DNA of 64,000 nucleotides, taken from Nitrospirota bacterium. Its GTDB lineage: Bacteria > Nitrospirota > Thermodesulfovibrionia > Thermodesulfovibrionales > Magnetobacteriaceae. The notes beneath the pieces are model-generated. The model was not told where the DNA came from. It saw only the letters and a list, made by a program, of their open reading frames with translations, and did not search any database. The translations under genes were made by a program, and so were the position numbers. Of this stretch, positions 1 through 64,000 are shown in pieces. Within the stretch, counting starts at the first letter, position 1. The number at the start of each line of letters is the position of its first letter. The stretch is from NCBI GenBank assembly GCA_015233895.1, contig JADFXG010000002.1, positions 124,001 through 188,000 of the forward strand, in the 5' to 3' direction.

Positions 1-132
1 TACATATTTTTCCATACAGACCAGTCTGGTTTCCATCTTCTCCAGTGCGTCTATCAGCTCAGCACGATATCTCTTCAAGTCATTAGAAGTTGATGAAATA
101 TACACTGATAAATCATGTTTTTTTGTACTCAT
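1..132 (-). CDS. DUF4062 domain protein, N-terminal part only (gene runs off the window start)
   Basis: Only the first 44 codons are in the window. The ATG at 132 follows a strong GGGAGG site. The N-terminus (MSTKKHDLSVYISSTSNDLK) has the VYISST...DL pattern of DUF4062, a Rossmann-like domain found at the front of many large bacterial signalling or NACHT/STAND-type ATPase proteins, some of them linked to defence. The rest of the protein, and so its effector domain, is not visible. The neighbours are decayed mobile DNA, which fits an accessory gene. The family call rests on a short but characteristic stretch. Confidence 0.6.
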   Translation of the reverse strand, partial: MSTKKHDLSVYISSTSNDLKRYRAELIDALEKMETRLVCMEKYV

Positions 133-239
133 TTGTCCTCCCATAAGACTGATACGCAAATCACCTGCCCTCGTTTTGCTTAGCGTTTACAATATTAATA
201 AAACATATTATCACTTTCTGATAATGTGTGTAAAGAAAG

Positions 240-569
240 GGGCTGTTAAAGTGTGAGTTGTTGGGTTTGCCACGGTCAAGTTATTATTATAAATCAAGGG
301 GTAACTCTGCTTATAACGTTATGCTGATGAATATTATAGACAAACAATACACAGAGAGGCCATTTTATGGAGTACGACGTATGACGGTATTCTTAAAGCG
401 TTGTGGCCATAGTATAAACCATAAGCGTGTAGCAAGGCTAATTTGCTTAATGGGACTGGAGGCTATATACCCTAAAAGAAAACTAAGTCGAAAGGACAAG
501 GAGCATATAATATATCCATACCTACTGAAGGAGCTGGAAATAACAAGGAGTAATCAGACAACAAAGTAG
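240..569 (+). pseudogene. IS3-family transposase (OrfB) remnant
   Basis: The frame encodes the N-terminal HTH_21-like part of an IS3-family OrfB: CELLGLPRSSYYY, then YTERPFYGVRRM and MGLEAIYPKRKLS, ending at EITRSNQ. In intact elements this leads straight into the DDE catalytic core, which is entirely missing. The homologous frame begins upstream of the first usable start (TTG at 258) and has no proper start or ribosome site. It stops where an unrelated phage-gene fragment begins, so both ends are broken. I see no terminal inverted repeats. It should be inactive. Confidence 0.8.
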
Positions 570-729
570 AAATCGGCACGCCTCTGGATTATGGGGCTAT
601 CCAACAATTCGGGGGTAAGGCAGGGAGGAATAAGCGAGTTAACCTGCACGTCTATTTCTCATGATTCAGGATGAGGATGTTGTTTTGATTAGCAAAGAAT
701 TAAAAGACTATTTAGAGGGGATTACTTAA
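569..729 (+). pseudogene. Mu-like phage virion morphogenesis (gpG-type) remnant, frameshifted
   Basis: Reading from 569 gives EIGTPLDYGAIQQFGGKAGR followed by NKRVNL. The next frame continues PARLFLMIQDEDV and ends at TAA 727-729. Together these match the C-terminal pattern of phage virion/tail morphogenesis proteins of the Mu gpG type (YxxIxQFGGKAGRxxxVxIPARPFL). A small indel near 642-648 breaks the frame, and the N-terminal half is absent, replaced by the IS3 remnant. This is the only phage morphogenesis fragment I see, so it marks an old prophage or a recombined patch. Confidence 0.6.
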
Positions 730-985
730 AAAACTTAAAAAGAGCGAAGATAATTCCTATTTGGCTTGCCCAAAATATAAACAACCATCTTAATGTTTCA
801 GATTTGGATTTTTCTATCTCTGCTTTTACAGATTCTATTTTGATTTCAAGATTTGATATATCTTCTTTTGTCGCAAGCCCCTTTTTTGCTTCTGTATCAA
901 TTTTATTAATCACCTCAACAAAAGCATCAGTGCCCTCATCGCCTAATTTCTCTCTTAAAGGCCTTGGAATCGTTATTACTGTCAT
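722..985 (-). CDS. Small coiled-coil protein with C-terminal membrane anchor
   Basis: An 87-residue protein beginning MTVITIPRPLREKLGDEG. It has a charged helical, coiled-coil-prone stretch (about residues 25-62, rich in E, K, I and S) and one hydrophobic segment near the C-terminus (LRWLFIFWASQIGIIFALF, about 66-84). This is the layout of DUF1640-like small coiled-coil membrane proteins that are common and unassigned in environmental bacteria. No clear Shine-Dalgarno site precedes the ATG. Its 3' end overlaps the phage remnant by a few bases in convergent orientation. Function unknown. Confidence 0.6.
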   Translation of the reverse strand: MTVITIPRPLREKLGDEGTDAFVEVINKIDTEAKKGLATKEDISNLEIKIESVKAEIEKSKSETLRWLFIFWASQIGIIFALFKFFK

Positions 986-1141
986 AACTTCTATATCACG
1001 CTAAAAATTTCCTGTCATCACCCTTGACAATTCCCTATCGGAGTGGCTAAAGGGTAATTTCTATAGTCAACAATGGTCAACAGCCCTTTTTAAAAACTCC
1101 TCAGAGAATCTTTATAGAATGGCTAATTAAAAGGTAATAGC

Positions 1142-1218
1142 TGGTGCCCTCTGCGAGATTCGAACTCACGACCCCAGGATTAGGAATCCTGTGCTCTATC
1201 CTACTGAGCTAAGAGGGC
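1142..1218 (-). tRNA. tRNA-Arg (anticodon CCU)
   Basis: On the minus strand the cloverleaf runs from GCCCTCT to AGAGGGC, with discriminator A and an encoded CCA (1142-1144). The D-arm is AGCTCAGTAGGATAGAGC, the anticodon arm CAGGA-TTCCTAA-TCCTG gives anticodon CCU, and the T-loop is GTTCGAATC. It decodes AGG. It sits next to IS and phage debris, consistent with use as an integration target, although no duplicated attachment sequence was found by eye. Confidence 0.95.
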
Positions 1219-1394
1219 TGCCCACGAAAGTTTACATGTTTTTTGTTTTTATTGTCAAATTAAATTGCAGCTTTGATTTTCTCACAGTTACTACTATGGG
1301 CAGCATTTGTTATCTAACTTTTTTCTGCTAAATATGCTAACATAGCTCAGTTTAACTTTTAATATTAAATTTTACTTTAGAATGCGATAAGAAA

Positions 1395-2846
1395 ATGATT
1401 AAACGGCTACTTTTAAAAAAAGACATAAATTCGCTTTTATCAGGGGCATTCGATGAGTCCACTGGGCTCAAAAGAGCGCTGAGTACCTTTGAGTTGGTTT
1501 CACTCGGTGTGGGTGGAATTGTAGGGGCAGGCATTTTTGTGTTGACAGGTAATGCCGCAGCCCAGTATGCAGGGCCTGCTGTGACGCTGTCTTTTTTGCT
1601 TGCGCTTGTGGCCTGTGGTTTTGCAGGGTTTTGTTATGCAGAGCTTGCCTCTATGATACCGGTTGCAGGGAGCGCTTACACGTATGCCTATGCCTCTATG
1701 GGCGAATTTATAGCGTGGATAATTGGCTGGGACCTCATCCTTGAATACTTCCTCGGTGCTACCACAGTAGCCATAGGCTGGTCAGGTTACGTTGTCAGTT
1801 TCCTGAAAGACTTAGATATCACTTTTCCCAAAAAACTAAGCGGACCTCTCATTTCTTATGATGCCACGCTGCATAGTTGGCATTTAACCGGAAATATCTT
1901 TAATTTACCTGCCTTTACCATTATATTTATAGTAACCATCCTGCTGATTACCGGCATAAGAGCCTCATCACGAGCCAACACTGCTATTGTGGTAATAAAG
2001 GTTGCTATCTTACTTGTGTTTATAACAACTGGCCTTTTTTACATAAAACCGGAGCTCTGGCATCCGTTTATACCACCAAACACGGGGACATTCGGTTCGT
2101 TTGGAATGAGCGGCATACTCAGGGCGGCTGGGCTTGTTTTCTTTGCCTATATCGGCTTTGACAGTGTTTCCACTGCGGCATCTGAGGCTAAAAATCCTCA
2201 AAAATCACTACCAGTGGGTATATTAGGCAGCCTTGCTATTTGCACCTTACTATACATATCAGTCTCACTCATTTTGACAGGTATCGTGCATTATTCAAAA
2301 TTAGGCGGACCTGCTCCCATTGCAACTGCCACTGACGCTATGGGGCTTACGTTTCTGGCCACACTCATCAAGATAGGTGCAATTGCAGGACTTACCTCTG
2401 TTATCCTTGTTCTTATCTTAGGACAGACCAGGATTTTTTACGCAATGTCTAAGGACAACCTGCTTCCTCCGATGTTTTCACTTATTCATAAAAGATACAG
2501 AACCCCGCACGTGTCAACCATAGTAGTGGGTGTTGCCGCCTCTTTAGCCTCCACCCTGTTGCCGATAGATATAGTTAGTGAGCTTGTCAGCATAGGCACT
2601 CTGCTGGCGTTTTTCATTGTCTGCGCAGGCGTACTGATACTTAAATACACCCGCCCTGAAATAAAACGCATATTCAGGGTTCCGTGGGGACCGGTTATAC
2701 CTGTAGGAGGTATGATTTCTTGTCTCTATCTTATGGCAGCTCTGCCTTCAGGAACATGGTACAGACTGGTCATCTGGCTGATTTTGGGTTTAATTGTTTA
2801 TTTTACCTACAGTATAAAAAAATCTTCGCTAAATAAGATAACTTAA
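1395..2846 (+). CDS. APC-superfamily amino acid permease (cationic amino acid transporter type)
   Basis: A 483-residue inner-membrane protein with about twelve hydrophobic segments. The first membrane helix has the APC signature LGVGGIVGAGIFVLTG (about residues 36-51), whose unwound GAGIF region binds substrate. FAYIGFDSVSTAASEAKNP (about 251-269) is the helix 6 region typical of the CAT/YfnA-like group, and RIFYAMSKDNLLPP follows later. The family moves amino acids by proton coupling; the actual substrate cannot be told from sequence. The ATG start has only a weak ribosome site. It may be transcribed with the DedA gene 22 bases downstream. Confidence 0.9.
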   Translation: MIKRLLLKKDINSLLSGAFDESTGLKRALSTFELVSLGVGGIVGAGIFVLTGNAAAQYAGPAVTLSFLLALVACGFAGFCYAELASMIPVAGSAYTYAYASMGEFIAWIIGWDLILEYFLGATTVAIGWSGYVVSFLKDLDITFPKKLSGPLISYDATLHSWHLTGNIFNLPAFTIIFIVTILLITGIRASSRANTAIVVIKVAILLVFITTGLFYIKPELWHPFIPPNTGTFGSFGMSGILRAAGLVFFAYIGFDSVSTAASEAKNPQKSLPVGILGSLAICTLLYISVSLILTGIVHYSKLGGPAPIATATDAMGLTFLATLIKIGAIAGLTSVILVLILGQTRIFYAMSKDNLLPPMFSLIHKRYRTPHVSTIVVGVAASLASTLLPIDIVSELVSIGTLLAFFIVCAGVLILKYTRPEIKRIFRVPWGPVIPVGGMISCLYLMAALPSGTWYRLVIWLILGLIVYFTYSIKKSSLNKIT

Positions 2847-2868
2847 TGTTATCATAAAGCCGCTGATT

Positions 2869-3528
2869 ATGGAATATCTTTTAAAAGCGCTTGACATGCT
2901 GATGCACCTCGATAAGCATCTTACTGATTTAACTGCCGTGTATGGGCAGTGGACGTATGCCGTGTTGTTTACTATTGTGTTTTGTGAAACAGGGCTTGTT
3001 GTTACTCCGTTTCTGCCGGGGGATTCGTTGCTTTTTGCAACTGGCGCCATATCAGCCCTTGGCACTTTGAGTCCCATAAAATTAGCCGGTACTCTTTTTT
3101 TGGCAGCCATCATAGGGGATAATACCAACTATTGGATAGGCCGATTTCTGGGCCCAAAGGTATTCAGCAAGGAGGACTCAATTATTCTTAATAAAAGGCA
3201 TCTTGAGCGAACCCAGAAATTTTACGAAAAATACGGCACAAAAACTATTGTCATCGCCCGTTTTGTTCCAATAATCAGAACATTTGCTCCATTTGTTGCA
3301 GGCATCGGCAAGATGCGCTACAGTAAATTCATCTCATTTAGTCTCTTAGGAGGTTTGCTGTGGATTTCTCTTTTTATTTCCGGAGGATATTTTTTTGGAA
3401 ACATCTCTGTTGTTAAGAGAAATTTTACAATCGTTATATTTGTTATAATAATCTTATCTGTAATGCCTGCTGTTATTGAGGTTTTGCGGCATAAATTTGA
3501 AAAAAGCAATACTCATAAGATAAACTGA
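2869..3528 (+). CDS. DedA-family membrane protein
   Basis: A 219-residue polytopic membrane protein of the DedA/SNARE-associated family, which includes undecaprenyl-phosphate or phospholipid flippase-like proteins. Family landmarks are ETGLVVTPFLPGDSLLFATG near residues 41-60, then AAIIGDNTNYWIGRFLGPKV, then YGTKTIVIARFVPIIRTFAP with the conserved R..P..RTF residues, then AGIGKMRY. The length is normal for the family. It lies 22 bases after the permease gene on the same strand. The physiological substrate is not shown by the sequence. Confidence 0.88.
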   Translation: MEYLLKALDMLMHLDKHLTDLTAVYGQWTYAVLFTIVFCETGLVVTPFLPGDSLLFATGAISALGTLSPIKLAGTLFLAAIIGDNTNYWIGRFLGPKVFSKEDSIILNKRHLERTQKFYEKYGTKTIVIARFVPIIRTFAPFVAGIGKMRYSKFISFSLLGGLLWISLFISGGYFFGNISVVKRNFTIVIFVIIILSVMPAVIEVLRHKFEKSNTHKIN

Positions 3529-3552
3529 TTATACTAAAAAAAAGGAGTGAGG

Positions 3553-3969
3553 ATGAAAACGATAGCCTTGTTAGTTAATAAGGGTACTATGCCTATGATG
3601 AGTTTTTCCTTAAAAGGCTTTGAAAAGATAGTTGATATCCGGTATGTAAAGGATGTTGCTCAATTAATGCAGGTCTTTTCCATGCAGCAGGAATGTTGTA
3701 TGGCCATATTAGAAACTAAGATAAACGAAACGCTTATAACGGATTCACTCCCGGAAATACGCAAGAAATTTGAAAATGTAAAATTATTGCTTATTGACTC
3801 AGGCGATATAGCACAGGAGCAGATAATAGAGCTGATAAGAACCCATATGTGCCATAGTGTTGTGCTTAAACCCTTTACAGCACAAAAAATCTCAGACAAC
3901 ATATACACACTGTGCGGATTCCCGAAACCAAGTAAATCGTGGTACGAACACACCAAAAAAATAAACTGA
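3553..3969 (+). CDS. Degenerate response-regulator receiver-like protein
   Basis: A 138-residue protein. The ATG at 3553 is preferred over the GTG at 3547 because GGAG (3544-3547) is then correctly spaced. The alternating beta/alpha pattern and the late VVLKPFTAQKI motif match the beta5 Lys-Pro of CheY-like receivers. At the usual phospho-acceptor position the segment reads CCMAILETKIN, with no obvious Asp, and no acidic pair is seen near the N-terminus. If it is a receiver it probably does not take a phosphate. It stands alone, with no kinase beside it. Function not recognised. Confidence 0.5.
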   Translation: MKTIALLVNKGTMPMMSFSLKGFEKIVDIRYVKDVAQLMQVFSMQQECCMAILETKINETLITDSLPEIRKKFENVKLLLIDSGDIAQEQIIELIRTHMCHSVVLKPFTAQKISDNIYTLCGFPKPSKSWYEHTKKIN

Positions 3970-3982
3970 AATGAAATAATAA

Positions 3983-4044
3983 ACCACAGATTAACTTGGA
4001 TGGATACAGATTATGGTGTTAGATTATCCATTCCCATCTGTGGT
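3983..4044. repeat. Imperfect palindrome between convergent genes
   Basis: ACCACAGAT at 3983-3991 pairs with ATCTGTGGT at 4036-4044 around an AT-rich centre containing GGATGGATACAGATT. It lies between the ends of the receiver-like gene and the rlpA-like gene. It resembles the dispersed ACCACAGATGNACACAGATGG-type repeat seen in many environmental genomes, and may also weakly terminate transcription. Confidence 0.5.
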
Positions 4045-4071
4045 CAGGAATCTTTTTTCTCAATCAGAAAA

Positions 4072-4635
4072 TCAGTCAACTGCAATTTTTTCTGTTTCAA
4101 CCCCTTCAGTCTCACGCATAAGAGTGTCCGGCATTTGTTGTTGAATTTCAATGCCTGAATCGTCAGCAATCCCATTATCAGCGGGCAAACCATAGTCATA
4201 ACGTGTCATATCAGCAAGAGCGAGCATATGTCTTTTTGTAAGGTCAGCTAAGTCTATATACGAACCGTCTGATAAAACAACTTCAAGGCTTACACGGGCT
4301 ATACCCATTCTGTCAAGACCAATGTCCTTTGCTGCGATATATGATAAGTCTATTTCCTTTTTCCTGCCCCTGGGGCCCCTGTCGTTAATAACGACCACTG
4401 TTGACTTACCATTTGCGATGTTTGTTACCCTTACGAGTGTTCCAAAGGGAAGTGTTTTGTGTGCTGCAGTGCGTTTGTTCTTTTGGAAAACCTGGCCGGA
4501 TGCAGTTTTCCTGCCGTTGTGTCTTTTCCCATACCATGATGCCTTATATGATGCTGCCTCCACACTAATCTCAAAAATTAAAAGCATCGAAACAATACAT
4601 AAGACTATAGATAGCAAAATTCTTATCCTTTTCAT
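4072..4635 (-). CDS. rlpA: RlpA-like septal ring protein / lytic transglycosylase
   Basis: About 187 residues from the ATG at 4635, which places MKRIRILLSIVLCIVSMLL as an N-terminal export signal. A longer frame starting at 4674 would put extra residues before the signal. The mature part holds a double-psi beta-barrel of the RlpA type: SYKASWYGKRHNGRKTASG, then KTLPFGTLVRVTN and VVVINDRGPRGRKKEIDLS, with the typical catalytic Asp in NDRGP. Family members bind or cleave denuded peptidoglycan glycan strands. The C-terminus is acidic and low-complexity, and no SPOR domain is present. The ribosome site is GGGGGT. The gene stands alone. Confidence 0.85.
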   Translation of the reverse strand: MKRIRILLSIVLCIVSMLLIFEISVEAASYKASWYGKRHNGRKTASGQVFQKNKRTAAHKTLPFGTLVRVTNIANGKSTVVVINDRGPRGRKKEIDLSYIAAKDIGLDRMGIARVSLEVVLSDGSYIDLADLTKRHMLALADMTRYDYGLPADNGIADDSGIEIQQQMPDTLMRETEGVETEKIAVD

Positions 4636-4786
4636 TTTACCCCCTTGCTTATTGGACGAAAATCTGTACCCCAATACAGATTTTAAATTATATTTCGCAG
4701 TGAGCTATCTTAGCATATAATTAAGGCTTTGTCAAGAAAAAAATTTTAAGATGTAACATCAATGGCTTGAACAGAAATACCGTTTC

Positions 4787-5758
4787 GTGTATCATAATTA
4801 TAACTCTGCTTGTGTAATCCGGGTTAATGAACAAATGCAAAAACTGAGAACACTTAAACTTTTCACCTTTCCTTTTACTGCTATGGGCACATCGTGCACA
4901 CTTTTTATCTATAGCACTCAGAACCGAGCTAATAAAGCCGCCCAATATGCCATATCTGAGGCCAGAAGAATAGAGGCTCGATACTCAAGATACCGTTCTG
5001 ACAGTGTTTTATCTAAAATTAACCGTGCTGCCGAGGTTGGTGCCTCTGTTAAGGTTGATGAGGAGACTGCTGCAATACTTGATTATGCGTATTCCTGTTA
5101 TCTAAAAAGCGGCGGATTGTTTGACATCACATCCGGAGTTTTGCGCAGGGCATGGGATTTTTCACGTTCCTCACTGCCAAATCAACAATCAATAGATGAG
5201 CTTTTACCTCTGATAGGTTTGGAAAAAATTATATGGGAATCTCCACGCCTCACATTTACAATTCCAGGGATGGAAATGGACTTTGGTGGAATCTGCAAAG
5301 AGTACGCATCGGACAGGGCAGCCGATTTGTGTAAAGAACAAGGGATCAAACACGGACTGGTTGACTTAGGAGGTGATATTACCGTTATTGGCCCAATCCC
5401 TGACGATAAACCATGGCACATAGAAATACGCAATCCTGAAACGCCCGACACAGCAATAACTACAGTAGATGTAATAAGCGGCTCTTTGGCAACCAGCGGC
5501 AACTATGAGAGATATATGGATGTAGATGGCAAACGATATTGCCATATCCTAAACCCGCTCACTGGCTGGCCTGTATTCGGGTTATCCTCTGTAAGTGTGC
5601 TGGCTCCGCAATGCCTTATAGCTGGTAGTGTCTCAACAATTGCAATGTTGAAAGAAAAGGAGGGTATTCAGTGGCTTTCAGACATGGGATTACCCCATGT
5701 ATGGGTTGATGACAATGGAGTAACTGGAAAGATGCTGCCTGAACTGATATCGCTTTAG
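4787..5758 (+). CDS. apbE: FAD:protein FMN transferase (ApbE family)
   Basis: Up to 323 residues. ApbE enzymes attach FMN to Thr of target flavoproteins such as NqrC/RnfG-type subunits. Seen here: FTAMGTSCTLFIY near the start, then YSRYRSDSVLSKIN, DFGGICKEYASDRAADL, GLVDLGGDITVIG, LATSGNYERYMDVDGKR and HILNPLTGWPV, all characteristic of the family. The start is uncertain: GTG at 4787 or ATG at 4835, neither with a good ribosome site. Neither version has an export signal or lipobox, unlike many ApbE proteins. No flavinylation target is next door. A strong hairpin follows the stop. Confidence 0.88.
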   Translation: MYHNYNSACVIRVNEQMQKLRTLKLFTFPFTAMGTSCTLFIYSTQNRANKAAQYAISEARRIEARYSRYRSDSVLSKINRAAEVGASVKVDEETAAILDYAYSCYLKSGGLFDITSGVLRRAWDFSRSSLPNQQSIDELLPLIGLEKIIWESPRLTFTIPGMEMDFGGICKEYASDRAADLCKEQGIKHGLVDLGGDITVIGPIPDDKPWHIEIRNPETPDTAITTVDVISGSLATSGNYERYMDVDGKRYCHILNPLTGWPVFGLSSVSVLAPQCLIAGSVSTIAMLKEKEGIQWLSDMGLPHVWVDDNGVTGKMLPELISL

Positions 5759-5772
5759 ATATGTGTAATATT

Positions 5773-5811
5773 GATTATTTGTCTGCCCCCAAAGGGGGCA
5801 GACAAATAATC
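5773..5811. terminator. Bidirectional hairpin terminator
   Basis: A perfect inverted repeat: GATTATTTGTCTGCCCCC (5773-5790), loop AAA, then GGGGGCAGACAAATAATC (5794-5811). It lies exactly between the ends of the convergent apbE gene and the small minus-strand gene at 5813, so it can serve both. Confidence 0.8.
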
Positions 5812-5812
5812 A

Positions 5813-6043
5813 TTAGGCATAAATATCAATGGATTTTCCGCTTTTCCCATTTTCAGCAGTGTTCTTACCCAGGGTGTCCAATAAGCTAAGGCTTTTTGCT
5901 AATGTCTGTGCAGGTGTTGTTGCACTTTTGGGCGCACTTTGCTGTGTGCTCTTACTCTGAACATTTTGAGCTTGAGACTTCACCTTACTGCTTGCTCCTG
6001 ACGTTACACGTGGCATCCCACCACCTATACTGTTAACAGACAT
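5813..6043 (-). CDS. Small disordered Ser/Thr/Lys/Gln-rich protein
   Basis: A 76-residue protein with a very strong ribosome site (GGAGGG, seven bases before ATG). The sequence begins MSVNSIGGGMPRVTSG, continues with low-complexity S/K/Q/T segments, and has a short amphipathic stretch (LAKSLSLLDTLGKN) before the C-terminus. It has no signal peptide, membrane segment or known domain. The start resembles that of the EF-hand protein at 61324-61899 (M-S-T/V plus Gly-rich), which may be chance. Function unknown. Confidence 0.6.
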   Translation of the reverse strand: MSVNSIGGGMPRVTSGASSKVKSQAQNVQSKSTQQSAPKSATTPAQTLAKSLSLLDTLGKNTAENGKSGKSIDIYA

Positions 6044-6198
6044 CAGACCCTCCTTTAATACAATTTCTTGCTTATTTACGGACTAGTTAGCTAATAAACC
6101 TTATCGGTTTGTTTAGCATAAAACTTTAATTGCTGTTTATGGCTATAATAATTAGAAAAAAACATTTTTAACGGTAACAAATTTTTGAGTTTTTTAGC

Positions 6199-6227
6199 TT
6201 GTAAAAAAATAAGAAGTGTGTTACAAT
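6199..6227 (+). promoter_or_regulatory. Sigma70-type promoter for rpmI-rplT-pheST
   Basis: TTGTAA (6199-6204), a 17-base spacer and TACAAT (6222-6227) lie about 44 bases upstream of the rpmI start, the first gene of the run. The roughly 40-base leader is too short for a long attenuator; I see no L20-binding fold in it. Confidence 0.6.
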
Positions 6228-6270
6228 CCTTCGTTAGGAAAGTTTTTTACTATATCAGGAGGGCATAGAA

Positions 6271-6468
6271 ATGCCAAAGATGAAGACTCACAGGGGTGCA
6301 GCTAAACGGTTCAGTAAGACTGGCACAGGTAAGATAAAGAGAAACAAGGCCTATAAGAGCCATCTGATGACTGGAAAACCTGCAAATCGTACTCGCAAGT
6401 TGAAAAAGTCCGCCATAGTGGACAGCACTCAGCATAAGAACACAGCGAGAATGATACCGTATTTATAG
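6271..6468 (+). CDS. rpmI: 50S ribosomal protein L35
   Basis: A 65-residue basic protein matching bL35 end to end: [20 protein letters not shown] at the start, then [14 protein letters not shown] and KSAIVD. It has an AGGAGGG site eight bases before ATG. It is first in rpmI-rplT-pheS-pheT. In many bacteria infC lies directly upstream; here infC is 9 kb away on the other strand. Confidence 0.97.
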
Positions 6469-6526
6469 TTTTTTTTTATTATAAATCGTGTAAATAGAAA
6501 TTCAAATGAAGTCAGGAGGGGTATAA

Positions 6527-6883
6527 ATGCCCAGAGCAAAAGGTGGATTTAAGACAAGACGCAGAAGAAAGAAGCTGCTGGATAAGGCACGCGGTTACTA
6601 TGGCGGCAGAAGTAAGCTATACAGAGTGGCCTGCGAGGCGGTAGATCACGCCCTTACACATGCCTACACAGACAGGAAATTGAAAAAACGGGAATTCAGA
6701 GCTCTTTGGATAATCAGAATAAACGCAGCCGTAAGAGCAATAGGGCTTACCTACAGCAAGTTCATAGCCGGCTTAAAAAAGGCTAACATCGAGCTTGACA
6801 GAAAAGTCCTTGCAGACCTTGCACTTAACGACATAGCCCGTTTTAACGAGATAGCAGAATCTGTAAAGGCCAACTTAGCATAG
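6527..6883 (+). CDS. rplT: 50S ribosomal protein L20
   Basis: A 118-residue bL20, an early 23S rRNA-binding assembly protein that in some bacteria also represses its own operon. Signatures: [32 protein letters not shown], then the C-terminal globular part with [18 protein letters not shown] and [12 protein letters not shown] residues. The length is normal. The ribosome site is AGGAGGGG. The stop codon lies four bases before pheS, suggesting coupling. Confidence 0.97.
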
Positions 6884-6887
6884 GTGC

Positions 6888-7919
6888 GTGGATTACCTTG
6901 AATTAAGAAATTCATTTCTCAGTGAGCTCCACAGTGTGTCAAACACGGTGGAGTTACAGGCACTCCGCTCAAAATATACCGGCAAAAAGGGTGTAGTCAC
7001 TCAGAAACTCAAAGAGATGTCAGCTGCGCCCAAAGAGCAGCGGGCGGCACTCGGTAAAGCAGTTAATGAAATCAAAGACTTTATCGAGACACAGGTAAAG
7101 GAAAAAGAGACCGCCCTTTCCAAAAAGGACACTCGCAGCTACGTTGATTTAACGCTTCCCGGAGCTTACATAAAGCCAGGCGGCAGGCATCCGGTAAAAA
7201 TTATACTTAATGAAATCATAGATATTTTTGTTTCAATGGGGTTTGCCGTTGAAGATGGCCCCGAGGTGGAAACCGACTACTATAACTTTGAAGCGCTCAA
7301 CATTCCTCAAAACCATCCGGCAAGGGATATGCAAGATACGTTTTATATAAAACCGCTGGGGCATACTGCCGCAACCTCAAGCTTGGAATCAAACGTTGTG
7401 CTAAGAACTCATACTTCACCGGTTCAGATTCGTGTCATGGAAAAAAAGAAACCGCCCCTTATGTTTATAGCCCCCGGAAAAGTCTATCGTTGTGATTCCG
7501 ACACATCGCATACACCAATTTTTCATCAGGTGGAGGGACTTATGGTGGATGAGGGAATAACGTTTGCTAATTTAAAGGCAGTGCTTGAGGCTTTTTTGCA
7601 CATCGTGTTTGGGCCCGATGTGCCGGTGCGTTTCAGACCGAGTTTTTTCCCATTTACAGAGCCATCGGCGGAGGTTGATTTGTGTTGTTTTGCCTGTAAG
7701 GGCTCTGGCTGCAGGGTGTGTAAGAACTCAGGGTGGATAGAGATACTGGGGGCAGGAATGGTTGACCCAAGGGTGTTTAATAAGGCAGGGATTGACACAG
7801 AGGTATATTCCGGGTTTGCTTTTGGGCTTGGGATAGAAAGAATAGCCAGCTTAAGGTACGGGATTGATGATATACGGCTTTTTTATGAGGGTGATTTGAG
7901 ATTTCTGAGGCAATTTTAA
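6888..7919 (+). CDS. pheS: Phenylalanine--tRNA ligase alpha subunit
   Basis: 343 residues, GTG start four bases after rplT. It forms the alpha2-beta2 PheRS that charges tRNA-Phe. The N-terminal coiled-coil tRNA-binding arm covers about residues 1-85. The class II core shows LPGAYIKPGGRHPVK, DTFYIKP, LRTHTSPVQIRVM, motif 2 GKVYRCDSDTSHTPIFHQVE and motif 3 FGLGIERIASLRYG. A small cysteine cluster (CCFACKGSGCRVCKNSGW) sits just before motif 3, as in other PheS proteins. Length and order are normal for the family. Confidence 0.97.
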   Translation: MDYLELRNSFLSELHSVSNTVELQALRSKYTGKKGVVTQKLKEMSAAPKEQRAALGKAVNEIKDFIETQVKEKETALSKKDTRSYVDLTLPGAYIKPGGRHPVKIILNEIIDIFVSMGFAVEDGPEVETDYYNFEALNIPQNHPARDMQDTFYIKPLGHTAATSSLESNVVLRTHTSPVQIRVMEKKKPPLMFIAPGKVYRCDSDTSHTPIFHQVEGLMVDEGITFANLKAVLEAFLHIVFGPDVPVRFRPSFFPFTEPSAEVDLCCFACKGSGCRVCKNSGWIEILGAGMVDPRVFNKAGIDTEVYSGFAFGLGIERIASLRYGIDDIRLFYEGDLRFLRQF

Positions 7920-7922
7920 CTT

Positions 7923-10052
7923 ATGCTATTACCGTTTGAATGGTTAGCGGATTTTATCGAAATAACTGAGCCTCCTGACAAAGTCTCTGCTATGCTTACT
8001 ATGGCAGGGCTTGAGGTGGAGGCTGTTTATGGAGAGGGACACGACTCAGTATTTGAGGTAAACATAACTCCAAACAGGGGGGATTGTCTTAGTGTGTTGG
8101 GGTTAGCCAGGGATCTTTCGGCAATAACGGGAAAACCACTAAAATTAAACGACAAAGACAACAGCGTTATACAAACATCAGAAGAAATATCGGTTGAGAT
8201 AACTGACACTGATTTGTGCATGCGGTACTCGGGGAAAATACTACGCGGGGTAAAAGTTACGAAATCTCCCGATTGGTTGATAAAACGGCTTGAAGCTGTG
8301 GGAGTGCGTGCAATCAACAACATTGTGGACATCACAAATTATGTCTTGTTTGAATTGGGGCAACCGCTTCACGCCTTTGATTTACGCAAACTGCGTGGAA
8401 ACACCATACGGGTAAAAAGAGCAGGCGGGGCGGTTAAAGTACGTGTGCTTGACGGGACAGAGAGAACTGTTACAGGCGACAGCCTGTTAATTTGGGACGG
8501 TGAGGGCGCAGTTGCAATCGCCGGTGTGATGGGATGTGAAGGCTCTGAGGTAACTAATGAAACGACAGATATATTTCTTGAGAGCGCCTGGTTTTTACCT
8601 GAATCTGTACGTAAAACATCAAAAACACTTGGGCTTCGTTCGGAGTCTTCTTTTCGGTTTGAAAGAGCAACCGATATTGGCGGCACAGTTAGGGCGATAG
8701 ACAGGGCTGCTGAGCTTATACTTGAGCTTTGCGGAGGCTCTGCAATGACTACCACAGATGTTTACCCACACAGGTACGAACCTGTTAATGTAGCGCTGAA
8801 AAGCAAAAACGTTAAAAGACTGCTTGGTGTGAATATTTCCGATGATACGATACGGGGTATTTTGGAACGTCTTGGATTTATCGTCTCAGGCAATAACGGA
8901 GTCTTCTCTGTATCAGTTCCCTCGCATAGAACTGACATTGAACTTGAGGCCGACCTTATAGAGGAAATAGCAAGAATTCACGGTTACAACAATATACCCT
9001 CTGTGATGCCGCGTGCCGTTGTCAGTGCTAAGGTAAGCAAGCATAAAGAAATATTATTGAGACCGCTAAGAAACCAGCTCAGACAGGCCGGATTTACAGA
9101 AACGATAAACTATAGTTTCATGCCACTGGATACGCTGGATACTTTTTTAATACCGGATTGGGATGAAAGACGAAAAGTGGTTGAGGTGCTAAATCCGCTT
9201 AGCAAAGAGCAGTCGGTGCTGAGGACTTTCTTACTGCCTGCGCTCATTGAAAACCTTAAATTAAATTTTAACTTCAGGCAAAATGATATACATCTATACG
9301 AGGCCGGCACAGTGTTCATAAACGATGGAAACGTGCTTCCAAAGGAGAGTTTTAAGCTCTCAATGGTTTCCTATATTGGAGCAGCTAAGAAATTATGGTC
9401 GGATGATACACCAATATTTTATAAATTAAAGGGGATTGTAGATGCGATAAAAGAATCTCTTTGGCCAGCAGACGAGAGGGACACTGAAGATGGGATATTG
9501 TTGTCATATGAGCATGATATTGGGCTGACACTTTCTGAGCAGCCTTTTCTTTCCGCTACGAACTCTGGTAGGATTGTGATTAAAAGAAAAAATGATGCGA
9601 TACCTATCCCTATCGGGTATATTGGTCTCCTTAGCCCTGAGGTTATGCACAAACTTGGTTTAAAGATGCGAAATTCCGCAGTTGGAGTTGTTGAGTTATC
9701 TCTTAATGAGATTTTTAATGTAGGTCAATTGCCGTTGAGATACAGGCCATTTCCAAAGTACCCTTCGATAGTGCGGGATGTGGCTATAGTGGTTAACTCG
9801 GTTACCAGACCTGAAAAAATATATGAGTCAATCGAGGCTTACAAAAACACGCACAACATCGATTTAATCGAGTCGGTGGAAATTTTCGATGTTTATACCG
9901 GAAAATCAGTGGGTGAAGGGAAAAAGAGCATTGCCTGTCATATTGTGTACAGATCGGCTGAAAGAACCCTTGTGGATACGGAGATAGATGATCTGCATGG
10001 ACGTGTCGTCAGCTTTTTATTAGAAGAAACCGGAGGGTCTCTCAGAAGTTAG
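7923..10052 (+). CDS. pheT: Phenylalanine--tRNA ligase beta subunit, short form lacking the OB-fold domain
   Basis: 709 residues against roughly 790-800 in E. coli-type PheT. The N-terminus (MLLPFEWLADFI...TMAGLEVEAVYG, residues 1-38) passes directly to VFEVNITPNRGDCLS. The EMAP-II-like OB-fold tRNA-binding domain, usually about residues 40-150 with its HPNADKL and LRG.S.GMLCS motifs, is missing. Present are the B3/B4 editing region (INNIVDITNYVLFELGQPLH), B5 (DLIEEIARIHGYNNIP), the catalytic-like domain and the C-terminal FDX-ACB domain (RPFPKYPSIVRDVAIVV). The frame is open throughout, so this is a domain loss and not a frameshift. Confidence 0.95.
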   Translation: MLLPFEWLADFIEITEPPDKVSAMLTMAGLEVEAVYGEGHDSVFEVNITPNRGDCLSVLGLARDLSAITGKPLKLNDKDNSVIQTSEEISVEITDTDLCMRYSGKILRGVKVTKSPDWLIKRLEAVGVRAINNIVDITNYVLFELGQPLHAFDLRKLRGNTIRVKRAGGAVKVRVLDGTERTVTGDSLLIWDGEGAVAIAGVMGCEGSEVTNETTDIFLESAWFLPESVRKTSKTLGLRSESSFRFERATDIGGTVRAIDRAAELILELCGGSAMTTTDVYPHRYEPVNVALKSKNVKRLLGVNISDDTIRGILERLGFIVSGNNGVFSVSVPSHRTDIELEADLIEEIARIHGYNNIPSVMPRAVVSAKVSKHKEILLRPLRNQLRQAGFTETINYSFMPLDTLDTFLIPDWDERRKVVEVLNPLSKEQSVLRTFLLPALIENLKLNFNFRQNDIHLYEAGTVFINDGNVLPKESFKLSMVSYIGAAKKLWSDDTPIFYKLKGIVDAIKESLWPADERDTEDGILLSYEHDIGLTLSEQPFLSATNSGRIVIKRKNDAIPIPIGYIGLLSPEVMHKLGLKMRNSAVGVVELSLNEIFNVGQLPLRYRPFPKYPSIVRDVAIVVNSVTRPEKIYESIEAYKNTHNIDLIESVEIFDVYTGKSVGEGKKSIACHIVYRSAERTLVDTEIDDLHGRVVSFLLEETGGSLRS

Positions 10053-10110
10053 GCAGTGTGCATCCTTTGGGTGCGCGAGTTATCTTAAAATAGTGTAAGG
10101 AAAATAGAAA

Positions 10111-10290
10111 ATGAAAAATGTGGAAATGTCACTTTCAGGCAATATTTTAACAATAAAGGTTGATATATCAAAAGAATTTGGTTTATCCTCCTCAGGCAAA
10201 ACCATTATTATAGGCTCAACTGAGGGTAACCAGAGTGTTGACGGAGCAGAAACGGTGAAGGTTGGCCTTAATGTGTACAAAAAGAAATAA
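10111..10290 (+). CDS. Small conserved hypothetical protein
   Basis: A 59-residue ORF beginning MKNVEMSLSGNILTIKVDIS and ending KVGLNVYKKK. A beta-rich pattern (LSGNILTIKVDIS, then SGKTIIIGSTEGN, then VKVGLNVY) recalls a small family found in many bacteria, which I know only as hypothetical. Upstream TAAGGAAAATAGAAA gives a modest ribosome site. It lies 58 bases after pheT on the same strand and could be the last gene of that transcript. The antisense frame covering this region lacks any coding signs. Confidence 0.65.
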   Translation: MKNVEMSLSGNILTIKVDISKEFGLSSSGKTIIIGSTEGNQSVDGAETVKVGLNVYKKK

Positions 10291-10527
10291 CTATTCCAAA
10301 TAACCCCCCAAACCAACTTTAAAAAAGGGTATTCAATGTTACCACAGCGCATAGCAGTGGAGTATTAAAAATGAAAAAAACCACTGTTCATGCGGGTCTG
10401 TAAATTTTACGTCCTCCATGCTAAAATTAATTAAAAAATTTCTCTTTCAATGTTAAAATATAATAATTACAAAAAAATGCTTGTTTAATAAAAAACGAGA
10501 AAAAAGCCAGCAATAAAGGAGGTCAAC

Positions 10528-11907
10528 ATGAAAGAGATATTTAAATATATAGTGGTTCTTGCAGTTGTTATAACACTTTCGTACACTACTGTTACGGAAT
10601 GTGCGGACAACAGCACCATTGCAAGCCCCTTTGGGTTTCACCCCGCAAGTGTTTACAAAAGTGGATATACTAAAGGAGCCTTTGACGCAGCAAACGATCT
10701 TGGCCTGAAATGGACGCGTGAGACCGTGTACGCATATTGGTCTGTAGTTCAACAAAAGCTTTCAGTCAAACAATATGATTTCACCCTCCTCGACAAACAG
10801 TTTGGTGCCGTCCCTAAAGGAATAAACATTCTTGGAAACATAACTGCACATGACCTCACCTCAAGCGGATATACAAAAACTGGTTCTTACATACCCACAG
10901 ACACATCCTCATATGTGGCCTTCGTAAAGGCAGTAGTGGAGCGTTATGACGGTGATGGTACAGACGATATGCCTGGACTCAAAAACCCTGTAAAATATTG
11001 GCAGGTGGACAACGAACCAAGTTTAGAAATCGCAGATGGTTTCGCCACCCTGCAGAAAATAACGTATAATGCTATCAAGGCAGCCTGCTCAGACTGTACG
11101 GTACTTATGGGGGGTGTACCCGGCACTCCTCCGGCAGATACGTATCTGCAAGATTTCGAGAAAAACTACAAACCCTTTATAACCGAACTTAACGGAAACT
11201 ACGTGGATGCCTTTGACTTCCACTGGTATGGTAACGCAACCGGTGACTATAAAGGCATAAAAGATGTCTATAACAGTATACGGCAAACACTCGATGATGC
11301 CGGCTTTACCTCTGCGCCTATATGGATTACTGAGCTTGGCTCCTATAGCGGCAAACCCTCTGACGAGGATTATTCTCAGACAGAAACTCAACAGGCTGCT
11401 GACTATGTAAAGCGCTATGTTTATGCTCTTTCTATCGGGATAAAAAAGGTGTTTGTAGCCTTCGGTATAATCGAGGGTTTTAAAAATACCGACAGTTACT
11501 TCGATCACACAGGGGTCATTTACGACGGAGTGGGTACAAATGACATGGGCGTGGGAGTCAAAAAACTTGCCTACTACGCATACAAGAAAATGGTGGAAAC
11601 TCTTGATGGCTGTGACTGGTCCACTTCTGAAGAGGTTTTACAAGATAACGACATCTACGTGTACAGGGTTCTCAGAAACAATAAACCTCTCTACATAGCC
11701 TGGAATGACTCCGGAAACAGTAAATATGTGACCATATCTGAGACCGGTTACAGTACGGCTAAGGTAACGAAAGCCGTACCCCCGTATCTAAACGGAGCTA
11801 ATGTAGCTAGCTATAATAGTGCCTTTAGTTCAGAAACTCATAACTTCCAGGGAGGGAGTGTATCGGTAAGTGTTGGACAAGTACCGGTTTACATAGAACT
11901 TAATTGA
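10528..11907 (+). CDS. Secreted clan GH-A-like glycoside hydrolase
   Basis: 459 residues with a signal peptide (about 1-26, FKYIVVLAVVITLSY core) and a GGAGG site before ATG. A TIM-barrel glycosidase pattern follows: FGFHPASVY, then LKWTRETVYAYW, then YWQVDNEPSL with the likely acid/base Glu163, then DAFDFHWYG, then PIWITELGSYSG with the likely nucleophile Glu269. The Asn-Glu-Pro and late Thr-Glu pair are typical of GH-A families (GH5, GH39 and others). The C-terminal beta domain (about 385-459) resembles the accessory domain of these enzymes. The sugar substrate cannot be assigned. It probably acts in the periplasm or outside the cell. Confidence 0.75.
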   Translation: MKEIFKYIVVLAVVITLSYTTVTECADNSTIASPFGFHPASVYKSGYTKGAFDAANDLGLKWTRETVYAYWSVVQQKLSVKQYDFTLLDKQFGAVPKGINILGNITAHDLTSSGYTKTGSYIPTDTSSYVAFVKAVVERYDGDGTDDMPGLKNPVKYWQVDNEPSLEIADGFATLQKITYNAIKAACSDCTVLMGGVPGTPPADTYLQDFEKNYKPFITELNGNYVDAFDFHWYGNATGDYKGIKDVYNSIRQTLDDAGFTSAPIWITELGSYSGKPSDEDYSQTETQQAADYVKRYVYALSIGIKKVFVAFGIIEGFKNTDSYFDHTGVIYDGVGTNDMGVGVKKLAYYAYKKMVETLDGCDWSTSEEVLQDNDIYVYRVLRNNKPLYIAWNDSGNSKYVTISETGYSTAKVTKAVPPYLNGANVASYNSAFSSETHNFQGGSVSVSVGQVPVYIELN

Positions 11908-11920
11908 ACGTAATAAAATC

Positions 11921-11950
11921 TTGACAAAGATTGTGCTTTAGTGCTAACTT
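11921..11950 (+). promoter_or_regulatory. Candidate sigma70 promoter for the 12022 gene
   Basis: TTGACA (11921-11926), 18-base spacer, TAACTT (11945-11950). It is followed by two mini-ORFs (ATG at 11971, nine codons; ATG at 12008, seven codons, with its own GGAG) before the long frame begins. Confidence 0.45.
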
Positions 11951-12021
11951 ACAATAGTGGTGGAGTAGAAATGAAAAACAAATCGGCTACTGTCGGATGA
12001 GGAGATAATGATTTCTTTAAT

Positions 12022-13407
12022 TTGCTTATAAGAGAAAATAACAACACTAACAGTGTGAGATTCCTCTTCATCTCGTTGTATGTGTTGTTTTTTGTTGTAA
12101 TTGGAGGCTTAAATAGTTACAGCGAAGCTACTGATAATACGATGGCAGCCACAGGCACATCAATTTATACATATATATATGATGAAAGCATTGGCAATCT
12201 AGCAATAAGAATTACCTACCCTTCAACTACCCGTTATACGGACGGCGCTCCTGCTATTATCTATACAGCCCCTGTGGTTGCGGGAACTATTAGTTTTTCA
12301 GACAATTCAAATATTAATAGCTTGGGCTTTATTGCAGTTGAGTTCTTATGGCCAGGTCAACAGGCACTTGTAAGCAATACCTATATTAAAAGTGACGGCA
12401 ATTTTGATTATGGTGGCCAAAACTCTATTAAAGCTATGAGAGATATTGTTCGTTTTATTATGGGCCTAAGTAAAAATACTGACGGCAACTATATAGAAGA
12501 CATCCTGCCGGTTACTCTCCTTCTAAACGATGTGGGTATATATGCTTATTCACAACCGGGAATGGAAGCCACCAATCTTTTAGCTCAATATGGATCCGAT
12601 GTACAAAAATTAGCATATCTTGTCTTAATGGAATCTCCTACCGAGGATAAATTATATGATCTTGAAACAGGCTATTATGATGCCGATAGCATTGCGCAAT
12701 ATAATCCATATTATAGTTATCCGGACAATTATCGTTCAAGTGGTATAACTCCTGATTACTCAACCATAGGCTGGTGTGTAAACGTTAATCTTTACCCCGA
12801 GGGACGTCCATGCTTTAACTCTAAGAGTTCTAATCCTTTTGTTCTTAGAGGCGATTTCCCTACTATTTATGGAAAACGTACATATTCCATGGACTTAACA
12901 AATGCTCTCTATAAAAACGTGTTCTCTAATCGCCAATGGCCATCGGATGTAGCCACACCGGATGAAGCAAAACAAATATGGTCTTTTCGTTCAGTTGTTA
13001 GTAATTATTCGCTAATTGCTTCGTATAATTTAGAAACTAAAATAATGCTTGTTTTTTGCAGCCACGACCACAGACAAGTAGCAAATGACAAACCACATAT
13101 ACATCAGGCTTATGATGGATTCCATAAAACAGCAGGTCTGTGGGTTAGATTAAACCCGGATAGTTCCTATGTGCTACTGATGGATTCCTCTCTGGATTCC
13201 TCCTCTTTGCCTGACAAAGACGCAAACACTGAGCCCTCCGATTGGCAGTATGCAGAGTATTGGGGATATTCCGATTCTATTGGCAACCTTATAGAAAAAG
13301 TATCATTTGCCGCAATACTTGAAATGGCAGACAGGGTTTACAACAATGATTGGTCTGTAAATCTAAACAATGTTTTGGTAAACACTGCCCACCCTTATTT
13401 GCAATAG
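12022..13407 (+). CDS. Secreted alpha/beta-hydrolase-like protein
   Basis: Up to 461 residues. An N-terminal hydrophobic stretch (FLFISLYVLFFVVIGG) is a signal peptide or anchor. The body shows an alpha/beta-hydrolase-like order: YTDGAPAIIYTAPVV, GFIAVEFLWPG, a possible nucleophile elbow in YAYSQPGMEAT, an acidic turn, and a late HDHRQVANDKPHIH stretch that could hold the catalytic His. The family is not recognised. The start is unclear. TTG at 12022 is in frame but has no ribosome site, GTG at 12055 would still include the signal, and the well-placed ATG at 12008 is out of frame. It follows the glycosidase gene. Confidence 0.55.
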   Translation: MLIRENNNTNSVRFLFISLYVLFFVVIGGLNSYSEATDNTMAATGTSIYTYIYDESIGNLAIRITYPSTTRYTDGAPAIIYTAPVVAGTISFSDNSNINSLGFIAVEFLWPGQQALVSNTYIKSDGNFDYGGQNSIKAMRDIVRFIMGLSKNTDGNYIEDILPVTLLLNDVGIYAYSQPGMEATNLLAQYGSDVQKLAYLVLMESPTEDKLYDLETGYYDADSIAQYNPYYSYPDNYRSSGITPDYSTIGWCVNVNLYPEGRPCFNSKSSNPFVLRGDFPTIYGKRTYSMDLTNALYKNVFSNRQWPSDVATPDEAKQIWSFRSVVSNYSLIASYNLETKIMLVFCSHDHRQVANDKPHIHQAYDGFHKTAGLWVRLNPDSSYVLLMDSSLDSSSLPDKDANTEPSDWQYAEYWGYSDSIGNLIEKVSFAAILEMADRVYNNDWSVNLNNVLVNTAHPYLQ

Positions 13408-13467
13408 TTGTTTTACACAGCAACATTATAGTGGTTGTCAAGATTTTTTACATAATCTCTTTGCGGG

Positions 13468-13749
13468 TTATACATTCTTTGTCAAAAACTCCTTCAATTC
13501 ATTTACGGAACCGGCTGTTTTGATAAGATTTTTGAACTCCTCTAATTTATCTAAAGTATTTATAGCTCTTACTATATTCATAAGCTCAAGCCCTGCAAAA
13601 CCATGTTTGAGTTCAAGTCCTAACTCTATACCTTCAAGCAGCCCTCTCCGTTCACCTTCAAGCAGTCCTTTCTGTTCACCTTCAAGTAAACCCTTCTCCA
13701 GACCATCCAAATAAAGCACATCTTTTGTTATGTCAATAGTTACCGGCAT
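13468..13749 (-). pseudogene. Rpn-family nuclease C-terminal fragment
   Basis: 93 codons encode KKMPVTIDITKDVLYLDG, repeated GLLEGEQKGLLEGERRGL-type segments and an ELKEFL-type helical end. This is the C-terminal tail of Rpn (recombination-promoting nuclease, PD-(D/E)XK 'putative transposase') proteins. Homology to that tail reaches upstream in frame (NLAPSILREFKK) to about 13785, exactly the hicA stop. The whole nuclease domain is absent. It reads as a truncated gene left after hicBA joined here; expression as a short protein cannot be excluded. The Glu/Gly/Leu heptads come from a short DNA repeat (TTCAAGCAG/CCTTC units). Confidence 0.7.
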
Positions 13750-13784
13750 TTTCTTAAACTCCCTTAATATCGAGGGTGCAAGGT

Positions 13785-14009
13785 TTATAAGTATTTTAAT
13801 GTTTCTTCAACAGTCAGTCCTATGTCTTTTGCTATTTTTTGTAATAACACAGGCGAAACATCGTATCCTTTGTGAAATGGTACAGTCGTACAACGGCCAT
13901 CTGAATGACGAAATTGTTTATGAGAGCCGCGTTGCCTAACTTCTTTAAAGCCCATTCTCTCAAGAATGTTTGTAACCTTCTGAGGTTTTAAGGCAGGGAA
14001 TCTGCTCAC
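13785..14009 (-). CDS. hicA: HicA-type mRNA interferase toxin
   Basis: A 74-residue HicA protein. The dsRBD-like fold is marked by PALKPQKVTNILERMGF, then RQRGSHKQFRHSDGR with the catalytic His of the GSH motif, then TTVPFHKGYDVSPVLLQKI. Such toxins cut mRNA in the cytoplasm until HicB binds them. It lies three bases downstream of hicB on the same strand, so the order is antitoxin first. The length is normal. It probably sits in an accessory insertion beside the Rpn remnant. Confidence 0.9.
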   Translation of the reverse strand: MSRFPALKPQKVTNILERMGFKEVRQRGSHKQFRHSDGRCTTVPFHKGYDVSPVLLQKIAKDIGLTVEETLKYL

Positions 14010-14012
14010 AAA

Positions 14013-14222
14013 TTAGGCTACTACTACGTTTTGCGTACCAACATATTCAGATACCATTACAGGTTCGCCGTCCTCAAGCAACATTTCGATTACTTCTTTT
14101 AAGTTATAATTCAATGCATCCAAGGTTTCAGCCTGTGAGTGTGCCCCGGGAAAACCAGGTATATACCCAACATATAAACCCGTATCAGGGCATCTTTCAA
14201 TAACAGCCGTATATATTTTCAT
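14013..14222 (-). CDS. hicB: HicB-family antitoxin
   Basis: A 69-residue HicB-like protein: MKIYTAVIERCPDTGLYVGY, PGFPGAHSQAETLDALNYNL and KEVIEMLLEDGEP, the partial RNase H-like fold that binds and masks HicA. It has no C-terminal DNA-binding (HTH or RHH) domain, so autoregulation may be weak or indirect. A GAGG site precedes ATG. It is followed directly by hicA. Confidence 0.9.
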   Translation of the reverse strand: MKIYTAVIERCPDTGLYVGYIPGFPGAHSQAETLDALNYNLKEVIEMLLEDGEPVMVSEYVGTQNVVVA

Positions 14223-14510
14223 CTTTATGCCTCAACTATTAAAAATTCTCTTCTACTAATTATAGCAAACTTTAAAACAAAAATACTGTATTTTATATAG
14301 TGTCATGTCAACTGTACAAAGTTGGATAAGTACTATTATAGCCTGTCAGGAATGCCAATTAATTAACTTTGTCAATAACCAGAGTCCTTAGCAAAAATAT
14401 CTGGACTTAGGAACTTAAAGTGTTTATAGTTTCAGATAGCAGGACATCCGGACGAGCATGTATAAATAATTAATGTTTCCCAATAGTCTCCAAATCCTTC
14501 ATATAATTGT

Positions 14511-14963
14511 TCATTGGAGTTTGTTTGCCTTGATGTACCTTAAATATGATTTAACCAAGTGATAAAATACAAAGATTTGAGGAATGAAAAAACCTATGAG
14601 TCCATCTGTAAGACCAGTTAAACCATCACTTAAACCGCCTAAAAGTTCCATCTCCCCATCAGGGCGGTATCCCTCTTCACCAGGTCTCCATGGCCCTTGG
14701 TCTACTCTTATAGACCAAATAAATGGAAAACCACAAGAGGACGTAACGTCGCCATCATGTGATGTTACTGAACCGCGTGGATACCGTATAAATAGAAAAA
14801 ATAAAATAAAACCAACAATTAAACAAATTATATAAGTCTTCTTATAGTTTGGAACAGGAACTTTTTTTATTCTTAAGAATGACCTAAATATTAATTTAAC
14901 TATCAAAAATACTACGACTATCAAAAAAGCATAAAATGCAAACATGTAGTGTTCTTTTGGCAT
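14511..14963 (-). CDS. Hypothetical membrane protein
   Basis: 150 residues with a GGAG site before ATG. Two membrane segments are clear (YAFLIVVVFLIVKLIF, about 11-26, and YIICLIVGFILFFLFI, about 44-59). A polar, Gly/Asp/Pro-rich middle (about 64-110) is followed by a third hydrophobic segment (LIGFFIPQIFVFYHLV, about 121-136). I recognise no family. The extracytoplasmic middle part has GLSDGLTGLTDGLIG-type repeats. It stands alone between hicBA and a long stretch without genes. Confidence 0.55.
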   Translation of the reverse strand: MPKEHYMFAFYAFLIVVVFLIVKLIFRSFLRIKKVPVPNYKKTYIICLIVGFILFFLFIRYPRGSVTSHDGDVTSSCGFPFIWSIRVDQGPWRPGEEGYRPDGEMELLGGLSDGLTGLTDGLIGFFIPQIFVFYHLVKSYLRYIKANKLQ

Positions 14964-15764
14964 ATTTCAACTCCTATTTTTCTATTGCCATTGCTTCACC
15001 ATGAACCGGACAAATCCTTTTCACATCACAGCAACTGCAGCTCTATGCTCCAGGCCACCTATCAACGAACAATATCACTATTGTACAACTATAGGCTCGG
15101 GGTTTTAAGATATTAGGAACATAACATCCGGTTGAGTATAGATTGGGTACAAATTCTCTGTCCTCACCCCGCTCAATGTCCCAATAGCACCAACCCAAGC
15201 CTCCTATTACGTCACTTTAAGGTACAGTTTTTAAGGCGACTAACTATATCGTCTTCCTGCTACAGCTTCTGGTGGATTCTAAACAAAAAATAAAATTATG
15301 TCAAGTAAAAAATTACCACGTGTTTGCCCGACTTTATCACTTGAGAGTCCAATTACATATTAACTAAAACAGAGTATCTTTATAAATCTTTTAATCTGAA
15401 CATCAGTTTTGCGGGCAGAGCTCGCAGTGAGACTTTTTAAGCGGCGGAACGCCGGTTAAAAATCTTTACCAACAGACACACAAACAACACAAGGGCGCCA
15501 GCCGGTCGCCCCTACAAGACCACCCAAACGCTAACACTAAAACGGGGGGTCACGGGGGAATCATTTCCCCGTGCGGGTGGGTTTAAGGGAGGGCAGCGCT
15601 CTCCCTTACTTAAATTACCTTATTATTTTACTTTTTTAACGGCTAATCGGTAGTAAGCAAAAAATCTCAAAAAAAATCCCTCATTTATTTAAAACAACAC
15701 GATACCACATGGCGCAACTCTCCCGTTGGGTTATGAAGGTTGTAAAATTATGACTTGCTGACTA
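14964..15764. other. Long intergenic stretch without recognisable genes
   Basis: About 800 bases between two minus-strand genes. No frame of useful length with a ribosome site is seen on either strand. The part at 14990-15290 is GC-moderate and gene-like in composition but broken by stops, and could be a decayed gene I cannot name. The part at 15440-15610 holds several hairpins, listed separately. No tRNA or known riboswitch was recognised. Confidence 0.5.
15442..15608. repeat. Cluster of hairpin-forming repeats downstream of infC
   Basis: Four inverted repeats in 170 bases: GGCGgaaCGCC (15442-15452), GGGCG..CGCCC (15493-15511), CACGGGG..CCCCGTG (15551-15573) and TAAGGGAG..CTCCCTTA (15584-15608). 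The GGGCGCCAGCCGGTCGCCCC core is of the kind that recurs as REP-like elements in environmental genomes. It could stop transcription coming from infC. Confidence 0.55.
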
Positions 15765-16259
15765 TTACTTTGGCGCTACAACCATTATTATGCTCTTTCC
15801 ATCAAGTTTGGGTTTAACCTCTATGTTGTAGTTACCCTGAAGTTTTTCAACGATATTGTCAAAGATGGCCATGCCATGCTCTGGCCTTATGATTTCTCTG
15901 CCTCTGAAATACATTGACACTTTAGCCTTATCCCCCTCACCCAAAAATCCTATCATCTGGTTGACCTTCCTCTCTAAATCATGGTCTGATATACGAGGCC
16001 GGATTTTCACCTCTTTAACGTCCGTTGTTTTCCGGTGAGAGTGCTTCTTACTGATTTGATACTTATACTTTCCGAAATCCATGATGCGGCACACGGGAGG
16101 ATTTGCTCCGGGCGCTACCTCCACAAGGTCAAGCCCCTTTTCCTTTGCTGACCTTATAGCATCCCTTACCGCTACGATTCCAAGCTGCCCTCCCTCAACA
16201 TCAATTAGTCTTATCTGCGGGGATTTAATCTGTTCGTTTACTTTAACCTTGTTGTTTAT
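15765..16259 (-). CDS. infC: Translation initiation factor IF-3, probable ATA start
   Basis: 164 residues if translation begins at ATA (16259-16257). This codon sits six bases after an AAGGAGG site and gives INNKVKVNEQIKSPQIRLID, the normal IF-3 N-terminus. No ATG, GTG or TTG is in frame before GTG at 16124, and starting there would delete the N-domain. The linker and C-domain follow (VEVAPGANPPVCRIMDFGKY, then GEGDKAKVSMYFRGREI). IF-3 rejects non-AUG starts and thereby represses its own synthesis where infC starts with a rare codon such as AUU. It follows thrS by eleven bases; rpmI and rplT are not downstream. Confidence 0.93.
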   Translation of the reverse strand: MNNKVKVNEQIKSPQIRLIDVEGGQLGIVAVRDAIRSAKEKGLDLVEVAPGANPPVCRIMDFGKYKYQISKKHSHRKTTDVKEVKIRPRISDHDLERKVNQMIGFLGEGDKAKVSMYFRGREIIRPEHGMAIFDNIVEKLQGNYNIEVKPKLDGKSIIMVVAPK

Positions 16260-16270
16260 TGAACACCTCC

Positions 16271-18160
16271 TTAAGTTTTACCTTTTATCTCTTTAAGTAA
16301 AAAGGACAGAAAATCCTCTTTGCTCTGAAAAGATATATTGTCGCCATTTCTTTTCCTGACAGAAAGAGCGCCGCTCTCTGCCTCCTTGTCTCCTATTATA
16401 ACGGCATACGGAATCTTTTTTACAGTGGACTGCCGCACTTTATAGTTAATCTTCTCATTGGCCGTATCCTTTTCAACCCTGATGCCTTGTGACTTTAAGT
16501 AAGATGACATTTCATCAGCAAAAGGGGCATGACGCTCAGATATTGTTAAAACCGACACCTGTACCGGCGAGAGCCATACCGGAAACGCTCCTGCGTAGTG
16601 CTCTATCAAAACTCCGAAAAACCTCTCAAGCGAGCCCATTAGCGCGCGGTGAATCATTATTGGCATGTGCTCCTTATCATCCGCTCCACGGTACGATATG
16701 TCAAACCTCTCAGGGTTATTAAAATCCACCTGTATCGTGCTGCACTGCCATTGCCTGTTAAGCGAATCCTTAACCTTTATATCAATCTTAGGGCCATAGA
16801 ATACGCCTTCACCCGGGTCAATCTCGTACTTTAACCCCATAGTTTCAAGCGCCTTCCTGAGCGCATTAGTTGAAATTTCCCAGTGCTCAAGAGTTCCCAC
16901 ATACTTTTCCGGCCTCGTTGACAGATACACATCATAGTCCTTAAAACCAAATGTGTTAAGCACAAAAATCGTAAAATTAAGAATCGTTAAGATTTCATCC
17001 TCTATTTGCTCAGTTGTACAAAATATATGGGCGTCATCCTGTGTAAATCCCCGCACTCGCATAAGCCCATGCAGCACCCCTGAACGCTCATACCGATACA
17101 CCGTACCCAACTCGGCATACCGAATCGGCAGGTCTCTGTAACTTCTCAGAGAGCTCTTATAAATAGCCACATGAAACGGACAATTCATAGGTTTAAGCTC
17201 AAAATCCACACCGTCTATATCCATAGGGGTGTACATGTTTTCTCTGTAGAAGTCAAGGTGGCCGCTCTTTTCCCACAAGTTGATGCGCGCTATGTGAGGC
17301 GTGTAGAGGAGTTTGTAGTCGGCCTTGATGTGTTCGTCTTTCCAGAAATCCTCTATGGTTTTTCTAATGATTGCGCCATTTGGGTGCCAAAGAATCAGAC
17401 CTGAGCCGATTTCCTCGTTTATACTAAAAAGGTCAAGCTCTTTACCAAGCCGCCTGTGGTCACGCTTTTTAACCTCTTCAAGGAAATTAAGGTAATTTTT
17501 AAGCTCCTCAACATTTGCAAATGATGTGCCGTAGAGTCTTTGAAGCATTTTATTTTTCTCATCGCCTCTCCAGTACGCGCCGGCAGTTTTCAGAAGTTTA
17601 AAGGCGGTTATAAATCCGGTTGAAGGCACATGAGGGCCAAGGCATAAATCCGTAAACCCTCCCTCTTCATACAAACTTACCTCGTCTGCCTCAAGAGCCT
17701 CTATTATCTCCACCTTGTAGTGTTCACCTAAACCCTTGAAAAACTCCACAGCTTCCGCCTTTTTCATGACTTTACGGACAAAAGGCGAATTACGCCTTAT
17801 AAGTTCTGACATCTTTTTTTCTATCTTTACAAGGTCATCCTCTGTTATAGGACGCTCAGTATCGAAATCGTAGTAAAACCCCTCCTCTGTTGCTGGCCCA
17901 ATGGTTATCTTAACATCAGGAAACAGTTCCTTTACCGCGTGTGCCATTATGTGGGAGGCGCTGTGCCGGTTTAATTTAAGCCCCTCTGCACTCTCTACAG
18001 TAACCGGAATTAACTCCGAGGTGTCATCCATATTTTTTATCTCATTGACATCTATAAGAGCAGAACCAACTCTGTAGGCAAGAGTTTTGCTTTTTTTAGC
18101 CCTCTTTAAAATCTCCTCTGTGCTAAGCTCTGACTGTCCGTCTTCTGTTATAAGTTTAAT
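16271..18160 (-). CDS. thrS: Threonine--tRNA ligase, probable ATT start
   Basis: 629 residues if begun at ATT (18160-18158), six bases after GGAGG. This restores a full TGS domain (IKLITEDGQSELS, SKTLAYRVGSALIDVNE). The first ATG in frame is at 18031 and would remove it; no GTG or TTG lies between. Then come the editing domain (LNRHSASHIMAHAVKELFP with HxxxH and a later Cys/His set), the class II core (MNCPFHVAIYKSSLRSYRDL, RVRGFTQDDAHIFC, PIMIHRALMGSLERFFG) and the anticodon-binding domain. An indel after the out-of-frame ATGs at 18176 and 18173 is the alternative explanation. It is co-transcribed with infC. Confidence 0.95.
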   Translation of the reverse strand: MKLITEDGQSELSTEEILKRAKKSKTLAYRVGSALIDVNEIKNMDDTSELIPVTVESAEGLKLNRHSASHIMAHAVKELFPDVKITIGPATEEGFYYDFDTERPITEDDLVKIEKKMSELIRRNSPFVRKVMKKAEAVEFFKGLGEHYKVEIIEALEADEVSLYEEGGFTDLCLGPHVPSTGFITAFKLLKTAGAYWRGDEKNKMLQRLYGTSFANVEELKNYLNFLEEVKKRDHRRLGKELDLFSINEEIGSGLILWHPNGAIIRKTIEDFWKDEHIKADYKLLYTPHIARINLWEKSGHLDFYRENMYTPMDIDGVDFELKPMNCPFHVAIYKSSLRSYRDLPIRYAELGTVYRYERSGVLHGLMRVRGFTQDDAHIFCTTEQIEDEILTILNFTIFVLNTFGFKDYDVYLSTRPEKYVGTLEHWEISTNALRKALETMGLKYEIDPGEGVFYGPKIDIKVKDSLNRQWQCSTIQVDFNNPERFDISYRGADDKEHMPIMIHRALMGSLERFFGVLIEHYAGAFPVWLSPVQVSVLTISERHAPFADEMSSYLKSQGIRVEKDTANEKINYKVRQSTVKKIPYAVIIGDKEAESGALSVRKRNGDNISFQSKEDFLSFLLKEIKGKT

Positions 18161-18212
18161 ACTGTACCTCCATCATTATGAGTTAGATAATAACTTATTC
18201 ATTTGTGGTATT

Positions 18213-19223
18213 TCAATAACTATTTTGCAGTAGTTCCTCAGAGCCACAGGACTGAATCGGACAGTGCTCAGTGCTGTTGTCTAACGGCATCCCATCAGGA
18301 ACACTGTTACATACCACCTGAGATGGTATGTCAGAAAACTCTGTATGCCAAATGCTGGCAATCTGTGTAAGCGTCATCCACTGCACTTTACCGGCAGTTA
18401 CGTATGGCGCTAAGGTAAGTATATAATTCGAAACTGTGCTTATAAGCATAGGATCCAAAGCTTTCTGGGGGATAAATATAGAGGCCGTGTAAAAACCCAT
18501 GGGATTTAAGCCGCCATTGTCTTTAGCAATAATCAGATCTTCTATCCCATACACACTGCCGCAGCCGCCGCCAATATAAAGCAACCTCTGAGACGGGTCA
18601 TGATCATAAAACCCAAATCCATTTGTAGGCTTCCAAGCTCCGAAACTTTTATCATCCAGTGTACTATGGTCGTACGTAGCCGCTCCCCAGAGGTTATCAG
18701 CTTGCCAGAAATATGACGGGAACTGTTGGCCGTATATCCCAAATGAGAACTTTTCCCACGTTTGAGCCTCCGGAGGATAATATAAGAACCCTCCTACATT
18801 TCTTGAAGGGGTGACACCAAGCAGAGTAATCAGATAAGCTACATCTGCATAGTTATAAGATATCTCATGTGTGTGAGGGTCCACCTCAAATCCTAAATCC
18901 TCAACCATCCATCTGACTATGTTCTTACCGTTTGTGTCACTTACCACATCACCAACATCATAATTCAACACAGCAAGCAGATAGTTCCAGTCAGCCTGAA
19001 AATTCATCACAGCCCCGCTTGATTTCACCATCAGGGCAAACTCTCTAAGAAGCGCCCGGTTATCTAAATAGTATTGCGGATTATTAAGATAATCAGGGTG
19101 GCTATCATCCGGCTCCTCGTTGTGAACGACTATATTTACATAAACCGGTGTAGAAGCGCCCGCTCCATAAACCGGTTCTGTTAAAATAAGAAACATGAAA
19201 ACCAAATACAATGCCTTTAACAC
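18213..19223 (-). CDS. Secreted polysaccharide deacetylase-like protein
   Basis: 336 residues, GTG start, N-terminal signal peptide (LKALYLVFMFLILTEPVYG). Weak NodB-like features are VNIVVHNEEPDD near the start of the mature protein, FEVDPHTHEISYNY with an HxH-type metal pair, and FGFYDHDPSQR further on. This fits a divergent polysaccharide deacetylase or related TIM-barrel fold, but the family is not certain. It faces away from thrS's promoter region by about 50 bases on the same strand. With the two secreted proteins at 10.5-13.4 kb it may share a role in extracellular sugar polymers; that is inference. Confidence 0.5.
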   Translation of the reverse strand: MLKALYLVFMFLILTEPVYGAGASTPVYVNIVVHNEEPDDSHPDYLNNPQYYLDNRALLREFALMVKSSGAVMNFQADWNYLLAVLNYDVGDVVSDTNGKNIVRWMVEDLGFEVDPHTHEISYNYADVAYLITLLGVTPSRNVGGFLYYPPEAQTWEKFSFGIYGQQFPSYFWQADNLWGAATYDHSTLDDKSFGAWKPTNGFGFYDHDPSQRLLYIGGGCGSVYGIEDLIIAKDNGGLNPMGFYTASIFIPQKALDPMLISTVSNYILTLAPYVTAGKVQWMTLTQIASIWHTEFSDIPSQVVCNSVPDGMPLDNSTEHCPIQSCGSEELLQNSY

Positions 19224-19458
19224 AATCTACCCCCCTCAGAAAGACACTCTGACATCAGTTATGTTGAAAGCACATTAGCATACATATCCCTTACTTCTGC
19301 GAACTGCCAGTGTTGGTCTTTTTGCTAATATCATCCTTAGGAGAGCACGTCTCCTGATGGCTGGTCGCTCAGGTTCTTATCCCAAACTTTGGGAAAACAA
19401 AAACCTGTAGCACTATCCAGAAAACCAAAAAACCCAGTAAAACCCATACATCTGACAT

Positions 19459-19857
19459 TTATTTCTTACCCTTTACAGTTTCAGAGGGCTTATGTGCAGT
19501 CTCGTAATCAACAAACTCTATAACTGCCATCTCAGCCTGGTCTTTTAACCGGCGACGAGTCTTAATTATCCTCAAATAGCCGCCATTTCTTGCGCTAAAC
19601 CGCGGCGCTATGTCAGAAAATAACTTGGCTACTGTCTTTCTGCAAGGGACATCGGAAAAAGCTATACGCTTTGCGTGTAAATCCCCTCGCTTACCCAAAG
19701 TTACCATCTTTTCGGCCATACCCTTTATCGCTTTGGCCTTTGTTACAGTTGTCTCTATTCTTTCATACTCTATCAAGGCAACCAGCAGACTTCTGAATAA
19801 TGCCTTGCGCTGATTCGCTGTTCTGTTAAAATGCCTTGTAGCTACTTTGTGGCGCAT
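19459..19857 (-). CDS. rplQ: 50S ribosomal protein L17
   Basis: About 132 residues matching bL17: MRHKVATRHFNRTANQRKAL, LLVALIEYERIETTVTKAKA and GGYLRIIKTRRRLKDQAEMA. The ATG at 19857 overlaps the rpoA stop (TGATG) and is well spaced from GGAGG, so it is preferred to GTG at 19860. It is the last gene of the 19-kb ribosomal run. A short Lys-rich tail follows the conserved part. Confidence 0.95.
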   Translation of the reverse strand: MRHKVATRHFNRTANQRKALFRSLLVALIEYERIETTVTKAKAIKGMAEKMVTLGKRGDLHAKRIAFSDVPCRKTVAKLFSDIAPRFSARNGGYLRIIKTRRRLKDQAEMAVIEFVDYETAHKPSETVKGKK

Positions 19858-20945
19858 CACTTCCCTCCGTTTTTAGCCAGTAATTCTTTCTTTACCAAAT
19901 CCATGTCTATTTTCATGTTAAAATCCAGACCCAGACTTAACAGCACATCCCTGATTTCATCCAGCGATTTCTTACCAAAATTCTTCATCTTAAGCATCTC
20001 GTTGTCACTTCTTTGGACAAGATCATAGATATACTTTACGTCAGCATTTTTTAAACAGTTCTGGCTTCTTACTGAAAACTCTAGCTCGTCAACTGTCTTT
20101 ACAAGGTTTTTGTATAAGTCTCTTGTTGCAGACGATACTGGCTGCTCATGATTTTGATACACTGCAGGTTCATCTCCTGCTTCTGCCCTCTCAACAACCG
20201 GTTCATCCTCAGACACATTCTCTTGCTCTGCGGATTCCACTACGTCTGCAGCAAAGCTGAAATATCCCATGTGCTTAATCAAAATAGCAGTTGCCGTGCT
20301 TACTGCCTCTTTTGGACTTAAATTCCCATCCGTCCATATCTCAAGAATCAACTTATCATAATCTGTTGCTTTACCGACCCTTGTCTTTTCTACATTAAGC
20401 ACCACCTTCTTAATCGGTGTAAACACTGCATCTATTGCTATAAAACCGATTGGTGCTCCTTCTTTTTTTAAGTCCTCAGCTTGTTTATAACCGCGCCCTT
20501 TGTCTATTGTAAGCTCTGCTACAAACTCAGCATCATCGTCCAGTGTGGCTATATGGGCATCTGTGTTTAAAAGCTCTAAAACCGAATCAGCCTCTATATC
20601 CTGAGCCGTTACCTCTCTCTTACCAGAAACATTTATCCTGGCTATTATCTCACCGTCTGAATGCAGTTTAAATCTTAGTTTTTTTAAGTTAAGAATTATC
20701 TCAACAACATCCTCTTTGACACCCTTTACGGTAGAAAACTCATGGAACACACCATCTATCTTAACAGAAGTTATAGCGGCACCTTCTATCGAAGAGAGTA
20801 ATACCCTTCTGAGGGCATTGCCAATAGTAATGCCGTAACCTCGTTCCAATGGTTCAGCAATCAATTTGCCATAAGTCTGAGAATATGTCTCCTCTTCCAG
20901 GTAAACATTTTCCGGCAGCTGAAAACCACTATTTTCAAGAAACAT
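19857..20945 (-). CDS. rpoA: RNA polymerase alpha subunit, with enlarged interdomain linker
   Basis: 362 residues from ATG 20945 (GGAGG just upstream; the earlier ATG at 20960 has no ribosome site). The alpha-NTD shows LAEPLERGYGITIGNALRRV-type assembly residues. The alpha-CTD is present (VDELEFSVRSQNCLKNADV, then MKNFGKKSLDEIRDVL), which contacts UP elements and activators. Usual length is about 315-345. The excess is an acidic, Glu/Val/Ala-rich linker of about 45 residues between the domains (ADVVESAEQENVSEDEPVVE and on). It follows rpsD. Confidence 0.95.
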   Translation of the reverse strand: MFLENSGFQLPENVYLEEETYSQTYGKLIAEPLERGYGITIGNALRRVLLSSIEGAAITSVKIDGVFHEFSTVKGVKEDVVEIILNLKKLRFKLHSDGEIIARINVSGKREVTAQDIEADSVLELLNTDAHIATLDDDAEFVAELTIDKGRGYKQAEDLKKEGAPIGFIAIDAVFTPIKKVVLNVEKTRVGKATDYDKLILEIWTDGNLSPKEAVSTATAILIKHMGYFSFAADVVESAEQENVSEDEPVVERAEAGDEPAVYQNHEQPVSSATRDLYKNLVKTVDELEFSVRSQNCLKNADVKYIYDLVQRSDNEMLKMKNFGKKSLDEIRDVLLSLGLDFNMKIDMDLVKKELLAKNGGK

Positions 20946-20960
20946 ATTGCCTCCGTTCAT

Positions 20961-21587
20961 CTATCTCGAATAAAACTCTACGATTAACTGTTCCCTGGCA
21001 ACAAGAGGAATATCATCTCTCTGTGGCACATGCAGTACCTTGCCGCTTAACGACGCTCCATCTAATTGCAGCCATGTCGGCACACCAGCGTGCTGCGCCT
21101 TTGATGTATTTTCCTCAAACACTGCCACAGTCTTGCTTTTCTCAAAAACCGCCACCGTGTCCCCTGCCTTTAATCTATAGGACGGGATGTTGACCTTTCT
21201 GCCGTTTACGACAAAATGCCCATGAGTGACCATCTGCCTTGCCTGATTCCTGTTTGAAGCAAAACCCAGCCTGAAAGCAATGTTGTCCAGACGTAGCTCA
21301 AGGAGCTGAAGCAAAAGCTCACCAGTTATCCCGCGCTTTTTTGAGGCCTCTTTAAAATACCTCCTAAACTGCCGCTCCAAAAGGCCATAAGCCAATCTAA
21401 CCTTCTGTTTTTCCCTGAGCTGGATTGCATAATCGGAGAGTTTTCCCCTTCTTAAGCCGTGCTGCCCGGGTGCTGTCTTCCTCCTTTCGATGGAACACTT
21501 ATCAGTGGTACACCTCTGTCCTTTAAGAAACAGCTTCTCATTATCCCTGCGGCATAACCTACAGAGTGGTCCTGTGTATCTGGCCAT
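20961..21587 (-). CDS. rpsD: 30S ribosomal protein S4
   Basis: 208 residues from ATG 21587 (MARYTGPLCRLCRRDNEKLF); a frame from 21623 would add residues that overlap rpsK. It has the zinc-binding-type Cys motif CxxC...C near the start (LCRLCRRD...KGQRC), FRRYFKEASKKRGITGE and the S4 RNA-binding domain (LRLDNIAFRLGFASNRNQAR). S4 is a primary 16S-binding protein and in many bacteria represses this alpha operon. It starts one base after the rpsK stop. Confidence 0.96.
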   Translation of the reverse strand: MARYTGPLCRLCRRDNEKLFLKGQRCTTDKCSIERRKTAPGQHGLRRGKLSDYAIQLREKQKVRLAYGLLERQFRRYFKEASKKRGITGELLLQLLELRLDNIAFRLGFASNRNQARQMVTHGHFVVNGRKVNIPSYRLKAGDTVAVFEKSKTVAVFEENTSKAQHAGVPTWLQLDGASLSGKVLHVPQRDDIPLVAREQLIVEFYSR

Positions 21588-21588
21588 G

Positions 21589-21978
21589 CTACACTCGCCT
21601 CCTTTTTGGAGGTTTACACCCATTATGCGGCACAGGAGTTACATCCTTTATTAAATTAACATCTATGCCTGCCGCCTGTATGGCCCTTATAGCAGATTCC
21701 CTGCCGGCCCCCGGCCCTTTTATAAAAACATCAATCTGTTTCATTCCCATTTCTATGGCCTTTTTTGCCGCCGTCTCCGCCGCTATTTGAGCCGCATAGG
21801 GCGTTCCCTTTCTTGAACCCTTAAATCCCAGGCTGCCTGCCGATGACCACACCAACACGTTACCCGATGTGTCACTTATCGTTACAAGGGTGTTGTTGAA
21901 TGTTGTCTGCACGTGGGCAACCCCGCTGGCTACACGCTTCTTTTCTTTCTTTGGCCCTTTACGCTTCCTCGGCGGCAT
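21589..21978 (-). CDS. rpsK: 30S ribosomal protein S11
   Basis: A 129-residue uS11 complete from [18 protein letters not shown] through [20 protein letters not shown] and [15 protein letters not shown] to the C-terminal [16 protein letters not shown]. It lies on the platform of the small subunit near the Shine-Dalgarno helix. Its start overlaps the last base of rpsM (TAATG-type junction), pointing to translational coupling. Confidence 0.97.
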
Positions 21979-22352
21979 TATTTACCTCCTTTTTTCTTGA
22001 TCGCTGACTTAGTAGGACCCCGTCGTGTTCTTGCATTTGTCTTAGTTCTCTGCCCCCTTACAGGCAGTCCCAGTTTATGTCTTAAACCTCGGTAACAGCC
22101 TATATCCATTAACCTTTTGATACTCATAGAGACCTCTTTCTTTAAGTCTCCCTCTACCTTATAGTCTCTGTCTATCACTGCCCGAAGTTTTGCCACATCA
22201 TCCGGACTCAAATCATTTACCCTCGTATCAGGGTTTACGCCGGACTCTTTGAGAATCTTTCTGGAGGTCGGTCTCCCTATTCCAAATATTCTCGTTAACC
22301 CTATCTCCACCCGTTCTTTTCTGGGTAAATCCACTCCTGCTATTCTTGCCAT
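21978..22352 (-). CDS. rpsM: 30S ribosomal protein S13
   Basis: A 124-residue uS13: [54 protein letters not shown] and the terminal [16 protein letters not shown]. It sits in the head and forms inter-subunit bridges. It follows rpmJ by 15 bases, in the order rpmJ-rpsM-rpsK-rpsD-rpoA-rplQ. Confidence 0.97.
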
Positions 22353-22367
22353 CTTATTCCCTCACAT

Positions 22368-22481
22368 TTAACCTTGCCGCTGTTTGTGCTTTGGTATCTC
22401 ACATATCACCCGTAGTACACCCTTTCGCTTTATCAACTTGCACTTTGTACATATTGGCTTAACTGATGCCCTTACCTTCAC
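22368..22481 (-). CDS. rpmJ: 50S ribosomal protein L36
   Basis: A 37-residue ORF with GTG start, eight bases after a GGAGGG site (22489-22494). It reads [20 protein letters not shown] and continues [17 protein letters not shown]. The zinc ribbon is intact: Cys11, Cys14, Cys27 and His32, so this is the zinc-binding type of bL36. It lies between infA (75-base gap) and rpsM. Confidence 0.95.
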
Positions 22482-22555
22482 TCTATATCCCTCCTTAACG
22501 ACGTCCGACCCTTGCCTGCCACAGTTCTGCTAAGCTCAATGTCTTTACGCCAGAA

Positions 22556-22837
22556 TTATTTGTACCTGTACGTAATCCTGCCCTTTGTCAAATCATACGG
22601 TGACAATTCCACTAAAACCTTATCCCCAGGAAGTATCTTTATATAGTGAATCCTCATCTTACCGGAAACATATGCCATTACAGCCTGTTTATTTTCCAAT
22701 TCCACTCTAAACATAGCATTTGGCAGAGCCTCCTGTATCGTGCCCTGTACCTCAATACTATCCTCTCTGGCTGACTCCTTTACCTCATCAGTTGCTTTTT
22801 TGTGCTTATCGCTTCTTGACTTCTTATAAAATTTCAA
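22556..22837 (-). CDS. infA: Translation initiation factor IF-1 with N-terminal extension
   Basis: 93 residues against the usual 72. The OB-fold core is standard: [58 protein letters not shown]. Ahead of it lies a basic/acidic extension of about 22 residues ([20 protein letters not shown]). There is no in-frame ATG, GTG or TTG after the first codon that would give a normal-length protein. The ATG overlaps the map stop codon (ATGA), which implies coupled translation. IF-1 binds the ribosomal A site during initiation. Confidence 0.94.
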
Positions 22838-23589
22838 TTTTTCAACACCGTCAACACCTCCGGCTCTCCCTCGGTAACCAATACCGTGTGTTCAAAATGT
22901 GCAGAGAGTGTCCCGTCCCCTGTAATTGCTGTCCAACCATCCTCAAGAACTTTCACCTCATGCCCGCCAATGTTTACCATCGGTTCTATTGCTAAAACCA
23001 TACCTCGCTTTAGCCTGGGGCCCTTGTGGGGCGCACCGTAATTAGGTATCTGAGGCTCTTCATGAAGGTCTCTGCCTACCCCATGGCCAACAAACGTCCT
23101 AACCACAGAGTATCCGTTACTTTCAACATAACTCTGAATTGCATGTGATATATCTGACACCCTTTTTCCAGACACTGCCTCATTAATTCCCTTATAAAGA
23201 GACTCCTCTGTCACTGCAAGCAGTCTCACAGCATCCTGTTTTACCTTTCCAACAGCATAGGTCTTTGCCGCATCCCCTATAAATCCCTTATAAACCACTC
23301 CTAAGTCAACGCTCACTATGTCTCCATCCTTCACCACACGTTTAGGCGACGGTATGCCGTGCACTACTTCATTGTTTATCGAAACACACAGACTTGACGG
23401 ATATCCTCTGTAGCCTTTAAACGCTGGGGTTGCCCCGTGTTGTTTAATTAAACTTTCTGAAAACAATTCTAAATCCTTAGTTGTTATTCCAGGTTTTATA
23501 AAATCTCCAATTTTCTCCAATATCTCAGCTACTATTTTAGATGCCTTTGATATTTTTTTAATTTCATCATCTGACTTTATTATAATCAC
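22834..23589 (-). CDS. map: Methionine aminopeptidase, type I
   Basis: 251 residues, GTG start. It removes the initiator Met from new proteins. The pita-bread fold metal ligands are visible in [20 protein letters not shown] (two Asp), [20 protein letters not shown] (His), [12 protein letters not shown] (Glu) and [15 protein letters not shown] (Glu). It has no N-terminal zinc finger. It sits between secY and infA. The adk gene that often separates secY and map is absent. Confidence 0.96.
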
Positions 23590-23605
23590 TTAAGCCTTGT
23601 TTTAA

Positions 23606-24913
23606 CTACCCTCGTCTTCCTTTCAGTTTTCCCTTTTTAAGAAGGCCGTCGTATGATCTGGTAAGAAGGTGTGACTCTATCTGTGACACTGTATCAAGTG
23701 CTACTCCTATTACAATCAGAAGCGAAGTGCCGCCAAAATAAAATGGCACCTTAAACCTGCTTATTAGTATGCTTGGCAGCACACAGACAACGGAAAGGTA
23801 GATGGCGCCAACAAATGTCAGCCGTGAAAGCACCCTGAATATGTAATCTGAGGTGTTTTTGCCCGGCCTGATTCCTGGGATATAACCGCCGTATTTCTTA
23901 AGATTATCCGATATATCCACGGGATTAAACACTATTGCAGTGTAAAAATAGCAGAAAAACACTATCATCATCACATACATTAAATCATGAAGGGCTGACC
24001 CAGGAGACAATTGCTTAGCAAAAGCTTGCACCCATGGCACTGCTATAAAACCTGCGATGGTTGCCGGAAACATTATTATTGAGGATGCAAATATTGGAGG
24101 GATAACCCCTGAGGTGTTGATTTTAAGCGGCAGATGTGTGCTTTGCCCACCATAGACTTTCCTTCCAACAACACGTTTAGCATACTGAACAGGCAGCTTT
24201 CTCTGCCCTCTTTCCATATAAATTATACCCGCTATAACCGCTATCATCATGACAACCACTATCAGCACCAGTATGATTGATAACTCACCAGCTTTTATGA
24301 GTCTGCCAGTGGTTATTATCGCATTGGGAAGCCTTGCCACAATACCAGCAAAGATTATCAGCGAAATACCGTTACCTATGCCTCTTTCAGTTATCTGCTC
24401 ACCAAGCCACATTATAAAGGCTGTGCCTGCGGTAAGTGTCAACATCGTTAGAATCCTAAAGCCCCAGCCAGGGTGCTGAATGAACTGCCCGTTAGCCATT
24501 GTTTCAAGCCCCACGGATATGCCAAACGACTGGACCATGCTGATTACAACTGTGCCATAACGAGTATATTGCGTAATTTTCTTGCGGCCCTCCTCACCCT
24601 CCTTTGCAAGCTTTGCAACGGCCGGAATTACCACAGTAAGGAGTTGAAAAATAATGGAGGCGCTAATGTAGGGCATTATACCAAGGGCAAAAATTGTCAC
24701 TCTGGAAAGAGCGCCACCAGAAAACATATCAAAAAAGCCCATAAGAGCGCCGCCCTTATCGGTAAGAAATTTGCTTAACTGTTCGCCATTTATCCCTGGT
24801 GTCGGCACATGTGCACCGATTCTATAAACGATAAGAAGAGCAAAAGTAAATAATACCCTCTTTTTTAATTCCTCTATTCTGAATATGTTTCTAAAACTTG
24901 AAAGTGTTCCCAA
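23606..24913 (-). CDS. secY: Preprotein translocase subunit SecY
   Basis: 435 residues, TTG start after a GAGG site. It forms the pore of the Sec channel with SecE and SecG. Ten membrane helices are expected and the hydrophobic segments fit. Signatures are YRIGAHVPTPGINGEQLSKF, the plug and helix 2 region, MWLGEQITERGIGNGISLII and the cytoplasmic loop ERGQRKLPVQYAKRVVGRKV. It lies between rplO and map, the usual spc-operon position. Confidence 0.97.
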   Translation of the reverse strand: MGTLSSFRNIFRIEELKKRVLFTFALLIVYRIGAHVPTPGINGEQLSKFLTDKGGALMGFFDMFSGGALSRVTIFALGIMPYISASIIFQLLTVVIPAVAKLAKEGEEGRKKITQYTRYGTVVISMVQSFGISVGLETMANGQFIQHPGWGFRILTMLTLTAGTAFIMWLGEQITERGIGNGISLIIFAGIVARLPNAIITTGRLIKAGELSIILVLIVVVMMIAVIAGIIYMERGQRKLPVQYAKRVVGRKVYGGQSTHLPLKINTSGVIPPIFASSIIMFPATIAGFIAVPWVQAFAKQLSPGSALHDLMYVMMIVFFCYFYTAIVFNPVDISDNLKKYGGYIPGIRPGKNTSDYIFRVLSRLTFVGAIYLSVVCVLPSILISRFKVPFYFGGTSLLIVIGVALDTVSQIESHLLTRSYDGLLKKGKLKGRRG

Positions 24914-24933
24914 TACCTATACCTCTGCCGCGG

Positions 24934-25377
24934 CTATAGTACGACGGCCTGTCCGCCGGCTTGTGCTATTTTTTCTTGTGCTGTTTTACTAAAAACATTT
25001 GCCACCACCTTCACTGGCCGTGTCAATTCGCCTCTGCCTAACACCTTTAAACCACTGTGGAATTTCTTTATAACCCCCATTTCAAAAAGTGCTTCAGGAG
25101 TTATCTCGTTTAAGTCCTCAAGTGCATTTATATCGTCCACATTTATGATTCCATACTCAGTCTTAAAAGGAATATTCTTAAATCCCCTTTTAGGGAGCCT
25201 CCTTTGTAACGGCATCTGGCCGCCTTCAAATCCCATTCTTTTACCAGCCCCGGCACGCGCCTTCTGTCCCTTATGTCCCTTGCCCGAGGTCTTGCCACGA
25301 CCGGAGCCCGTGCCGCGCCCTATTCGCTTTACGCTCTTTGTGCTGCCCTCAGCCGGGCTTAGCTCATTTATATTCAC
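24934..25377 (-). CDS. rplO: 50S ribosomal protein L15
   Basis: 147 residues, GTG start seven bases after GGAGG. It has the N-terminal MNINELSPAEGSTKSVKRIG, the Gly/Arg/Lys-rich arm (GRGTGSGRGKTSGKGHKGQK) that threads into 23S rRNA, FEGGQMPLQRRLPKRGF and a C-terminal globular part ending QKIAQAGGQAVVL. It belongs to the spc operon, between rpmD and secY. Confidence 0.97.
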   Translation of the reverse strand: MNINELSPAEGSTKSVKRIGRGTGSGRGKTSGKGHKGQKARAGAGKRMGFEGGQMPLQRRLPKRGFKNIPFKTEYGIINVDDINALEDLNEITPEALFEMGVIKKFHSGLKVLGRGELTRPVKVVANVFSKTAQEKIAQAGGQAVVL

Positions 25378-25451
25378 TTTACAGCCTCCAAATATCTCTT
25401 TCTTACACTACCGAACAGGTTAATCTCCCTGCTGCCGATACTTTTTTTCTT

Positions 25452-25637
25452 TTAACTTTTAGTTTGCAAGACCTCTACCGTAAGTAAATGTGACACCTTG
25501 CGAATCATCCCTCTTATAGCTGGGATATCCTCTTTCACCACCACCATACCGGGCTTTCTTAGGCCAAGTGCCGCCAGAGTCCTTCTCATTTGCTCCGTTA
25601 ATCCGGCATAGCCCCTCTTTTGCGTTATCCTGTACAT
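25452..25637 (-). CDS. rpmD: 50S ribosomal protein L30
   Basis: 61 residues from the ATG at 25637, which overlaps the rpsE stop (TGATG); GTG at 25640 is the alternative. It matches uL30: YRITQKRGYAGLTEQMRRTL, ALGLRKPGMVVVKEDIPAIR, GMIRKVSHLLTVE. The length is typical of the short bacterial form. rplO follows. Confidence 0.95.
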   Translation of the reverse strand: MYRITQKRGYAGLTEQMRRTLAALGLRKPGMVVVKEDIPAIRGMIRKVSHLLTVEVLQTKS

Positions 25638-26152
25638 CACTTACCTGCCTCTTTAGCGTGATAATTTTCATCAGTACGCCCGCGTAATTTCAACACTGCC
25701 TCGGTATCTTTTAACTTTGTCAATCCATCAACCGTAGCTCCTACTGCGTTGAAAGCATTTGTGCTACCTACTGATTTAGCCACTACGTTATGAACGCCAG
25801 CCACTTCTAAAACAGCTCTTACAGGACCGCCGGCTATTAACCCTGTTCCCTCTTTGCCAGGATTTAGCACAACCATTCCAGAGCCGCAGTAGCCAATTAT
25901 CCTGTGAGGTATCGTACCATCTTTAACAGGAAACTTAAGAAGCCCCTTTTTTGCTTTCTCAACTGCTTTTCGTATAGCCTCAGGCACTTCATTAGCTTTA
26001 CCCTTGCCAACTCCAACTATTCCATTACCATCTCCCACTACAACAAGAGCGCTAAATGAAAATCTGCGTCCGCCTTTAACAACCTTCGCCACCCGGTTTA
26101 TAAAGACCACCTTTTCCTGTAAGTCCAACTCTTCGTGCTCTATTCTACCCAC
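25637..26152 (-). CDS. rpsE: 30S ribosomal protein S5
   Basis: 171 residues, GTG start after GGAGG. The N-terminal dsRBD-like part shows [20 protein letters not shown] and [20 protein letters not shown]; the C-terminal part shows [19 protein letters not shown] and [17 protein letters not shown]5 shapes the mRNA entry channel and decoding fidelity. It lies between rplR and rpmD. Confidence 0.97.
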
Positions 26153-26175
26153 TATGCCTCCGGTTCAATTTTGAA

Positions 26176-26538
26176 TTAAAACTCAAGACCTGCCTCTCTG
26201 GCTGCCCGAGCTACGGCCTCAACTCTGCCATGATACTTAAAACCGCCTTTATCAAAGACCACCTTCTGGATTCCCTTGTCCTTAGCACGTTTGGCTATAA
26301 TATCACCTATCAGGCTGGCAGATTTAACATTACCCTTATGGCTTGCCGACTGCCGCATTTCTTTCTCCAGTGTTGACGCACTCACAAGCGTACGCCCTAC
26401 CGTGTCATCTATTATCTGGGCATACATATGGTTTAAGCTTTTATAGACAGTTAGCCTCGGTCTTTCCTGTGTACCAGTAACCTTCTTTCTTACTCTTAAG
26501 TGTCTTCTTTCCCTTAATTCTATCTTATCTCTGTTCAA
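26176..26538 (-). CDS. rplR: 50S ribosomal protein L18
   Basis: 120 residues, TTG start with GGAGG rather far upstream (about 12 bases). It matches uL18, which brings 5S rRNA into the ribosome: [34 protein letters not shown] and [20 protein letters not shown]. It has the normal length and spc-operon order (rplF-rplR-rpsE). Confidence 0.96.
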
Positions 26539-26569
26539 TTTCTGGCTTAGCCTCCTTTGTAACCCGTCT

Positions 26570-27112
26570 CTACTTAGTGCCTGTCTTGCCGGGTTTTACC
26601 TTTATGACCTCTTCAGCATACCGTATGCCCTTTCCCTTATACGCATCCGGCACCCTGATACTTCTTATATCTGCCGCAAGCTGCCCAAGCATCTCCTTAT
26701 CAGTTCCCATCAGAACCAGCTTAGTCTGCTTTTTATCGACCTCTGCGGTTATTCCGGCTGGCAGCGTCATCTCTACAGGATGTGAATAACCTACAGTGAA
26801 TTCTATCTTATCTCCTTTAACCAGTGCCCTGTAACCAACGCCTACAAGTTCCATGTTGCGTGTAAATCCTGCGGAAACTCCCGTGCACATATTACTTATG
26901 AGGGTTCTTGTAAGCCCGTGAAGCGATCTGTGCTCTTTGCTGTCACTTTGGCGCTGTACGGTTAAAGTGTTTCCGGATAGCGTTAATGCCACACCCTCTG
27001 GTCTGCGCCAGTTTAATGTTCCTTTGGGTCCGGTTACAACCACCTCGGGGCCTTCTATCTTAACCACTACACCAGCCGGTATATCTATCGGTTTTCTTCC
27101 TACTCTTGACAT
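26570..27112 (-). CDS. rplF: 50S ribosomal protein L6
   Basis: 180 residues with the two repeated L6 domains: [20 protein letters not shown] and [14 protein letters not shown] in the first, then [40 protein letters not shown] and [20 protein letters not shown] in the second. The C-terminal KGKGIRY motif contacts the sarcin-ricin region. It is in the usual place after rpsH. Confidence 0.97.
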
Positions 27113-27176
27113 CTCTCCATGCTCTCCCTGTCAAATTCTCCATATAGAACCTGGGGCATTACAATTGCCCCGGTAT

Positions 27177-27569
27177 TTACCAGATATGGGCTATTACCTC
27201 ACCGCCCACTTTATCCTGCCTGCTTGTATTATCCGTCACAATTCCCTTAGGCGTACTGAGTATTGCAATACCAACGCCTCCCATCACACTTTCAACGTCC
27301 TTGTAACCCCTATATACTCTGCGGCCCGGAGTGCTGACTTTTTGGAGTCCGGTTATAACGCTTTTGTTTTCAACGTACTTCAAAGACACTCGCAACACTC
27401 CCTGCTTTTTATCCTTTAATATCTTATAAGCCCGTATAAAACCCTCTTCTTTCAATAACTTTGCTATTTCCAGTTTAATCCGGGACGCCGGTATATCCAC
27501 CTTCTCAGCCCGTATCATTATGGCGTTTCTTATTCTTGTCAGCATGTCTGCTATTGGATCTGTCATCAT
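27177..27569 (-). CDS. rpsH: 30S ribosomal protein S8
   Basis: 130 residues: MTDPIADMLTRIRNAIMIR, GFIRAYKILKDKKQGVLRVS, STPGRRVYRGYKDVESV and the C-terminal ILSTPKGIVTDNTSRQDKVG then GEVIAHIW. S8 binds helix 21 of 16S rRNA and in E. coli represses the spc operon through a similar fold in the mRNA near rplE; no such fold was tested here. Two adjacent ATG codons offer a start (27569 or 27566). Confidence 0.97.
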   Translation of the reverse strand: MMTDPIADMLTRIRNAIMIRAEKVDIPASRIKLEIAKLLKEEGFIRAYKILKDKKQGVLRVSLKYVENKSVITGLQKVSTPGRRVYRGYKDVESVMGGVGIAILSTPKGIVTDNTSRQDKVGGEVIAHIW

Positions 27570-27582
27570 GATCTGATTACCC

Positions 27583-27768
27583 CTACCAACTTGATTTTAC
27601 CACACCGGGGACTTTCCCCTGTAGTGCCAACATTCTAAAACATATACGGCAAAGGCCGAATTTCCTCAAATACCCACGAGGTCTCCCGCACAACTGACAC
27701 CTGTTGTATGCCCTCACTTTAAACTTTGACGGCCTCTTACACTTCTCTCTCATACACGTCTTTGCCAT
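27583..27768 (-). CDS. rpsN: 30S ribosomal protein S14, zinc-binding (type Z)
   Basis: 61 residues. It is the short S14 with a zinc site formed by [10 protein letters not shown] and FGLCRICFR (Cys24, Cys27, Cys40, Cys43), preceded by KFKVRAYNR. This distinguishes it from the 100-residue zinc-free form. It is co-directional between rplE and rpsH. Confidence 0.97.
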
Positions 27769-27824
27769 TTACCCTCCAATTCCATCTTCACACACACATG
27801 CCCCATCTATCAATTCTGAAAGCA

Positions 27825-28367
27825 TTAATCCCTAAAGGGCATTCCAAACTCTTTGAGCAGTGCCTTGCACTCCTTGTCGTTTCTTGCCGTTGAACACATA
27901 ACTATGTTTAGTCCGTGGACTGTGTTAACTTTATCGTAATCTATCTCGGGAAAGATAAACTGCTCTCTGACCCCTGTTGAGAAATTGCCTCGTCCGTCAA
28001 AAGACTTACCGGATATACCCTTAAAATCCCTGATTCTCGGTAACGAGAGCGTTATAAATCTGTCCAGAAACTCGTACATCATATCCCCGCGCAGCGTTAC
28101 CATACAGCCTATTGGCATTCCTTTTCTTAACTTAAACCCTGCTATAGACTTCTTAGCTTTTGTCACAACCGACTTTTGTCCGGAAATCGCTTCAAGCTCT
28201 TTCTGGGCTGCATCGAGAAGTTTTATATCCTGTATAGCCTCGCCAAGTCCTACATTTAGCACCACCTTGGTAAGACGCGGTACCTGCATTATGTTTTTAT
28301 ATGAAAAGTCCTTCATCAACTTAGGTACTATTTCCTTTACGTATTTATCCCTCATCCGCACATCCAT
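27825..28367 (-). CDS. rplE: 50S ribosomal protein L5
   Basis: 180 residues from ATG 28367 ([20 protein letters not shown]). A frame from 28403 would overlap the end of rplX and add non-family residues. Family blocks are [60 protein letters not shown] and [16 protein letters not shown]5 binds 5S rRNA and bridges to S13. It starts five bases after rplX. Confidence 0.96.
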
Positions 28368-28372
28368 AACGT

Positions 28373-28690
28373 TTAATCCATAACCTCCTTGCATTTCTTG
28401 CAAACCCTGACCTTCTTACCACCCTCAAGCACTATAGTGCCCACTCTGGTTGGTTTGCTGCAACGGCTGCACAAGAGCATCACTTTTGATATATGCAGCG
28501 GGAACTCCTTCTCTATTATGCCACCTTGAGTATATTTCTTATTTGGCTTCATGTGTTTCTTTATTATATTGACATTTTCTATTAACACACTGTCTTTATC
28601 GGGCAGGCTCTTTATAACACGGCCTCTTTTCCCCTTTTCTTTGCCTGTTAACACAATAACTGTGTCTTCTTTTTTTATGCTAAGTCCCAT
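28373..28690 (-). CDS. rplX: 50S ribosomal protein L24
   Basis: 105 residues with a KOW motif near the start ([20 protein letters not shown]), [19 protein letters not shown] and [20 protein letters not shown]. The C-terminus carries two CxxC pairs (CSRC and CKKC), a zinc-ribbon-like feature common in bacterial L24. It is an assembly initiator of the large subunit. Confidence 0.96.
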
Positions 28691-28704
28691 ATTATCTCAC
28701 CACC

Positions 28705-29073
28705 TTACAATACCTCTGGCGCCAGTGATATTATTTTAGTAAATTCCTTCCACCTTAATTCCCTTGCCACAGGGCCAAATATACGTGTCCCTACAGGTTC
28801 AAGAGCCGCATTAATTAAAACCGCAGCATTTTGTTGAAACCTTATATATGTACCATCAGCCCGCCTTGTCTCTTTACGGGTTCTAACAACAACAGCTTTG
28901 GCGACTGAGCCCTTTTTAACGTTACTTAACGGTATCGCCTCCTTTACACTTACCACGATTATATCGCCTATACGGGCGTACCGCTTCTTATATCCGCCAA
29001 GCACTTTTATACATTGGACTTTTTTGGCTCCGGAATTATCCGCCACATCCAACACCGTCTCAACCTGTATCAT
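28705..29073 (-). CDS. rplN: 50S ribosomal protein L14
   Basis: 122 residues, uL14: [60 protein letters not shown] and [20 protein letters not shown]. It lies on the interface side of the large subunit. Its start overlaps the end of rpsQ by 14 bases. Confidence 0.97.
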
Positions 29074-29323
29074 CAGTGTGCTCCTTGTTTTCCTGTTTAT
29101 TTACTACTACCCACCGTTTTGTCTTACTGATAGGTTTGCTCTCCACCACCGACACCGTATCGCCTACCTTACACATGTTCTTTTCGTCATGTGCTTTGAC
29201 CTTTAACGTGTGTTTCATTGTCTTTTTATAGAGCGGATGCTGGTATAAGGACGTTATGGCAACTGTCACAGTCTTGTCCATCTTATCGCTAATCACATCT
29301 CCGGTATAAAGCTTCTTAGGCAT
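29060..29323 (-). CDS. rpsQ: 30S ribosomal protein S17
   Basis: 87 residues, an OB-fold uS17: [39 protein letters not shown] and [20 protein letters not shown]. It overlaps rpmC at its start by eight bases and rplN at its end by 14 bases. The tail beyond the core ([13 protein letters not shown]) is polar and unconserved. Confidence 0.96.
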
Positions 29324-29522
29324 TTCTTTTTCCCGCCTTAAGTTGTGTTTTTATAGTCAACACCCTTGCAATGTCCTTTCGTACGGCTTTACACCGCATT
29401 GGGTTTTGTATCTCGCCGGTTGCGCTTTGAAACCTGAGATTGAAAAGCTCCTTCCTCAGTTCCCGCTCTTTTACCATAAGCTCATCCTCAGTAAGGGATC
29501 TTAATTCTGCCACTTTTTTCAA
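29316..29522 (-). CDS. rpmC: 50S ribosomal protein L29
   Basis: 68 residues, TTG start overlapping the rplP stop. The two-helix uL29 fold is evident in [39 protein letters not shown] and [19 protein letters not shown]. It lies near the polypeptide exit and forms part of the docking site for targeting factors. Confidence 0.95.
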
Positions 29523-29938
29523 ATCACAGCCTCCTCTCGCCGTACAAATTTAGTAGATATAGGAAGCTTAAATGAGGCCAGTCGCATGGCTTCTTTTGCT
29601 ATCTCCTCAGTTACACCGGATACTTCATAGAGCACCCTGCCGGGTTTTATCACAGCCACCCAGTACTCAAGATTACCCTTTCCTTTACCCATTCTTGTCT
29701 CAGCAGGCTTTTTAGTTATAGGCTTATCAGGAAAAATCCTTATCCATAGCTTACAGCCTCTCTTAGCATATCTGGTAATAGCCACTCTGGCAGATTCAAT
29801 TTGTCTGCTGCTTATCCAGCCAGGTTCAAGAGCTTTAAGGCCAAATTCACCAAACGAGACCTCTGAGCCGCGCATGGCCTTACCATTCATATTACCCTTC
29901 ATCATCTTTCTGTATTTTACCTTCTTAGGCATCAACAT
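29519..29938 (-). CDS. rplP: 50S ribosomal protein L16
   Basis: 139 residues starting [15 protein letters not shown], with GGAG eight bases before the first ATG; the ATG two codons later gives the common length. It matches uL16: [60 protein letters not shown]. It contacts tRNA at the A site. Order is rpsC-rplP-rpmC, as usual. Confidence 0.97.
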
Positions 29939-29971
29939 GTCGTGTACTCCTTACCTCTCATTATCCCCATC

Positions 29972-30616
29972 TCAGGCTGCGCCCTTTGTCTCCGGCAGCA
30001 CATCACCTTTATAAATCCACACCTTTACGCCAATTATCCCATACGTTGTCTTTGCACGTGCTGTGCCATAGTCAATATCAGCCCTGAATGTATGAAGTGG
30101 CACACGCCCTTCTTTATACCACTCGGTACGTGCTATTTCTGCTCCTGAAAGACGTCCTGCACAGGCTATCTTTACTCCCAGAGCACCGAACCGAATAGAA
30201 GACAAAACTGATTTTTTCATAGCCCTGCGGTATGCCACACGCTTTTCAATCTGCATTCCTATATTTTCCGCTACCAATTGAGCGTCAAGTTCTGGTTTTC
30301 GAATTTCTTTTATATCAATGCTCACTTGCTTTGTAATAGATGACTCAATAGCTTTTTTGAGGTTTTCTACCTCAATACCCTTCTTTCCAATGATTATTCC
30401 GGGACGCGCCGTGTGTATTATGATCTTTATCTTCTGTCCGGCACGCTCAATTTCAACCTTACTTATACCTGAATGGTACAACTTTTCCTTTATATACTGC
30501 TGTAACTTTAAATCCTCATGCAATTGCTGGGCATAAGCACTCTTACTGTACCACTTAGAATCCCACGTCTTTATAATTCCTAGTCTGTTACCTATGGGAT
30601 GTGTCTTCTGGCCCAA
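29972..30616 (-). CDS. rpsC: 30S ribosomal protein S3
   Basis: 214 residues, TTG start six bases after GGAGG. uS3 with its KH domain: [20 protein letters not shown], then [20 protein letters not shown] (GxxG loop), then [20 protein letters not shown] and the C-terminal [20 protein letters not shown]. It forms the mRNA entry site with S4 and S5. Confidence 0.97.
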
Positions 30617-30628
30617 AAGCCACCTCCA

Positions 30629-30958
30629 TCACTCTGATAGAACCACTGTTATGTGGCTCGTTTTTTTCTTGATTACATTAGCCCTGCCCATTGCCCGCGG
30701 CATAATGCGCCTCATCATAGGCCCCTCATCGACATACACACGCAGAAGCTTCATATTGTCAGGGTCTGCGACATCATGTTGCTCAGCATTTGCCATTGCC
30801 GATTTCAGCAGCTTTTTTATTAGCACTGCCCCTCTGTAGGGCATGTACTCTAACATCGTCATGGCCTCCTGAGCCCTCTTACCGGCTATCAGCCTTACAA
30901 CTCGCCGCGCCTTCTGCGGCGTAATACGTGCATACCGTAATAGTGCTTTTGATTCCAT
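30629..30958 (-). CDS. rplV: 50S ribosomal protein L22
   Basis: 109 residues, uL22: ALLRYARITPQKARRVVRLI, KRAQEAMTMLEYMPYRGAVL and the extended hairpin with VDEGPMMRRIMPRAMGRANV followed by KKKTSHITVVLSE. The hairpin lines the exit tunnel. No insertion typical of macrolide resistance is apparent in the loop. It lies between rpsS and rpsC. Confidence 0.96.
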   Translation of the reverse strand: MESKALLRYARITPQKARRVVRLIAGKRAQEAMTMLEYMPYRGAVLIKKLLKSAMANAEQHDVADPDNMKLLRVYVDEGPMMRRIMPRAMGRANVIKKKTSHITVVLSE

Positions 30959-30963
30959 AATAT

Positions 30964-31269
30964 TTATTTACCTTTTACCGAAGTAGATTTTGCTGTTTTT
31001 GCAGATTTATCAGCACCAGAATGCCCCTTGAAAGTCCGCGTCGGGGAAAACTCACCAAGCTTATGACCTATCATATTTTCTGTCACATATACCGGTATAA
31101 ACTTTTTACCATTATAAACTGCAAACGTATAACCGATAAACTCAGGCACTATGGTTGAGCGCCTTGACCATGTTTTAACAATCTTCTTCTCGCCGCTTTC
31201 TTGTAATTTCGTTATCTTAAACAGCAACTTTTCCTCTACAAACGGACCTTTTTTTACTGACCTGGGCAT
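30964..31269 (-). CDS. rpsS: 30S ribosomal protein S19
   Basis: 101 residues: [60 protein letters not shown] and [16 protein letters not shown]. The C-terminal Lys/Ser/Thr tail is a little longer than in E. coli. It binds S13 in the head of the small subunit. It follows rplB by 12 bases. Confidence 0.97.
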
Positions 31270-31281
31270 ACGTGCTCCCTC

Positions 31282-32100
31282 TTATTTCCTTCTCCTGACA
31301 ACAAACTTGTCAGTGCGTTTGTTTTTCCTTGTTTTAATCCCCTCAGGCGTACCCCATGGCGTACAAGGCGGCCTGCCGCCGGAACTCTTACCTTCGCCGC
31401 CACCAAGCGGATGATCTATCGGGTTCATGGCAACACCTCTTACTATAGGTCTCTTACCTTTCAACCTGTTCCGCCCTGCCTTACCAATGGATATGTTTTC
31501 GTGTTCAGCATTGCCAACCTGTCCTATAGTTGCCATACATTCCATAGGTACCAGCCTTACCTCACCGCTGGTTAACTTCACCTGGGCATACCCTTTATCT
31601 TTTGCCACTAACTGAGCCTGTCCTCCGGCACCTCTTATTAATTTGCCGCCCTGACCAGGCTTTAACTCCACATTGTGAATTACTGTGCCTATTGGAATAT
31701 CTTTTAGTTTCAGAGCATTACCTGGCTTGATCTCTGCCTCGGCACCACTCATTACGTCATCGTTGACATTTAAACCCATAGGCAAAATTATATAGCGTCT
31801 TTCACCGTCTTTATACTTTAGCAGAGCTATTCTTGCTGTCCTGTTTGGATCATACTCAATGGTTTCTACCTTTGCAGCAATTCCTGTCTTATCCCTTTTA
31901 AAGTCAATTATTCTGTACTGTCTTTTTGTGCCTCCACCTCTGTGCCATGCCGTAACACGGCCTGTGTTGTTTCTACCGCCAGCTTTCTTCACCGGAGCAG
32001 TCAATGGCTTATAGGGCTTTTCTGCAGTTACATTATCAAAATCTGAAACAGTCTGAAAACGTCTGCCTGCCGATGTCGGTTTATATCTTCTTACTCCCAT
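31282..32100 (-). CDS. rplB: 50S ribosomal protein L2
   Basis: 272 residues, full-length uL2, needed for subunit joining and peptidyl transfer. Blocks seen: [60 protein letters not shown] and, near the C-terminus, [20 protein letters not shown] with the conserved peptidyl-transferase-centre His. It begins one base after rplW. Confidence 0.98.
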
Positions 32101-32391
32101 TTAAACACCTTCTATAAAGTCTAACTTTTCGCCTTTTCCAAGTGTAACTATGGCTTTCTTTATCGTCTGAGTCATACCTATAGACTTACCATACTTTTTC
32201 CACTTGCCAGGCTGTGTTATTGTTGACACTTTAACCACCTTGACCTTAAAAATCTCCTCAAATGCCCTCTTTATCTCTATCTTATTAGAAGACATATCAA
32301 CCTCAATCAAAAGCTTACCGTTTAGCTCTTTAATAAAGGTACCCTTCTCCGTAAACATGGGCCTTTTAATTATCGTGTATGCGTCCTTCAT
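32101..32391 (-). CDS. rplW: 50S ribosomal protein L23
   Basis: 96 residues, uL23: AYTIIKRPMFTEKGTFIKE, FEVDMSSNKIEIKRAFEEIF-like core (IEVDMSSNKIEIKRAFEEIF in this protein) and VVKVSTITQPGKWKKYGKSI. It sits at the tunnel exit and docks trigger factor and SRP. Its start overlaps the end of rplD by 26 bases. Confidence 0.96.
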   Translation of the reverse strand: MKDAYTIIKRPMFTEKGTFIKELNGKLLIEVDMSSNKIEIKRAFEEIFKVKVVKVSTITQPGKWKKYGKSIGMTQTIKKAIVTLGKGEKLDFIEGV

Positions 32392-33013
32392 CGTTTAACC
32401 CTTTTACTGAATTTAGTGCGTCTTTTGTTAATAACAAAAATTCATGGTTTATAATATCATAAGTATTGATGTCTTGTACCCTGACCACCTTAACGCCCAC
32501 TATATTTCTTGAGGAAAGCACAAGTGTGTCGTCCTTTTCAGGCACCACTATCAGTACTTTTTTATCCACAAGACCTATATTTTTTAGTATCTCCAGGACC
32601 TCTTTAGTTTTTGGCTTTGCTATCTGAAAAGCATCTAGTATAAATATATTGCCAGTGCTGCTTTTTTCTGACAGAGCAAGCCTTACAGCAAGACGGCGCA
32701 GCTTCTTATTTACTTTGTAGGAATAATCCCTTGGCTGCGGGCCAAAAACTGTTCCGCCGCCTTTCCAAAGCGGTGACCTGATACTGCCATGTCTTGCCCG
32801 TCCGGTGTGTTTCTGCTTCCACGGCTTTTTTCCGCCGCCACTTACCATACCTCTGGTCTTTGTTGCATGGGTTCCCTGCCTTTGATTTGCCAGATAATTT
32901 TTCACAACGTCGTGTAAAATATCAGGTCTGGACTCAAGGCCAAAAACATCCTCAGGCAGTGCCATACTTTCCATTTTATTATTATTTTTATCTCTTATCT
33001 CAATCTCTAACAT
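32366..33013 (-). CDS. rplD: 50S ribosomal protein L4
   Basis: 215 residues: PEDVFGLESRPDILHDVVKN, the extended tunnel loop GTHATKTRGMVSGGGKKPWK and QKHTGRARHGSIRSPLWKGG, then the globular VDKKVLIVVPEKDDTLVLSS. L4 in E. coli represses the S10 operon through its leader; here rpsJ has only four bases between it and tuf, so that leader is absent. Overlaps rplW. Confidence 0.97.
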   Translation of the reverse strand: MLEIEIRDKNNNKMESMALPEDVFGLESRPDILHDVVKNYLANQRQGTHATKTRGMVSGGGKKPWKQKHTGRARHGSIRSPLWKGGGTVFGPQPRDYSYKVNKKLRRLAVRLALSEKSSTGNIFILDAFQIAKPKTKEVLEILKNIGLVDKKVLIVVPEKDDTLVLSSRNIVGVKVVRVQDINTYDIINHEFLLLTKDALNSVKGLNDEGRIHDN

Positions 33014-33048
33014 GTCTGCTTAGCCCTTGTCATCTTAAGTTGCAGGCT

Positions 33049-33666
33049 TTAAAAACCCTTCCTTATTTCCACTATATCGCCCTTTGCTCCGGGCACCGCA
33101 CCCTTAACTATTAACACATTTTGCTCTGCCCTGACTCCTACTATAGTGAGATTTCTAACCGTAACTCTCTCTGAGCCCATGTGTCCAGGCATTCCCTTAT
33201 TTTTCCAAACCCTTGAAGGAAACGAACTAGCACCAATTGAGCCCGGCGCTCTGTTAAACATCGAACCGTGGCCGCCAGGACCTCCGGCATAATTATGCCT
33301 CTTCATTACTCCCTGAAAGCCCTTTCCTTTTGACACTCCTGCTACCTTTACCACATCGCCTGCTGCAAATCTATCCACTGTTACAAAGTCACCTACTTTC
33401 AGTCCGTCTATTGGAAACTCTCTGATTACCCGTGTTGGCTTTAGACCTGACTTCTCAAAAATTCCCTTCATAGGCTTGTTAGCCTTCTTTGTCTCTATAA
33501 AGCCAACCTTCACAGAATCATACCCATCTCGTTCAACGGTCTTTATCTGGATGACACTACACGGACCTGCCTCTATTAAAGTTACAGGCACAACGTTCCC
33601 TGTCTCTGTAAATATCTGGGTCATTCCCAACTTTCTGCCTATTATACCGGTTCTTTCAGCGTTCAT
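33049..33666 (-). CDS. rplC: 50S ribosomal protein L3
   Basis: 205 residues: [40 protein letters not shown], the long loop [20 protein letters not shown] and [20 protein letters not shown], and [20 protein letters not shown]. It is a primary assembly protein beside the peptidyl transferase centre. The ATG overlaps the rpsJ stop (ATGA). Confidence 0.98.
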
Positions 33667-33968
33667 AGCTTTATCTCCACATCAACTCCGGCTGCTAACT
33701 CTAACTGCATAAGGGCATCCACTGTCTGCTGAGTTGGGTCATGAATATCAATCAGCCGTTTATGTGTCCTTATCTCAAACTGCTCTCTGGACTTCTTATC
33801 CACATGAGGCGACCTCAAAACAGTGAATTTCTGAATATGCGTTGGCAGCGGCACAGGCCCTGCTATTCTTGCGCCTGTTCTGTGCACAGTGTCAACAATT
33901 TCCTTTACAGACTGATCAAGCAGTCTGTGGTCAAATGCCCTTAGTTTTATTCTGATTTTTTCGTTCAA
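33663..33968 (-). CDS. rpsJ: 30S ribosomal protein S10
   Basis: 101 residues from TTG 33968, four bases after the tuf stop with GGAG (in the tuf end) correctly spaced. The longer frame from 34034 only runs backwards into tuf. uS10 blocks: [61 protein letters not shown]10 (NusE) also acts in transcription antitermination. Its TTG start and the tight gap suggest coupling to tuf translation. Confidence 0.96.
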
Positions 33969-33972
33969 GTTC

Positions 33973-35172
33973 CTACTCCAAAACCTCTGTAACAACACCG
34001 GCACCAACTGTTCTGCCACCCTCACGAATTGCAAAACGCAGTTCCTTTTCCATTGCTATCGGCGCTATTAACTCCACTTTTATGCTTATGTTATCACCAG
34101 GCATTACCATCTCCACTCCCTCTGGCAGCTCACACACTCCTGTCACGTCTGTCGTCCTGAAGTAAAACTGCGGCCTGTATCCCTTAAAAAACGGCGTATG
34201 TCTGCCGCCCTCCTCCTTTGTCAACACATATGCCTCTGCCTTAAACTTAGTGTGCGGCGTTATGCTGCCAGGTTTCGCTAACACCTGGCCCCTTTCTACC
34301 TCATCTTTGCCCACTCCTCTTAAAAGCGCTCCTATGTTATCTCCGGCTCGCCCCTCATCAAGAAGTTTCCTAAACATCTCCACCCCGGTCACTACCGACT
34401 TTCTTGTGGCTGATATCCCCACTATCTCTACATCCTCACCCACTTTGACTATGCCACGCTCCACTCTGCCTGTTACTACCGTCCCTCTGCCGCTTATTGA
34501 AAATACATCCTCTATCGGCATCAAAAATGGCTTATCCAACGGCCTCTGTGGCTGTGGTACATACGCATCCACCGCATCCATCAGTTCCGCTATACACTTG
34601 TACTCGGGCGCTGACGGCTCTGTTGCCGTGCTCTCTATTGCCTTTAACGCACTGCCCTTTACTATCGGTATCTCATCCCCGGGAAACCCATACTTACTCA
34701 ATAGCTCTCGTATCTCAAGCTCCACCAGCTCAATGAGCTCAGGGTCATCCACCATGTCTGTCTTATTCATAAACACCACTATACAGGGCACTCCCACCTG
34801 CCGTGCCAACAAGATGTGCTCCCTCGTCTGCGGCATAGGGCCATCAGCGGCACTCACCACTAGGATTGCCCCATCCATCTGTGCCGCCCCGGTTATCATG
34901 TTCTTTACATAGTCAGCATGCCCAGGACAGTCCACATGCGCATAGTGCCTGTTGTCCGTCTCGTACTCAACGTGCGCCGTTGCTATTGTTATACCTCTTG
35001 CCTTTTCCTCCGGTGCATTATCTATCTGATCGTAGGCTGTAAACTTCGCCTGCCCCTTCATTGCCAACACCTTGGTTATCGTCGCCGTCAGTGTTGTCTT
35101 ACCGTGGTCAACGTGCCCTATCGTGCCAACATTGACGTGCGGCTTTGTCCTTTCAAACTTAGCCTTTGCCAT
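33973..35172 (-). CDS. tuf: Elongation factor Tu
   Basis: 399 residues. EF-Tu carries aminoacyl-tRNA to the ribosome. The GTPase motifs are visible: G1 [10 protein letters not shown], switch I/G2 [16 protein letters not shown]3 [13 protein letters not shown]4 NKTDM, then domains II and III ([40 protein letters not shown]). The only tuf copy in the window. It has its own consensus promoter in the 142-base gap after fusA. Confidence 0.98.
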
Positions 35173-35276
35173 CTCTTCTCTACCTCCTTAGTTTCGTGTC
35201 TTTTCACAGACAGCCGAATCTGAAGTTTATCTTAATATATTTTTAATAATTCGCTATATTACTGACGAAAGTAGGT

Positions 35277-35305
35277 ATCTTAGCAGAGATTTTACCATTT
35301 GTCAA
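35277..35305 (-). promoter_or_regulatory. Sigma70 promoter for tuf and the downstream ribosomal genes
   Basis: On the minus strand TTGACA (35305-35300), 17-base spacer and TAAGAT (35282-35277) lie about 105 bases upstream of the tuf start, inside the fusA-tuf gap. It would let tuf and the S10 genes be transcribed more strongly than rpsL-rpsG-fusA. Confidence 0.7.
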
Positions 35306-35314
35306 GTAAAATAT

Positions 35315-37396
35315 TTAAAGCCCCTTAATTTTTTTTATTACCTCTTCAGCTACACTTTTAGGGAGCTCCTCGTATAACGCAAGCTGCATTGTATAGCTTG
35401 CCCTACCCTGACTATTTGACCTTAAATCAGTTGCATAACCAAACATCTCTGACAGAGGCACATGAGCCTCAATGACCTGAGTCTTACCTCTTTTATTTAT
35501 CTGATGTATCTTTCCTCGCCGTGAATTGAGGTCTCCTATGACATCCCCCATGTAATCCTCAGGGGTCACTACCTCGACACTCATTATAGGCTCAAGAAGC
35601 ACAGGTTTTGCCCTGGAAACAGCCTCCTTTAAAGCCATTGAGCCTGCAATTTTGAAGGCCATCTCTGATGAGTCCACCTCATGGTAGGATCCGTCATACA
35701 GAGTGGCTTTTACATCCACAAGGGGATATCCGGCCACAACACCAACATTGATGGCCTCCCTCATGCCTGCCTCTACTGCTGATATATATTCTCTCGGCAC
35801 TGATCCGCCGATTATCTTATTTTCAAACTCAAACCCTTTACCTCTCTCAAGAGGTTCTATCCTTATCTTTACGTGGCCATACTGACCCCTGCCCCCGGTT
35901 TGCCTGATGTACTTACCCTCGGCATCGGCACTGTCCTTTATGGCTTCTCTGTATGCTACCTGTGGTTTTCCAACATTTGCGCCAACCTTAAACTCTCTGA
36001 TCAGGCGGTCTGTGATTATCTCAAGATGTAGCTCGCCCATACCGGATATAAGAGTCTGTCCGGTTTCCTCGTTATATGACATCTTAAAAGATGGGTCTTC
36101 TTGTGTAAGTTTTCCCAGCGACTGAAACAGCTTATCCCTGTCGTCTTTAGTTTTAGGCTCTATCGCTACCGAGATAACAGGCTCCGGAAACTTCATAGAC
36201 TCAAGTATGACCGGACTCTTCTCAAAGCAAAGAGTGTCGCCGGTAAGTGTATTTTTAAGCCCTACTATGGCCGCTATATCACCGGCACTTATCTCATCTA
36301 TCTCTTCGCGCTTATTAGCGTGTATTCTTAATAGCCTGCTGATTCTTTCCTTTTTTGCCTTTGTGGAATTATACACGTAAGAACCACTTGCCAAAACTCC
36401 TGAGTAAACCCTTATAAAGGATAACTGCCCAACATATGGGTCAGTCATTATTTTAAAAGCAAGCGCAGCAAAAGGCTCATCATAAGAAGCCGTGCGGATG
36501 GCCTCGCTATTGTCATCGGGATTTATCCCTTTAATGGCTTCAACGTCAAGCGGCGATGGCAGGTACTTTATTATACCGTCAAGGAGCATCTGTACACCTT
36601 TGTTTTTAAATGCCGCTCCGCACAGTACAGGAGTTATCAGTCTGGCTGCCACACCTTTTCTTATTGCCTCATTTATCTCCGGCTCCGTTATCTCTTTCCC
36701 GTTTAAATATTTTTCCATTATTGCATCATCAAGCTCGGAAACAGACTCAAGGAGTTTTTCTCTGTACTTAAGGGCTAATTCCATTAACTCGGTTGGGATC
36801 TCATCCTCTACGTAGCTTGACCCCAGTGCCTCGTCATCAAAGTAATAGGCCTTCATTCTAACCAGATCAACCGGCCCTCTGAAGTTTTCCTCTGAGCCCA
36901 TAGGAATCTGTAAAGGAACCGGATTTGCCCCCAACTTTTCCACCATAGAATCCACAGACATGTAAAAATCTGATCCCATTCTGTCCATCTTATTAAGAAA
37001 CGCTATTCTTGGGACTTCATACCGCTCAGCCTGCCTCCACACTGTCTCTGTTTGAGGCTCCACCCCCGATACGGAGTCAAGCAGTATTACTGCCCCGTCA
37101 AGAACCCGAAGGGATCTTTCCACCTCTATGGTGAAATCCACATGCCCGGGTGTATCTATTATATTAATCTTGTTATCTTTCCAATAACAGGTAGTTGCCG
37201 CAGAGGTTATCGTTATTCCGCGTTCCTGCTCCTGAGGCATCCAGTCCATCACGGCAGTGCCGTCGTGAACTTCTCCTATTTTATAAGTAACTCCGGTGTA
37301 GTAGAGAATTCTCTCCGTAGTCGTTGTTTTACCTGCGTCAATATGAGCCATAATGCCGATATTGCGGGTTTTTTCAAGTGAAAATCGTTCAGACAT
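35315..37396 (-). CDS. fusA: Elongation factor G
   Basis: 693 residues. EF-G drives translocation and, with RRF, ribosome recycling. G1 [20 protein letters not shown]2 [18 protein letters not shown]3 [20 protein letters not shown] and G4 NKMDR are present. Domains III-V carry [39 protein letters not shown] and [20 protein letters not shown]. The length matches classical EF-G. It lies ten bases after rpsG. Confidence 0.98.
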
Positions 37397-37405
37397 TTAT
37401 TTGTA

Positions 37406-37876
37406 TTACCATCTGTAGTGAGCAAAGGCTTTATTAGCTTCTGCCATTTTATGAGTATCTTCTTTTTTCTTTATAGAACTTCCAACACTGTTGAAAGCAT
37501 CAACAAGTTCGCCTGCAAGCCGGTCGGTCATCGTTTTTTCATTACGGCCTCGGGCATAATTAATTATCCACCTGAAGGCAAGAGCGAGCCTTCTCTGGGG
37601 CCTTATTTCTACAGGCACCTGATATGTCGCCCCACCAACCCTGCGGGGTTTTACTTCTATAAGAGGTTTAACATTCTCTATAGAGGTTTTAAACACCTTC
37701 AGAGGATCCTCGTTTGTTTTGGTTTTAATGACATCAAAAGCACCATAACAGATTCTCTCAGCTATCGCCTTCTTGCCATCCTCAACCAGTATGTTAATAA
37801 ACTTTCCGACCAGCTTGCTATTATATAAGGGGTCGGGCAATATTTCTTTTTTCTCAGCTACTCTTCTTCTTGGCAT
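37406..37876 (-). CDS. rpsG: 30S ribosomal protein S7
   Basis: 156 residues: [80 protein letters not shown] and [21 protein letters not shown]7 organises the head and, in E. coli, regulates the str operon. It begins 13 bases after rpsL. Confidence 0.98.
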
Positions 37877-37889
37877 TTCCTAATCCTCA

Positions 37890-38261
37890 TTATTTAGGCT
37901 TTTTGGCTCCGTACTTAGAGCGCCCTCGTCTTCTGTCGGCAACACCGGTAGTATCAAGTGTTCCTCTTATTATATGGTACCGCACACCTGGAAGGTCCTT
38001 TACACGTCCTCCCCTAATCAACACAATCGAGTGCTCCTGCAGGTTGTGGCCAACCCCAGGTATATAGGCTGTTACTTCAAAGCCGTTTGTCAATCGCACT
38101 CTGGCAACTTTTCTCAATGCCGAGTTCGGTTTCTTGGGCGTAGTAGTATAAACTCTCACGCACACTCCCCTTCTCTGAGGACACTCCTCTAAAGCTGGAC
38201 TCTTGGTCTTCTTTATGACCTGCTCTCTACCTTTCCTGACTAACTGCGATATAGTCGGCAA
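37890..38261 (-). CDS. rpsL: 30S ribosomal protein S12
   Basis: 123 residues, TTG start four bases after GGAGG. uS12 blocks: [40 protein letters not shown] (Lys in PKKPNSA, the usual streptomycin-sensitive state), [20 protein letters not shown] and [20 protein letters not shown]. First gene of the run, with its own promoter; rpoBC is not upstream. Confidence 0.98.
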
Positions 38262-38305
38262 TGTTCCTCCAAACTAATTTGTATTAGTATTTTTCACAAA
38301 GGTGA

Positions 38306-38335
38306 ATTATAAAACAGAAGTTTTAACTTTGTCAA
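38306..38335 (-). promoter_or_regulatory. Consensus sigma70 promoter for rpsL and the str-S10 run
   Basis: On the minus strand TTGACA (38335-38330), 18-base spacer and TATAAT (38311-38306), both hexamers perfect, about 45 bases ahead of the rpsL start. This is the strongest promoter seen in the window. The rest of the roughly 400-base gap between rpsL and the DUF697 gene is AT-rich and shows no gene. Confidence 0.85.
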
Positions 38336-38572
38336 GTATAAATTTACTTTTTTTAGAACTTAATTTTTTGGTATCTCCCTAAACAAATTAATATCATAAA
38401 ACCGTATCATGGAAAGATTATATATAATCTAATATTAGAAAGTAAAGCACTCAAAAAAAATAATTGAATGCAGTAAGCTCCGGAAATGAAACATTGAATT
38501 CCTTCTTTCGGAGTTAACACAATAAGCTTTTGCATTATTTATTGATATATAGTCACTGAAGATTTCTAAAAA

Positions 38573-38602
38573 TTGACAAAATATATGTTATTTTAATAAA
38601 AT
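38573..38602 (+). promoter_or_regulatory. Candidate sigma70 promoter for the DUF697-polyketide synthase run
   Basis: TTGACA (38573-38578), 18-base spacer, TAAAAT (38597-38602), about 70 bases upstream of the DUF697 start at 38671. It is the only good promoter-like pair seen upstream of the synthase genes. Confidence 0.6.
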
Positions 38603-38670
38603 CACTTGAGTGTGAAGTAAGGATTCACTATTATGTTAATCCTAAAATAAAGTATCAAGGAGGCATGGAT

Positions 38671-39186
38671 ATGGAAAACACTATTATTGAGGGTAAAAAA
38701 ATTCTTACATTAGCAGAAGTTAACGCAAGGCTTGCTGAAACTGACAAGCTAATCAAAAATCATGCTCTGTACTCTATAGGCGTTGGTCTTATACCGATGC
38801 CTGTTGTGGATTTTGTTGCATTAAACGCCCTGCAATTAAATTTGATCCGTAAGCTGTCTAACCTGTATGATGTACCGTTTCTAAAAGAAAAAGGCAAAAA
38901 AATGATAGGCACTCTTATTGGCAGCGGTATTCCTGTAGTATTGTCCAGCACTGTGGCAAGTTTGCTTAAATTCATTCCAGTCATAGGTTACACTACCGCT
39001 TCACTCAGCATATCAATAGTAGGCGGAGCCTCCACATATGCTCTCGGTAAGGTTTTTGTGCAGCACTTTGAATCAGGCGGCACTTTTCTTGATTTTGACC
39101 CGATGGCAGTTAAGGAGTACTTCGCTAAGGAATTTAAAGAAGGCCAGGGTCTTTTAAGTGAATTGAGCGGGAGTGCCACTCGTTAA
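38671..39186 (+). CDS. DUF697-family membrane protein coupled to the first synthase
   Basis: 171 residues from ATG 38671, seven bases after AAGGAGG; the ATG at 38665 is too close. DUF697-type features: ETDKLIKNHALYSIGVGLIP, MPVVDFVALNALQLNLIRKL, then SGIPVVLSSTVASLLKFIPV and IGYTTASLSISIVGGASTYA with two hydrophobic segments, and ALGKVFVQHFESGGTFLDF. Relatives are YcjF-like or fused to GTPases; the role is unknown. The 3' end overlaps the synthase start by 14 bases, so the two are probably translated together. No link of this family to polyketide making is known to me. Confidence 0.75.
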   Translation: MENTIIEGKKILTLAEVNARLAETDKLIKNHALYSIGVGLIPMPVVDFVALNALQLNLIRKLSNLYDVPFLKEKGKKMIGTLIGSGIPVVLSSTVASLLKFIPVIGYTTASLSISIVGGASTYALGKVFVQHFESGGTFLDFDPMAVKEYFAKEFKEGQGLLSELSGSATR

Positions 39187-42100
39187 AATTATCCCCCTGT
39201 CAAAGCCCGGCTCAAACACATCGGTCAATGACGGCAGGATAGATGTCTCAGCTATTGTCAAGGACTGTATTGCAAGTGTCCTTGACAAAAAGGGGTTAAG
39301 CAGTTTTTCAGAGGACACTCCCTTTGTGGAAATAGGGGTTGATTCTTTGGGACTTACTGAGATAAGTTCAAAACTGGGGCAGCAATTAGGTGTGGATATT
39401 GATGAAACCGCTTTTTTCCAGTACTCTACACCGTCTGCTATGTCAGGTTATCTGAGTTCAAAGATTTCTCCTGACAATGTAAACGTGAGTGATTTGCATA
39501 ATGACTCAGACACCTCAGCCTCTGCAGTAGATGGACAGTCAATAGCCGTCATAGGTGTGGCTTGCCGTTTTCCGGGTAATGTTAACACTGCGGAGGATTT
39601 CCTGGCACTCCTTAAAAACGGTGTTGATGCTGTTACGGATGTGCCAAAGAGCCGGTGGGACGCAGAGGCTTACTATGGCGCTGCCGCTCAAACCCCCGGA
39701 AAGATTATAAGCAAACGAGGCGGATTTATAGACGGCGTTGATATGTTTGATGCCGATTTTTTCAATATCTCTCCACGTGAGGCAGCACGCATGGACCCTC
39801 AGCAGCGGCTTTTACTTGAGACCACATGGGAGGCGCTTGAAGCTGCCGCCATAGTGCCGGAAACGCTTAAGGGAACACGCACAGGTGTGTTTGTAGGCGC
39901 ATTTACCCACAACCTCAGACATTCCGGCACAGAGGATTTCGATATGTACTATGCTACCGGTAACTCGGTCTCTATGCTGGCCGGACGTATCTCATATGTG
40001 TTTGGCTTAAGAGGACCCGCTATGGCAATTGACACAGCGTGTTCCTCCTCTTTGGTTGCCGTGCATCTTGCTGCAAGAAGCATTATAGACGGAGAGAGTG
40101 ACATGGGGTTAGCATTTGGAATCAACCTTATTCTCTCTCCCGAATTAAGCATCGCTTTTTCACAGGCGGGAATGCTTGCGCCCGATGGAAAGTGCAAAAC
40201 GTTTGACGCATCGGCAGACGGCTATGTAAGAAGCGAGGGCTGTGCCGCTATAGTGCTAAAACCTCTGTCAAAGGCAATAGCGGATGGCAATCAGGTTTTA
40301 GCAGTAATCCGGGGCAGTGCTGTAAATCAGGACGGCGCAAGCAATGGTCTGACCGCTCCGGATGTCGGCGCTCAGGAGAGAGTCATAGCTGATGCACTTA
40401 GAAGAGCCGGCGTTGCACCACATGAAATATCGTATGTGGAAACTCATGGTACGGGTACCCCTCTTGGAGATCCAATTGAAATAAAAGCAATAGAAAACGT
40501 ATATGGTAAAGACAGAGGAAACGACAACACTCTTGTGATAGGCTCGGTAAAGACAAATATTGGTCATGCTGAGGCAGCATCGGGAATAGCTGGACTCTTA
40601 AAAGTAGTACTATCATTAAAATATAGCTTCATACCGCAACACCTGCACTTTAGTGCTCCCAATCCAAACATTCATCTTGAAAAAATACCGGCTGTCATAC
40701 CGGTAAAAAAATTTCCATGGGAAAGAACCGTTACAAAAAAACGGCTTGCCGGCGTCAGCTCTTTTGGTTTCAGCGGGACAAACGCTCACGTCATAGTTGA
40801 AGAGGCGCCTCTCCCTTTACCATCATCAGATGGAGCCAGACCTTTTAATTTGCTAACTATCTCTGCGAAAACCGTTACAGCTTTAAAAGAGACTGCTGAC
40901 AGATATGTTTTATATATAAAGTCACACAATGAAATCCCTGTTGAGGATATCTGTTTCACTGCCAATACCGGACGAACCAAATTTGGAAAACGTACGGCAA
41001 TTGTGGCAGACTCTGGCAAATCGTTGGCTGAAAAGCTAATATCTTTCAGAGACGGCGTACAAACAAGTGGGGTATTGACTGTAAGCAAGCAGATTGACAA
41101 CCCCGCTGTTGCGTTTCTCTTTACAGGACAAGGTTCACAGTACAAAGAAATGGGACGGGCGCTTTATGAGTCGGAGACTGTGTTTAAGGATACTCTAAAC
41201 ACTTGCAGTGAAATATTATCTGAACGGCTAAAACCGACAATCGTTGAGCTCCTTTATAGCAAGGATGTGGACGGTGCGTTGCTTGATGAGACAATTTTTA
41301 CGCAACCCGTAATTTTTGCCGTTGAGTATGCCCTGTGCGAGTTATGGAAATCGTGGGGGGTTAAACCGTCCTGCGTTATGGGACACAGTGTGGGAGAGTA
41401 TGTGGCGGCATGTATAGCCGGAGTCTTTAGCCTTGAAGATGCCCTTAAGTTAATCAGTGTACGAGGCGCTCTGATGCAAAGAATTTCTGAGCCAGGAGCA
41501 ATGGCTGCGGTTTTATCCGATGAAAAAACAGTACTACGGTTTATTGAAAAATACGCCGACAGTGTGTCTTTGGCTGCCTTAAACGGCCCCGATAACACAG
41601 TAATATCCGGCAAAAAGGAAACAGTTGACGCGCTTATCCGGACGTTTGAACAAAACTCCATACCAGTGCGCAGTTTAAAAGTCTCACATGCCTTTCACTC
41701 ACCGCTTATGGAACCTATGCTTGAAGAGTTTCGCTCAGTTCTGCAAACCGTCAGTTTTTCTAAGCCTGAAATTAATATTATATCCAACGTAACCGGAGAT
41801 TTTATAACCGATGAGCTCACATCTCCCGGCTACTGGATAAACCACGTGATGAAACCGGTTCGCTTTGCCGATGGGATGAAAAAAATTGCCGATGCCTCAT
41901 ACAAATTGTTTTTAGAGGTTGGCGCAAAACCAATACTTACCGGTATGGGAATGAGAGCTTTAAAAGGAAATGATTTTATTTGGTGTCCCACTCTTAAAGA
42001 AGGTAAACACGATCTTCAGGTGATGTTAGAAAGTCTTGGGACAATGTCTGTTTATGGCGTTTCCGTTGACTTTGACGGCTTTTATCGTAATGTTAAAAAG

Positions 42101-45100
42101 CAAAAAGTTATGCTCCCTACGTATCCGTTTCAAAGACGCCGGTATGAGCTAAATTATAGCTCAGTTATGCAAAAGAAGGATTTTTCAGATGATTCATGGA
42201 AACAATTACTATATAACGTAGTGTGGGAAAAGTCAGGCACCCGTAAGTTTTCACTTCACAATATTGACTTACCTGATACCGGTGCAAAAAAATACGGCAC
42301 ACTTGTTTCTGAGCTTGAAAAGCTAAGTCTTGAGTTTATAATTGACGCCCTCAGACAGCTTAACTGGACATTTCATGAAGGCGGGTTTGTCACAACAGAT
42401 GAGATAGCAAATCGTCTTGGAATAACAGAGCGTCATAAGCGGCTTTTCAACCGCCTCCTTGAAATTCTTAAAGAGGAGGGTATCGTTGTTAGTAAAAATG
42501 ATACATGGGCAAACAAAACAATTCCGGAAAATATCAATCCTTTGTCACATGCTAAAGTTATTGGTGAGACATACGGTGAGGCTGAAAACGAGCTTTCAAT
42601 TCTAACCCTGTGTGGGAAAAATCTTTCTGATGTCTTAATTGGTAAAACCGACCCGCTGCATCTTCTTTTTCCCGATGCCGATACCACTAAGCTTACCGGA
42701 CTCTATCAAAACTCACCAACATTTAGTCCGCTAAATACACTACTTGTGAATTTAATTCCAAAACTCATAACCTCCTCCGGTTCAGACATAAGCGTTCTTG
42801 AAATAGGTGCTGGCACAGGCGGCACTACAGCGCGGGTCCTTCCCGCCCTACCCTCTGATTTAGCTAAATACATGTTTACAGATGTAGGCGCTCTCTTTAT
42901 AAACAAAGCACGGCAACGCTTCAGTACAAAATATCCGTTTATGCAGTATCGTGTGCTTGACATGGAAAAGCCGATAGAGCCACAGGGATTTACAGGAGAA
43001 AGATACAACATCATCATTGCTGCTAATGTTTTGCATGCTACAAAAAATTTACGCTTAACACTTGAGCGCCTAAAGACGTTGTTATCTCCTGGCGGTATCC
43101 TTATAGCCGTAGAAGGTGTGGCAAAAAGACGATGGATAGACTTGATTTTTGGCCTTATTGAGGGCTGGTGGAGGTTTGATGATTTTGATCTGCGTCCCTC
43201 ATATCCTCTCATATCCAAAGAGCAGTGGGAGACCACCCTTGTTGAATGCGGATTTAAGGATGTGGCGACTTATGCGGTAGTTGACGATGAGGCAGATGAG
43301 CTGTTCCCTCAACGGCTTGTCGTAGCGGTTAATGATGTGAAAATTGTCAGCTTTGCCTCTGACCAGACAGTTATGATTCTTGGTGATTCAACAGGCACTG
43401 GCACTGAGCTTGCCACTGCACTAAACGATAAACACATTTCTACCATTACAGTAACCAGTGGTGACACATTTAAAAAGCACAACGGTAATCTATATACGGT
43501 TAATTATGAAGACGCAGATAATTTTAAAACTCTTCTACAAAATGTGAAATCCTCCGGCGTAACGTTAAAAAATATTGTTCACACGTGGAGTCTCGGCTTA
43601 AATCTTACAGAAGAGATGAACTTATTCGACATAAACCGCACAATTTCTAAAAGCTGCCTTAGCGCCCTTAATCTGTTAAAAGCCCTTGTGTCGGATGGTA
43701 GCAACAATTATCCGGCACTTATGTTTGTAACTGCCGGTGCACAAGCTGTTGATAACAATACACCTGTAATTTTACATCCGGCACAGGCGGCGCTGTGGGG
43801 ACTTGTACGCACAATGGCCTCCGAGCACCCTGAGTTTCATCCTAAACTGACAGATCTTGAGCCGGGGAATCAATCCCGTTGGACTGATATTTTATTCAAT
43901 GAGCTTATGGATGTTAGCAGTGAAAGCGCGGTTGCCTACCGTAACTCGGAGCGGTATTTGCCAAGACTTAAGGAGTCGCTTGAGCCTCTGTTAGAGCCTG
44001 TGAGTTTTGATGCCTCTGGCACATACCTTATCACAGGGGGTACAGGAGGCATTGGGCTAACACTTGCAAGGTGGATGTCTCAACAGGGAGCAGGTGAGAT
44101 TATTCTTATCAGCCGCAGCGCTCCTAACCCTCAAATGCTTACTGAGCTTACTGCTAAAGGATACAAGATTAGACACGTCGTTGCCGACGTTTCAAAATCA
44201 GAAGAGCTTCGTGCACTGTTTGACAATATAGAACAGACAGGAGCAAGACTCAAGGGAGTTATTCATGCTGCCGGAGTCTTTGACGACAGGCTTTTAGTTG
44301 ACCACAAATGGGAACTCTTTGAAAAAGTGTTTGCTCCAAAGATAACCGGAGCGTGGAACCTCCACTGTCTTACCAAAAATATGAATTTGGACTTTTTTGT
44401 TTTATTTTCATCAGTGACATCAATTATAAACACCACAGGGGTTGCTAACTATGCGGCTGCAAATGCTTTTATGGACAGCCTGGCTCACATGAGGCGCTCA
44501 ATGGGGTTATGCGCTTTAAGTATCAACTGGGGCCCGTGGACAGATACCGGTATGGCCCATGCTGTTGGAGACCAGCGAAGCAGACAGTGGAGCGCTGACG
44601 GAATTGAAACCATCTCGCCTCATGATGCCTTAAACGTTCTTAAACATCATCTTAATTATAGCGGTGCGGGTTTATGTGCAGCAAAGATAGATTGGTCAAA
44701 ATTTTCTAAAAAGTTTTCTAAAGTTGAAGTTAAAACTGAAACAGCAGTTGCAATTACTGAAAAGTTAAAATCCATAGAGCCCACTAAACGCAGGGAGTTG
44801 CTCGCAGACTATGTAACCCGAGTGGCAGCAGCAGTTTTGGGTTTTGACGACGCTACATCTATAGACACAGTGAAAGGTTTTTTCCAGATGGGTATGGATT
44901 CTCTTACCTCTGTTGAATTAAGAAACAGATTGCAGGCGGATTTCAACATTCCCCTTTCTACGACATTTACCTTTAAGTACCCAAACATAGGGGCAGTTAC
45001 CGGGTATCTTATGGATGTGCTTTTTAAAGAAAATACTGAGAGAACCGTTAAAATTACTGAGACGGAAAAGTTGCCTGAGATTGGTTTACAATCAGAGGAC

Positions 45101-45181
45101 ATTGATGATGAGGACATAGATTCAATGATAGAACAAGAGCTTTCAGGGCTTGAAGATTTATTGAGGAAATCTGACCTATGA
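39173..45181 (+). CDS. Type I polyketide synthase 1: ACP-KS-AT-MT-KR-ACP
   Basis: 2002 residues, GTG start inside the DUF697 gene. Domains: an N-terminal carrier (about 22-98, GVDSL, Ser58 for phosphopantetheine); KS (about 122-545, Cys290, His425, His465); AT (about 645-945, GHSVGEY with Ser739; HAFH at 839-842 suggests malonyl-CoA); a helical region and C-methyltransferase (VLEIGAGTGGTTARV, Glu1210, to about 1345); KR (about 1610-1800, GGTGGIG, Tyr1760); ACP (Ser1910). No DH or ER. It should add one unit, methylate the alpha carbon and leave a beta-hydroxyl. An N-terminal ACP without a loading enzyme implies a starter delivered in trans. The C-terminus is an acidic helix (DDEDIDSMIEQELSGLEDLL) resembling a docking tail. 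Confidence 0.92.
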   Translation: MPLVKIIPLSKPGSNTSVNDGRIDVSAIVKDCIASVLDKKGLSSFSEDTPFVEIGVDSLGLTEISSKLGQQLGVDIDETAFFQYSTPSAMSGYLSSKISPDNVNVSDLHNDSDTSASAVDGQSIAVIGVACRFPGNVNTAEDFLALLKNGVDAVTDVPKSRWDAEAYYGAAAQTPGKIISKRGGFIDGVDMFDADFFNISPREAARMDPQQRLLLETTWEALEAAAIVPETLKGTRTGVFVGAFTHNLRHSGTEDFDMYYATGNSVSMLAGRISYVFGLRGPAMAIDTACSSSLVAVHLAARSIIDGESDMGLAFGINLILSPELSIAFSQAGMLAPDGKCKTFDASADGYVRSEGCAAIVLKPLSKAIADGNQVLAVIRGSAVNQDGASNGLTAPDVGAQERVIADALRRAGVAPHEISYVETHGTGTPLGDPIEIKAIENVYGKDRGNDNTLVIGSVKTNIGHAEAASGIAGLLKVVLSLKYSFIPQHLHFSAPNPNIHLEKIPAVIPVKKFPWERTVTKKRLAGVSSFGFSGTNAHVIVEEAPLPLPSSDGARPFNLLTISAKTVTALKETADRYVLYIKSHNEIPVEDICFTANTGRTKFGKRTAIVADSGKSLAEKLISFRDGVQTSGVLTVSKQIDNPAVAFLFTGQGSQYKEMGRALYESETVFKDTLNTCSEILSERLKPTIVELLYSKDVDGALLDETIFTQPVIFAVEYALCELWKSWGVKPSCVMGHSVGEYVAACIAGVFSLEDALKLISVRGALMQRISEPGAMAAVLSDEKTVLRFIEKYADSVSLAALNGPDNTVISGKKETVDALIRTFEQNSIPVRSLKVSHAFHSPLMEPMLEEFRSVLQTVSFSKPEINIISNVTGDFITDELTSPGYWINHVMKPVRFADGMKKIADASYKLFLEVGAKPILTGMGMRALKGNDFIWCPTLKEGKHDLQVMLESLGTMSVYGVSVDFDGFYRNVKKQKVMLPTYPFQRRRYELNYSSVMQKKDFSDDSWKQLLYNVVWEKSGTRKFSLHNIDLPDTGAKKYGTLVSELEKLSLEFIIDALRQLNWTFHEGGFVTTDEIANRLGITERHKRLFNRLLEILKEEGIVVSKNDTWANKTIPENINPLSHAKVIGETYGEAENELSILTLCGKNLSDVLIGKTDPLHLLFPDADTTKLTGLYQNSPTFSPLNTLLVNLIPKLITSSGSDISVLEIGAGTGGTTARVLPALPSDLAKYMFTDVGALFINKARQRFSTKYPFMQYRVLDMEKPIEPQGFTGERYNIIIAANVLHATKNLRLTLERLKTLLSPGGILIAVEGVAKRRWIDLIFGLIEGWWRFDDFDLRPSYPLISKEQWETTLVECGFKDVATYAVVDDEADELFPQRLVVAVNDVKIVSFASDQTVMILGDSTGTGTELATALNDKHISTITVTSGDTFKKHNGNLYTVNYEDADNFKTLLQNVKSSGVTLKNIVHTWSLGLNLTEEMNLFDINRTISKSCLSALNLLKALVSDGSNNYPALMFVTAGAQAVDNNTPVILHPAQAALWGLVRTMASEHPEFHPKLTDLEPGNQSRWTDILFNELMDVSSESAVAYRNSERYLPRLKESLEPLLEPVSFDASGTYLITGGTGGIGLTLARWMSQQGAGEIILISRSAPNPQMLTELTAKGYKIRHVVADVSKSEELRALFDNIEQTGARLKGVIHAAGVFDDRLLVDHKWELFEKVFAPKITGAWNLHCLTKNMNLDFFVLFSSVTSIINTTGVANYAAANAFMDSLAHMRRSMGLCALSINWGPWTDTGMAHAVGDQRSRQWSADGIETISPHDALNVLKHHLNYSGAGLCAAKIDWSKFSKKFSKVEVKTETAVAITEKLKSIEPTKRRELLADYVTRVAAAVLGFDDATSIDTVKGFFQMGMDSLTSVELRNRLQADFNIPLSTTFTFKYPNIGAVTGYLMDVLFKENTERTVKITETEKLPEIGLQSEDIDDEDIDSMIEQELSGLEDLLRKSDL

Positions 45182-45187
45182 TAGAAA

Positions 45188-45325
45188 ACTGGATTCCTGC
45201 TTTCGCAGGAATGACAGAAAAGGAAAAGGAATGACAGAAAAGGAATTAAAAGAAAAGGAAAAGGTAGGAGCGAATAATTATTAGCCCCTACCTCTGTCAT
45301 TCCCGCCTACGAGCGGGAATCCAGT
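45188..45325. repeat. Palindromic repeat element between synthase genes 1 and 2
   Basis: ACTGGATTCCTGCTTTCGCA... (45188-45217) is answered by ...GCGGGAATCCAGT (45294-45325) in inverted order; each arm is itself a small hairpin of the widespread ACTGGATTCCCGC/GCGGGAATGACAG type. Inside are a 17-base tandem repeat (GGAATGACAGAAAAGGA) and a second inverted pair AGGTAGGAGC/GCCCCTACCT. This looks like a MITE or REP pair inserted in the intergenic gap, and could act as a terminator or mRNA stabiliser. Confidence 0.75.
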
Positions 45326-45387
45326 CCTTTTTTTTCAATCTTAAATTTCTTATGAGGACAAATTGATAGTAGCCACTATAAGGATTT

Positions 45388-48300
45388 ATGGAAGATAAAG
45401 CAAAAGAAACATCGTCAAAGAGAGTGCTTGATGCGCTTAAGGAGGCACGCTTACGGATAGGGAGTCTTGAAAGCGCTAAGAGAGAACCTATAGCCATAGT
45501 GGGTATGGGTTGCCGTTTCCCTGGAGGATGTAACAGTATTGACTCCTACTGGCAGTTTCTCAGAGACGGAGGAGACGGAATTGTTGAAATCCCATCCTAC
45601 AAGTGGCCTCTTGATGAGCATTACAGCCCTGATCGTAACGCACCGGGGAAAATATACATTACTCGCGGAGGATTTCTAACCGGCATAGATCAGTTTGACG
45701 CAGCGTTTTTTAGAATATCACCAAGAGAAGCAGCAAGCCTTGATCCTCAGCAAAGGTTGCTTCTTGAAGTGGCATGGGAGGCGCTTGAAAACGCAGCGAT
45801 TGCTCCCGATAGCCTATATGGAAGTAATACCGGAGTTTTTATAGGAATTGGACAGAATGATTATTCAAGGCGTGGGCTTACATCGGGCGACCTCAGCCAG
45901 ATAACCACTTATGACGGCACCGGCAACCTTTTTTGTTTTGCCTCAGGGCGGCTATCATACGTTTTAGGGCTTCACGGCCCTGCTGTTTCATTAGACACGG
46001 CGTGTTCATCCTCCCTTGTGGCTATACATTTGGCCTGCACGGCTCTTAGACAAAAAGAATGCTCAACGGCTTTAGCCGGAGGAGTACATTTAGTGTTATC
46101 GCCTGAGATGACGATTTTTCTTTCCAGAGCTAATGTGCTCTCCCCCGATGGCTGCTGTAAGACCTTTGATGTAACAGCGGATGGGTTTTCACGCGGTGAG
46201 GGCTGCGGTATTATAGCGCTTAAGCGTCTGTCCGATGCCATATCTGATGGAGATAATGTGCTTGCTCTAATACGAGGGTCAGCCGTTAATCAGGACGGCC
46301 CTGGAAGCGGTCTTACCGTACCTAATGAGGCAGCACAAGAACGCGTAATACGAGCTGCCCTTCTTAACGCCGGTGTGGAGGCTTCTGAGGTCAGTTTCAT
46401 AGAGGCACACGGCACAGGCACAGCCCTTGGCGACCCCATAGAGGTGGGCGCTCTGGGAGCAGTGTTTAAACCAGTAAAAAGTAAGGGAAATCCCCTTGTT
46501 ATAGGCTCAGTAAAGACAAACTTTGGGCATTTAGAGGCAGCCGCAGGTGTAGCTGGGCTAATAAAAGTGGTGCTTTCAATGCAGCACAGTAAAATTCCGC
46601 CGCATCTGCATTTTAAAACTCCAAACCCACACATTGACTGGGCATCTTTACCAATAGAGGTGGCAGCAGGCGGACAAACTTGGAGCGGAAAAAAAATTGC
46701 CGGAGTCAGCTCCTTTGGCTTTAGCGGAACAAACGCTCACGTTGTGTTAGAGGAGGCTCCAACGCCTCAGAGAGTAGCGCCGGAACTAAAACGCCAGCTT
46801 CATATCCTGACCCTTTCAGCTAAAACCGACGATGCCCTAACTGATCTGACCATCCGATACAGAGAAATGTTGGCCACATCACCCAATATTGAAGTCTCTG
46901 ATCTCTGTTATACGACAAACGTTGGACGCAGCCATTTTGCTAAACGCAGATTCGTAATAGGTGCAACGACTGAGGAGCTTCTAAAGGGTCTTTCTGAAAC
47001 TAATGAATTCCAATTACCAATAGAGCCGAAAAATGCGGAGGAAAACGGCTTGCGGCAGGAACTGGAAACTCTTGGCAAACTTTATGTAAGCGGTAAAGAC
47101 ATTGACTGGAAAAACTTTAATGCTCCCTACGGCTACAGAAAGCTTACTACGCTGCCCACATACCCGTTTGAGCGTAAGAGCTACTGGTTAGATAAGCCAG
47201 AGATTTCTAAAGTAACAGATGTGACGTGGAAATCTCCCGGAGAGCGTATCAGGCTTCCCATGAGTAAAGAGGTGCGGTTTGAATCTGTTTTTACCCCCAA
47301 GTCTCCTTCCTATATTTCAGACCATCGTGTGTTTGGCAGACTCGTTGTAGCCGGAGCATCTCACCTTTCAATGGTGTTACAGGGTTTACAGGAGGCATTT
47401 GGCCTTAATTCATGTACTATTTATGACGTCTTTTTTAGCGCACCTCTTGTGATAGATGAAACACAATTACGACTTGTACAGTTAATAATAGAGCCGCATG
47501 AAAACGATGTTTTTCTTTTTAAACTTATAAGCCAAAGTGAAAAAGACGGCGACGACTCATGGATCACCCATGTAACCGGGAAGGCTGCCCCATTGCGCAA
47601 CCCTGGTGAGCATTTGCCTGAGTTCAATATAAATGTTGAAGAGATTCGTACCAGATGCCAAAATGTAACAGATGGTGATAAGTTCTATGACAAGCTGTAC
47701 AAGGCTGGTTTTGATTTGGGACAAAGTTTCAGGTGGAACAGTGAAATATGGTTTAATAAGGATGAGGTCTTATGCAGCATAGCCTCAAACATTAATTTGC
47801 GATATGAGCAATATCAACTGTATCCAGGCCTTATGGACAGCGCCTTTCAGCTGCTAAGTAATTTCTGGAATGTGGATTCAACAGAGCCAGGCGCCGTAAG
47901 TTATTTGTATGTTCCATTTAGAATATCCGATATATCGTTTTATGGCAAGCCAAACTCTGATGACAAATTACTGTGTTATGCGGCAGTTACCGGGAAAAAC
48001 GATGACGAAAGCAGATTCCCTCCTACAAAACTCCTCATTCTGACAACATCAGGCACACCAATTGCTTTGGTAAACGGGTTTGAATTCCGCAAAGCTGACA
48101 CGGCTGCACTTTTTAAGGCTAAGACAGAAAGCATTAATATACGCAACGAATGGCTTTATGAAATTAAATGGATAGAGGCTGAAGTAAAAACAGTTACTCA
48201 AAAACGGCTGTATGGAAAGCACTTTTTAATTTTTGCCGAAGACTCAGTTTTAGTTACCACGCTGTCTGATATGTTTAGAAAGTCGGGAGCATTAGTCACA

Positions 48301-49974
48301 CATGTATCTTATATTGAAAAACCAGAGGACTATTCTGATCTAATTAAAACTATTGATAACATTACCGATGTTCTGTTTTTTGCAGGCATTGAGGAAACCC
48401 ATATCTCAGACATTGAAGAGAGTCAGAACAAAGGTGCAATATCGTTAGCGTATCTTGTGTCGGAAGTGTTAAAAGCAAATCTGCCAAAAGTCCCGCACCT
48501 TTATGTGATTACAAGAGGTGCTCAGTTTATAAACGGAAAATTTCTTGAGACTTCTCTTGGCTACTCAACCATTTGGGGTATGCCACATGTGATTGACCTT
48601 GAGGCTCCGGCACTCAGAGCAAAATTTATTGATCTTGATCCGGTAATAAAGAATAACGAAATATCTGCCCTGTTTTATCACATTACCGATGACACGGCAG
48701 AGTCACAGGTGTCTTTTAGGGATGGAGTGCGGTATGCGGCAAGGATTTTAAATACTAAAGCAGTCAACGGCACTCTGCAGCTTGACGGTAATTCTACTTA
48801 TATTATAACCGGCGGGCTGGGCGCTTTAGGGCTTGAGCTGTCAGCATGGCTTGCCAAAAAGGGAGCGCGTCATATAGCGCTTACAGGCAGACATGAAGCA
48901 GGTTCAGAGGCAAAAAATAAAATCTCACAACTTGAGACTCAGGGAGTTTCTGTGAATGTGATTTCAGCCGACGTATCTGTCACAGAAGACGTTGAACGGC
49001 TCTTTAGCACAATATCAGAGACAATGCCGCAGGTAAAGGGGATAATCCATGCCGCAGGAGTGTTGGATGACAGTGTGATATTAAACCTTAATGCCGAGAA
49101 ATTCAGAAATGTCATGAAACCAAAAGTCTATGGCACATGGAATCTACACAGGAAAACATCTGATATGAATCTCGACTTTTTCGTATGTTTTTCATCGTTA
49201 GCCGCTATGACAGGCTCTAAGGGACAGGGTAATTACGCCGCAGCCAATGCCTTTATGGATGCGCTTATGCGGTATAGGAGAACTTTAGGGCTTCCCGGCC
49301 TTAGCGTCAACTGGGGAGCATGGGGCGACACGGGTATGGCTTCAAATCTTAGTGATACTGAAAAGATGCGTTTACGCCAAACAGGTGTTGGCACTATTTC
49401 AACTGAAGATGGTCTAAAACTGCTTGAAGACTTAATCACAGAGGGTGCAACAAATGCCGGAGTGTTCCCAGTGGACTGGAGCAAGTACGGAGCAGAAGTA
49501 TATAGTGGGAAAATGCCACCATTTTTCGATTTTGTAAAGGTTAGCGATATAACAAAGTCCTCCGCAGATATTGTCGATTTTTCAGCTGATAATTTCAATA
49601 AGGTGTCGCAGGATGAGCAAATACAGCGGATTACGGATTATATAAGAGAACGGGTATCGGCGGTACTTGGTATGAAGCAGCCTCAGGATATAGGCTTGCG
49701 GGTACGTCTGTTTGATGCAGGCATTGATTCTCTTATGGCTATAGAGCTAAAGAATCGTCTTGAGTCAGGTTTTAAACTTTCGCTTCCTGCTACCCTCGTG
49801 TTTGATTACCCCACAGTTGAGGCCCTTACTGAGTATATCTGCCGAGAGCTTGGAATTTTAGAACAGACAGAGGCAGCGGATAGCGAATCGTCAAAAGACA
49901 TCGAACTGGATTCATTACTTGATGATATAGATACAATGAGCGATGAGGAACTAATGAAGAGATTCAAAAAGTAA
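45388..49974 (+). CDS. Type I polyketide synthase 2: KS-(no AT)-DH-KR-ACP
   Basis: 1528 residues. A short N-terminal docking-like helix (LDALKEARLRIGSLE) leads to KS (about 33-455, Cys206, EAHGTGTALGD, FGHLEAAAG). The KS-to-AT linker is present (HILTLSAKTDDALTDL, CYTTNVGRSHFAKRRF), but the AT is gone. After QLPIEPKNAEENG the chain passes to LGKLYVSGKDIDWKNF, the post-AT linker that in synthase 3 comes after a 300-residue AT. Then DH (His646 in DHRVFGRLVVAGA, Asp817 in YPGLMDSAFQ), KR (GGLGALG, Tyr1283) and ACP (Ser1448, DAGIDSL). It would yield a double bond if an AT acts in trans. Start ATG lies 63 bases after the repeat. C-terminal acidic tail present. Confidence 0.92.
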   Translation: MEDKAKETSSKRVLDALKEARLRIGSLESAKREPIAIVGMGCRFPGGCNSIDSYWQFLRDGGDGIVEIPSYKWPLDEHYSPDRNAPGKIYITRGGFLTGIDQFDAAFFRISPREAASLDPQQRLLLEVAWEALENAAIAPDSLYGSNTGVFIGIGQNDYSRRGLTSGDLSQITTYDGTGNLFCFASGRLSYVLGLHGPAVSLDTACSSSLVAIHLACTALRQKECSTALAGGVHLVLSPEMTIFLSRANVLSPDGCCKTFDVTADGFSRGEGCGIIALKRLSDAISDGDNVLALIRGSAVNQDGPGSGLTVPNEAAQERVIRAALLNAGVEASEVSFIEAHGTGTALGDPIEVGALGAVFKPVKSKGNPLVIGSVKTNFGHLEAAAGVAGLIKVVLSMQHSKIPPHLHFKTPNPHIDWASLPIEVAAGGQTWSGKKIAGVSSFGFSGTNAHVVLEEAPTPQRVAPELKRQLHILTLSAKTDDALTDLTIRYREMLATSPNIEVSDLCYTTNVGRSHFAKRRFVIGATTEELLKGLSETNEFQLPIEPKNAEENGLRQELETLGKLYVSGKDIDWKNFNAPYGYRKLTTLPTYPFERKSYWLDKPEISKVTDVTWKSPGERIRLPMSKEVRFESVFTPKSPSYISDHRVFGRLVVAGASHLSMVLQGLQEAFGLNSCTIYDVFFSAPLVIDETQLRLVQLIIEPHENDVFLFKLISQSEKDGDDSWITHVTGKAAPLRNPGEHLPEFNINVEEIRTRCQNVTDGDKFYDKLYKAGFDLGQSFRWNSEIWFNKDEVLCSIASNINLRYEQYQLYPGLMDSAFQLLSNFWNVDSTEPGAVSYLYVPFRISDISFYGKPNSDDKLLCYAAVTGKNDDESRFPPTKLLILTTSGTPIALVNGFEFRKADTAALFKAKTESINIRNEWLYEIKWIEAEVKTVTQKRLYGKHFLIFAEDSVLVTTLSDMFRKSGALVTHVSYIEKPEDYSDLIKTIDNITDVLFFAGIEETHISDIEESQNKGAISLAYLVSEVLKANLPKVPHLYVITRGAQFINGKFLETSLGYSTIWGMPHVIDLEAPALRAKFIDLDPVIKNNEISALFYHITDDTAESQVSFRDGVRYAARILNTKAVNGTLQLDGNSTYIITGGLGALGLELSAWLAKKGARHIALTGRHEAGSEAKNKISQLETQGVSVNVISADVSVTEDVERLFSTISETMPQVKGIIHAAGVLDDSVILNLNAEKFRNVMKPKVYGTWNLHRKTSDMNLDFFVCFSSLAAMTGSKGQGNYAAANAFMDALMRYRRTLGLPGLSVNWGAWGDTGMASNLSDTEKMRLRQTGVGTISTEDGLKLLEDLITEGATNAGVFPVDWSKYGAEVYSGKMPPFFDFVKVSDITKSSADIVDFSADNFNKVSQDEQIQRITDYIRERVSAVLGMKQPQDIGLRVRLFDAGIDSLMAIELKNRLESGFKLSLPATLVFDYPTVEALTEYICRELGILEQTEAADSESSKDIELDSLLDDIDTMSDEELMKRFKK

Positions 49975-50050
49975 TCGTTATATGTTACAATGGCAAAGAG
50001 CTTATTTGTTGAAAAATATTATTGAACTTTTACAAAATTAAAACAAAAAC

Positions 50051-51445
50051 ATGGAACAGGTAAAAATCAAGGTAAATTTGGTAGGTTCTAATGAGGAGCT
50101 TCTTGTAACTCTTAAAGAGAATATTACCGATGATGGCTATAGCGTATGGCGGGGTGCCGAAAACGGCTCATCTATAGTAATTGACGAAAACAGAAACGGA
50201 GCCGTAATAAACGTTGAAAAAAGTGATAATATAGCTACCGATACTGAAGGTATTATTACCGAATTCCTAAAACTCAGGAATCAATCTAACGAAACAGCCT
50301 CATCAGGAATTGAGCCTACAGATGAGGGCTCAGTCAAAAGTGAACCGCATCCATACGACCCTGAAAAAATAAGAGTAGATACTAAACCATTTTCTTTAAA
50401 ACAGACATATGAGCTTATTGAAAGTGGAGATATAGATTTATCCCCTGATTTTCAGCGCCACTTTGTTTGGAAAGAAATCAAGAAACAGTCAAGATTGATA
50501 GAATCTATAATGCTTAGAATCCCAATCCCTGTGTTTTATCTTTCTCAGGACAATGAGGGCAGATTTCAGGTTGTTGACGGACTGCAACGTCTTACAGTTA
50601 TCAGACGATTTATAAACAATGAATTTGCGTTAAGAGATTTGGAATATCTTACAGATTGTAATAATTGTTTTTATAATTATAATAACGGTGGAGAACCAAA
50701 AAAGATATTGCATCCCAAATATACAAGAAGAATTGAACAAACCCAGCTGATTTTCAATATTATTGATCCACAAACCCCTTTCAGAGTCAAGTATGACCTT
50801 TTCAGAAGAATAAATGAGGGCGGCACGCCGTTAAATAGTCAGGAAATCAGAAATTGCATGGCTAAACCTTATATTAGGAAATTTATTGATGCACTTGCCA
50901 ACTCTGAAGATTTTATAATGGCAACGGATAACAGCATAAAACCTTTAAGAATGCAGGATCAGGAAATGGTATTACGTTTTATCGGTTTTTATTATATAAA
51001 AATATTAGGGAAATCAAGTTATAACGGAGATATGGAAGATTTATTGGATAAAACTCTCGATAGTTTAAATAAGGAAAATGAACATGTATTAAATGAAATC
51101 AAAGAATCGTTTACAAGAGCCATGAAAAACTCTTCTCATTTGTTTGGCAAGACTGCATTCAGAAAATGTTTGCCAGAGCACATAGCTGACGGCGCAAGAA
51201 AGCAGTTTTTAAATAAGCTATTGTTTTTGACATGGTCTGTTTCTTTGGCGCAATTTGATACTCAAAACATTGAAAAAAACAATGATGCTAACTGCCTTGT
51301 TATTCCTCATGCCAACGAACTTCAAAGGAATAATGATTATACTGATTATTATTATGCTTTAACTCATGCGACAAATGACAAAAAAAATGTGGATTCTGCA
51401 TTTGAAAGAGTGCAATCTATAATTAAACAATACATAAGGTACTAA
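50051..51445 (+). CDS. DUF262-family (ParB/Srx-like) protein of a putative defence cassette
   Basis: 464 residues. The first 110 or so are poorly conserved and partly acidic. Then the DUF262 core: FSLKQTYELIESGDIDLSPD, FQRHFVWKEIKKQSRLIESI, RIPIPVFYLSQDNEGRFQ and VVDGLQRLTVIRRF, whose D-G-x-Q-R (Asp176 to Arg180) is the nucleotide-handling motif of GmrSD/BrxU-type proteins. FRRINEGGTPLNSQEIRNC is the second hallmark. The C-terminal half is helical, with no HNH (DUF1524) nuclease seen. It is the first of three tightly packed genes (two-base gap, then a four-base overlap) placed between synthases 2 and 3. AT-rich codon use differs from the synthases. Confidence 0.85.
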   Translation: MEQVKIKVNLVGSNEELLVTLKENITDDGYSVWRGAENGSSIVIDENRNGAVINVEKSDNIATDTEGIITEFLKLRNQSNETASSGIEPTDEGSVKSEPHPYDPEKIRVDTKPFSLKQTYELIESGDIDLSPDFQRHFVWKEIKKQSRLIESIMLRIPIPVFYLSQDNEGRFQVVDGLQRLTVIRRFINNEFALRDLEYLTDCNNCFYNYNNGGEPKKILHPKYTRRIEQTQLIFNIIDPQTPFRVKYDLFRRINEGGTPLNSQEIRNCMAKPYIRKFIDALANSEDFIMATDNSIKPLRMQDQEMVLRFIGFYYIKILGKSSYNGDMEDLLDKTLDSLNKENEHVLNEIKESFTRAMKNSSHLFGKTAFRKCLPEHIADGARKQFLNKLLFLTWSVSLAQFDTQNIEKNNDANCLVIPHANELQRNNDYTDYYYALTHATNDKKNVDSAFERVQSIIKQYIRY

Positions 51446-51446
51446 A

Positions 51447-52634
51447 ATGCTGAAAAAACTAACAATAAATAACTTTAAGTGTTTTTTAGATGAAACAATA
51501 TCATTCAAAGATTTAACAGTATTAGCAGGCGCTAACGGGGTTGGTAAGTCAACTGTTATTCAGGCTTTATTGATCATAAAGCATACGCGTGAAAAATATC
51601 TTCGTTATAATTTTAAAGATTGTCCATCTTCAAAATCAGACTTTGCACCAATAGAGCTAAACCATACATATATGATGAATCTTGGTAATGCGGAAATGGT
51701 TATAAACTCAAAATCAGAAATAAAAGAAATAAAGCTTTCATATTGTGCTGATTCTGATTTTAAAGCTGATTTTGTATATGGCCTCGTACCAGATAAATTA
51801 ATAATATCATTTAAGAACTTACAACAAAAATTTAAAGGTAATACAAATCCAAATGATGATCCTTTTGTTCAAACTGATTTTAACTATCTAAATGCAGAGA
51901 GAATAGGTCCAAGAAACATTCAATCCATGGGGTATCAGGAGTTTATAAATACCGGCTATCAAGGCGAGTTTACAGGACAGGCTATATCTACAGCTGAAAA
52001 TAAAAATCTTACATTGAAAAAAGATGATAAAAGACTTTTTAGACCAGAAGATAACGAAGAGATACAGCTTGCATTAAGAAAACAGATTGAACAGTGGATG
52101 GACTTTATAATACCGGGAATACGTTTGAACGTGGAATCGTTTCCGGCAATAAATACTGTAAGAGTTTCACTTAAAAAAGAGGGAATGGATACTGGATTTT
52201 TACATCCAAACAATATAGGATTTGGGATAACGTTTGTACTTCCTATAGTGGTTACAGGACTTATTGCTTCAAGAGGCTCTATGATAATAGTGGAAAACCC
52301 TGAAGCTCATTTGCATCCTTACGGGCAATCCAAAATAGGGCAGTTTTTGGCTGCTGTTGCATCTCAGGGAATACAGGTGGTAGTAGAAACGCACAGCGAA
52401 CACGTTATAAACGGCATAAGAGTAGCTTCTTTAAAAAACTTTATTACACCGGACAAAATATGTATCAACTTTTTTAGTCACAATAAAGAAAAACAAGCAC
52501 CGGATATAACTGAAATTACGGTTGATGATGAGGGCGATCTTTCCAAATGGCCTCGTGATTTTTTTGATCAGGAGGAAAGAGATTTGGCAGAAATCCATAG
52601 ACTTAGAAAAAAGAGAAAATCTAACAATATATGA
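51447..52634 (+). CDS. AAA (OLD/SMC-like, DUF3696-type) ATPase of the cassette
   Basis: 395 residues. The start MLKKLTINNFKCFLDETISF and Walker A GANGVGKST (28-36) are typical of RecF/OLD-like AAA ATPases. The C-terminal part has IIVENPEAHLHPYGQSKIGQ (Walker B region, Glu283) and QGIQVVVETHSEHVINGIR, matching the AAA_15/DUF3696 group, with an EITVDDEGDLSKWPRDFF end typical of it. No TOPRIM nuclease domain is visible, so any effector activity must be elsewhere. It begins two bases after the DUF262 gene and overlaps the next gene by four bases, so the three are surely one operon. Confidence 0.88.
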   Translation: MLKKLTINNFKCFLDETISFKDLTVLAGANGVGKSTVIQALLIIKHTREKYLRYNFKDCPSSKSDFAPIELNHTYMMNLGNAEMVINSKSEIKEIKLSYCADSDFKADFVYGLVPDKLIISFKNLQQKFKGNTNPNDDPFVQTDFNYLNAERIGPRNIQSMGYQEFINTGYQGEFTGQAISTAENKNLTLKKDDKRLFRPEDNEEIQLALRKQIEQWMDFIIPGIRLNVESFPAINTVRVSLKKEGMDTGFLHPNNIGFGITFVLPIVVTGLIASRGSMIIVENPEAHLHPYGQSKIGQFLAAVASQGIQVVVETHSEHVINGIRVASLKNFITPDKICINFFSHNKEKQAPDITEITVDDEGDLSKWPRDFFDQEERDLAEIHRLRKKRKSNNI

Positions 52635-53533
52635 ATACTGTTTTTTATTTATTCAACAAGTCTTTCAAAAATATCAACAATCTAACAATTGAAGAGCTTG
52701 GCGAAAAAATTTATGATTTTTTTGAATTGTGCGATAACATAAAAGATTCCGGTGATGAAATTTTCAAAAGTAATTCTATATATGAGGAACAGTTTTTTGA
52801 TAATTATGCGCTTTATGAGATAATGTATAAAGAGAGAGGAATAGCGCTTAAACCTGAACACAAGAGAGCTTTATTAAAACTTGATCACATTACTAAAACC
52901 TCCTTTAATGATGTTCAGATGACCGAACAATTAAATGAAACTACAGAAAGTAATTTATATGGGCTTCTCTGCTTCAATAGAATTGAAACTCCAGATAAAA
53001 TTGACTCCAGACTACTTATCTCTGTACAACAAGATTGGTATTCTTTTCATAGATATTATTTATACATTTTTTATATTTCTGAAGAGAGCTTTTTTGAAAG
53101 ATGTAGAAAATATTTCCCTGAGCTGTTTTTTCATGAAAGAAATAGATATGCGCTAAAAACATTAAGTGGCGGCCTTGAGCTCTTCTCAGAAACAATAGTA
53201 TCTCATTTAGAGAAGCTGAACGATGAATTCAGGAAATATTATAATTATCAGTCCATAGCTCAATCCATTGATAAAATAATACAAGCATTTTGTTCGGCAA
53301 ATAATATCAAAGGCTCATTACAAGGGGAAAATCACGATCAACTGTATTTTGAGTTTTACAATACCCAAACAAAAACCCTCGAAAAGATATGCTGTGACCC
53401 TCATTTAAAATTAAGAACGCCTGATAGACCTGGCAATACCCAAAGATATGAAAACCGTATATATTTCCATCAAGGGAAAAAAGGCGTACAAGGTGGAAAA
53501 ATACTGATAGGCCACATTGGTGAGCATTTATAG
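52631..53533 (+). CDS. Unknown third protein of the cassette (possible effector)
   Basis: 300 residues, starting by ATGA overlap with the ATPase gene. No family recognised. It is rich in aromatic and charged residues, with a predicted alpha-helical body (FEERCRKYFPELFFHE-like region about 155-175, DEFRKYYNYQSIAQSIDKII about 196-215). The conspicuous C-terminal segment has EKICCDPHLKL, RYENRIYFHQGK and GKILIGHIGEHL. His, Cys and Asp residues here could be catalytic or bind metal, but that is a guess. There is no signal peptide or membrane helix. Its position makes it the likely executioner or sensor of the cassette. Synthase 3 starts 26 bases later. Confidence 0.7.
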   Translation: MNTVFYLFNKSFKNINNLTIEELGEKIYDFFELCDNIKDSGDEIFKSNSIYEEQFFDNYALYEIMYKERGIALKPEHKRALLKLDHITKTSFNDVQMTEQLNETTESNLYGLLCFNRIETPDKIDSRLLISVQQDWYSFHRYYLYIFYISEESFFERCRKYFPELFFHERNRYALKTLSGGLELFSETIVSHLEKLNDEFRKYYNYQSIAQSIDKIIQAFCSANNIKGSLQGENHDQLYFEFYNTQTKTLEKICCDPHLKLRTPDRPGNTQRYENRIYFHQGKKGVQGGKILIGHIGEHL

Positions 53534-53559
53534 AATGCGGAGTTAACTACAAGGAGATT

Positions 53560-56500
53560 ATGACTGATCTATCAAAACGAATTCAGGGGATGTCGCCTGT
53601 TAAGCTTGCTTTTGCGGCAGAGCAGATGGCATCCAAGTATGAGATACTTAATGCCGAACCTATTGCCATAATAGGGATTGGGTGCAGGTTTCCGGGCAAG
53701 GCCAATAATCCGAAGTCGTACTGGACACTTCTTAAATCGGCAACAGAGGTAAGAACAGAGGTTCCGGCAAGCAGGTGGGATATAAATGAATACTACGCCT
53801 CTGACCCCGATGCTCCAGGTAAGATGTACTGCCGATACGGTGGTTTTCTTGATAACGTTTATGATACCGATGCGCACTTTTTTGGTATTTCTCCAAGAGA
53901 GGCTGTAACGATAGACCCGCAGCACAGGCTGCTTTTAGAGGTCGCATGGGAGGCGCTGGAACACGCCGGAATCCCTGCCGAAAAACTTTATGGAACTCCT
54001 GTCGGGGCTTTTATAGGGGTTAGCACTTTTGAATATGCGGCAGTAAAGATAGGGTTAAACGACCCAGCCAAAATAGACGCCTACTACAGCACCGGAGGAT
54101 ATCTTAGCATGTGTGCCGGGAGGTTGTCCTATACGTTTGGTTTTACCGGGCCCTGTATGTCAATAGACACAGCCTGTTCCTCCTCTTTGGTAGCGGTGCA
54201 TCTGGCCAGCCAAAGTCTCAGGCGCAGGGAGTGCTCGCTTGCTCTTGCCGGAGGAGTTAATCTGTTACTTTCCCCCGAATTAAGCATTAGTTTTTCAAAG
54301 GCGCGGATGCTCTCCCCTGAAGGCCGCTGTAAGACTTTTGATGCCGGAGCGGATGGTTATGTGCGCGGCGAAGGGTGTGGCGTTGTAGTTCTAAAACGTC
54401 TTTCCGATGCGCTCTCTGATGGAGATAACGTCCTTGCGCTAATCAGAGGCAGCGCTGTTAATCAGGACGGACCTAGCGGCGGACTCACTGTGCCTAGCGG
54501 CCCTGCTCAGGAACGCATAATACGCAAAGCACTTTCTGATAGTGGTGTGGAACCCGCAGAGGTCAGTTATATAGAAGCCCACGGCACAGGCACATCACTT
54601 GGCGACCCCATAGAGGTTGGAGCTTTAGGAGCAGTTTTTAAAAATGTAAAAACAAAATCCGATCCGCTTTTAATTGGTTCAGTTAAAACTAACTTCGGAC
54701 ATCTGGAGGCTGCCTCAGGTGTTGCAGGGCTTATAAAAGTAGTGCTTTCTATGCAGCACGGGAAAATCCCACCGCATCTGCACTTTAAAACCCCAAGCCC
54801 GCACATTGATTGGGCAGCTTTACCCATCGAGGTGGTTTCAGGCGGGCACACATGGAGCGGTAGAAAAATTGCCGGAGTAAGTTCCTTTGGGGCAAGCGGA
54901 ACAAACGCTCATGTGGTATTGGAGGAGGCGCCTCTGCATAAAAAAACGGAGTCCAATCTCAATCGGCCTGTTCACATACTAACCATATCGGCTAAAACCG
55001 ATGAATCCCTCACTGAGCTAAGCAACCGATATAAAGAAATATTGCAATCCTCAGACGTTACGATTAGCGACATTTGTTATACGGCAAACGTTGGACGAAA
55101 TCATTTTGCCAAGCGCAGATTTGCCATAGGTGAAACTGCTGATGAGTTTATTAACGGGCTATCTGAGGCACAAGAAATACAGTTACCAGATGAACGTCCT
55201 AAGATTGCATTTCTTTTTACAGGACAAGGCGGACTTTCACAAAACATGGGACGCAGCCTTTACGAAAGCAGCCCTGTCTTCAGAGATACCCTCACAGAAT
55301 GTGACAGGATATTGCAAAAACACATGGATGTGCCGCTTTTGGAACTGATGTACGGAGGAGTTTCAACTGAGGTTCTCAATGAGACAAGGTACGCTCAGCC
55401 TGTTCTATTTTCTCTTGAATATAGTTTATACAAGTTATGGCAATCGTGGGGAGTTGAGCCGGGAGCATGTTTAGGCCATAGCATAGGTGAATATACTGCT
55501 GCTTGTGTCTCAGGAGTGTTTTCGCTTGAGGATGCTTTAATGCTTGTAGCTCTGCGTGGACAATTAATGTGGGAGGCCCCCGGAAATGGCACAATGGCAG
55601 CGGTGTTTGCAAGTGAAACTTTGGTGCTGGAGGAGTTATTTTCTGATGATGTCTCCATAGCAGCGGTTAATGGCCATGACAGCATTGTGATTTCAGGACT
55701 TAAGGATAGTGTAATGGAAACGTGCAAGCGTCTTTCAGAGCGTGGCATAAAAAGCAAAGAACTTATAGTCTCACACGGGTTTCACTCACGCTTGATGGAG
55801 CCGGTATTGGAGAGTTTTGCTCAAACTGCTGACAAAGTTGTCTATCACAGAGGCAAAATACCTGTTGTATCAAACGTAAGCGGAGATTTTTATCGCGGCG
55901 AGGAATTAAGTACCCCCTACTGGGTTAAACACCTTAGAGGCACAGTCAGGTTCTTAGCAGGCATTGAAACACTATATAGGGACGGTTACCGGGTGTTTTT
56001 GGAGTTGGGCCCTGGAACAGTGCTTCTTGGCATGGGCAGAAGGTGTGTTGATGATAAAGCAACTGCATGGCTTCCATCCTTAAGAGCGAGTCAGAATGAC
56101 TGGCGGCAAATACTAAAATCCCTCGGAGGACTATACGTCTGCGGAATGGATATAAACTGGAGAGATTTTAACGCTCCCTACGGCTATAAGAAAGTTACAA
56201 CGCTGCCAACATATCCATTTGCGCGCAAACGATATGAAATAGACAGATCTACAGCCTCTAAGGTAAAAGAGCTAAAGTGGAAATCTCCCGGTATAAAAAT
56301 GATGCTTCCCATGAGCACGGAGATTCGGTTTGAGTCAGTCTTTAGTGCCGTAGTTCCGTCTTATATCCCCGACCATCGTATATTCGGCAAACTAATAGTT
56401 GCCGGAGCGTCTCACATCTCTATGGTGATACAGGCTGCAAAAGAGGTCTTTGGCAGCGGACACTGTAAGCTTGAGGATTTTGTTTTTCAGCAGCCAGTTG

Positions 56501-59500
56501 TAGTTCCGGAGGACGGCACGCTAAATCTCCAACTTATCCTTACTCCGTTACAGAAAGATGTTTACACGTTTCAGTTGGTAAGCGCCTCAAGTAGTGACAT
56601 TGGTAACGAGTCATGGAGCACACATATAACCGGTAAACTTGAAAAATCAAGCTCTGAGGCTCTTAGCTCACATGAGGTGATGCAGATTGATAAAACAATT
56701 AAAGGCTGGCAGGAAATTAATATAGAAGAATTTTACGAGGAAATAAATAAATCCGGTCATCACCTTGGAGCGTCTTTTCTTTGGAATAAACACATTTGGC
56801 ATCATAAGAAAGAAGCCTTTAATAAAATGCAGTGTCCTCAGTTTGACGGCAATGCTTATGAATATCTCCTTTACCCAGGGCTCATAGATTCCTGTGTGCA
56901 CTTTTTTTGTGTGAATGGCCCTGAGGCGGTATTTGGTAAAGAAACGGCAGATACCTTAAAGCATGAGTACATCTACATACCTTTTTCCATAGAATGCGTG
57001 GACTTTTATCAGCCGCCAACTTCAGGGCATACACTATGGTGTCATACAATATTTAATGATAATGAAAAATCCATTAAAAGCATAACCGGTGATATCACAC
57101 TCATTGATGAAACCGGACAAGTGATAGCGCAATTTACAGGGTTTACTGCAAGACAGTTTAGCCGTGCCTCTATTGCTTTAGATGAGTCACATGAGGATTT
57201 TCTTTACGAGACAGATTGGGAAAGAAAAGAGATTGAGCAAAATTCTGAGTTACCGGCAATTGACGGTACATGGGCGATATTTACTGACAGAGAAGAGGTT
57301 GGAACGCTCCTGTCATCCCTGCTTAAAGAAAACGGTTTAAATAGTATCACTGTAAGACCCGGCACTGCATACAGAGAGCTTTCCAACAGTGGAGGCTATG
57401 AGATAAACCCTCAGTCTGCGAGCGATTTTGAGAAGTTCTTTTCCACAATCGAAAAACTCTCCGGTGTTGTTTACCTATGGAGTGCCGGAGTGGTTGATAC
57501 AAAAGACGAGCAGGGCAATATTGGAGTTATTACACTACTTCATACAGTACAAGCACTTGTAAAACATGGCAACGCAAAGCTTATGATCATAACCCGCGGA
57601 GTGTGGCCTGTTTTGGAAGATAAAGACACCAGCACAGGTTTTTGGCATTCGCCGGTGTGGGGTTTTGGGCGGGTAATGTTTCTTGAACACCCGGAACTTA
57701 CCGGCAAACTGGTGGATTTAGCAGCAATTACCGGACAAGACGAAAATCTGTTTCTTTACAATGAACTGTTTTATGGCGGAAAAGAACAACAAACTGCTAT
57801 GAGAGATGGCATCAGATACGTTTGCCGCCTTAAGAGACGTAAGGCTAAAAGTGCCGGCAGAGCGTCAGCATCTGAAAACACGGCACTAAGGCTAACTGAG
57901 TACGGCAGGCTGGATAAACTGGAGTTAAAGCCTGTTGGAAGAGAAAATCCCTCTGAACACGAGGTGGAGATAGAGGTAAAGGCAGCAGGGCTAAATTTCC
58001 GTGATGTTCTGAACGCTCTCGGAATGCTCAGAGAGTACACCGGCAATAAGGCAGCAGAGGATGTAACGTTAGGCTTTGAATGCTGTGGAGTTGTCAGCCG
58101 TATCGGTACAGGTGTAAAAGACATAAAACCCGGCGATTCTGTTATAGCAGCGCCGGTAAACGGAGCATTTTCAACCTACACTATAGCCTCATCATCGTTT
58201 ACAATGCTAATGCCTGAAAACATTTCATATGAGGAGGCTGCCACTATACCAACATATCTAACCGCATGGTATGGCCTGATAGAGCTAAGCGGGCTCAAAA
58301 CTGGCGACAGCATACTGATTCATGCAGCGGCAGGGGGAGTGGGGCTTGCTGCTGTAAACATTGCAAAGATGGTTGGAGCGGATATTTATGCTACTGCAAG
58401 CCGTGGCAAATGGGATTTTTTAAGGGCACAGGGCGTTAATCACATAATGGATTCCCGGAGCCTTGATTTTTCCGATGAGATAATAGCTCTCACTCAAGGA
58501 CGTGGCGTCAGTGTCGTATTAAACAGCCTTAACGGCGAATACATCCCTAAAAGCCTTAGGGTGCTTTCAAATGGTGGACGTTTCATTGAAATTGGCAAAA
58601 TTGGCATATGGACTGAGGAGGATGTAAAACGTCTCCGGCCAGATGTGTCATACTATACATTCGACATGGGCGAAGTATCGCAAAAAAAACCATCCGCTGT
58701 AAGAGACATGTTACAGCAAATTTCATCTCATGTCAGCTCAGGAGAGCTAAACCCCCTGTTTCATAAGGTGTTTCCGATTACCGATGCTGTGTCGGCATTC
58801 AGATATATGGCGGCAGCAAAACACACCGGAAAAGTGGTAATTGACACATCAGCAAAAACAGGATTTATACGAAATGATGCAACGTATTTGATTACAGGCG
58901 GACTGGGCGCTCTGGGACTTGAACTATCAAGCTGGCTTGTAGAAAGGGGAGTGCGTCACATAGTGCTGACAGGCAGACGTGTGCCAGGTGAGAAGGCACG
59001 TGAAAAAATCTCCCGTCTTGAAGCACAAGGAGCCATTGTTGTGGTAATTTCAGCCGATGTCTCCTCTATGGATGATGTTGAGCGGCTTTTTAGTGCCATA
59101 GCTAAGACGATGCCGCCTCTACGCGGGATAATACACGCCGCCGGAGTGTTGGATGACAGTATGATTTTAAATCAGAGTGTAGAGAAATTCCAAAAAGTGA
59201 TGGCTCCAAAAGTTTCCGGCACATGGAACCTGCACCTGAAAACGCTTGATAAGAATCTCGACTTTTTTGTTTGTTTTTCATCGGTTGCTGCCCTGATTGG
59301 GTCAAAGGGCCAGAGCAATTACGCTTCTGCCAATGCCTTTATGGATGCACTGATGCGGTACAGGAGAGGCTTAGGGCTTAACGGCCTAAGCATTAACTGG
59401 GGAGCGTGGGGCGATGTTGGCATGGCCTCACGTCTTGGAGAGACTGAAAAGGCGCGGTTAGAGCGGCAAGGAATAGGGAGCATTCCACTTAAAGAGGGCC

Positions 59501-60072
59501 TAACGGCACTTGAAACTTTCATTACTGAAAATGTTGTCAATGTCTCAGTGTTGCCAATAGACTGGGGCAAATACGAAACTCATGTGTATGCAGGGGAGAT
59601 GCCGCCATTTTTTGACTCTGTAAGAAAGGTGAGTAAAGAAGTGAAGCCAACCGTAAATGTTTTAAGTTTTTCGGATGAACTTATCAAACTGCCAACGGAT
59701 CAGCACTTAAAGCAGATAACCGCCTACGTAAGACAACAGGTATCGGCAGTGCTGGCACTGGAGTCATCGCAGGAGATAGGTTTGAGGGAGCGGCTTTTTG
59801 ATGCAGGCATTGATTCTCTGATGGCCATAGAGCTAAAGAATCGTCTTGAAGCGGGCTTTAAACGCACTCTTTCAGCAACCCTGGTGTTTGATTATCCCAC
59901 AGTTGAGGCTCTTGCAAAGTATCTGTATGATAGTTTCTCCGCTGTACCGGATAAACCAATTATAAAACCAGAAGAACAGCAGCCTGATGAGCTATCCTCC
60001 GACCTGTCTGATGACGACATAGCGCGGCAATTGGCAGAGGAACTTCAAGACATTGACAATAAAAAGCGCTGA
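53560..60072 (+). CDS. Type I polyketide synthase 3: KS-AT-DH-ER-KR-ACP (fully reducing)
   Basis: 2170 residues. The N-terminal docking-like helix (MSPVKLAFAAEQMASKYE) precedes KS (about 33-455, Cys206), AT (about 546-850, GHSIGEY with Ser641, HGFH motif), DH (His939 in DHRIFGKLIVAGA, Asp1110 and His1114), ER (about 1455-1770, AGLNFRDVLNALGML, NADPH loop HAAAGGVGLAAV from His1588), KR (GGLGALG, Tyr1921) and ACP (Ser2086). The module should reduce its beta-carbon to a methylene. No thioesterase, reductase or condensation domain follows. The chain ends in an acidic tail (LSDDDIARQLAEELQDID) like those of synthases 1 and 2, hinting at a further partner not in the window. Strong similarity to synthase 2 outside the AT and ER suggests duplication. 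Confidence 0.94.
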   Translation: MTDLSKRIQGMSPVKLAFAAEQMASKYEILNAEPIAIIGIGCRFPGKANNPKSYWTLLKSATEVRTEVPASRWDINEYYASDPDAPGKMYCRYGGFLDNVYDTDAHFFGISPREAVTIDPQHRLLLEVAWEALEHAGIPAEKLYGTPVGAFIGVSTFEYAAVKIGLNDPAKIDAYYSTGGYLSMCAGRLSYTFGFTGPCMSIDTACSSSLVAVHLASQSLRRRECSLALAGGVNLLLSPELSISFSKARMLSPEGRCKTFDAGADGYVRGEGCGVVVLKRLSDALSDGDNVLALIRGSAVNQDGPSGGLTVPSGPAQERIIRKALSDSGVEPAEVSYIEAHGTGTSLGDPIEVGALGAVFKNVKTKSDPLLIGSVKTNFGHLEAASGVAGLIKVVLSMQHGKIPPHLHFKTPSPHIDWAALPIEVVSGGHTWSGRKIAGVSSFGASGTNAHVVLEEAPLHKKTESNLNRPVHILTISAKTDESLTELSNRYKEILQSSDVTISDICYTANVGRNHFAKRRFAIGETADEFINGLSEAQEIQLPDERPKIAFLFTGQGGLSQNMGRSLYESSPVFRDTLTECDRILQKHMDVPLLELMYGGVSTEVLNETRYAQPVLFSLEYSLYKLWQSWGVEPGACLGHSIGEYTAACVSGVFSLEDALMLVALRGQLMWEAPGNGTMAAVFASETLVLEELFSDDVSIAAVNGHDSIVISGLKDSVMETCKRLSERGIKSKELIVSHGFHSRLMEPVLESFAQTADKVVYHRGKIPVVSNVSGDFYRGEELSTPYWVKHLRGTVRFLAGIETLYRDGYRVFLELGPGTVLLGMGRRCVDDKATAWLPSLRASQNDWRQILKSLGGLYVCGMDINWRDFNAPYGYKKVTTLPTYPFARKRYEIDRSTASKVKELKWKSPGIKMMLPMSTEIRFESVFSAVVPSYIPDHRIFGKLIVAGASHISMVIQAAKEVFGSGHCKLEDFVFQQPVVVPEDGTLNLQLILTPLQKDVYTFQLVSASSSDIGNESWSTHITGKLEKSSSEALSSHEVMQIDKTIKGWQEINIEEFYEEINKSGHHLGASFLWNKHIWHHKKEAFNKMQCPQFDGNAYEYLLYPGLIDSCVHFFCVNGPEAVFGKETADTLKHEYIYIPFSIECVDFYQPPTSGHTLWCHTIFNDNEKSIKSITGDITLIDETGQVIAQFTGFTARQFSRASIALDESHEDFLYETDWERKEIEQNSELPAIDGTWAIFTDREEVGTLLSSLLKENGLNSITVRPGTAYRELSNSGGYEINPQSASDFEKFFSTIEKLSGVVYLWSAGVVDTKDEQGNIGVITLLHTVQALVKHGNAKLMIITRGVWPVLEDKDTSTGFWHSPVWGFGRVMFLEHPELTGKLVDLAAITGQDENLFLYNELFYGGKEQQTAMRDGIRYVCRLKRRKAKSAGRASASENTALRLTEYGRLDKLELKPVGRENPSEHEVEIEVKAAGLNFRDVLNALGMLREYTGNKAAEDVTLGFECCGVVSRIGTGVKDIKPGDSVIAAPVNGAFSTYTIASSSFTMLMPENISYEEAATIPTYLTAWYGLIELSGLKTGDSILIHAAAGGVGLAAVNIAKMVGADIYATASRGKWDFLRAQGVNHIMDSRSLDFSDEIIALTQGRGVSVVLNSLNGEYIPKSLRVLSNGGRFIEIGKIGIWTEEDVKRLRPDVSYYTFDMGEVSQKKPSAVRDMLQQISSHVSSGELNPLFHKVFPITDAVSAFRYMAAAKHTGKVVIDTSAKTGFIRNDATYLITGGLGALGLELSSWLVERGVRHIVLTGRRVPGEKAREKISRLEAQGAIVVVISADVSSMDDVERLFSAIAKTMPPLRGIIHAAGVLDDSMILNQSVEKFQKVMAPKVSGTWNLHLKTLDKNLDFFVCFSSVAALIGSKGQSNYASANAFMDALMRYRRGLGLNGLSINWGAWGDVGMASRLGETEKARLERQGIGSIPLKEGLTALETFITENVVNVSVLPIDWGKYETHVYAGEMPPFFDSVRKVSKEVKPTVNVLSFSDELIKLPTDQHLKQITAYVRQQVSAVLALESSQEIGLRERLFDAGIDSLMAIELKNRLEAGFKRTLSATLVFDYPTVEALAKYLYDSFSAVPDKPIIKPEEQQPDELSSDLSDDDIARQLAEELQDIDNKKR

Positions 60073-60234
60073 TAAAACAGTCTAAGAACTAATCGTAGTC
60101 GGTCAGTTTAATTTTGGGCTTACCGATTTGGACAATACCAATTACACTTTTATTCTTACCTTTTAGGTTATAATTTTATATAACTTATGACAAATTTGAT
60201 TTTTCGATAGAATAAATGTATCGGGAGGTGAGTA

Positions 60235-60522
60235 TTGAAGCTTGATGAATTAAAGATGAAATATCCCGTAGGATTTGAAAAAGCAGTTCATATCACTAAG
60301 GATGAATTGGAACAGCAGATTCGTTTAATGGCGGCACTTAAGATGTTTGAACTCGGAAAGATATCATCCGGCAGGGCTGCGGAACTTGCTGGTATGTCAC
60401 GTGTTGAGTTTTTTGAGGCTTGTGGCAGATATCGTGTAAGTGTTTTTAATTATTCCAATGAGGAGATTGGAGATGAGCTGAAAAATGAACTTGATACTAT
60501 AGAAAAAATTTTCAAACTATGA
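60235..60522 (+). CDS. UPF0175-family antitoxin
   Basis: 95 residues, TTG start six bases after GGGAGG. UPF0175 features: LEQQIRLMAALKMFELGKIS, SGRAAELAGMSRVEFFEACG (helix-turn-helix-like) and a GRYRVSVFNYSNEEIGDE tail that would wrap the toxin. The gene partners a DUF3368 PIN-like protein with a four-base overlap, the standard pair. The promoter probably lies in the AT-rich 160 bases after synthase 3, and the HTH suggests self-repression. Confidence 0.88.
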   Translation: MKLDELKMKYPVGFEKAVHITKDELEQQIRLMAALKMFELGKISSGRAAELAGMSRVEFFEACGRYRVSVFNYSNEEIGDELKNELDTIEKIFKL

Positions 60523-61007
60523 AAGTGATTTCAAATACAGGACCCATTATTGCACTGGCAAAGATAGATAGATTATCACTTATTAAAAGACTATTTGAGA
60601 AGGTCTTTATACCACCTATGGTCTATAAGGAGTTATGCGCAAAAACTGGAGACGAATGGGAGTCAATTGAAGAGGCTTTAGATGACTTTATTGTAGTTAA
60701 AGAGCTTCCCTTGGTAGATGAATCAGTCAGACTAACTCTCGCCGATCTTGATGAAGGTGAAAAACAAGCTGTAGGTCTTGCCTCCGTAATAAATGATGAA
60801 AAAATACTGCTTATGGATGACAGAGCGGGAAGAAAGGCTGCTCAAAAACTAAATATAACAGTGACAGGAATTGTGGGTATACTACTTGCTGCAAAAAAAA
60901 GAGGACTAATACACAAGGTGTCGGAGATTCTTGAGGCTGTCAGAGAAAACGGATATTGGCTTTCAAATAAGGTAATTGAGGTAGCTGCAAAACTCTCTGG
61001 TGAATAG
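60519..61007 (+). CDS. DUF3368 PIN-like toxin
   Basis: 162 residues starting MKVISNTGPIIALAKIDRLS, the DUF3368 opening. As often in this family, Asn takes the place of the first PIN aspartate. Later acidic residues are in place: ADLDEGEKQAVGLA, then ILLMDDRAGRKAAQKLNITV, then GIVGILLAAKKRGLI. Members are presumed ribonuclease toxins. Together with the upstream antitoxin it forms a type II pair at the edge of the polyketide region. Confidence 0.88.
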   Translation: MKVISNTGPIIALAKIDRLSLIKRLFEKVFIPPMVYKELCAKTGDEWESIEEALDDFIVVKELPLVDESVRLTLADLDEGEKQAVGLASVINDEKILLMDDRAGRKAAQKLNITVTGIVGILLAAKKRGLIHKVSEILEAVRENGYWLSNKVIEVAAKLSGE

Positions 61008-61192
61008 ATAAAAAAGAGCTTTTTTTTCGAGGGCAGGGCAATCTCATCTTTAATAAGTTCAATACGAACATATTTTTGCATTTCACTATAACTATCGTAA
61101 ATATGATACCTATCTTCATTTTTATATATTTTCCAAAATGCAATACACTATCTTTTCTGGAGAAATCATAAGAACTTATGTTACAGTGGGGT

Positions 61193-61254
61193 AAAAAAAG
61201 GAAAGGTGGAGGGAGTTTCAGAGGAGATTCTCTTCCCTGAAACCCCTTCCACCT
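61193..61254 (-). terminator. Rho-independent terminator of the EF-hand gene
   Basis: On the minus strand an imperfect stem pairs AGGTGGAAGGGGTTTCAG with CTGAAACTCCCTCCACCT around an inner GGAAGAG/CTCCTC-rich part, followed by TTCCTTTTTTT (61193-61203). It lies about 70 bases after the stop of the EF-hand gene at 61324. Confidence 0.7.
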
Positions 61255-61323
61255 GTTTGGAGGATTGTGTAGGGGAGTATTAAATAAGGAGGGCGGGGGA
61301 ACCCTCCTTAAGATGTTAGCATT

Positions 61324-61899
61324 CTACGCTGTCATACTTGTAGTGCTTGTACTTGAAGTTGAACCTGTGATTCCTTCTATCAATGCCTTATACTTGTGAA
61401 GCATGCTTTGCTGTGGATTGGCATCATTTAGCTCTTTTGCGCTTAATTTACCATCTCCGTCAGTGTCAAGGCTTTTGAATAAGTCACTTGTAATGCCGGC
61501 TGCTGTTGCTTCTTTAGAGCTTAAAGAACCGTCTCCGTCTGTATCAAACTGACTCATCATGGAGGATGTCGCCTGATTTATCCGCTGGCTGTAATAAGCA
61601 TTTGTCAGTTCGTCCGCTGTTACATAACCATCACCATTTTTATCTATAGAACTAAAGGCATCGCTTGAAAGTCCTTTAGCTGTGAATTCCGTGGACGATA
61701 ATTTGCCGTCTCCATCTGTGTCAAGACCGCTAACTAAATTTTTTGCATCACTATTTATAGAACTTTCGTCCGTCTTCGCTGCACTTGATAAGTCACTTAA
61801 AAATGAGCTTGTGGATGAACTGGAGGATGTGTTTCCTCCTAATGCATTCAAAAAATCATACGGTGATAACCCTGAACCAACTGCACCTACTGTTGACAT
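61324..61899 (-). CDS. Four-EF-hand calcium-binding protein
   Basis: 191 residues, GGAGG before ATG. Four canonical calcium loops are present: DTDGDGKLSSTE, DKNGDGYVTADE, DTDGDGSLSSKE and DTDGDGKLSAKE, arranged as two pairs. The N-terminus (MSTVGAVGSGLSPYDFLNAL) and a Ser-rich stretch lead in; a Ser/Thr tail ends the protein. There is no recognisable export signal. Such proteins occur as calcium sensors or buffers in many bacteria, but the role here is unknown. It stands alone, with its own terminator, and is AT-poor compared with its flanks. Confidence 0.9.
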   Translation of the reverse strand: MSTVGAVGSGLSPYDFLNALGGNTSSSSSTSSFLSDLSSAAKTDESSINSDAKNLVSGLDTDGDGKLSSTEFTAKGLSSDAFSSIDKNGDGYVTADELTNAYYSQRINQATSSMMSQFDTDGDGSLSSKEATAAGITSDLFKSLDTDGDGKLSAKELNDANPQQSMLHKYKALIEGITGSTSSTSTTSMTA

Positions 61900-62131
61900 A
61901 TTAACCTCCTTTTAACGTTTATCTCTATCATTCCTGTCTGTCTTGCCTTCACTTTACAACTGTTATAATATTAGCAAACATCATGCCAAACCAGTGGATA
62001 TGCGGGTTTATAGTATTTTACGAATGAAAGGAAAGATAAAAGAATATTATGTGAGGCAATATTTTCCAGACAACTCGGAAAGAATTTCCCGACTGCAACT
62101 CGGTATAAATCTACAACTTAATAAGTGTAAG

Positions 62132-62165
62132 CAAAAAAAAAGAGAGAAGATACACTCTTCTCTCT
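62132..62165 (-). terminator. Rho-independent terminator of the dodecin gene
   Basis: Minus strand: AGAGAGAAGA, loop GTGTA, TCTTCTCTCT (62165-62141), then a run of T residues (62140-62133 are all A on the plus strand). A perfect ten-base stem about 45 bases after the dodecin stop. Confidence 0.85.
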
Positions 62166-62209
62166 CTCATCTACGGATAACATCAAAAATTATACACAAT
62201 TAACAGAAT

Positions 62210-62413
62210 TCACACATGCTCTACCTTAAACGCAACCTCCGCTTTTACTCTGAAGACATCAACATTCTCATCCTTCATTTTAACATCGAACTCAGTAACC
62301 ATAATACGTGTGATGCCTCTTAGGGTTTTTTGAGCTTCTTTGATTACATTCGTTGTTGCCTCCTCCCAGCTTTTGGGGGACACTCCCACTAATGTGATAA
62401 TTTTAGAAACCAT
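62210..62413 (-). CDS. Dodecin-family flavin-binding protein
   Basis: 67 residues: MVSKIITLVGVSPKSWEEAT, NVIKEAQKTLRGITRIMV and VDVFRVKAEVAFKVEHV, the beta-alpha-beta-beta chain that assembles to a hollow dodecamer binding flavins (or CoA) for storage. WEEA and the Arg/Ile region are typical. A strong GGAGGGG site precedes ATG. It has its own terminator. Confidence 0.9.
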   Translation of the reverse strand: MVSKIITLVGVSPKSWEEATTNVIKEAQKTLRGITRIMVTEFDVKMKDENVDVFRVKAEVAFKVEHV

Positions 62414-62607
62414 TTTGCCCCTCCTTTTTTAAGTGTTTTTAAGGATGTCGAGCATAAGGCTACTGGAATACGTAAGGTGAACTTTAAATCCTGCGTGAAT
62501 CTGCTACAAAAACCACCGCTCTCTCTCAAAACCGGTAAAGTGTGCGAAGATTGCCATTTCTGCATGCCTAATTAACCTAAAGACTTCAATTTCTTCTACA
62601 AGCAGAT

Positions 62608-62724
62608 TCAAGCTGTTGTTTTGCTTCCTCCGCTATGGTGTTTTTTGAACATTTCTTTAATGTCAATAACACCATTCATTACCCCTTGCCAGAAACGTTT
62701 CATAAAGTAGGTAAATTTTTCCAT
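62608..62724 (-). CDS. Possible 38-residue protein
   Basis: A short ORF: MEKFTYFMKRFWQGVMNGVI, then DIKEMFKKHHSGGSKTTA. It has a very strong AAAGGAGG site six bases before ATG, in a 450-base gap that otherwise has nothing recognisable. A basic, amphipathic helix is likely (FMKRFWQGVMNGVIDI). No homology known. The plus-strand frame through the same bases has no ribosome site and is less convincing. Confidence 0.4.
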   Translation of the reverse strand: MEKFTYFMKRFWQGVMNGVIDIKEMFKKHHSGGSKTTA

Positions 62725-62865
62725 ACCTACCTCCTTTTACCCTCCCTTTTAGTGGTTAAACAACTGAAGAGTATTATGCAGAAAAATAATCTCCGCACTT
62801 ATATTATACAACAATACTACAACGATTATCTTATTTTTTTGTCAAGCTATTAAAACAGCCTGGGA

Positions 62866-64000
62866 TTACGTCTTTTTAATGCTGCACAACAACCCTCTTA
62901 ACCGGTAAGAACCAAAGGCAGGGTCATAGGGGGGAGTATCTGACGTTAACACATTGGCATTGGAGCGAAACAAGGAGTCCTCATCGGGGGCAGATGCGGT
63001 AGAAATATCCTCAGGAAACCACCAGCCATGCTCCACACTTATAACTTTGGGAGCAATATCCACAGTAACTTTTGCTGTCATGCGGATTTCTCCGCGGGGG
63101 CTCGACACTGTCACCCGATCACCATCTGCCACTCCGGCTGCCTTAGCGGTTTCCGGATGCAACTCAACCAGCGGGTCAGGATGGCGCTCTCTTAGTCCCT
63201 TTATTTGTCTGTGCTCACTGTGGAAAAACTCACGGCATCTGCCGCCGGTTATTAACACATATGGGTAGTCATTTAATAGCTCCGGAGTGCTAACAGGACT
63301 TTCCGGAGGTTCCACATAATCGGGAAGAGGAGCATAGCCCATCCGCTTTAACACTGAACTATAGAGCTCAACTTTTTTTGAGGGCGTACGAAACCCTTTT
63401 GTCTTGTACTTATAATACTCATGCGGCGGACAATGTGACCCTTTTTTAGCAAGCTCTTCAAACCCTGTTCCAATATTGCCAAGCTGATGGTTAAATATGT
63501 CCATGTAAGACATATCCTGAGAGGGCAGCGACAGGCGTTTAGAGAGCTCATCTATTATCCACTCATCCTGCCGTGCACTGTAGTATGATGTCAGAGCGCG
63601 CTGAGCATAGACATAATTTTCAACAACAAGCGGTATTCCCATAAGATGATTAATTTCAGGCCAAAAAGCAGCCGGCAGCACATAATCTGCCTGAAGTGCA
63701 GACGGAGTCATAAATAAATCTGTGGCTACAAGCAGGTCAAGTTTTCTAAGCGCCGATAAAGTCCTTTTTGGATTTGACACGGTAAGAAGCGGATTGTTAC
63801 CAAATAACAGAAGCGCTCTCACCCGGTAGGGAATCCCCTCATCAATAGCCTTAAAAAGCCCGGGGATGTGAGCCGATGGCATGTAGGCACGCCAGCCGCT
63901 TAATAGTTTAAATTCCTCAGCGCCAATCCTTTTTTGCGAAGACTCGGCTGGAAGTTTATCTTTTAACACGGGATAGTTCTTAAGTATATTCATTCCTAAA
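62866..64000 (-). CDS. Molybdopterin-dependent oxidoreductase, C-terminal part (gene runs off the window end)
   Basis: Open to the last base, so the start, the Fe-S cluster site and any twin-arginine signal lie outside. About 378 codons of a DMSO-reductase-family catalytic subunit: LLLFGNNPLLTVSNPKRTL, ATDLFMTPSALQADYVLPAA, FWPEINHLMGIPLVVENYVY in the catalytic region, then the molybdopterin-dinucleotide binding domain with LITGGRCREFFHSEHRQI, HPETAKAAGVADGDRVTVSS and SVEHGWWFPED. This layout suits the polysulfide/thiosulfate/arsenate-type group, but the substrate cannot be told from this part. Confidence 0.88.
   Translation of the reverse strand, partial: LGMNILKNYPVLKDKLPAESSQKRIGAEEFKLLSGWRAYMPSAHIPGLFKAIDEGIPYRVRALLLFGNNPLLTVSNPKRTLSALRKLDLLVATDLFMTPSALQADYVLPAAFWPEINHLMGIPLVVENYVYAQRALTSYYSARQDEWIIDELSKRLSLPSQDMSYMDIFNHQLGNIGTGFEELAKKGSHCPPHEYYKYKTKGFRTPSKKVELYSSVLKRMGYAPLPDYVEPPESPVSTPELLNDYPYVLITGGRCREFFHSEHRQIKGLRERHPDPLVELHPETAKAAGVADGDRVTVSSPRGEIRMTAKVTVDIAPKVISVEHGWWFPEDISTASAPDEDSLFRSNANVLTSDTPPYDPAFGSYRLRGLLCSIKKT

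What the first reader, a model, noticed from the sequence alone, without database searches (positions are those of the whole stretch)
45388..49974. Polyketide synthase module with its acyltransferase cleanly removed
Synthase 2 keeps both linkers that flank the AT in its close relative, synthase 3, but the roughly 300-residue AT is absent: the chain goes from QLPIEPKNAEENG straight to the LGKLYVSG linker. KS, DH, KR and ACP keep their catalytic residues (Cys206, His646, Asp817, Tyr1283, Ser1448). The neighbours are ordinary cis-AT modules, so this is not a trans-AT system by design. Either an AT from synthase 1 or 3 serves the module, or a separate AT elsewhere does, or the module only passes the chain.
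Basis: partly seen in the sequence, partly recalled or inferred. Interest (0 to 1): 0.7.

Follow-up and report, generated by a model that had tools for sequence, protein, structure and literature searches.

The report
Conserved AT-less polyketide synthase module
One enzyme in a bacterial polyketide assembly line lacks the domain that normally loads its building block; the same gap recurs at the same step in related assembly lines from other phyla, so it is an old, working feature in which that step probably borrows its building block from another enzyme, and not a broken gene or assembly error.

Summary
Synthase 2 (45388-49974) is KS-DH-KR-ACP with both AT-flanking linkers and no AT or AT remnant. 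It is no assembly artefact: a closed genome of the same genus has the same AT-less module, fused to synthase 1. KS, DH, KR and ACP evolve under purifying selection like their AT-bearing neighbours (omega 0.08-0.14).

The KS belongs to a "module 2" clade from Nitrospirota, Desulfobacterota and anammox planctomycetes. Eight of nine members lack an AT; the ninth is cut by a contig end and may have one. Related lines also carry dead mid-line ATs: Ser to Asp or Gly, or about 95-115 residues deleted including the catalytic His. First- and last-module ATs stay intact. The only stand-alone AT in the closed genome is FabD.

Best explanation (about 0.72): synthase 2 elongates with malonyl delivered in trans by a neighbouring cis-AT (slightly preferred) or FabD. 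The supplier is not settled. A non-elongating split-module role is less likely. AT-less or AT-dead modules in cis-AT lines are known (haliamide, irumamycin); the cross-phylum recurrence is what is new. New variant of a known kind.

The parts
45388..49974 (+). Synthase 2: AT-less PKS module, 1528 aa, KS-linker-(no AT)-linker-DH-psiKR-KR-ACP
   Evidence: same architecture in a closed same-genus genome
45484..46752 (+). KS domain (residues 33-455), Cys-His-His intact (Cys206, His341, His381); member of the module-2 KS clade
46753..47022 (+). KS-to-AT linker (CurL-like_PKS_C), retained
   Evidence: Pfam PF22621 2.9e-21, residues 472-534
47023..47055 (+). Junction where the AT of other modules sits; no AT sequence in any frame
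47056..47202 (+). Post-AT linker with LPTYPFERKSYW motif, retained
   Evidence: alignment to synthase 3
47230..48105 (+). DH domain, His646 and Asp817 present, omega 0.136
48778..49377 (+). KR domain, TGGLGALG, LDD motif, Tyr1283, omega 0.133
49636..49857 (+). ACP, Ser1448 in GIDSL, omega 0.139
39173..45181 (+). Synthase 1: ACP-KS-AT-cMT-KR-ACP; fused to synthase 2 in the sister genome; AT (about 41114-42061) has GHSVGE and SHAFH
53560..60072 (+). Synthase 3: KS-AT-DH-ER-KR-ACP; AT about 55201-56145 with GHSIGE and SHGFH
50051..53533 (+). Three non-PKS genes matching the NsnABC defence system, lying between synthases 2 and 3; absent at this place in the sister genome
   Evidence: PADLOC NsnA 9.3e-118, NsnB 3e-105, NsnC 9.7e-74

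Best explanation
Synthase 2 is a genuine elongating module of a cis-AT PKS-NRPS line that has no AT of its own. Its ACP is charged with malonyl in trans by an AT already in the cell; KS2 then condenses, and KR and DH process the new beta-carbon. The supplier is one of the intact ATs of the same line, most plausibly that of synthase 1 (in the sister genome it sits on the same polypeptide), or the fatty-acid enzyme FabD. Shown here: AT absence, conservation across phyla, intact catalytic residues, purifying selection, absence of a dedicated trans-AT. Inferred: that the module elongates, and the identity of the supplier (neighbouring cis-AT about 0.5, FabD about 0.35, other 0.15). The slight preference for a neighbour rests on the ATs of the first and last modules being intact in every line where they could be read, while mid-line ATs are lost repeatedly; if FabD sufficed, first and last ATs should erode too.
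For: Same AT-less module in a closed genome. dN/dS of KS 0.084, DH 0.136, KR 0.133, ACP 0.139, within the range of AT-bearing neighbours, with 95% bootstrap intervals far below 1. KS clade of module 2 across Nitrospirota, Desulfobacterota and anammox planctomycetes; 8 of 9 members AT-less. Cys-His-His kept in the module-2 KSs and in the other AT-less KSs of these lines. Lines with several consecutive modules lacking a working AT still keep KS, DH, KR and ACP: G061 modules 2-5, of which 4 and 5 have GHS to GHD plus deletion of AT residues about 120-213. In G833 an AT-less KS-DH-KR-ACP module follows a complete KS-AT-DH-KR-ACP module, so it would have nothing to do unless it elongates. Only FabD stands alone among the ATs of G000, closed G001, G061, G068, G069 and G833 (for G000 TIGR00128 350.5 bits). 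Precedents: AT-less haliamide modules 2 and 5 take up malonate units in feeding (PMC6274090); irumamycin AT12 is GHG and loading by AT11 was proposed (PMC11672594); FabD serves the AT-less barnesin PKS (PMC13096860).
Against: No biochemistry and no product. Module 1 lacks a DH and module 2 supplies one in every line but one, which would also fit a split-module role; in two anammox lines module 2 has no KR. One relative (G009) may have an AT in its module 2, inferred from broken contigs. The two candidate suppliers cannot be told apart from sequence, and first/last AT retention comes from a small sample of related lines.
Confidence: 0.72

Rival explanations
1. Split module: synthase 2 does not elongate. 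It takes the beta-hydroxy chain from synthase 1 (KR but no DH) onto its own ACP and its DH dehydrates it, like a type A dehydrating bimodule of trans-AT systems.
For: Module 1 lacks a DH and module 2 has one in nearly all lines; two anammox lines have module 2 = KS-DH-ACP without KR, the type A layout.
Against: Type A second KS has lost a catalytic His (Cys-Asn-His in hangtaimycin, PMC8456789), while all module-2 KSs keep both. KR2 is intact and under purifying selection but would have no substrate. In G833 the AT-less module 4 follows a module that already has DH and KR. G018 module 1 has its own DH.
Confidence: 0.17
2. FabD, not a neighbouring cis-AT, is the supplier (sub-case of the best explanation).
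For: FabD is the only stand-alone AT in the closed genome and its G000 counterpart passes TIGR00128; FabD supplies malonyl to barnesin PKS (PMC13096860).
Against: Does not explain why first- and last-module ATs are intact in all lines seen while mid-line ATs erode.
Confidence: 0.35
3. Decaying remnant: the AT was deleted and the module is on its way out.
For: ATs in this family are clearly eroding, and the line is split over three genome places in this lineage.
Against: dN/dS as low as neighbours, intact catalytic residues, same state in two species and three phyla.
Confidence: 0.04
4. Assembly artefact: an AT collapsed out of the assembly because synthase ATs are similar.
For: ATs of synthase 3 and the C1 module are 90% identical, and contigs of G003, G009 and G018 do break inside ATs.
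Against: A closed one-contig genome of another species in the genus has the same layout and junction; frame is intact.
Confidence: 0.01

Closest known systems
Haliamide PKS-NRPS (Haliangium ochraceum), PMC6274090
   Same: PKS modules 2 and 5 lack ATs amid AT-bearing modules; feeding shows those modules take up malonate units; a stand-alone AT outside the cluster was proposed
   Different: Myxobacterial line, not compared by sequence here; in our genomes the only stand-alone AT is FabD
Irumamycin module 12 (Streptomyces), PMC11672594
   Same: Mid-line AT inactive (GHS to GHG) and loading of T12 by the neighbouring AT11 proposed
   Different: AT still present though dead; single case in one line; here the AT is gone in module 2 and dead ones occur in other modules of relatives
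Barnesin BrnF (Sulfurospirillum barnesii), PMC13096860
   Same: AT-less PKS module in an anaerobe, served by FabD
   Different: Only PKS module of that line, so no neighbouring AT to share
Mixed cis/trans-AT PKSs in the orphan PKS catalogue, PMC10394414
   Same: 122 PKSs and 351 PKS-NRPS hybrids with both kinds of module were counted
   Different: Not analysed by module position, orthology or AT erosion in the text read
Canonical trans-AT PKS (bacillaene PksJ/PksL; solved AT-less chain 7zma)
   Same: KS-linker-post-AT linker-DH without AT; 7zma aligns continuously through that region
   Different: KS2 scores much higher with cis-AT CurL (673.5 bits) than with trans-AT PksJ/PksL KSs (about 405-415 bits); no dedicated trans-AT gene

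Membership tests
trans-AT polyketide synthase | Module without integrated AT, flanking linkers retained | tested here: met
trans-AT polyketide synthase | Dedicated stand-alone AT encoded in or near the cluster | tested here: not met
   Only FabD stands alone in G000 and the closed G001
trans-AT polyketide synthase | All modules AT-less | tested here: not met
   Synthases 1, 3, the C1 module and the PKS-NRPS carry full ATs
trans-AT polyketide synthase | KS nearer to trans-AT than cis-AT KSs | tested here: not met
   CurL 673.5 bits against about 405-415 for PksJ/PksL
cis-AT modular PKS | AT integrated in each extension module | tested here: not met
   Synthase 2 lacks it
Mixed cis-AT line with AT-less module (haliamide/irumamycin kind) | AT-bearing and AT-less or AT-dead extension modules in one line, with intact KS and ACP | tested here: met
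Mixed cis-AT line with AT-less module (haliamide/irumamycin kind) | AT-less module demonstrably incorporates an extender unit | not testable with these tools
   No product or assay
Type A dehydrating bimodule | Second KS non-elongating, catalytic His lost | tested here: not met
   His341 and His381 present; same in relatives
Type A dehydrating bimodule | First module KR without DH, second module DH | tested here: met
   Synthase 1 has KR and no DH, synthase 2 has DH; but synthase 2 also has a KR

The most novel reading that the evidence does not exclude
A PKS-NRPS assembly-line family shared by Nitrospirota, Desulfobacterota and anammox planctomycetes, with a related line in Methylococcales, runs on shared in-line ATs: the AT of the first module charges several downstream ACPs, and the freed mid-line ATs erode stepwise (catalytic Ser or His lost, small subdomain cut out, then AT gone). 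This would be a living intermediate between cis-AT and trans-AT synthases.
Probability: 0.35. Interest if true: 0.68.

Novelty: new variant of a known kind. Interest (0 to 1): 0.47.

Why it matters
How trans-AT synthases relate to cis-AT ones, and whether a cis-AT can serve a neighbour's carrier protein, are open practical questions for PKS engineering. Here AT absence is conserved at one position in three phyla, and related modules show intact, dead, truncated and absent ATs side by side, so AT sharing can be tested with native partners. The closed genome narrows the supplier to five enzymes: four cis-ATs and FabD.

Tried and rejected
Assembly collapse: rejected by the closed sister genome. 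Recent excision from a synthase-3-like module: rejected for the KS by the tree, not for the DH-KR part. Decay: opposed by dN/dS. Dedicated trans-AT in the genome: none. Two AlphaFold jobs (synthase 2 KS-linkers; dead-AT module of L054) were run without an alignment and gave pLDDT 32 and 36, so no structural claim is made and no fold search was run. The literature search for this pathway in magnetotactic, anammox or sulfate-reducing bacteria returned nothing on it. A wider search of 395 genomes of the G064 phylum at a strict cut-off found only the known G064; of 75 genomes of the G062 class, G833 added a new instance.

Full report
Observation. The ORF at 45388-49974 (+) encodes 1528 aa without interruption. 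Pfam gives KS, KS-AT linker, DH, KR and ACP and no AT, while synthases 1 and 3 have full ATs. Aligned with synthase 3, the AT block is missing and both linkers remain; no AT remnant is found in any frame at the junction.

Artefact check. Genome G001, one contig of 3.27 Mb from the same genus, carries the same locus: synthases 1 and 2 fused in one 3450-aa protein with the same AT-less junction, followed directly by synthase 3. The window differs by a split between synthases 1 and 2 and by three inserted genes matching the NsnABC defence system between synthases 2 and 3. An AT lost by misassembly would have to be missing in both.

Function. dN/dS between the two genomes (Nei-Gojobori, bootstrap intervals) is 0.084 for KS2, 0.136 for DH2, 0.133 for KR2 and 0.139 for ACP2, like the corresponding domains of synthases 1 and 3 (0.05-0.19); all intervals exclude 1. 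The module is therefore maintained, including the KR and DH that would be idle if it merely passed a chain.

Pathway context. G000 holds two further PKS loci: a KS-AT-DH-ER-KR-ACP protein on C1 and a KS-AT-ACP-aminotransferase-C-A-PCP-C protein on C15. In a Desulfobacteraceae genome (G061) and an anammox genome (G063) the corresponding genes are in one cluster in the order module 1 to PKS-NRPS, and in G018 the synthase-3 and C1-type modules are adjacent. An AsnB-like gene directly follows the terminal PKS-NRPS in G000, G018, G061, G063 and G064, and the NRPS gene in the Methylococcales line G066 (55-81% identity to that of G000). The three G000 loci are thus probably one dispersed pathway (inference).

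AT distribution. Domain maps built with HMMs made here: module 2 is AT-less in G000, G001, G061, G064, L060, G062, G063 and G833. Other modules are AT-less (module 3 of G061; module 4 of G062, G063 and G833) or carry dead ATs: G061 modules 4 and 5 (GHS to GHD, residues about 120-213 missing), module 5 of G062 and G063 (GHS to GHG; in G063 full length but with SYAFN at the His motif), and the C1-type module of G018 (residues 133-249 missing). In G833 the module-5 AT is intact. First-module and terminal ATs were intact wherever read in full. Methylococcales lines (G066-G068) show KS-DH-ER-KR-ACP modules without AT after an AT-bearing first module.

KS phylogeny. The KS of synthase 2 falls in a clade of module-2 KSs with support 100/100 (8 rows) and SH-aLRT 99 after adding G833 (9 rows). 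Eight of nine members are AT-less. The ninth, G009, ends at a contig edge; fragments C72 and C94 begin inside ATs, and the DH-KR of C72 groups with module-2 DH-KRs (95/92), so G009 may keep an AT there. Hence either a single old loss with regain in G009 or several losses; I cannot tell. The DH-KR of synthase 2 groups weakly with synthase 3 (81/96), so the gene is a mosaic. By sequence KS2 is of cis-AT type: 673.5 bits to CurL against about 405-415 to trans-AT PksJ/PksL, while 7zma, a solved chain without an AT at this place, aligns continuously through KS, linkers and DH.

Who supplies malonyl. By Pfam AT search G000 and closed G001 each have five ATs: synthases 1 and 3, C1, C15 and FabD. The stand-alone one of G000 passes the FabD equivalog cut-off (350.5 against 260.9). 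G061, G068, G069 and G833 also have only a FabD-sized stand-alone AT; other genomes with related lines, such as the two Anammoxibacter and the Methylobacter genomes, have more than one stand-alone AT hit, not examined further. The candidates here are therefore a neighbouring cis-AT or FabD. I lean slightly to a neighbour because first and last ATs were never seen to erode while mid-line ones do, but this is inference from few related lines.

Rivals. A split, dehydrating role fits the missing DH in module 1 and the KR-less module 2 of two anammox lines, but the second KS of a type A dehydrating bimodule has lost a catalytic His (PMC8456789), which is not so here; KR2 is conserved; and G833 has an AT-less KS-DH-KR-ACP module after a complete AT-DH-KR module. 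A type B-like arrangement, in which both KSs elongate and DH2 also serves module 1, remains possible and agrees with the best explanation.

Known work. AT-less or AT-dead modules in otherwise cis-AT lines have been reported: haliamide (PMC6274090), irumamycin (PMC11672594), and 473 mixed lines in the orphan catalogue (PMC10394414). FabD as supplier is reported for barnesin (PMC13096860). From memory, FK228 is a further FabD case; no open text was found to confirm it. What I did not find described is the conservation of one AT-less module across phyla and the graded AT erosion in its sister lines.

Taxonomy. The window genome shares a family with G018, whose contig C218 is identical to PEAC01000138.1 of Nitrospirae bacterium MYbin6 (Nitrospirota).

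Noticed in passing
window 50051-53533: NsnA, NsnB and NsnC defence-system genes sit between synthases 2 and 3 on the same strand; the sister genome G001 has synthase 3 directly after synthase 2 there.
   Followed up: partly
window 55201-56145 and G000:C1:7047-7901: ATs of synthase 3 and the C1 module are 90% identical within G000 (85% in G001) but orthologous ATs only 82-84% between the genomes, while other domains of the two modules are far less alike (KS 72, DH 29): a sign of AT gene conversion.
   Followed up: partly
L054 (G061:C162) modules 4 and 5; G018:C218 4515-7010: ATs missing about 95-115 residues that include the catalytic His and, by position, the small subdomain, in frame and in different phyla; G061 also has Ser to Asp in GHSxG.
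   Followed up: partly
window 39173-49974 versus L082:1776-12128: Synthases 1 and 2 are separate proteins here, fused in G001.
   Followed up: yes
window 39173-45181 and L046: Synthase 1 lacks a DH between AT and methyltransferase; its G018 counterpart has one.
   Followed up: no
window 38665-39186: A DUF697 gene overlaps the start of synthase 1; an ORF of the same length (173 aa) sits in the same place in G001 (L082:1268-1789).
   Followed up: no
L039:18006-19928: AsnB-like gene directly after the PKS-NRPS, with homologues next to the related lines in other phyla.
   Followed up: partly
window 60519-61007: Small DUF3368 protein after synthase 3; not examined.
   Followed up: no

Follow-up and report, generated by a model that had tools for sequence, protein, structure and literature searches.

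A very probable Menshen operon at the junction of two polyketide synthase genes in a Nitrospirota bacterium

The stretch of Nitrospirota DNA analyzed here (64,000 nucleotides, hereafter the window) contains two long polyketide synthase genes between which lie three compact genes encoding a DUF262 protein, an ATPase of the SMC/OLD-like type and a third protein that ends in a conserved β-sheet. All five genes are on the same strand, and their positions in the window, along with the extent of the inserted segment, are as follows.

45388..49974, forward strand: upstream polyketide synthase gene, open over its length, the family being read from the sequence; context, outside the defense system
49975..53559, forward strand: the full inserted segment, as judged from the empty site in a genome of the same genus (G001), with low GC and GC3 as further evidence
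50051..51445, forward strand: nsnA, 464 aa, DUF262/GmrSD_N protein with a ParB/Srx-type NTPase domain (PADLOC, Pfam, alignment, AF2)
51447..52634, forward strand: nsnB, 395 aa, SMC/OLD-like AAA (ABC-type) ATPase with a C-terminal DUF3696 region (PADLOC, Pfam, motifs)
52631..53533, forward strand: nsnC, 300 aa (PADLOC, alignments, AF2)
53560..60072, forward strand: downstream polyketide synthase gene, open over its length and preceded by its own AAGGAG Shine-Dalgarno sequence, the family being read from the sequence; context

The three genes are tightly packed: by the coordinates of the open reading frames, a single base, rather than the two originally counted, separates nsnA from nsnB, and nsnB overlaps nsnC by four bases, as had been noted (start at 52631, end at 52634). 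The distances to the polyketide synthase genes are 76 bp upstream and 26 bp downstream. Because full-length homologues of all three proteins are known in several phyla, these reading frames are, judging by such conservation, genuine genes and not chance ones. Just past the polyketide genes, at positions 60519-61007, a DUF3368 protein is encoded, possibly a remnant of a toxin-antitoxin module; DUF3368 is often found at the end of PIN-type toxins.

Comparison with the PADLOC models assigns each of the three proteins to a component of Menshen (NsnA-NsnB-NsnC), which was reportedly described as an anti-phage defense system by Millman et al. 2022 and to the domain polymorphism of which a 2025 paper is said to be devoted. 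Protein 1 matches the NsnA model PDLC03877 (E=9.3e-118), protein 2 the NsnB model PDLC03878 (E=3e-105) and protein 3 the NsnC model PDLC03899 (E=9.7e-74, with residues 1-300 aligned to profile positions 1-299), and in each case the protein's own Menshen model is the top match by a wide margin. The locus combines an NsnA-family DUF262 protein in which the D-G-x-Q-R motif is intact, an NsnB-family AAA/OLD-like ATPase with intact Walker A and B motifs, and a full-length NsnC that adjoins NsnB, encoded by neighboring genes in the A-B-C order on one strand, the same order as in the relatives, which reside in plasmid and defense neighborhoods. The window locus departs from Menshen as a known system in the presence of an extra N-terminal domain of NsnA that is known in only some of the homologues, in the location of the operon within a polyketide gene cluster, and in the lack of TOPRIM in NsnB. 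A review (PMC10952713) associates an OLD TOPRIM domain with one Menshen component and reports that Menshen resistance is lost when the DUF262 gene is mutated or deleted. Neither TOPRIM nor PF20469 was found by Pfam search in any of the three proteins at E<=1, and the NsnB proteins of the other aligned loci likewise finish in a DUF3696-type stretch rather than TOPRIM; the association with TOPRIM is not treated here as a defining feature of Menshen.

Taken together, these observations make it highly probable that the trio is a complete Menshen operon, with a predicted anti-phage activity, that was acquired horizontally and whose insertion point is precisely where the stop of one polyketide synthase gene meets the start of the other. 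The compact defense operon proposed in the first-pass annotation is borne out, given that each of the three genes matches its Menshen model, whereas the companion proposal, that the third gene encodes a new effector, has to be abandoned: protein 3 is NsnC, a known Menshen component, and a new family of effectors finds no support. The locus is, accordingly, a new example of a known defense system, and a new kind of defense is not indicated.

NsnA contains the GmrSD_N (DUF262) domain at residues 121-269 (Pfam, E=1.6e-23), within which the VVDGLQR motif is intact, with D176, G177, Q179 and R180 invariant in an alignment of 18 homologues; the expectation of a DUF262 protein with an unimpaired D-G-x-Q-R motif is thereby upheld. 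In the AF2 model (pLDDT 86.7), the region C-terminal to this domain is helical, without a recognizable nuclease domain, and Foldseek comparison yielded only weak matches to ParB, Noc and PadC, below significance but consistent with a ParB/Srx-type domain. The extra domain, approximately residues 1-85 (window 50051-50306), is predicted to consist of five strands and a helix; it is common to the NsnA proteins of loci L020 and L033, is absent from most of the aligned NsnA and belongs to no Pfam family. The NsnA genes of L020 and L033, and that of L016 as well, are similar in length to nsnA of the window. The presence of a DUF262 NTPase domain with the D-G-x-Q-R motif makes NsnA resemble GmrSD, BrxU and SspE, the proteins of type IV restriction and phosphorothioate sensing, and a profile comparison relates it weakly to 7p9k, a DUF262 protein that we take to be BrxU. 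However, the Menshen trio lacks the DUF1524/HNH nuclease, in line with the earlier remark that HNH is missing, because no HNH/DUF1524 model of Pfam matches any of the three proteins, either as a domain or as a partner, and its DUF262 protein is instead accompanied by a separate ATPase and NsnC. NsnA also resembles the DUF262 protein of PD-T4-2, its second-best PADLOC match (2.4e-36), but this match is far weaker than that to the NsnA model and covers only part of the protein.

In NsnB, the Pfam matches are to AAA_15 (2e-26), AAA_21 and DUF3696 (3e-11), and the Walker A (GANGVGKS), Walker B (IIVENPEAHLHP) and H-S (THSEH) motifs are invariant across 13 homologues. With its ABC-type ATPase core and these motifs, NsnB is akin to Septu PtuA, PARIS AriA, Gabija GajA and the OLD ATPases, but its own model scores 3e-105 compared with 1.8e-27 for AriA. 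Furthermore, GajA and OLD possess TOPRIM, which NsnB lacks, as the description of an OLD/SMC-like ATPase without TOPRIM had anticipated, and Septu includes an HNH partner that has no counterpart here; among the three proteins, there is no PtuB HNH, AriB TOPRIM or GajB helicase.

NCBIfam names none of the three proteins above its cut-offs, and for NsnC, neither Pfam nor NCBIfam provides a family above cut-off, so that the earlier verdict of no known family holds for these collections and fails for PADLOC, where NsnC is recognized over its full length. The profile and structure comparisons that had been proposed for this protein thus lead to a known component whose fold lacks a solved match. The AF2 fold itself is confident (pLDDT 92.4, pTM 0.90), and Foldseek against PDB and BFVD gave no match at E<=0.001 and low TM-scores. 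The strongest conservation is in the C-terminal sheet, with C255, P257, H258, K260, R276, Y278, F279, I296, G297 and H299 as invariant residues, and the protein ends in RIYFHQGKKGVQGGKILIGHIGEHL; across two highly divergent NsnC groups, H258, R276, F279, G297 and H299 show no variation and K260 almost none. The N-terminal part varies between subfamilies while the sheet stays constant, and PADLOC divides NsnC among many models, two different ones being best matched within the source genome. The strand order of NsnC and an R-[IL]-[YH]-F pattern suggested the idea of a RelE/ParE toxin at the C-terminus; this candidate was rejected, as hhalign against the ParE_toxin proteins of related genomes gave probabilities of 0.1-0.2%, and a PDB profile search with the C-terminal domain returned only implausible matches, with no RelE/ParE-like chain among them.

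The trio is widespread. A profile scan of public genomes identified 24 NsnC loci, compared with no matches in a genome-contig scan with a single NsnC sequence, and these loci come from Bacteroidota, Gamma- and Alphaproteobacteria, Spirochaetia, Nitrospirota, Lachnospiraceae and related Firmicutes, and a Methanosarcinales archaeon. Plasmid relatives were found in Bernardetia and Paracoccus, in each case behind DUF262 and DUF3696 genes. Among the 26 NsnC loci from the plasmid and genome collections, the NsnA-NsnB-NsnC order is present in 20, a count that includes three loci with a broken gene (L019, L035 and L036); in the remaining six, a Cas2-like protein takes the place of NsnA (two loci), NsnA is missing (one), or the locus is a remnant (two) or lies on a cut contig (one). 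In the viral contigs and phage records searched, NsnC was not found.

The neighbors of these loci are of a defensive or mobile character in several genomes. Next to the trio, there are HamA and HamB of Hachiman in Paracoccus (pPAN1), a type IIG enzyme in Sphingobium, and, directly downstream, a type III methyltransferase and restriction endonuclease in Pedobacter and Flavobacterium. In the defense island at L022 (1744-8011), an AAA ATPase gene stands with an AriB-like gene (PARIS-like), PDC-M31-like genes come next, and NsnB-NsnC follow with no NsnA. On the Methylobacterium plasmid pMaqPC3 (L088, 1088-6915), a Menshen-like trio is directly preceded by Mu-type transposase and AAA ATPase genes, an arrangement that suggests carriage by a transposon. 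The recurrence of the trio in unrelated genomes, which the first-pass annotation had proposed to examine, is evident from the A-B-C order in several phyla, with Hachiman, restriction or transposon genes alongside the trio in several instances. The two outcomes named there as fatal to a defense role, that is, a trio confined to this polyketide cluster and a housekeeping third protein without links to mobile or defense DNA, both conflict with this distribution, which is not tied to polyketide genes and shows both kinds of links.

Two individual loci deserve mention as observations in their own right. In Candidatus Thiomargarita nelsonii (L036, 4313-8186), a TnpB-like gene, recognized by visual inspection of the sequence, interrupts the Menshen NsnB, and Candidatus Magnetomicrobium cryptolimnococcus (L023, 7932-8869, on contig G008:C51) retains a degraded remnant of NsnC, with neither NsnA nor NsnB.

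The site of insertion is apparent from comparison with G001, a genome from the same genus assembled into one contig, in which the two polyketide genes abut and no match to the trio was found. Window positions 45484-49970 and 53560-60062 align with an uninterrupted run of bases in this genome (L053/L054), and at its junction, the upstream stop and the downstream start share the sequence ATGA, a 4-bp overlap. With this empty site and with both flanking genes open, insertion of the trio without breaking either polyketide gene, as initially surmised, is well supported by the sequence comparison. At the borders, there are no terminal or target-site repeats beyond 8 bases, and no integrase or transposase gene lies between the two polyketide genes.

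The direction of the change, gain as opposed to loss, is read from composition and from absence in the rest of the genus, the G001 junction being the only readable empty one and no clean junction having been found in an outgroup. The trio has a GC content of 0.32-0.34, and its GC3 of 0.25-0.30 is the lowest among the 24 window genes measured, the others ranging from 0.33 to 0.55; an NsnC of the window type was not found in the other three same-genus genomes that were searched. It could be argued that the trio belonged to the polyketide operon ancestrally and that G001 lost it, inasmuch as this is the sole readable empty junction and the match in another genome, G003, stops inside a polyketide gene. 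The low GC3 and the absence of the window-type NsnC speak against such an ancestral trio, as do the ATGA overlap in G001, which is a simple type of coupled junction, and the fact that, of the loci fetched, those of an archaeal genome match NsnA and NsnB best; we consider the loss scenario improbable. The window NsnA is 49% identical to that of the archaeal genome (L020) and, because it is only 35% identical to the second NsnA of the source genome, is by this comparison not a recent local duplicate.

Another possibility is that the polyketide cluster has recruited the trio to its own ends, such as self-protection or regulation, and that the trio no longer functions in defense. The shared strand, the spacing of 76 and 26 bp, and a promoter scan that detected no promoter-like sites above shuffles at the trio make co-transcription with the polyketide genes plausible and, to that extent, are compatible with co-option. 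Nevertheless, the same-genus genome G001 retains the polyketide genes without the trio, the other copies, where their neighbors were identified, are accompanied by genes of restriction, Hachiman and PARIS-like systems and of transposons, and all catalytic motifs are kept as in the homologues. Co-option, which had been floated initially, finds no support in these comparisons and appears extremely improbable. We favor a horizontally acquired defense operon, which is predicted to be active in this host.

The source genome harbors a second Menshen operon (L006 9432-12710, corresponding to G000:C11 49431-52709), with an NsnC of another subfamily (PDLC03879). In this copy, NsnB is frameshifted just before Walker B. 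The same frameshift is present in G003 (L089), where the stretch is 98.3% identical, and therefore, a sequencing error in one assembly is unlikely; the second copy would be either a shared relic or a case of unusual recoding. Given this frameshift, the copy in the window may be the only intact Menshen of the source genome.

In two loci, L027 (6510-6779, Marinilabiliales) and L037 (6069-6344, Bacteroides), a Cas2-like protein of 90-92 aa occupies the NsnA position, ahead of full-length NsnB and NsnC. These small proteins are homologous to each other (E=3e-13), neither has a PADLOC match, and one of them shows a weak match to Cas2 (E=0.0015, below the curated cut-off). In light of this replacement, the most economical reading appears to be a constant NsnB-NsnC core combined with an exchangeable output subunit, with NsnC doing the sensing. 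Under this model, NsnB would dimerize as an SMC/OLD-like ATPase, and NsnC, with its variable N-terminal part and constant C-terminal sheet, would sense infection and/or dock on NsnB; ATP turnover by NsnB would then release or activate NsnA, the ParB/Srx-fold NTPase, which would carry the output, probably on DNA, such that the phage or the infected cell is stopped. The specific assignment of sensing to NsnC and of output to NsnA seems about evenly poised.

The invariant H/K/R/Y/H cluster of NsnC could equally represent an active site. NsnC would then be the effector, a nuclease or another enzyme of an undescribed fold, with H258-K260-R276-Y278-H299 as the catalytic residues; NsnB would serve as the gate and NsnA as the sensor, perhaps recognizing modified DNA in the manner of GmrSD and BrxU. 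The invariance of H258, R276, F279, G297 and H299, and the near-invariance of K260, across such divergent groups fit this possibility, and so does the lack of another obvious seat for the executing activity, with no nuclease domain in NsnA and no TOPRIM in NsnB. Conversely, there is no nuclease match for NsnC by sequence profile or by fold, the RelE/ParE similarity is unsupported, and it is NsnA that is the swapped part, exchange for another protein being more usual for effectors; we regard an NsnC effector gated in this manner as less likely than not. A hybrid arrangement, in which NsnC is a catalytic effector of undescribed fold with the same active site and is driven, through the NsnB ATPase, by a first subunit that can be either a DUF262 or a Cas2-like protein, appears rather unlikely. 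The early assertion that only the third protein can supply the activity overreaches, because NsnC has no recognizable nuclease fold and NsnA is swapped in two loci; for these same reasons, either NsnA or NsnC may be the effector.

The findings reported here add a probable magnetotactic host to those of Menshen, since the acquiring Nitrospirota lineage is probably magnetotactic. They also provide a well-resolved pair of empty and occupied sites, in which a defense operon slots into a translationally coupled junction and leaves both genes unbroken. For those who study Menshen, NsnC comes with a confidently predicted fold unlike any solved structure and a short list of invariant residues, which should be useful. 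Finally, the observation that a Cas2-like protein can fill the NsnA slot, with NsnB and NsnC held constant, makes the effector question directly testable.
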